DNA of 23,347 bases from a virus. Of the stretch, positions 1-23,347 are shown one piece after another; within the stretch, counting starts at the first letter, position 1; each line of letters opens with the position of its first letter. The position numbers and the translations under genes are program-made. Location: IMG/VR virus record IMGVR_UViG_3300004242_000062, positions 1 to 23,347 of that record; one strand, given 5' to 3'. The notes beneath the pieces are model-generated. The model saw nothing but the letters and a program-made list of their open reading frames with translations. It searched no databases and was not told where the DNA came from.

Positions 1-684
1 TCTGAGGGTACAGGCCTTGGATCGTCAAGTGCGGTAACCATTGGAGTACTCAATGCTCTTCATAACCATCTGGGTGAGTCAGTCTCCTCCAAGCAACTAG
101 CCGAAGAAGCCATCAAGATAGAACTGGATGTTATTGGTAAACCTATTGGAGTCCAAGATCAACACGCTATCGTATTGGGAGGACTAAGATGTCTCCAGTT
201 TAATCCTTCCGGTCAAGTGGTGGGTTTCAAGGTTGAAATGGATCAGTCGGTTAAAGAGGACTTGAATAACAGCCTGATGCTTTTCTATACCGGAGTAACG
301 AGGAAGGCTGATGAAGTTCTGAAAAAGTTTGATATCTCAGCCAATAAATCCCTACTAGACCAAAACAAAGAACTGGCCACTAGGGGTACAGAGGCGCTTC
401 TAAAGGGCAATCTCAAAGAGTTTGGTAGGTTGTTGGATGTTTACTGGGATGTGAAGAAGCAGATGAACAAGAAAACTACCACTAGCAAGATCGACATGAT
501 GTATGACACCGCCAAGAAAGCCGGAGCGATAGGTGGCAAGGTAATTGGTGCTGGTGGTGGTGGCTTTCTGCTTGTGATGTTTCCGGCCAACAAAAGAGCT
601 AAGATCCGAGAAGCCTTAAAAGATTATCAAGAACTACCCTTCAGGTTTAGTGATGCCGGAAGTAGGGTAATACACAACGCATGA
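1..684 (+). CDS. hddA: D-glycero-D-manno-heptose 7-phosphate kinase (GHMP kinase family), 5' partial
   Basis: The reading frame is open from base 1 to the TGA at 682-684, so the true start lies upstream of the window. The visible 227 residues begin inside the GHMP-kinase ATP-binding loop (EGTGLGSSSAVTIGVLNAL). They continue through a helix typical of HddA (LAEEAIKIELDVIGKPIG) and the QDQHAIVLGG segment, and end with the glycine-rich third GHMP motif (GGKVIGAGGGGFLLVMF). HddA-type kinases phosphorylate heptose 7-phosphate at C1 to give the 1,7-bisphosphate on the route to GDP-heptose. The last four bases overlap the start of the GmhA-like gene, which performs the preceding step, so the two are probably translationally coupled. 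Family assignment is strong. The exact substrate (heptose rather than another sugar such as fucose) is inferred from motif style and the neighbour. Confidence 0.85.
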   Translation, partial: SEGTGLGSSSAVTIGVLNALHNHLGESVSSKQLAEEAIKIELDVIGKPIGVQDQHAIVLGGLRCLQFNPSGQVVGFKVEMDQSVKEDLNNSLMLFYTGVTRKADEVLKKFDISANKSLLDQNKELATRGTEALLKGNLKEFGRLLDVYWDVKKQMNKKTTTSKIDMMYDTAKKAGAIGGKVIGAGGGGFLLVMFPANKRAKIREALKDYQELPFRFSDAGSRVIHNA

Positions 685-1091
685 GAGATATAAGTGAACT
701 GATTAAGTTGATAGAAAAAGCCGACATGGTTTTCATCTGCGGTAATGGTGGCAGTAGTGCAACAGCCGAGCATATGGCTTCAGACCTCTTCTCAAGGGAT
801 ATTAAGGCTATGTGCCTTAGTAGTAATAACTCAGTTATCACCATGATTGCCAACGACTATGGATACGAACATATATACAGTAAGCAACTTCAGGTATTTG
901 GTACTGATAAAGACCTGCTTATTACAATCTCCTGTAGTGGTACTTCTCCGAACATTGTTGAAGCAATTAGGATAGCAAATGCGATTGGAATGAAAATCTA
1001 CGAGTTTCCTTCCTTTCTAATGGGAAGAGACTATGAACTTCTGGAGGATCAACACATGAAATTAGTCCATCAATTAAAAAAACTCTTATGA
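681..1091 (+). CDS. gmhA: Short SIS-domain phosphoheptose isomerase (GmhA-like)
   Basis: This 136-residue protein consists of a SIS (sugar isomerase) fold. The phosphosugar-binding loop CGNGGSSATAEHMASDL spans about residues 20-36, the second loop ISCSGTSPNIVEAIRIA is near 94-110, and the C-terminal helix EDQHMKLVHQL follows the usual GmhA pattern. GmhA converts sedoheptulose 7-phosphate to D-glycero-D-manno-heptose 7-phosphate, the substrate of the kinase encoded just upstream. It is clearly shorter than the usual protein of roughly 190 residues. The N-terminal helical part is reduced and the segment before EFPSFLMG is compressed. The ATG at 681 overlaps the previous stop and the TGA overlaps the next ATG. 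Whether the shortened form still assembles into an active tetramer cannot be judged from sequence. Confidence 0.8.
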   Translation: MRDISELIKLIEKADMVFICGNGGSSATAEHMASDLFSRDIKAMCLSSNNSVITMIANDYGYEHIYSKQLQVFGTDKDLLITISCSGTSPNIVEAIRIANAIGMKIYEFPSFLMGRDYELLEDQHMKLVHQLKKLL

Positions 1092-2008
1092 AAGTACTTG
1101 TAACTGGAGGAGCAGGTTTCATCGGATCTCACTTGGTAAGGAAACTGCTAGACAATGGGGATCAGGTAACTGTCCTTGACAATATGAGTGTAGGTAGTCC
1201 TAAAAACTTACCTAAACATAAGAACCTAGAGGTACAAATTGGCAACATCCTAGATAACACCGGATCTTTCTATCGTGATGTAGATATCGTCTATCACCTA
1301 GCCGGACAAACTAGGCCTCAAGTATCGATCATCAAACCGGAAGAGACCATGACTATCAATGTTTTGGGTACTCTCAAAGTTCTCCAGTACTGTCAAGAAT
1401 ATAAGGTTAAACGAATTGTCTTTGTCTCGACTACCGCAATATACGGAGACCAAGAACAGTTGCCGACTCAGGAGAACGCTATCCCCAATCCCATGTCTCC
1501 TTATGCTCTATCAAAGTTAGTCGGAGAGCAGTTGTGCCAGTTATACGAAACGATGTATCGACTTGAGTTTAATGTCTGCCGACCATTCAATGTCTACGGA
1601 TCACGCCAGTCTCCTAATGGGGCATATGCTTCAGCAGTTTCTAGTTTCATTAAGTGTCTAAGAGAGGACAAGAGACCATTTATTACCGGAGATGGAACTC
1701 AGAGTCGAGACTTTGTTTATGTGGAAGATGTAGTCGATCAACTAATCCTTATGGCTAACTCCACCATCCACTCTGAGATATTCAATGCCGGATCTGGAGA
1801 CAGCACCTCGATCAACGAAATATACCGGATTATCTCGAAGATTATAGGTAAAGATATCAAACCAGACCATATTGAACCCGTATTTGAACCTAAGATGACA
1901 CTGGGAGCAATAGATAAGGCTGAATATCTACTTGGATGGAAGCCGAAGTACTCACTGGAAGAAGGACTTGCATTAACAATTAAAGAAACACTTGAAAATA
2001 GTATCTGA
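1088..2008 (+). CDS. NAD-dependent sugar epimerase/dehydratase (extended SDR)
   Basis: This 306-residue protein is a full-length extended short-chain dehydrogenase of the nucleotide-sugar epimerase/dehydratase type. The Rossmann motif TGGAGFIGSH (Gly7, Gly10, Gly13) is at the N-terminus, followed by YHLAGQT. The catalytic region has VFVSTTAIYG and then SPYALSK, with Tyr139 and Lys143 forming the YxxxK pair. Substrate-side motifs NVCRPFNVYG, GDGTQSRDFVYVEDV and the C-terminal LGWKPKYSLEEGL are typical of UDP-glucose 4-epimerase and related enzymes. In this setting it probably modifies an NDP-heptose or NDP-hexose. Sequence alone does not separate 4-epimerase from 4,6-dehydratase or reductase activity. 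It starts in an ATGA overlap with the gmhA-like gene, and its 3' end overlaps the following HAD gene by 17 bases. Confidence 0.85.
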   Translation: MKVLVTGGAGFIGSHLVRKLLDNGDQVTVLDNMSVGSPKNLPKHKNLEVQIGNILDNTGSFYRDVDIVYHLAGQTRPQVSIIKPEETMTINVLGTLKVLQYCQEYKVKRIVFVSTTAIYGDQEQLPTQENAIPNPMSPYALSKLVGEQLCQLYETMYRLEFNVCRPFNVYGSRQSPNGAYASAVSSFIKCLREDKRPFITGDGTQSRDFVYVEDVVDQLILMANSTIHSEIFNAGSGDSTSINEIYRIISKIIGKDIKPDHIEPVFEPKMTLGAIDKAEYLLGWKPKYSLEEGLALTIKETLENSI

Positions 2009-2291
2009 TTTTGATGGGGTTATATGTAAAAGAAATGGTATTCCTACCGAAAAAGGTTTTGGAGAACCGATGGAGGGATCTTTGGAAGCCATAAAGTATT
2101 TGATATCTCTAGGTCATGAGGTTTGGATATTAACATCTAATCCAGATTTGAATGAAGTTGCTTCGTGGCTATATAAGTATAGTTTTCCACTGTTAAAGAT
2201 AACGAACATCAAAGAACCAGCTCATGTCTATATCGATGACCGAGCCATAAGGTTTACCGACTGGCAAGATATACGGAAGTACTTTGGTTAA
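1992..2291 (+). CDS. Small HAD-family hydrolase/phosphatase
   Basis: This 99-residue protein has the core HAD motifs. SDFDGVI, with the DxD nucleophile pair, is at residues 5-11, the Thr/Ser motif ILTSNP is near 46-51, and YIDDRAIRF near 80-88 supplies the acidic metal ligands. Proteins of this minimal type are common in phages. Because it lies in a heptose gene cluster, it may replace GmhB and remove the 7-phosphate from heptose 1,7-bisphosphate, but it is much shorter than GmhB, so that role is only inferred. The start is a TTG at 1992 inside the end of the epimerase gene. No in-frame ATG precedes the DFDG motif, so a downstream start would delete the catalytic aspartates. Confidence 0.7.
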   Translation: MKIVSDFDGVICKRNGIPTEKGFGEPMEGSLEAIKYLISLGHEVWILTSNPDLNEVASWLYKYSFPLLKITNIKEPAHVYIDDRAIRFTDWQDIRKYFG

Positions 2292-2306
2292 TAATTAAAT
2301 AAAAAT

Positions 2307-3074
2307 ATGAAAAAAATAGCAATAATTGGCTATGGATGGGTAGGAAAAGCAATGGAGAAGTTATTTCCGGATGCTGTTATCTATGATCCATTGCTAGGTT
2401 ACAAAACGACTAAGGAAGAAGTAAACAAGTGCGACATAGCTTTTATTTGCGTACCATCACCTTGTCCGGCAGAAGGCGCTTTGGACATTTCTATCATTGA
2501 TGAAGTTGTCTCATGGTGCGATTGTCCCCTTTTGGTCATGAGGTCAACAGTCAACCCAAACACTTGCGACTCACTTTCAAAAAAATATAACAAAAGAATC
2601 GTGATGCAACCGGAGTACCTCGGTGAGACTCCTGCACACCCAATGTATGATCCCAAGACTCGTCAGTTTCTAGTTATCGGAGGTAAGCCAAACGATAGAC
2701 GAGAACTGATTGATCTTTACACAACAGTCTATAACGCCAATACCAACATCCGACAGGTGAGTGCGCTAGAGGCCGAGATCATAAAGCTATCCGAGAATCG
2801 AGCCATCTCCTTCAAAGTTTCCGAGTGTCAGGAACTTTACGATGTGTGTGAGAGAGCTGGAGTTGACTATTACACCATTCGTGATGCTGTCTACTCGGAT
2901 GATCCTCGCTTCAATCTATGGTGGACATTCGTGTTCCCTGAAAAGAGAGGTTTCAACTCAAAATGTATTCCAAAAGATATCTATGCGTGGTGCGCTTGGG
3001 CTGAGTCCTTGGGGTACAAACCGGAAATTACCAGAGCAATACTTGAAAGGAACAAAAAATGGATCTCACAGTAA
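2307..3074 (+). CDS. Truncated UDP-glucose/GDP-mannose dehydrogenase-family protein
   Basis: This 255-residue protein begins with the NAD-binding motif IGYGWVG (Gly8, Gly10, Gly13). It continues with family signatures FICVPSPCP, MRSTVNPNTCD and QPEYLGETPAH, then EAEIIKLSENRAISFKVS from the central dimerisation helix, and RGFNSKCIPKD, where Cys220 matches the catalytic cysteine. UGD-family enzymes oxidise NDP-sugars twice to uronic acids in the cytoplasm. Typical members have about 400-450 residues with a C-terminal Rossmann domain that binds the nucleotide sugar. This protein stops shortly after the catalytic cysteine, so that domain is absent. The active-site residues appear intact, but substrate binding must differ from classical UGD. 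It starts 15 bases after the HAD gene in an A-rich leader and overlaps the glycosyltransferase by 16 bases. Confidence 0.8.
   Translation: MKKIAIIGYGWVGKAMEKLFPDAVIYDPLLGYKTTKEEVNKCDIAFICVPSPCPAEGALDISIIDEVVSWCDCPLLVMRSTVNPNTCDSLSKKYNKRIVMQPEYLGETPAHPMYDPKTRQFLVIGGKPNDRRELIDLYTTVYNANTNIRQVSALEAEIIKLSENRAISFKVSECQELYDVCERAGVDYYTIRDAVYSDDPRFNLWWTFVFPEKRGFNSKCIPKDIYAWCAWAESLGYKPEITRAILERNKKWISQ
3046..3051 (+). promoter_or_regulatory. Ribosome binding site of the glycosyltransferase gene
   Basis: AAAGGA lies seven bases before the ATG at 3059, inside the end of the dehydrogenase gene. It is one of few convincing Shine-Dalgarno matches in the window and supports the 3059 start. Confidence 0.55.
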
Positions 3075-4678
3075 TCATTCCAGCTCGTAACGAGGAGTTT
3101 CTAGGTCTTACCATCGAGGATGTTTTGCGTAACTCAGAGGCTAATACCGAAGTGATCGCTGTTCTTGATGGCTATCTACCAGATCCGCCACTCAAACCAG
3201 ATGACAGAGTAACCATTATCTACAATCCGGTAGCGGTGGGACAGCGAGAGGCCTCTAATCAGGCTGGTAAGCTAGCTAAGGGTAAGTACATCATGAAACT
3301 CGATGCACATTGTGCGATGGACAAGGGGTTTGACCGCAAGATGTTGGAGTCCTTCAAAGAAACTGGAGACAATGTAACCATGATCCCTCTTATGAAGAAC
3401 TTTCATGTCTTTGACTGGGTTTGTCCTCAAGGCCACAGAAGATACCAGAGTCCTAGTGGAGTCTGCGAAGAGTGTGGACAACCAACTAAGAAGGATGTGG
3501 TCTGGATTGCTAAGGCTAGTCCGAACAATGTAGCCTTCCGGTTTGATAAGACACTACACTTTCAGTACTGGGGAGAGTGGCAGAACAAGCATCCGGAAGA
3601 TCTAGTGGAGACACTATCAATTCAGGGATCGTGCTTTATGTGTACAAAGGAGAAGTACTTTGAACTAGGTCTATGCGGAGAGGAGTTTCACTCATGGGGA
3701 CAGCAGGGAGTAGAGGTAGCCTGTAAGACTTGGCTCTCAGGTGGTCGGGTGATTGGTAACCGGAGAACTTGGTACGCTCATATGTTCAGGACAAGAGGTG
3801 GAGACTTTGGTTTTCCATACGACAACCCTCAAGACAAGGTAAACGAGAATAGGGATATTAGCAGACAACTCTTCCAGAAAAATAAGTGGCCAAAGGCTGT
3901 CAGGACTTTCGAGTGGTTACTGGCCAAGTTTAATCCACCAGACTGGGGTACTACCAAAGGGATGATCTACTACACCGACAGTAAACTAGACGAGAAGATC
4001 GCCAAACCTTGCCGAGAAAGAATACAGAAGATCGCCAAAGAAAAGAACATCGGTCTTGTATCATCAGCTATTAAAAGGATGGATATAGGGTACAAAAACA
4101 TCTGCTTCCCATCCATGAAGAGAGGCTACTTAACGATGTTTAAGCAGATCATGGCCGGACTGGAGAATAGCAGAGATGACATTATCTTCTTTACTGAGCA
4201 TGATGTCCTCTATCACCCATCTCACTTTGACTTCGTACCACCGGACAAAAATACCTTCTACTACAACCAGAATGTTTGGCTACTCCGGATGCCGGATGGT
4301 CATTGTCTCCACTACGATGTCAATCAACTGTCAGGACTTTGTGTATATCGTGAGACAGCGCTAATCCACTTCAGAGAGCGCTATGAGATGACTAAGAAGG
4401 CTTTTGAGACCATGAACGAAGGTGAGTTTAATAGTTTTGTTCGTCACATGGGCTTTGAACCGATGACTCATAACCGAGTAGCATGGCAAAACAAGTTTCC
4501 TTATGCAACATGGAAGTCGGAGTTTCCTAATGTTGATATAAAACATGGAGCTAACGCTACCGGACAACGCTGGAAGAAAGAACAGTATAGAAACCAGAAC
4601 TTGCTAGTCAACTGGACTGAAAGTGATCAGATTGAAGGATGGGGTAAGGGCATAGACATAGTCAAAACGCTACAATAG
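3059..4678 (+). CDS. Two-domain glycosyltransferase (GT2-like N-terminus with zinc-ribbon insert)
   Basis: This 539-residue protein starts like a family-2 glycosyltransferase (LTVIIPARNEEFLGLTIEDV). It keeps the GQREASNQAG helix and a DxD-type metal site, KLDAHCAMDKGF with Asp82 and His84. A zinc-ribbon-like insert follows (Cys122, His126, Cys136, Cys139: WVCPQGH ... GVCEECG). The GSCFMCTKEKYFELGLCGEEFHSWGQQG region resembles the acceptor part of GT2 and polypeptide-GalNAc-transferase-like enzymes. From about residue 340 a second domain begins (NIGLVSSAIKRMD, ICFPSMKRGYLTMFKQIM). It contains IIFFTEHDVLYHPSHFDF, where Glu380-His381-Asp382 sits as a candidate second metal site. The protein may therefore transfer two sugars. 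It ends the sugar operon immediately before the Ser-rich fibre genes, which are plausible acceptors. Glycosyltransferase function is well supported. The acceptor and the activity of the second half are inferred. Confidence 0.8.
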   Translation: MDLTVIIPARNEEFLGLTIEDVLRNSEANTEVIAVLDGYLPDPPLKPDDRVTIIYNPVAVGQREASNQAGKLAKGKYIMKLDAHCAMDKGFDRKMLESFKETGDNVTMIPLMKNFHVFDWVCPQGHRRYQSPSGVCEECGQPTKKDVVWIAKASPNNVAFRFDKTLHFQYWGEWQNKHPEDLVETLSIQGSCFMCTKEKYFELGLCGEEFHSWGQQGVEVACKTWLSGGRVIGNRRTWYAHMFRTRGGDFGFPYDNPQDKVNENRDISRQLFQKNKWPKAVRTFEWLLAKFNPPDWGTTKGMIYYTDSKLDEKIAKPCRERIQKIAKEKNIGLVSSAIKRMDIGYKNICFPSMKRGYLTMFKQIMAGLENSRDDIIFFTEHDVLYHPSHFDFVPPDKNTFYYNQNVWLLRMPDGHCLHYDVNQLSGLCVYRETALIHFRERYEMTKKAFETMNEGEFNSFVRHMGFEPMTHNRVAWQNKFPYATWKSEFPNVDIKHGANATGQRWKKEQYRNQNLLVNWTESDQIEGWGKGIDIVKTLQ

Positions 4679-4679
4679 G

Positions 4680-4707
4680 TTGCCTAAAACTAACTTTATT
4701 GTTTAAT
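4680..4707 (+). promoter_or_regulatory. Leaderless-type promoter, copy A
   Basis: TTGCCT (4680-4685) and TTTAAT (4702-4707) are separated by 16 bases and resemble sigma70 -35 and -10 boxes. Only eight bases lie between the -10 box and the ATG at 4716, so transcription should begin at or within a few bases of the start codon. The 28-base block 4682-4709 recurs at 8295-8322 and 12161-12188. It differs from the copy at 12161 at only three positions, although the flanking genes are unrelated. Confidence 0.7.
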
Positions 4708-4715
4708 CTTGGGGT

Positions 4716-5693
4716 ATGGCTTATGGATTAGATTTTATTACTGGTGGAACTGCTAGTGCAGACTCTGAGTTTAGTGGTGATTTTAATGCGAGTAAGGCGT
4801 GTGATAACGATGAAGGTACGAGGTGGTCATCAACAGTAACAGCGCTTCCACACTGGTGGAAGTATGACTTGGGTGCTGGAATAACTAAGATTGCCAGAAA
4901 AGTTAGAACCAAAGCGTATGCCCCAGATGATCTCCAGATGAAGGATTTTACCCTTCAAGGAAGTAATGATGACTCTGACTGGACAGTTGTTTATACCGGA
5001 CAGGCTACTAATAGCGATGCGTGGCAAGAGTTCGAGTTCGATAACTCAACCGCCTACCGCTATTACAAATTAAACTTCACAACAACCTACTATGGTTCTG
5101 GTGGAACTATTTCTATTTGGGAACTAGAAATGATGGAGTTCACTGGGAGCGCCTCATCTTCAATATCGGCATCGGCAAGTAGTTCAGAATCCCCATCAGT
5201 TTCAGCTTCTCAATCACCATCCTCCTCAGTTTCCGCAAGTGCATCAAAGTCAGTAAGTCCTTCGGTATCTGCTTCTCCAAGTATGGGTTACACTGGATAT
5301 ACAAGGGGAGATGTTGCCATCATTCCATCAGACGATACAGACCTTGAAACTAACTATGATGCGCAAGACTTACTAGATGTAGCCGTAAAAGATAATATCA
5401 GAGTCGGTCAGACTGGAACTCTTGAATACATGATTCATCAATTCAAAAACTTTGTTGATAGTAAATCTGGAGTAATGGTTTCTTGGATAGGTCAGACAAC
5501 ACTCGCACCAGCATCTTCGGTTGTCAAACTACAGATTTTCAATCGGACTACTAATTCTTGGGATGATCTTGATAGTGATAACACTACGGCAATCAATACA
5601 GATATCGAATTATCAGCAACAGTCGGAGATTTTACGAATTATAAAGATGCTCGGAGTGTGATTTCATGCCGAGTGTGGCAACTAGCAATCTAA
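4716..5693 (+). CDS. Virion adhesion protein with discoidin (F5/8 type C) domain and Ser-rich linker
   Basis: The protein has 325 residues. Residues about 10-145 fit an F5/8 type C (discoidin, carbohydrate-binding) beta-sandwich. [42 protein letters not shown] and [10 protein letters not shown] are the classical succession of motifs. Residues about 143-190 are a Ser-X linker (for example [17 protein letters not shown]). The last 130 residues form a different beta-rich domain of unknown family ([18 protein letters not shown] ... [10 protein letters not shown]). No signal peptide is seen, as expected for a virion component. It opens the fibre block behind promoter copy A and lies one base before the LamG/Ser-repeat gene. 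A role in binding host surface glycans is likely from the domain but not proven. Confidence 0.75.
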
Positions 5694-5694
5694 A

Positions 5695-8295
5695 ATGGCT
5701 CAACTAAGTCTCACAACCCTCATAGACAATGCAAACCTAAAAGCGTATTACCGCTTTGAAAGTGGTGCTTTGACAGCAGACAGTAGTGGAGAAGGACACA
5801 CATTGACAGACATTGGTGCACCAGATGAGGTAAGCGGAAAATGGAGTACCGGTGGTGTAGGTCTTGTTGGTGCTAATTCAGATGCGTTTTCATTGGGAGA
5901 CCACGCTGATTTTCGTGCTACCTCTGCTTTTACTGTCGGTTGTTGGTATAAATCATCAGCTACGGGAACAAATCCATATATTTTCCAATGTTATGCAATA
6001 TCAGGGAGTGTAGTTTATGGTTGGGATTTTTATTGCGACACAAATGACCATGTAGCTCTTCAATTAGGAAAAGGAACAGGAATTGGATTTCCTGCAGATT
6101 ACAATCGTGCTATCGGAGATGATGATGTTATAGATGGAACATGGCATCTGATCTGCGGAACATGGGATGGTTCTAATATAAAAGTATGGGCTGATGGTGT
6201 CCAAAGCGGTGACTCTGTAGCCTTTTCAAATCCAGCGTACGCAGGAACAAATTACATTAGAGTTGGTTGTTTCAATTACAACGGAACGGATAGCGGTTTC
6301 CAAAATGCCGAAATTGATGAGCTTTTCTTTGTCAATGGAGAGGCTTGGGGAACAACTGAGTTTGCCCTTCTTATGTCAACTGGATCGGCATCTCAGTCTC
6401 CCTCCGGTTCACAGTCCCCCTCTGGTTCACAGTCCCCCTCCGGTTCTTTATCTCCCTCAGCCTCCGCTTCAAAGTCGGAATCGAAGTCCCTCTCTCCCTC
6501 TGCCTCAGCTTCTAAAAGTGAAAGTAAGTCGGCTTCTAAAAGTGAAAGTAAGTCGGCTTCTAAAAGTGCAAGTAAAAGTGAGTCTAAGTCTAAATCACCC
6601 AGCTCTTCTCCTTCTAAAAGTGAAAGTAAGTCGGCTTCTAAAAGTGCAAGTAAGTCGGCTAGTGCCTCACTTAGTCCTAGTGCAAGTTTATCTCCATCCG
6701 CTTCAGCCTCAAGGTCGGCTAGTGCATCCGCTTCTAAGTCTGAGTCGAAGTCAGCAAGTGCTTCATTATCTCCCTCTGCCTCTGAATCCAAGTCGGCTTC
6801 TGCTTCGGCTTCTAAGTCAGCCTCTGCATCGCTGTCTCCCTCCGCCTCAGCAAGCAAGAGTGAGTCTGCATCCGCTAGTGCTTCTGAGTCTAAAAGTGCC
6901 TCTGCCTCCCTGTCTCCATCGGCATCTGAGTCCAAGAGTACATCCGCCTCCGCATCTGCTTCGGAATCTGCATCTGAAAGTCCGTCTTTATCCCCTAGTG
7001 CGAGTGAATCAGCATCAGAGTCTGCTAGTGAGTCTGCTTCCGAGAGTGCTTCTGGGAGTGCATCTCTATCTCCCTCTGCCTCCGAGAGTGTATCGGCAAG
7101 CTCATCTGAAAGTAAATCAGGTTCTGCCTCCGCTAGTCCTTCCGGAGGTTCACCTTCTGAAAGTCCTTCTATATCACCATCGGCAAGTGAGTCAAAATCT
7201 CTTTCTCCATCTGCAAGCGCTTCGGCTTCTGCTTCGGCTAGTGAATCTAAATCGGCCAGTGCCAGTGCTTCCGCCTCTGCTTCTAAGTCTGCTTCCGCCT
7301 CCGCATCTGCTTCTGAAAGCAAGTCACTCAGTCCATCTGCCTCAGAAAGTAGGTCAGCCTCGGCATCGGCAAGTAAGTCACTATCGCCATCAGGGAGTGC
7401 TTCAGCAAGTGCTTCAGCAAGTGCTTCCAAATCTGCTTCTGCTTCAGCCTCTGCATCTGAGTCAAAATCTCAATCTCCATCTGCATCAGAGAGCGCCTCT
7501 GCGAGTGCCTCAGAGTCAGCAAGTTTGAGTCCATCCGCATCTGAATCAGCCTCCGCAAGCGCTTCGGCTTCAAAGTCTGCCTCCGCTAGTGAGTCTAAAT
7601 CGGAAAGTGCTAGTGCTTCCGCCTCTTTGTCACCCTCCGCTAGTGAGTCAGCAAGTGCAAGTAAGTCAGAGTCCGTATCTGCTTCAGCTTCAGCTTCAGC
7701 AAGCGAGAGTGCATCGGCTAGTGCCTCAGAGAGTAAGTCATTGTCTCCATCAGCATCGGAGAGTGCATCACTAAGTCCAAGCGGAAGTTTGAGTCCGTCA
7801 GCATCAGAATCTGCAAGTGGAAGTGCAAGTTTGAGTCCATCTTCATCTGAGTCACCAAGTCCGAGTCCTAGTTTAAGTCCTTCAGCCAGTGAGTCAGCTT
7901 CAGCATCAGCTTCCGAGTCTAGGTCTGCTAGTGCTAGCGAGTCTAAGTCTGAGTCTCCGTCAGTATCTCCATCTCCGGTTCAGTACGAACTCTTAACAGA
8001 TTTTTGGGGTATTGTACTTATCAGTCCTTCCTCATCTCCATCTGCTTCACTGAGTTCAAGCGCCTCGGAGTCTAAGTCGCAAAGTCCAAGTAGCTCGGTA
8101 TCATCTTCTCCCAGTGCCTCTGAGTCGCCAAGTGTTTCAGCATCTCCTTCACCTCCAACCTATACGAATGAATATGATAGAAAATCAACAGAATATCCGG
8201 CAGACTGTTATGCTGACAAAAATACCTCGTACACCAGCGAGTATTCTGACCTGACAACAACATATACAAACAAATACTCACGATGGAACGACTAG
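5695..8295 (+). CDS. LamG-like fibre protein with giant Ser-X repeat region
   Basis: The protein has 866 residues. Residues about 1-225 form a concanavalin/LamG-like beta-sandwich ([63 protein letters not shown]), a fold that commonly binds carbohydrate. Residues 228-761 are an almost uninterrupted Ser-X dipeptide repeat with X mostly Ala, Glu, Lys, Pro, Gly or Leu. A hydrophobic island ([15 protein letters not shown], residues 763-777) breaks it, followed by another 40 or so Ser-rich residues. The last 45 residues are Tyr/Thr-rich with repeated YTxxY units. Serine is encoded by both TCN and AGY codons throughout, so the pattern is kept at protein level. It resembles the stalks of serine-rich-repeat adhesins, which are O-glycosylated. 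A tail-fibre or appendage role is inferred from position and domains. Confidence 0.75.
6394..6447 (+). repeat. 18-base tandem repeat, three units
   Basis: Units start at 6394, 6412 and 6430. Each encodes Q-S-P-S-G-S and they differ at only a few bases. This near-identical array marks the start of the Ser-X region and points to recent local duplication. Confidence 0.8.
6508..6567 (+). repeat. 24-base tandem repeat, about 2.5 units
   Basis: Two identical 24-base units (6508-6531 and 6532-6555) encode A-S-K-S-E-S-K-S and are followed by a partial third. A closely related copy recurs from about 6613. Such identical units could expand or contract by slippage in multiples of three and change stalk length without a frameshift. 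Confidence 0.75.
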
Positions 8296-8320
8296 CCTTT
8301 AATCAACTTTATCGTTTAAT
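8293..8320 (+). promoter_or_regulatory. Leaderless-type promoter, copy B
   Basis: TAGCCT (8293-8298) and TTTAAT (8315-8320) are separated by 16 bases, and the -10 box ends seven bases before the ATG at 8328. The TAG of the -35-like box is also the stop codon of the Ser-repeat gene, which explains why this copy has TAG where the other two have TTG. The block 8295-8322 matches the other copies at about 24 of 28 positions. Confidence 0.65.
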
Positions 8321-8327
8321 CTAGCTT

Positions 8328-9941
8328 ATGGCAATATATGAATTAAGGGAGTGGGTTGGCGGTATCAGCTCGTTTTCTGATCGTGGAATAAGAGGTTCTT
8401 TCAAGATGGGAGCTAACCTTGATATCCGCAAGACTGTTGACACTCTAACTGCCGGACAAGCCCTAAAAGAGGAGGGAATCTGGGGATATTCTCACTCTTC
8501 CTCACCATCGCTATCACCTAGTGCATCTATGTCTCCTAGTGGTTCAGGAAGTCCGTCTTTGAGTATGAGTGGAACGCCTAGTATAAGTAACTCTGCTTCC
8601 GCATCTCCTTCCGCATCAGCATCCCCTTCAGCCTCGTCATCGGCTTCAGCATCGAGTTCCCTATCGCAATCAGCTTCTCAATCACCATCTCCTAGTAAGT
8701 CAGCCGATCAGGGAAGTGTCTATGTGGATCTTGTCATGTTCTGGGTGAAGGCAACCGATGGAGCAACCTACGGCTTTGGTAATGCTGGATATATTTATAG
8801 AAGATATGCGGATGGTTATGTCAGAAATGTCTGGCATGATCCCGATGGTGGTATTAAGGGTGCAGTCGAAAAACCCTCTTCCACCGGAAAGACATACCTC
8901 CAATGGGCTACAACCAACAAACTGAAACAAAAAGAGCTGGCCGGAGCATCTGACTGGAGTGATGTAACCACTGTCGCTGAAAACCTTAATGGATCAGACT
9001 GGCACACAATGGTACAGGTTGGTGGAGCAAACTATATTGCCAATGGAAACTTTCTAGCGCTATGCGGATATGATGACTCTTTTACTAACGAAGCCCTAGA
9101 TATTATCCCAACAGATCAGGTCAAGACCTTGGTAGAGCGAAATGGAAGAGCTGTTATCGGAACTTACAAGACCGGATACCCGAACAAGGGAACTAACGCC
9201 ATGATTGATTGCGAGTACCCCCTAGCTCAGATTGGTGACGATGGTTATCTATATTATGCTGACTTTACCAACACCATGCCGATCAAGCGCTTTCCGGCAG
9301 GTGGTCGTGTCAACCCTAGCGGTGTTACCAACGAAGTCGATCAGGTCAACATCTATGACTGGGAAAGCAACTCCTTATCTTGGGTGGACAAACAAACCTT
9401 GGGGAATATGAGTCTCTGGGGAGTATTTGGTGCAACATCGGGTTACAACGGAGTCTATACCTATGGTAGACGGAATAAAGAGCAACCATTTACCCTAAAC
9501 TTGGAGTATGCCTTGGAAGCAGATGAAATAGGCGCTGTGACCAATGTAGATGGCACGACAATCATCTCTTATAGAAGTGGTGCTACTTATGGCGTGAAGG
9601 CGGTAGATGCCACTACAAAGGCTGTGGGGCGATATGAGAGTTTAGAGTTTAGATCACCAGTAAAGGGTGTAGAAAAGCCGACCAACTGGAAATATGCTGA
9701 AGTCTTTACTGAGAACTTACCAGCCGGAACAAGTATTGAAATGTTCTACAAAATGAATAAGGCTACTTCTTGGAAAAGAGCCTATACAGCTAATGGTGGA
9801 GTAGCGATGGATTCTTACAATATGAAGAAGGGGACATTCCGGATTGGAGCTGAAGGTGATGTCTTTGAGTATAAATTGCTTCTCAACTCGACTGGTAATG
9901 TCTCTCCGACAGTATTAAGAGTTAGAGTTTATTTTGAATAA
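8328..9941 (+). CDS. Phage tail structural protein with internal Ser-rich insert
   Basis: The protein has 537 residues. The N-terminus (YELREWVGGISSFSDRGIRG, then FKMGANLDIRKTVDTLTAGQ) and the large C-terminal part (LVMFWVKATDGATYGFGNAG, WATTNKLKQKELAG, SDWHTMVQVGGANYIANGNF) look like a family of phage structural proteins with repeated beta-strand, propeller-like units. I recognise the pattern but cannot name a characterised member. Residues about 55-125 are a Ser-Pro/Ser-Ala tract that splits the N-terminal part from the rest, so the Ser tract appears inserted rather than terminal. The gene starts directly behind promoter copy B and ends in a TAATG overlap with the next gene. A baseplate or tail-hub role is possible. 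Confidence 0.65.
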   Translation: MAIYELREWVGGISSFSDRGIRGSFKMGANLDIRKTVDTLTAGQALKEEGIWGYSHSSSPSLSPSASMSPSGSGSPSLSMSGTPSISNSASASPSASASPSASSSASASSSLSQSASQSPSPSKSADQGSVYVDLVMFWVKATDGATYGFGNAGYIYRRYADGYVRNVWHDPDGGIKGAVEKPSSTGKTYLQWATTNKLKQKELAGASDWSDVTTVAENLNGSDWHTMVQVGGANYIANGNFLALCGYDDSFTNEALDIIPTDQVKTLVERNGRAVIGTYKTGYPNKGTNAMIDCEYPLAQIGDDGYLYYADFTNTMPIKRFPAGGRVNPSGVTNEVDQVNIYDWESNSLSWVDKQTLGNMSLWGVFGATSGYNGVYTYGRRNKEQPFTLNLEYALEADEIGAVTNVDGTTIISYRSGATYGVKAVDATTKAVGRYESLEFRSPVKGVEKPTNWKYAEVFTENLPAGTSIEMFYKMNKATSWKRAYTANGGVAMDSYNMKKGTFRIGAEGDVFEYKLLLNSTGNVSPTVLRVRVYFE

Positions 9942-10456
9942 TGGATGAAAAAGTTTACACACCAGAAGTTATCACTGAGAACCCATTTCCAACCCAGAAC
10001 TCAGTTATCGTAACCGAGAGTTCCGGAGAAAGTGGGGGTGTTTATTCTAATGCTACAACCAACGACAAACCGATAGTCAGAAAAAGGATTGCTACAGAGC
10101 TACTTTCAACAGCTCTTAACACACGAAGCAAGCGCATATTACAAGAGTTTGAGTTGCAACAGTCCGGAGGATTCAGAATAGGAAACTATAAGGAAGGAAT
10201 TACCGGAGAAATCTCTATTACACCTGAAGGAATTATTACCAAAGACAAAAACGGACTAACCACAGTAGCTATTTATGGTGAAGATGGTAGTGGGGTATTC
10301 AAAGGTACAATACAGGCCGGATCATTTGTGGCCGGAACGCTATATCTAGGTAGTGAAGCCGGAAATGTCTATATTGACGGAGAGGCACAACAAATTATCA
10401 TCAATGATGGTGAAAACGATAGAGTACTAATTGGTTATGGAAAAGGCTTATTCTAA
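9941..10456 (+). CDS. Small tail/fibre-associated beta-helical protein
   Basis: This 171-residue protein has a helical middle part (IVRKRIATELLSTALNTRSK). A C-terminal series of short beta repeats follows (GEISITPEGIITKDKNGLTT, YGEDGSGVFKGTIQAGSF, LYLGSEAGNVYIDGEAQQII). The phrase in which a Gly-Thr-Ile-x-Ala-Gly-Ser step follows a short strand-turn unit is common in phage minor tail and fibre-connector proteins. The ATG at 9941 shares its A with the stop codon of the previous gene (TAATG), which suggests coupled translation. Function beyond a virion structural role is inferred from position. Confidence 0.6.
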   Translation: MDEKVYTPEVITENPFPTQNSVIVTESSGESGGVYSNATTNDKPIVRKRIATELLSTALNTRSKRILQEFELQQSGGFRIGNYKEGITGEISITPEGIITKDKNGLTTVAIYGEDGSGVFKGTIQAGSFVAGTLYLGSEAGNVYIDGEAQQIIINDGENDRVLIGYGKGLF

Positions 10457-10459
10457 ATT

Positions 10460-11200
10460 ATGGCTGAAGATTATGGTCTGAAGGTATCATTAGAGGGTTA
10501 TGATGTACAGACTTGTACAGAACTTCAAACTGCTTTTTCAAACAACTCTAATCTACTAAAGGTAGCCTATACCGGAAGTGGAACTATACCAGCCGGAAAT
10601 GTAGTTACAATCACTCACGACCTTGGTTATGTGCCTCAATTTTTGGTTTATGGAGATGTTTATAACCCATACGAAGAAGTAACAACCTCTTATCTTGCAA
10701 CTGGTGATTTTTGGGATCAGTTGGTGGCTGGAGCTGATACAACCACCCTGAAGGTAATAGGCATGGAAGATCAACCCTATACTTATTATATTTTCTATGA
10801 GACTATCGATGGTACATCACAAGACATCACTGCTTCAGATGCAGACTATGGAGTAAAGGTCATGAAAACTGGTTACGATATAACATCAACCAATCTAGAT
10901 CATCAATCACTGAATAGTGAAAAAAACTGCTTGAAAATAGCAAAATCCGGAACATACTCCGGAACTTCAATAGATAGTGATTACAATACTGTTTCAATCG
11001 CACATGGACTTCCTTACACACCATCGTTTCTAACTTGGTTTCAGATCAATGGTGATGGTCTCTATTATGCTGGAACATCCCTAGATAGTATCGAATATGT
11101 TAGTGCAGATGGAACAAATCTCTATTTTACCTATCATGGAATATCCGCCGATCAAAGTATTAAATGCTATTACATATTATTTGTTGAAAAATCCACATGA
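10460..11200 (+). CDS. Fibre protein made of two tandem 'DYG' modules
   Basis: The 246 residues are two diverged copies of one module of about 115 residues (about 4-115 and 129-243). Both start with DYG-[LV]-KV, then GYD and an LK-[VI]-A strand. Both share a His-containing turn (ITHDLGYVPQFLVY versus IAHGLPYTPSFLTW) and end in YYI-[FL]. A third copy forms the N-terminus of the next gene. The HDLGYVP/HGLGYIP turn is common in phage tail and fibre proteins and suggests a beta-sandwich. There is no Ser-rich tract here. The start is three bases after the previous stop, and the end overlaps the next gene as ATGA. Confidence 0.6.
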   Translation: MAEDYGLKVSLEGYDVQTCTELQTAFSNNSNLLKVAYTGSGTIPAGNVVTITHDLGYVPQFLVYGDVYNPYEEVTTSYLATGDFWDQLVAGADTTTLKVIGMEDQPYTYYIFYETIDGTSQDITASDADYGVKVMKTGYDITSTNLDHQSLNSEKNCLKIAKSGTYSGTSIDSDYNTVSIAHGLPYTPSFLTWFQINGDGLYYAGTSLDSIEYVSADGTNLYFTYHGISADQSIKCYYILFVEKST

Positions 11201-12153
11201 GTAAAGATTATGGAATTAGAATCTCTCAAAAGGGACACGATGTTAAGACCTGTACTGATCCGGAGACAGTATTTAGTTCAAAGTTTGATAATCTGAAAAT
11301 ACACACTAGGGGGACTGGAACAATTTACGATTCAACCGGAAGAACTCATACTATTGCACATGGTTTAGGTTATATTCCGGCTTTTGTAATTCATTCTCAG
11401 CCTGACATATTGTTCACTTCAGCCTACTCATCCTTTGGTCTCGATGGAAAATATATGATAGCTCCCATTCAACCAATAGCTACCGATATCGGATCTCCTT
11501 ATTATTGGTACAACCGAGGAACTACAGTTTGGGCTGATTCAACTAATATCTACATTAAATTAGATGACGACTATGGATACGAATATAGCTTTACAGACTG
11601 CGAAAATAATAACTACGGAGGTAAACTTGGAGCTTTTTACACAAGTGGTTCATTTCCAGTTGGTCGTGATGGGGATGATTATTTATCTGGCGCATTAAGG
11701 TTTAACGATATAGATGTAACGGGAAGTGTCCAGAAGGCAAAAATCGGGATTTATATTGTCGAGTTAGGAAATAACTCAACTCCAGTTAAAACTTGGGGAA
11801 TGGATGAAGATAATACTGGTGATCTCTCTGGTGATCCTATGGGAAGGACAAAAACCACAGCATATATTGAGAATAGTAGAGATGCTGGATTAAATACTGG
11901 TTCAACTTGGGCATATGAAGTCACAAGTATTTTTAATGAAATAATTGGAAGGGGTGGCTGGTCAAGTGGAAACCATATGGGATTCTTGTTTGAAGATAAT
12001 GGCTCAACGAATGATACTCTGATTATGATTCCAGAAGGATCATCTGACAATACTGGTTTTCCATTTAACACACCAAATACTTATCTCAAGTGGCTCAAGA
12101 ATGACAAACTTACAGATTACCGATATACGATCTTCAAAAACAAACTTGCATGA
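11197..12153 (+). CDS. Fibre protein: 'DYG' module plus C-terminal adhesion-like beta domain
   Basis: The protein has 318 residues. Residues about 4-125 are a third copy of the module found twice in the upstream gene (DYGIRISQKGHDVKTCT, NLKIHTRGTGTI, TIAHGLGYIPAFVIHS). The C-terminal half is different. It contains VQKAKIGIYIVELG, then WAYEVTSIFNEIIGRGGWSS, and GNHMGFLFEDNG. The pattern of a T-S-I-x-x-E-I strand-helix followed by GWSSGN resembles DNRLRE-type extracellular beta-sandwich domains, but that match is from memory of the motif only. The gene is the last of the fibre block. Promoter copy C begins six bases after its stop. A receptor-binding tip role is plausible but unproven. Confidence 0.6.
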   Translation: MSKDYGIRISQKGHDVKTCTDPETVFSSKFDNLKIHTRGTGTIYDSTGRTHTIAHGLGYIPAFVIHSQPDILFTSAYSSFGLDGKYMIAPIQPIATDIGSPYYWYNRGTTVWADSTNIYIKLDDDYGYEYSFTDCENNNYGGKLGAFYTSGSFPVGRDGDDYLSGALRFNDIDVTGSVQKAKIGIYIVELGNNSTPVKTWGMDEDNTGDLSGDPMGRTKTTAYIENSRDAGLNTGSTWAYEVTSIFNEIIGRGGWSSGNHMGFLFEDNGSTNDTLIMIPEGSSDNTGFPFNTPNTYLKWLKNDKLTDYRYTIFKNKLA

Positions 12154-12158
12154 TAATG

Positions 12159-12186
12159 TTGCCTTTAACTAACTCTATTGTTTAAT
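12159..12186 (+). promoter_or_regulatory. Leaderless-type promoter, copy C
   Basis: TTGCCT (12159-12164), a 16-base spacer and TTTAAT (12181-12186) precede the ATG at 12195 by eight bases. The repeated block is 12161-12188. It is the only non-coding gap between the fibre block and the connector/giant-protein block, and it has no Shine-Dalgarno sequence. Confidence 0.7.
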
Positions 12187-12194
12187 CTAGCAGT

Positions 12195-12902
12195 ATGGAC
12201 ACACTCGAAGAACTAAGAAGTGCGGTACAGGATGACCTGACAGTAGGGAGCGAATCCACCCTGTACTCACCCACAACCATCGACCTTGCTATCAATAGGG
12301 CTTACCGAAAGGCTGGAGCAATGTTTAACTGGCCGGAACTCATGGATGCTAAGAAAACCACAACAGTTGCTGGACAAGAATACTACGACTACCCCTTAAC
12401 ATGGAGATCAAACTCAATCTGGAAGCTAAGAGTCAATAGTGAACGCTACGGAGAAGATCCGGATGGTTCTCCCCTCTCATTTGATGACTATCTAAACTGG
12501 AAAGAGGACTACCCTTCATCTACCGACAAGAAGTGGAGTAATCAAGAAAGACGATACTTTATCTGGCCAGTACCAACCGCCACAGGAACTGAGATCTGCG
12601 TACATGGAATGATGGTGACTACCAAGTTGACTGTAGACGGAAGTGTAACCATCTTCTCCTACTCGATGCCGGAAGGTAATGAGGCTATAGTATCAGAAGC
12701 GGTTGCCATCCTTAGAAACAAAGGCTCTGAGGACAAAACCGGACAATTCAGAAGTCTAGAAGCTAAACAATTATTAGCAATCGCTTGGGATAAAATTGCC
12801 AAAGAGAAAGCTAAGTACGAGAAGAACCAACCCTTCTTCGATGTACCTAACTTCTTTGGTGATACAAGTACAAAAGACCTAAGAGGTCTATTTGACATTT
12901 AA
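12195..12902 (+). CDS. Head-tail connector / tail adaptor-like protein
   Basis: This 235-residue protein begins with a helical segment typical of phage adaptor proteins (TLEELRSAVQDDL, then TTIDLAINRAYRKAGAMFNW). It continues with a beta-rich middle (TTVAGQEYYDYPLTWRSNSI, YFIWPVPTATGTEICVHGMM) and ends in a helical, charged tail (LLAIAWDKIAKEKAKYEKNQ). This layout matches the adaptor or head-tail joining proteins of short-tailed phages (P22 gp4-like in general design). I cannot confirm the exact family. It starts at the ATG behind promoter copy C and runs directly into the next gene. Confidence 0.55.
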   Translation: MDTLEELRSAVQDDLTVGSESTLYSPTTIDLAINRAYRKAGAMFNWPELMDAKKTTTVAGQEYYDYPLTWRSNSIWKLRVNSERYGEDPDGSPLSFDDYLNWKEDYPSSTDKKWSNQERRYFIWPVPTATGTEICVHGMMVTTKLTVDGSVTIFSYSMPEGNEAIVSEAVAILRNKGSEDKTGQFRSLEAKQLLAIAWDKIAKEKAKYEKNQPFFDVPNFFGDTSTKDLRGLFDI

Positions 12903-12903
12903 T

Positions 12904-14046
12904 ATGACAGATCCAACAGGAAAACCAGCGCCATCAGGAGGCTTCCAAACCGGAGGGTGGTATTCAGGATATCAATATTGGAATGGAACATTTGCTCCCC
13001 AAGCAGGACAGATCCATCCGGCCAGTACTCAACAGGGTGCTGGACAAGCCGTATCACCTGAAGTAAACGCTCAGACATCAGTACAAGCAGGACTAGCTCC
13101 AAATGCTAATCAGGACTATATAAATATGCTTAACCAACAGCCAACGGCGACAACAGCCCAGTATGCTCCTTCTGCGACCACTACAGGCGCTTCAGGTGGC
13201 ATGACAGGTACTTCTGCGATGACACTTCCAACAACTCCGGAGCTGGACTTACAAAGCCTCTATGGCAACCTACAGAATCAATCTGGAATATCAGACTTAC
13301 AGAACAAATATCTCGAACAAGAAAGAGCTTTTATTAACGCTAAAGCTCAGATAAACGATAACCCTTATCTCTCAGAGGCCACCAGAGTGGGTAGAGAAGC
13401 CAAACTAACCAAGATCTTCAATGAAAACACCGCTAATCTTCAAAACGAGATCAAGATGAAACAGGCTGATGTGGAGACTCAGATGAATCTTGCTATGAAA
13501 CAGTTTGATATTAACTCAGAGATCGCTAAGACTAACTTTGCTAAGTTTAATTCACTACTTGAGATGGGAGCTTTGGATAATGCTACAGGAGACGATATTG
13601 CTAATATCACCAGAGCAACTGGAATATCCTCAGACATGATCCAGAGTGCGATCAAGTCAAGAACGGCAAAGGTAGAAACACAAGTGATCCAGTCTACTGC
13701 TGATAGCGGAGAGGTAACTGTCTCGGTGATCGATAAGAATACTGGAGAAATTATTAGCCAGAAAAGTCTTGGAAGGATTGGAAATGCTCAGACCGGAGAT
13801 ACAGGGGTTTCTAGTACAACTCTCAATAGTGCGGTGAAGGCTTTGGAGGCAGTTGACCTAACCGGACAACAGAAAAATGATGCTTATGCCGGACAAACAA
13901 CTCAAGGAGATAAGTTATTATCTGAAGAGGAAGCTAACATCGCATATCAGAGTATCCTAGCCTTAGTTAATTATGATGAAGCAAAAGCTAACACATTATT
14001 CAAACAGGCTTGGGATTATGGACAATTCCAGACTTGGACACCATAA
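12904..14046 (+). CDS. Uncharacterised virion-region protein, low-complexity N-terminus and coiled coil
   Basis: I do not recognise a family. The first 110 residues or so are rich in Gln, Thr, Ala, Gly and Pro and look disordered. The middle (about 120-200) is strongly helical and charged (YLEQERAFINAKAQINDNPY, KMKQADVETQMNLAMKQFDI) and probably coiled coil. The C-terminal 150 residues mix beta segments (VETQVIQSTADSGEVTVSV) with helices. Its place between the connector-like gene and the giant protein suggests an internal virion or ejection-associated protein. The ATG at 12904 follows the previous stop by one base. A TTG at 12892 in the same frame has a better-spaced AGAGG (12882-12886) and would add four residues, so the start is uncertain. 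Confidence 0.6.
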   Translation: MTDPTGKPAPSGGFQTGGWYSGYQYWNGTFAPQAGQIHPASTQQGAGQAVSPEVNAQTSVQAGLAPNANQDYINMLNQQPTATTAQYAPSATTTGASGGMTGTSAMTLPTTPELDLQSLYGNLQNQSGISDLQNKYLEQERAFINAKAQINDNPYLSEATRVGREAKLTKIFNENTANLQNEIKMKQADVETQMNLAMKQFDINSEIAKTNFAKFNSLLEMGALDNATGDDIANITRATGISSDMIQSAIKSRTAKVETQVIQSTADSGEVTVSVIDKNTGEIISQKSLGRIGNAQTGDTGVSSTTLNSAVKALEAVDLTGQQKNDAYAGQTTQGDKLLSEEEANIAYQSILALVNYDEAKANTLFKQAWDYGQFQTWTP

Positions 14047-14049
14047 ATT

Positions 14050-17000
14050 ATGGCTACAGTTGTCGATCAATTATTTGGCAAACAAGCAACTACTTCTGGG
14101 ACAAAACCGACAGTAACAACAAAAACAACTGCTCCGGTAGTCCAGAGTATCTTTGGTGCAACCAAGAAAGTTTCTCAACCCACGACAACTCCTCCGGTAG
14201 TCTTTCCAACCACCTCTGAACCAGAGAAAAAAGTACAAAAACAGGGACTTTTTCAAAAAGCAAAAGATATTGTTGTAAAAGCGGTAGAAACATACAAAAA
14301 GATCCCCTCGACTGCTCAGGAAGTGAAGATGCTGGAGACTGCCATCCAACCGCTAGTTGACAAGGCAACTCAAAACCCTACAGTCAAGAATATCCTAACT
14401 GGAATAGCCAGAAGAACATCTGGAACTGGTATTTTGGCCACCATCACATCAGTATCACCAGAGGTTACTTTTTCTGAAGCCTATGAAACATTCAGAAAAG
14501 CACAGTCAATAGAAAACGACACCCTAAAAGAACAGTTCCTTACCAGCCTTGGAGATACATCTCCTCAGACGGCTTTGGGTGTAGCTCTCAACTTCGTACC
14601 TATCGTTGGCAAGCCACTATCAATAGCTTACTGGACTGCTGTATCAGCCGGATCAGAACTTGATGAAAAAGGCAAGGTTACTCCTACCAATGTTGCGATT
14701 GATGTTGCTCTGGACAGTGTACTTGGAAGAACTTTGGAGAGTTTATTCAAAAGTACAACAAGAACTCTATTCAATACAGTCAAGAAATCATTTGTCGCTG
14801 AAGGTGGTACTGAGGTGGCACAAGATCTACTCAAGTTTGCGAATGAATACAGGCTCTCAACCACACAAGAAGGCAAGGATGCGATTATTCAACAGGCAAA
14901 AGAATACTTCACATCTGGACAGATACTGGTTACAGCCGGAGTCGGAGGTATATCCGGAGGTGGTATAGCTATTGTCGGTAGCGTACTCACTCCGGAACAG
15001 GCTCTAAAAGAAACACTTGGAACTCCAAAGCAAGAGACTCCGGAAAGTAAAGAGATTATTAAGGTGGCCATAGAAGCTCAACAGCAGGGAGCAAATGTAA
15101 AGATAACCGAGAAAGGCGCTGAGATAACACAAGAAGCGCCAAAGGTAGCTCCGATTGAGGTAGTCGAAGAAGCTAAACAAAAAGCAGAAGAAGGTAAGGT
15201 TGTAGAAGAAGAATTGCCATATGATCCATCAAGACTTGAAATAAGGATTTTGAATCCAAATACAGGTGGAAATCCAAGTGATAAATATGAAGTGCAGGTT
15301 AGATATAAGGGATTTGCCTCAGAAAAGAAAGGCTTTGACACGAAAGAAGAAGCACAGAAGTTTATGGACAACTATGAGTTTAAGGGAATGACAACGAGTG
15401 TGGCTGATGATTATGCAGGATCAAAATTCTTTGGCGAGACATATTTTAAGAATCTAAAGGTTAGTCCTAAGCCAACAAACAAGGGAATAGAATCCCCCCA
15501 AGGACTAACACCAGAGGTGGGGGTGATAAGAAACTCAGACATAAAAACATTTTTTGATAAGAATTACGATAAATTATCTACATCAGACCAAAATAAACTA
15601 AGCAAGATTATCTATGGTATGAGGGGAGAGTATGGAGGCGAAGCAATACTAAAGCCAGATGAGGAGAGGCTTCTAAAAAGAATAATGGAAGAAGGTAGAA
15701 CAATGTCCAAACCTGTTCCTGTAAACATAAAAACTGGCAAATCTGCCTTTAAGGGTGGTGATGTATTTCCAAGTTATGGAGAATACTCTCAAGAGTTTGG
15801 AGGATACAAAGCCATCTCTCAAGGAATGGATATGCAGGGTGATTATTTAAGAGCCGTCAACGACTCTATAACAGGTAAAAGAACAGACCTCGGTAAACCT
15901 ACGTCGCAAGTTATTGATGAAGCAAAAAGAATAATTAACACTCACTCTCTAAACCCAGAAACTGACTTATCAAACTTAAATAGGGCAATATCCCAGTCAG
16001 GACTAACACCAGAGGTAAGTAGTGTTGGAAAATGGGTTAGTGTACAAGATAAGGGATCTATACCGGGGGAGTCACCTTTGCTAGAACTTAAAAAGGGTAA
16101 TAAAACAACTGCTGGCTTATTTGACTCAGAAGATGGTGGTTTTTATATTAAAGACACAAACGGTCATTTTACAAGAAATCCCGTTACAGAAACAACTATA
16201 TTTGATACTAAAGAAGAAGCGATAAAACAGTTTGATAAACAGCAAAGATTTTCTTCCCAAGGACTAACACCAGAGGTAAAGGAGAAAGCCAAACCGAAAG
16301 AGGTGGTAGCAAAAAAAGAAAGGCCAAAGGTTGAGAAGAAGCCGGTTGAAGTAAAAGAAAGCAGATTTACCAAGCCGATCAATGAGTACCTAGATAAGTC
16401 TTATGGTAAAGACATTGAGACTGCCGGAAAGAAGCAAATACTGGAGGCCTTATCAAGAACTGATGGTAATGCTTATCTTAACTACACTCCAGAACTTAAT
16501 AAAAAACTAAGCAATCCGATGGGTGGGATAGTGGATGACTCTATTGAGATAAGGCCTGCTCTTCTGTACGGAGGCAAAACTAGAAATGTCTTTACCGATG
16601 GTTATCTTCTCATTCTCAACAAGAATATGGCCGGAGAGATAAATGATAGATTTATTGAAAAAGAGAAGGCCTCATTGGTTAAGGAGTTTCAGAGAGATCC
16701 TGAAATAACCTTCAAAGAGGCTAATAAACTGGCTGATGAAAAAATTAAAGAGAATATCGAACTATATTCCGGAGAGAAACAATATCCTCCCTACAAAGAT
16801 ATCGCCCCTTCAGAGAAAGGAAAACTGCTTGAGCCAAAGGCTATTTACTCTAACATAGGTACTCCAGTTGTCATCCATGACCTAGATGGAGAGCAAGTAC
16901 ACATAGGCGCTGACAAGATCGCTCTCTTCAAAAAGTACTTTCCGGAATTGGAACTCTATGGCACAGGATCTATAAAACCAGTAACAGTCTACAACGGCAA

Positions 17001-20000
17001 AGAGATGGTGGGTTTAATCATGCCGATAAGACATGATGAGGTTATTTATGATCTGGAAAATCCAAGTACCGCCAAACAGCCCCTCGCTTCAACCGATGCT
17101 TATGCTACTTCACTTGAAAACATTACCGAGTCGATGGATCAGTTTAAGGTGGTGCGCTTTCCGGAGATGGTTAGGTTTGCCGAACAACTCATGGGAAGGA
17201 CTCCGGAGGTAGAACCGATAAGACCAAGAAAACATCTAGGACTGGTTAGAGGTCTATTTACCCCGACTCTTGACGGCAAGATTACCCTCAATCCGACTAT
17301 CTTCAAAGATCCCAAACAGGCCTCATTTACTCTAGCCCACGAAATGGGGCATCTGATTGACTACCTACCGGATCAGGTCACCTCAAGAGGCAACCTTCTG
17401 GGAAGAATAGCTACTATGAGAAAGTTTCTGAGACAGACTTTCTCCGGAAGAGATATTGAGGCTCAGGTAGACGAGCTAATTCAGGAGAGAAACGACCTTA
17501 GAGAACAGCGAAGAGAGGACAGAAGTAATAGAGAACTACTCAACCAACTCAAGAAGATCAATAAGGAGATAGCGCAACTGCGCTCCAAAGATGTCATCAA
17601 GAACGCTGAGATAAAAGCGGAACTCTGGGAAGTCAGCAAAAAGTGGAGACCGCTTGGTAAAAGTAAGGACTCTGAGTATCTAAAATACCGGAACTCTCCG
17701 GAAGAACTCTACGCTGATGCTATCTCGGTACTTCTCAATGATCCTATGGCTCTCAAACAGTCAGCGCCTAAGTTCTACGATGCTTTTTTCAAGAACCTAG
17801 AGGCCAAACCTAAAGTCATGGATGAGTATCTCAAACTCCAGAAGTTACTACACTCAACTGAAGAAGAGATCCTCAATCAACGCTTGTCTGACCTTGACAG
17901 TGATTATGCCGAAGGTGAAGCAAAAGGTCTGGCTATAGACTCGGAGGCTCTTAACCAAAAAGAGAACCTCATAAACATCATGTCCACTCTCTTCAATGAC
18001 AAGAACGCTGAAATCAACCGAAGAGTCAACAAGTACATTAAGGCCGGAGGGATTGTCGATCCTAAAGTCAACCCTATTTATGATCGAGCCGGACTTAACT
18101 ACATGGAGGGCTTTGTCAAGAACTTTATCGCTGATAACTTTCAAGGAGCAAAGACTCTGGCTGAGGAAGTGCCGAATGGGTGGGTAAACTTAGGCAAGAT
18201 CCTTCAACTAGAAAGAGCTATCTACGAAAGAGGAGAACTGGCTAACCCTAGAGGTTACGATCCGGTAGAAGCACAAAAGACACTAGACCAACTCCAGAAC
18301 ACGATGACTCCGGAAGAGTGGGCTTCACTTCAAAAAGCTAAAGAACAATTCAGATCGGGAGTCCAGAAACTGATTGTGTATGCCGAGGAAAACGGCTTCT
18401 ACAAACCGGAACTTATAGCTCAGATGAAGGCTAATCCGGCCTACGCCACTTTCCAAGTCCTAGACTACTTTGATACCAAGGTCAGCTCTTCAGTCATCCA
18501 CCAAAAGGGAACTCTCAAGGCTATTGCTAATCCGGCCAACTCCACGATCATGAAGGCTATCACGACTCTTCGTGCTATCCGCTACAACCAGTCAAGAGAT
18601 ATCAACCTTAACTTCATGGAGACAGCTTTTCCAGAGGATATTACACCAGCCAGAAAACGCTTCACCGGAAAGACAATCGAGTACTTACCATCAAAAGACA
18701 GGACTCAGGAACTGGTAACAGTCATTCGAGATGGCAAGTTACAGGGATACTATGTACCTAAAGAAGTGGGTACAATCCTCAACTTCTCCAACGACAACAC
18801 CATGAGACAACTCGGAAAGCTGAGTAAGATGCTTACCGGAGCTGGTATCTACCGACCTCTCTTTACCTCACTTAACATGGGCTTCCAGATCTTCAACCTG
18901 AAGAAAGATTTTAGTAGATCTTGGAAGAACCTACCGGACAGGACTGTTAGACAGGCGGTTACTTCATTCTTCAAACTAACCGGAGAGTACGAGAAAGCTA
19001 TAAAACCTGCTTGGAGAAGAGCCACCGGAAAACCAGATACTTTGATCAAAGAGATGGAAAACGCCGAACTTCTCGGACTCACCCTAAACCAGCTTTATGG
19101 AACTCCAGATCCGGAGGATCAACAGATTAACAGAACACTTCAGAAAATTGGAGTCTTGCCTCAAGAAGAGGCCAACTCAAGGTTTAGAACTCTAGTCAAA
19201 CCCATAATCAAGATATTCGATGGAGTAGAGATTATTGGGAACTTTATTGAGACTCTACCAAAAGTGGCCGGATACAAGATTATCCAAGCAGAACAGAAGG
19301 CCAAAGTCCACTACATCAGAAACTATATCGGCTCTCCGGATTTTAGAGTAGCCGGAACTGCGACTCCAATAACCAACAACATTTTCCTTTTTTCTAACGC
19401 CAGCAAAGAGGGTATCAAGGGAGATGCTAACTTAGCCTTCAAGAAGTCTCCGACTCGAAGTGCTTGGTGGTTCAAGACAAGCCTAGATGTTGTCCTTCCG
19501 AAACTACTACTGATTGCGATGGCCGGAGGACTACTGGGAGATCCATTCAAGAAACTACTAGAGAATGTCTCCGAGTACGACAAGACCAACTATGACATCA
19601 TTCCGATGGGTACAGACAAGAATGGTAAGACGATCTTCATTAGAGTACCCAAAGACCAGACTGGACAGTTTATCGGAGCGCTGGTCTGGAAGTTTGCTAA
19701 CCTTCTCAAGCCTCAAGACAAACAGAGTCTCCTATCAGATATTGCCGACATCTTTGGTCTATGGGCTGGAGAACTACCAACAACAGTACCCTCTATTGAT
19801 GGTTTTGTAGCCACCTTGACCTATCTCTCTGGAAAGAACCCCTACGACTCATTCAGAAACAGGCTAATTATTCCGGAGACCGAGTTTAAGGCTGGTTTCA
19901 AATACTCATTTCCGATATTCCTTGACTGGCTTTCTAAGAACCAAGGTCTAAACATCGTACTGCCTTCCTATACTCCGGAAGGTCAGATTTCTTCTCTAGA

Positions 20001-21075
20001 GAAAACCCTCAACCTTCCAGTACTCTCCAATATCATCGGTAGGTTTATCAAGGTGACTGATTATGGCAAGATCGAGAAGCAAAGGATAGAACAAAAGAAG
20101 ATAGAACAAGAGTCTGCTGTCCGGACTGCCGAGAAGAAAGTGCAAGTTGAGAAGGCAGTCAACACTTTTGTCAGCAGTGAAGATCAGAGTCCTCAAGCCA
20201 AACAGAAAGCCATCAATGACTTAATCGTCAAGGTGCTAGGCCACCCAGTCTCCTCTAAGGAAGAAAATACAACGGCTAACGATATTACCAAGCGATTTAA
20301 CATGGGAGTCATCACAGACCGCTATGATGCCAATGTAGACAACATTATCTCGGCTCAGACCAATGATCAGAAGGCAAGCGCCCTAAAGTACCTCTATGAA
20401 GAAGATCGTAAGACTTTCGATCTGGTCATGCCAATACTCACCCAAGAGGGGATTTTGAGTAAAGACACTCTTCAGAAGTTTCAGATTTTACTCTCAACCG
20501 GAAACAAAAAAACCTCACAACTTAACCCTTTTAAGGTTCGTCAGGCCATGGCTAGTGAAAAGAATATGGGGAATACCAAGTTTGAAGTCTGGGATCTAGC
20601 AAAAACCGGAGATGGAGATGGAAGGATCATATTTACCAAAGAGAATGAGTCTATCCCGATAAGATCCAGTAAAGGCAGGGACACCGATAAGATCATCATG
20701 AGTCATCAGGTGGAGATAGATGCTATTAACAAAGCCTCGAAGCGCTTTGGGGTTAGAGCCGGACTAATGGTAGATATTGCTTTACAGGAAAACAGTCTCA
20801 AGAATACTCCTCACTATCCTAATGATCCGACAAGAACGGCCACCGGACTGTTTGGAATCACCGATGCTACATGGAGAGAGAATCTAACCAGACTGAAGAA
20901 ACTCGGAGTGCTAAGCGATAATCCTTCAAGAGAGAACCCAAATGACAATGCGATGATGTCAGCTTATCTACTTGGTGAGAAGAAGCAGATTAGTAGGTGG
21001 AGAGCTGGGGGGTATCATCGAAAGTGGTCTCAGTTCTATACAAAAGATGAGTTAAAAGACTACGGAAACTTATAA
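14050..21075 (+). CDS. Giant polyvalent/ejection-type protein with HExxH metallopeptidase and lytic transglycosylase-like domains
   Basis: The protein has 2341 residues. The Thr/Pro/Lys-rich N-terminus leads into helical segments with Gly-rich hydrophobic stretches (VGGISGGGIAIVGSVL). Residues about 380-760 are a mosaic of small modules separated by three GLTPEV repeats. The metallopeptidase part has LAHEMGH (HExxH, His1097-His1101), with EELYADA (1218-1224) as the likely third-ligand region. A large helical middle includes a hydrophobic segment (LLLIAMAGGLLG, about 1819-1830). At the C-terminus DIALQENSL (Glu2247) and TATGLFGIT (2263-2271) fit a goose-lysozyme/SLT-type transglycosylase. Such giant multi-enzyme proteins are thought to enter the host with phage DNA and open the cell wall. 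It starts three bases after the previous stop without a visible Shine-Dalgarno. Enzymatic domains are well supported; ejection is inferred. Confidence 0.75.
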   Translation: MATVVDQLFGKQATTSGTKPTVTTKTTAPVVQSIFGATKKVSQPTTTPPVVFPTTSEPEKKVQKQGLFQKAKDIVVKAVETYKKIPSTAQEVKMLETAIQPLVDKATQNPTVKNILTGIARRTSGTGILATITSVSPEVTFSEAYETFRKAQSIENDTLKEQFLTSLGDTSPQTALGVALNFVPIVGKPLSIAYWTAVSAGSELDEKGKVTPTNVAIDVALDSVLGRTLESLFKSTTRTLFNTVKKSFVAEGGTEVAQDLLKFANEYRLSTTQEGKDAIIQQAKEYFTSGQILVTAGVGGISGGGIAIVGSVLTPEQALKETLGTPKQETPESKEIIKVAIEAQQQGANVKITEKGAEITQEAPKVAPIEVVEEAKQKAEEGKVVEEELPYDPSRLEIRILNPNTGGNPSDKYEVQVRYKGFASEKKGFDTKEEAQKFMDNYEFKGMTTSVADDYAGSKFFGETYFKNLKVSPKPTNKGIESPQGLTPEVGVIRNSDIKTFFDKNYDKLSTSDQNKLSKIIYGMRGEYGGEAILKPDEERLLKRIMEEGRTMSKPVPVNIKTGKSAFKGGDVFPSYGEYSQEFGGYKAISQGMDMQGDYLRAVNDSITGKRTDLGKPTSQVIDEAKRIINTHSLNPETDLSNLNRAISQSGLTPEVSSVGKWVSVQDKGSIPGESPLLELKKGNKTTAGLFDSEDGGFYIKDTNGHFTRNPVTETTIFDTKEEAIKQFDKQQRFSSQGLTPEVKEKAKPKEVVAKKERPKVEKKPVEVKESRFTKPINEYLDKSYGKDIETAGKKQILEALSRTDGNAYLNYTPELNKKLSNPMGGIVDDSIEIRPALLYGGKTRNVFTDGYLLILNKNMAGEINDRFIEKEKASLVKEFQRDPEITFKEANKLADEKIKENIELYSGEKQYPPYKDIAPSEKGKLLEPKAIYSNIGTPVVIHDLDGEQVHIGADKIALFKKYFPELELYGTGSIKPVTVYNGKEMVGLIMPIRHDEVIYDLENPSTAKQPLASTDAYATSLENITESMDQFKVVRFPEMVRFAEQLMGRTPEVEPIRPRKHLGLVRGLFTPTLDGKITLNPTIFKDPKQASFTLAHEMGHLIDYLPDQVTSRGNLLGRIATMRKFLRQTFSGRDIEAQVDELIQERNDLREQRREDRSNRELLNQLKKINKEIAQLRSKDVIKNAEIKAELWEVSKKWRPLGKSKDSEYLKYRNSPEELYADAISVLLNDPMALKQSAPKFYDAFFKNLEAKPKVMDEYLKLQKLLHSTEEEILNQRLSDLDSDYAEGEAKGLAIDSEALNQKENLINIMSTLFNDKNAEINRRVNKYIKAGGIVDPKVNPIYDRAGLNYMEGFVKNFIADNFQGAKTLAEEVPNGWVNLGKILQLERAIYERGELANPRGYDPVEAQKTLDQLQNTMTPEEWASLQKAKEQFRSGVQKLIVYAEENGFYKPELIAQMKANPAYATFQVLDYFDTKVSSSVIHQKGTLKAIANPANSTIMKAITTLRAIRYNQSRDINLNFMETAFPEDITPARKRFTGKTIEYLPSKDRTQELVTVIRDGKLQGYYVPKEVGTILNFSNDNTMRQLGKLSKMLTGAGIYRPLFTSLNMGFQIFNLKKDFSRSWKNLPDRTVRQAVTSFFKLTGEYEKAIKPAWRRATGKPDTLIKEMENAELLGLTLNQLYGTPDPEDQQINRTLQKIGVLPQEEANSRFRTLVKPIIKIFDGVEIIGNFIETLPKVAGYKIIQAEQKAKVHYIRNYIGSPDFRVAGTATPITNNIFLFSNASKEGIKGDANLAFKKSPTRSAWWFKTSLDVVLPKLLLIAMAGGLLGDPFKKLLENVSEYDKTNYDIIPMGTDKNGKTIFIRVPKDQTGQFIGALVWKFANLLKPQDKQSLLSDIADIFGLWAGELPTTVPSIDGFVATLTYLSGKNPYDSFRNRLIIPETEFKAGFKYSFPIFLDWLSKNQGLNIVLPSYTPEGQISSLEKTLNLPVLSNIIGRFIKVTDYGKIEKQRIEQKKIEQESAVRTAEKKVQVEKAVNTFVSSEDQSPQAKQKAINDLIVKVLGHPVSSKEENTTANDITKRFNMGVITDRYDANVDNIISAQTNDQKASALKYLYEEDRKTFDLVMPILTQEGILSKDTLQKFQILLSTGNKKTSQLNPFKVRQAMASEKNMGNTKFEVWDLAKTGDGDGRIIFTKENESIPIRSSKGRDTDKIIMSHQVEIDAINKASKRFGVRAGLMVDIALQENSLKNTPHYPNDPTRTATGLFGITDATWRENLTRLKKLGVLSDNPSRENPNDNAMMSAYLLGEKKQISRWRAGGYHRKWSQFYTKDELKDYGNL
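15498..16277 (+). repeat. Three-copy GLTPEV linker repeat in the giant gene
   Basis: An identical 17-base sequence occurs at 15502-15518, 16000-16016 and 16261-16277, always in frame and encoding GLTPEV. Copies 1 and 3 are identical over 22 bases, starting CCCAAGG. They separate small modules, two of which share FDTKEEA (residues 430-436 and 718-724). A weak related sequence (GRTPEV, 17194-17211) may be unrelated. Confidence 0.8.
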
Positions 21076-21076
21076 G

Positions 21077-21106
21077 TTGACTCTAACCAATAATTATTGC
21101 CATACT
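21077..21106 (+). promoter_or_regulatory. Promoter of the lysis cassette, leaderless geometry
   Basis: TTGACT (21077-21082) and CATACT (21101-21106) are 18 bases apart. The -10-like box ends seven bases before the ATG at 21114, the same distance as in the three repeated promoters, although the sequence between the boxes is unrelated. No Shine-Dalgarno is present (GAAACAA precedes the ATG). The -10 match is only fair. Confidence 0.5.
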
Positions 21107-21113
21107 GAAACAA

Positions 21114-21260
21114 ATGACACTCAAAGAACTAGCGGAAGATTTGAAACGATATGTAACTTTAGATAGGTTTAATCCTGTTGAAAAGATAGTCTACGGCTTT
21201 GCTGGTATTATTCTTACTTCCGTTGCGGTTCTGTTAGTCTCTTTAGTGTTACGAAAATGA
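21114..21260 (+). CDS. Small single-span membrane protein of the lysis cassette
   Basis: This is a 48-residue protein. A charged amphipathic N-terminal half (LKELAEDLKRYVTLDRFNPV) is followed by EKIVYGFAG and one membrane segment (about residues 26-46, ending LLVSLVLRK). The phrase RYVTLDRFxPVEKIVYG is one I associate with small phage membrane proteins near lysis genes, but I know of no proven function. It starts behind a promoter and overlaps the next gene as ATGA, which supports it as a real gene despite its size. It could be a second holin-like or regulatory protein. Confidence 0.7.
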   Translation: MTLKELAEDLKRYVTLDRFNPVEKIVYGFAGIILTSVAVLLVSLVLRK

Positions 21261-21676
21261 AATACCTTAACCTCATTTTATATTTTACTATCATTATTAC
21301 TATCGGAATTATTATCCTAATAGGATTTTGGTTAAACTACCCATATAAACCTATCGTCTTTAAGGATAGCTACTTTAAGGTACTTACCCCAGTTGTTAAA
21401 TCTGGAGATATTGTCCAGTTTGAGGTTGACTGTTGTAAATACACTAAGCTAGGTGCAAAGATGAGCCGAACCTTTATTGACGGGATTACCTTTACCACCC
21501 CAGAGGTGGATGTGAACAGGGCGATTGGTTGCTCTAAGTCGATTGTAGGAGTGACTGTGCCAACTACCTTACCAGAGGGAAGATATTATATTAAGACAGT
21601 TTACCGCTATCAGGTGAATCCAATAAGAAATGTTGATGTTGTTACTGTAACGGAAAAGTTTAATGTTATAAAATGA
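21257..21676 (+). CDS. Membrane-anchored Ig-like beta-sandwich protein
   Basis: The protein has 139 residues. An N-terminal hydrophobic segment (about residues 4-27, LNLILYFTIIITIGIIILIG) works as a membrane anchor with the remainder likely outside. The soluble part is beta-rich: PVVKSGDIVQFEVDCCKYT, SRTFIDGITFT, IVGVTVPTTLPEGRYYIKTV, YRYQVNPIRNVDVVTVTE. Adjacent cysteines (CC) and a later Cys could pair. The family is unknown to me. Its place between the small membrane protein and the endolysin, with ATGA overlaps on both sides, suggests a role in lysis or in the envelope, for example a spanin-like accessory, but no lipobox or coiled coil typical of spanins is present. Confidence 0.65.
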   Translation: MKYLNLILYFTIIITIGIIILIGFWLNYPYKPIVFKDSYFKVLTPVVKSGDIVQFEVDCCKYTKLGAKMSRTFIDGITFTTPEVDVNRAIGCSKSIVGVTVPTTLPEGRYYIKTVYRYQVNPIRNVDVVTVTEKFNVIK

Positions 21677-22419
21677 TTAAGATCTGCCTTCAGTCTGGAC
21701 ATGATGGTAAGGCCGGAGCAGGAGCGCCTAACGAGTCGGCTACCAACAAGCGAATTACTGACCGATTAGCAACAGTCCTCCGTCTAAGAGGGTTCGAGGT
21801 TACACAAACTAACTACTATGCTTTCCAAGATCCAAATGTTACTAAGGTGGACTTTGCTTTGTTTCTGGCTCTTCATTGTGACATGGATTATCCGAATGAT
21901 CTGGGGAGTGGCTTCGCAGACTATCCAGAGCCTTCTACAGATGGTGCTACAGTAGAGAGTCAAAGAATTACCTCTTTAGTCAATCAAAGTTACTTTCCGG
22001 AGGTGGGGATAACTTACAAGAATAGGTCTAATGCAAACACCCGATATTATTATATGTGGAGTTATTTAACAGCCAAGACACCTTGTGTTTTGATTGAGAT
22101 GGGGCAGAGCGTGGATGCACACGACTCAGTTCTTCTTGCCAACACAGATTTAATTGCCAATGCTCTCGGTAGAGCTATCTGTAAAGCCTTCAATGTCAGT
22201 TTCGATATTAGTCCCATAGGAACACCTATTGGCGACACCTTACTGTCACTAAAAGCGGAGATCGAGACTCTAAAAGGTCAACTCGACACAGCGAATAAGA
22301 GCCTGATAGCACAGAAAACTCAGTCGGATAGTGCTTTGGCAGTGTCAAAGGCAGAGTGCAAGAAAAAACTCGATGATTTTAAGGCTTCCCTATTAAAAAT
22401 TATTAACGAAACAATATGA
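21673..22419 (+). CDS. Endolysin: N-acetylmuramoyl-L-alanine amidase (Amidase_3 type)
   Basis: The protein has 248 residues. Residues 1-195 show the Amidase_3 zinc site. His10 lies in LQSGHDG, Glu21 in APNESAT and His68 in LALHCDMD, with the catalytic glutamate Glu142 in PCVLIEMGQ. These enzymes cut the bond between muramic acid and the stem peptide. There is no signal peptide, so it needs the holin to reach the wall. The last 50 residues are a coiled-coil-like helix (LLSLKAEIETLKGQLDTANK), not a recognisable wall-binding domain. It may mediate oligomerisation. ATGA overlaps join it to the upstream Ig-like gene and the downstream holin. Confidence 0.85.
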   Translation: MIKICLQSGHDGKAGAGAPNESATNKRITDRLATVLRLRGFEVTQTNYYAFQDPNVTKVDFALFLALHCDMDYPNDLGSGFADYPEPSTDGATVESQRITSLVNQSYFPEVGITYKNRSNANTRYYYMWSYLTAKTPCVLIEMGQSVDAHDSVLLANTDLIANALGRAICKAFNVSFDISPIGTPIGDTLLSLKAEIETLKGQLDTANKSLIAQKTQSDSALAVSKAECKKKLDDFKASLLKIINETI

Positions 22420-22655
22420 AAATCACCTACACCGATGTTTCCCCCATTATTGAGGCTATAAAACAGGGGTTGAGGATTATAGCAGTTGCTATAGTGCCAC
22501 TTCTTATAAGCCAACTTACAAACAACACTTTTGAGTTGCGAACAATCCTTGTATCCGGAGCGATAGCGCTTCTCATGTCGATTGATAAATATCTCCACCT
22601 AGAGGGCAAGGTTACAGAAAACGAGAGCTTGACTAAAGGATTGACACGCTTCTAA
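22416..22655 (+). CDS. Holin-like protein with two membrane segments
   Basis: The protein has 79 residues. Two hydrophobic stretches (about 19-35, LRIIAVAIVPLLISQL; about 43-58, TILVSGAIALLMSIDK) are followed by a charged tail with DKYLHLEGK and a terminal GLTRF. That arrangement and its overlap with the amidase gene fit a phage holin, which forms membrane holes to release the endolysin. The specific holin family is not assigned. It is the last + strand gene before the convergent terminator-like hairpin. Confidence 0.7.
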   Translation: MKITYTDVSPIIEAIKQGLRIIAVAIVPLLISQLTNNTFELRTILVSGAIALLMSIDKYLHLEGKVTENESLTKGLTRF

Positions 22656-22665
22656 AATATCTTAT

Positions 22666-22689
22666 CTCCGGAGACCTGAGTCTCCAGAG
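22666..22689. terminator. Possible convergent (bidirectional) terminator hairpin
   Basis: CTCCGGAGAC and GTCTCCAGAG form a 10-base stem with one mismatch around a four-base CTGA loop, between the holin stop and the stop of the - strand ParB-like gene. The location is right for a shared terminator. A clean T-run is missing on the + side, and only an AT-rich stretch follows on the - side, so function is uncertain. Confidence 0.45.
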
Positions 22690-22697
22690 TAAAACGA

Positions 22698-23347
22698 TTA
22701 AGAAAATCTGACTTTATTCTTTTCTCGCTTAACATCAAAGTTGTAGACATCCTCCAGTTGACGGAGATAATCTACAGCTTTGTCTGATGTCCAGAACTTT
22801 GGAGCGCTAATCTCCAGTCTGTTCAACATCCACTTCTGACTGTATCGAGGAGTGTCCACCATCTTCATCAGGGCAATGACGAAGGTGTGAGTGTAGACCA
22901 ACCTTCCGGTATTGATACTACAGATCTCTTTGATGAGATCTTTTATCTCGATAGCCTTATTCTCGGAACTGATCCGGAACTTCCCTTTCTTGAAACCATC
23001 GATGTCATTTCCCCCCTTATCCCAAGCCAAGATTCTTCTAGCGCAACCAAGAGGAAGAGCATTTTCTGCCATGAAGCTAGCCAGAGCCTCATAGTGTTTA
23101 TTACCTCTTTTGATCCAAGAGTGTAAGTAGTCGGAAGCCATCCAGTTTCTACTGGTAGTGTTGACTGTCTGGACTGTCTCTATATCGCCATTCTTACCGA
23201 TATTGTAGTAGACAGGCACATTGAGGATCTTACAGGCTTCTAGTCGATGTTGACCATCAATGACTTCCATTTTCTTATTAACCAGTATGGGGAAGTAAGG
23301 AAGAAGATTGCTCTTCTTGATCTCTCTTACTAATCTCTCAACTGCCG
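22698..23347 (-). CDS. ParB/sulfiredoxin-like domain protein, 5' partial
   Basis: The - strand frame is open from the window end to the TAA at 22698-22700, so the N-terminus is missing. The visible part starts AVERLVREIKKSNLLPYF, followed by the ParB N-terminal signature (PILVNKKMEVIDGQHRLEA, then CKILNVPVYY). The remaining 170 residues or so are helical and charged (SDYLHSWIKRGNKHYEALAS, YSQKWMLNRLEISAPKF). The domain binds or hydrolyses CTP in true ParB and appears in many phage proteins with DNA-binding or modification roles. The opposite orientation to all late genes suggests an early or separately regulated gene. An internal Met precedes EVIDG, but the open upstream frame carries conserved ParB-like sequence, so the real start is outside the window. 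Confidence 0.75.
   Translation of the reverse strand, partial: AVERLVREIKKSNLLPYFPILVNKKMEVIDGQHRLEACKILNVPVYYNIGKNGDIETVQTVNTTSRNWMASDYLHSWIKRGNKHYEALASFMAENALPLGCARRILAWDKGGNDIDGFKKGKFRISSENKAIEIKDLIKEICSINTGRLVYTHTFVIALMKMVDTPRYSQKWMLNRLEISAPKFWTSDKAVDYLRQLEDVYNFDVKREKNKVRFS

Follow-up and report, generated by a model that had tools for sequence, protein, structure and literature searches.

An in-frame 17-base repeat bordering modules in the variable slot of a giant polyvalent-type phage protein

The locus described here raises the question why a single phage gene should carry the same 17-base sequence three times, each time in the same reading frame and each time at the border of a small protein module. 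It is part of IMG/VR virus record IMGVR_UViG_3300004242_000062, of which the whole stretch from position 1 to 23,347 (23,347 nucleotides) was analysed and is from here on referred to as the window. An earlier note, made from the letters alone, had proposed that the modules were gained from elsewhere, with the repeat serving as a recombination seam or as a linker copied with each module, and had pointed to a stretch of about 1.35 kb that lacks the pentamer CCGGA and looked AT-rich in its codon choice.

As judged by its sequence, the giant protein is built like a phage polyvalent protein, namely as a single large polypeptide (2341 aa) with an N-domain, a slot, a core and a transglycosylase-like (SLT) domain, encoded in a phage genome. 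The virus has a second record, which contains terminase and major head protein genes; the terminase has distant matches only. The parts of the giant gene are as follows.

14050-21075, + strand: giant ORF encoding a polyvalent-type phage protein of 2341 aa, with a core homologous to the giant protein of phage Baldr
14341-15003, + strand: N-domain (aa about 98-318), common to L067, L070 and L078 at 28-41% identity
15004-17085, + strand: variable cargo slot (aa about 319-1012), with no similarity in L067, L070 and L078
16552-17073, + strand: segment E (aa 835-1008), common to L063, L072, L077 and L086
17086-20484, + strand: conserved core (aa about 1013-2145), with HEMGH at 17338-17352
about 18700-20100, + strand: LPD38-like part, within the conserved core
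20722-20982, + strand: C-terminal transglycosylase-like (SLT) domain (PF01464, phrog_4067)

Residues 1009-2002 of the protein match the giant protein of Pelagibacter phage Baldr (26%), and a profile search of viral_contigs with the core yielded 63 loci, the window's virus among them. Together with loci collected earlier, 68 giant ORFs were obtained, leaving 59 core relatives after removal of nine duplicates, a set in which near-duplicates such as L100 and L101 remain. The motif HExGH is found in 54 of the 59, and three of the five proteins that lack it are truncated at the 5' side. Individual domain assignments are close to or below thresholds: zincin-like Pfam matches of the window protein (M91, 17.8 bits; SprT-like) fall below their cut-offs, LPD38 gives no match in the window protein and, among the relatives scanned with Pfam (L021-L024), is seen in L024 only (19.0 bits vs a cut-off of 27), and the SLT domain is recognised by PF01464 at E 3.3e-4 (20.7 bits, cut-off 21.3) and by phrog_4067 at E 1.7e-6.

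L067, L070 and L078 match the window protein throughout the N-domain and then again from residue about 1013-1029, and the slot in between has no match in any of the three at E 0.01. To this extent the proposed gain of modules from elsewhere is supported, although no donor of modules A-C was found. The N-terminal parts of other relatives carry ParB-like domains (L021, L023) and Eco57I plus SNF2 domains (L021), and no enzymatic cargo domain was recognised in the window protein's own slot. Three of the modules in this slot are separated by the repeat.

15220-15501, + strand: module A (aa 391-484), weakly predicted beta-beta-beta-alpha, containing FDTKEEA
15520-15999, + strand: module B (aa 491-650), helical by a low-confidence prediction
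16018-16260, + strand: module C (aa 657-737), weakly predicted four strands plus a helix, containing FDTKEEA

A single-sequence structure model of A-C reached a mean pLDDT of 44 (47-70 in the ordered blocks of module A) and was therefore too poor for a fold search; a PDB sequence search with A-C returned one match at E 0.48. No relative of modules A, B, C or D was found among the 59 giant proteins and the other ORFs of the collected loci (blastp E 0.05, phmmer E 0.1). Likewise, A-C have no relatives in the phages, plasmids and genome_contigs collections, and B and C none in viral_contigs beyond the same virus, the scans of genome_contigs and viral_contigs being sensitive to close relatives only. 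FDTKEEA is indeed common to two modules, at 15334 in A and 16201 in C, with 18 of 20 nt identical; in both predicted structures the motif follows the last strand and precedes the helix. The resemblance of A and C around this motif is marginal, and a duplication of A and C was rejected, FDTKEEA alone being shared (shuffle P 0.021) and B being unrelated.

The repeat itself, GGACTAACACCAGAGGT, occurs exactly three times in the window (15502-15518, 16000-16016 and 16261-16277, all on the + strand), and no extra copy is found there at up to three mismatches. All three copies lie inside ORF 14050-21075 in one phase, are translated as GLTPEV and are spaced 498 and 261 nt apart, both divisible by 3. 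Exact identity extends beyond the 17-mer to 22 nt between copies 1 and 3, 20 nt between copies 2 and 3 and 18 nt between copies 1 and 2.

15497-15518, + strand: seam copy 1, 22 nt identical to copy 3, with GLTPEV at 15502-15519
15999-16018, + strand: seam copy 2, 20 nt identical to copy 3
16259-16280, + strand: seam copy 3, with a 22-nt exact match, AAGGACTAACACCAGAGGTAAA, to L005:6845-6866

Shuffled windows contain 0.08 copies on average and none of 100 had three, which confirms the three identical in-frame copies as a true feature of the gene; in 20 synonymous shuffles of the giant gene, no in-frame repeat of at least 17 nt arose. The same three copies are present in the second record, IMGVR_UViG_3300027739_000068, which is the sole other record of the virus and is 100% identical to window 6050-19858, where the two were compared. 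No record was found in which the same seams enclose fewer modules or other ones, a point that speaks against exchange at the seams.

Given the codon usage of this virus, a second GLTPEV would have the same codons with a probability of about 0.01 per copy, and we estimate the probability of two further copies with identical codons at about 1e-4. Because of this codon identity, the repeat points to descent at the DNA level and not to peptide selection alone, and it looks like DNA that was copied along with the modules. The contrary view takes GLTPEV to act as a peptide, such as a processing site for the protein's own zincin-like peptidase (HEMGH), which would be repeated owing to selection on the peptide; this view strikes us as unlikely. 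PMC5512222 proposes processing of polyvalent proteins by a metallopeptidase embedded in them, and a fourth similar peptide, GRTPEV (about aa 1050), closely precedes HEMGH (1097). However, the GRTPEV site is part of the peptidase domain and variable in relatives, so that a cleavage site argued from it is not supported by them, GLTPEV is found in 0 of the 59 core relatives, and selection on the peptide does not explain identical codons. A processing role of GLTPEV and a seam in the DNA could both hold.

Base composition gives a less clear picture than the repeat. Modules A-C (15220-16260) have a GC content of 0.373 and a GC3 of 0.28. Among 266 windows of the same length, taken from those of 28 genes of this virus that were long enough, they rank lowest or nearly so (percentile 0.00). 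Their synonymous codon choice is ordinary (85th percentile), and the AT-rich codon choice described previously thus stands for GC and GC3 but not for the choice among synonymous codons. Along the giant gene, GC3 is low (0.33) from the first codons on and does not increase until the conserved core (0.485), and the codon signal is therefore a step and not a bounded island. CCGGA is strongly enriched, with 138 sites on both strands of the window vs 22.8 in dinucleotide shuffles (about six times) and 56 in the giant gene vs 19.3 in synonymous shuffles (2.9 times). It is absent between 15044 and 16424 (15045-16423), as had been noticed; this gap has P=0.005 within the gene but P=0.15 over the whole window, where a longer gap of 1407 nt is found at 4996-6403. 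The longest CCGGA gap in L028 (same virus, 19.9 kb, about 13.8 kb outside the window) is 673 nt. The module region is compositionally unusual, yet these markers do not prove import, and the case for foreign origin made from them in the earlier note is weak because synonymous codons are ordinary and an equal CCGGA desert exists elsewhere.

The same data bear on the possibility that A-C were acquired as one AT-rich block in a single transfer, with repeats that originated before the transfer, in the donor, or after it through local duplication or gene conversion, and with a seam that had no role in exchange. Such a block would fit the GC of A-C taken together, the lowest or nearly the lowest for their length in this virus, and the CCGGA desert does cover all of A-C; this desert, however, begins upstream of A and has its equal elsewhere, the choice of synonymous codons is ordinary, the search for a donor of the block found none, and a match to the seam in L005 suggests that the seam has a life of its own. 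We therefore hold a single block transfer to be improbable.

The exact 17-mer was found in six stretches of viral_contigs (the same virus, L005, L006, L009, L007 and L008) and, in genome_contigs, as four matches that are all single. L006 and L009 have the same sequence at the site, the L007 copy is located in a DNA polymerase (PHROGs) and the L008 copy is out of frame; of four distinct viral matches, two are clearly unrelated (the DNA polymerase and an antisense match). By a rough estimate, the number of matches elsewhere is near chance, as would be expected of a trivial low-complexity or chance repeat or of an assembly artefact, but three copies in one gene where 0.08 are expected, none in synonymous shuffles, and the recurrence of all three in the second record make this explanation very improbable.

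In L005, the 22-nt match to seam copy 3 lies at the start of tandem cassettes. The protein encoded there (1791 aa) contains two tandem ADP-ribosyltransferase (PF18760) cassettes and is otherwise unrelated to the window protein (best BLASTP E 0.19). A PEV-coding seam is present at all three cassette borders, and the edges are identical over 46 and 65 nt. According to a rough, post hoc estimate, the probability that a match of this kind at such a place is due to chance is 1e-3 to 1e-2. In a fold comparison with the PDB, the L005 cassette is most similar to chain 9k3a_B of the cyanophage A4 pre-ejectosome (E 5.5e-6, TM 0.50). A near-copy of the seam with three mismatches, of which 14 nt including one flanking base are exact, is seen at L005:6304-6320 in the N-terminal part of the protein.

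The peptide GLTPEV did not turn out to mark borders in general: of the 68 giant ORFs and the 73 bracket proteins (described below), only L108, which is the contig of L005, contains it. A relaxed pattern, with V encoded as GTA and the next codon starting with A, occurs in 13 stretches, 11 of them besides the window's virus and L005, and ten of these 11 lie in open frames of at least 100 aa; most sites, judged by reading, are not border-like, and GLTPEV as a marker of phage modules in general was rejected. GLTPEV is found in linker-like stretches at L039:1841 (1734-aa ORF) and in L038, as is a single copy of the exact 17-mer at L009:1707 (1209-aa ORF), and L039:1841 and L009:1707 are possible further seam sites. 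L009 and the 400 aa of L039 that were tested have no PHROG match, and L039, L038 and L009 contain neither a second GLTPEV copy nor an in-frame repeat of at least 17 nt.

Taken with the architecture of the protein, we think it probable that the region is an exchangeable slot of a polyvalent protein and that the repeat is a seam copied with modules B and C. The protein would probably travel in the virion and enter the host upon infection. The seam would be linker-coding DNA copied along as B and C were joined between module A and the core, and recombination between two seam copies, or with the seam of another phage, could add, remove or swap a whole module, with the frame kept because every seam copy has the same phase. 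A role of the repeat as recombination seam or as linker copied with a module is favoured by the identical codons, the border match in L005 and cassettes between direct repeats elsewhere, while we infer that recombination, and not another copying process, placed the copies and that the seam is still active. Minimal pairing lengths given in the accessible text of PMC3945230 are 31-34 bp for RecA and 23-27 bp for Red-beta, and ordinary homologous recombination across a seam of 17-22 nt should thus be inefficient. The seam may be an eroded footprint, or the product of annealing or slippage between short repeats.

Cassettes with a second type of border were found in a search with the edge of the L005 cassette, which gave 170 stretches, 124 of them confirmed and 80 kept. 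These bracket cassettes have near-constant edges, EARKYKSAEEFVKAQ ... KSQLTDIWNKA, around mostly unrelated bodies (L108-L187), and a simple filter left 73 distinct bracket proteins, among which a few near-duplicates remain.

L108:4470-5393, also L129, L183 and L128: examples of bracket cassettes

For the 39 cassettes in which both edges are recognisable, the bodies form 26 clusters, and median edge identity is 85% (N) and 64% (C) while body identity is 26% vs 24% for shuffled bodies. Pfam assigns ART-PolyVal to 12 of the 39 and single families such as ParB_N to others, and at least 19 have no Pfam family at E 0.01. Both edges were detected by profile in two of the 59 core relatives, and the N edge upstream of HExGH in six (two close to each other, one weak). 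The window protein itself lacks KYKSAEEF...LTDIWNKA edges: its edge profile scores are not above those of shuffled copies, and bracket remnants were rejected on this ground. Against bracket ORFs (phmmer, no filters), the best whole-protein E-value of each module falls within 0.021-0.048, and none of the individual stretches goes below E 0.038, which we read as noise.

The edges are conserved in their codons as well. Codon agreement at the N edge is 0.711 between proteins vs 0.468 predicted by usage, and a pure relatedness effect was rejected since the 1551 edge pairs from proteins unrelated elsewhere still reach 0.713 vs 0.471; for the C edge, 155 such pairs reach 0.584 vs 0.401. The peptidase motif of the core relatives, used as a control, has no excess (0.369 vs 0.380), and short motifs of bracket ORFs have a small one (GYDG 0.55 vs 0.47, YHG 0.52 vs 0.43). 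Other well-conserved segments of bracket proteins, close relatives included, have 0.683 vs 0.440 over 375 protein pairs, and this excess counts against a codon constraint specific to the edges. Inside the edge, Ala codons are free (0.27 vs 0.30; 0.35 vs 0.30) while several neighbours are nearly fixed, and for this reason the pattern looks like a base-specific constraint and not like plain recent ancestry. It should be noted that the edge scan could bias the codons of the first eight residues, GAGGAG TTT GTG being outside the scanned stretch, and that several edge codons are off consensus in the brackets of the core family (L049, L050, L064). The consensus of the 73 N edges includes GAGGAG-TTT-GTG, arranged like an internal ribosome-binding site followed by a start codon. 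One possible function of the AAGTATAAGAGTGCNGAGGAGTTTGTG bracket is that of a recombination site, another is a role in translation.

Direct repeats are in excess in both sets of proteins. In-frame exact repeats of at least 17 nt amount to 20 pairs in 67 giants vs 4.1 in synonymous shuffles, a count that includes the window's three pairs and some low-complexity pairs, and to 17 pairs in the 73 bracket proteins vs 3.8, with L005 counted in both sets; 51 of the 59 core relatives have no such repeat. In bracket proteins, 22 of 34 repeat copies are near cassette edges vs 2.9 expected, which is partly to be expected because the edges are conserved peptides. In L183 and L128, a direct repeat of 21 and 23 nt, respectively, flanks one cassette on both sides. 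We tentatively put forward, as a doubtful but conceivable generalisation, a cassette-exchange system of ejected phage giant proteins at the DNA level, in which seams and brackets kept at the nucleotide level across unrelated phages would frame non-homologous effector cassettes for in-frame trading, the 17-mer, common to the window and L005, being one type of seam and the AAGTATAAGAGTGCNGAGGAGTTTGTG bracket a more widespread type. If frame-keeping seams were common to unrelated phages, they would provide a concrete mechanism for rapid effector swapping, and cassettes could be found in metagenomes by their edges, as a source of new phage effectors.

The phage polyvalent proteins described by Iyer et al. 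2017 (PMC5512222, accessible text) are likewise large and multidomain, with a zincin-like motif, a transglycosylase-like end and cargo varying between relatives; unlike in those proteins, no named enzyme was recognised in the slot modules of the window protein. They have so far been described there by domains and not by DNA seams: no linker-coding seam is described in that text, in which the word 'linker' occurs 0 times. The same source draws an analogy to polymorphic toxins, in which cassettes are recombined into the main gene to give new variants, and states for the kinase context that small neighbouring ORFs may recombine like toxin cassettes; the variable part of the window protein differs in lying inside the protein, with a border on either side. 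In phage mosaicism through relaxed homologous recombination, as covered in the available sections of PMC3945230, exchanged segments also have short sequences in common at their borders, but these borders lie between phage genomes, whereas the borders described here are in-frame, within one gene and below the minimal pairing lengths. Among the papers accessible to it, a literature search found no description of DNA or linker seams in polyvalent proteins.

Several further features were observed in relatives and in the rest of the window. The core relatives L092 and L093 contain a repeated linker, GENVEGRS (25 nt), at aa 161/880 and 162/866, and in this set a proline-rich 39-nt repeat is also found as a linker. 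The CCGGA desert at window 4996-6403 covers the end of an F5/8 type C domain gene and the start of a Laminin_G_3 gene, and possibly corresponds to exchanged host-recognition genes. An 866-aa gene at 5695-8295 has a long Ser/Ala-rich part in which exact repeats reach 43 nt, and it is crossed on the opposite strand by a 345-aa ORF (6393-7430, - strand). Window 1-4678 holds a sugar-related cluster consisting of a GHMP kinase, an epimerase, a UDP-glucose dehydrogenase-like PHROG match and a glycosyltransferase.
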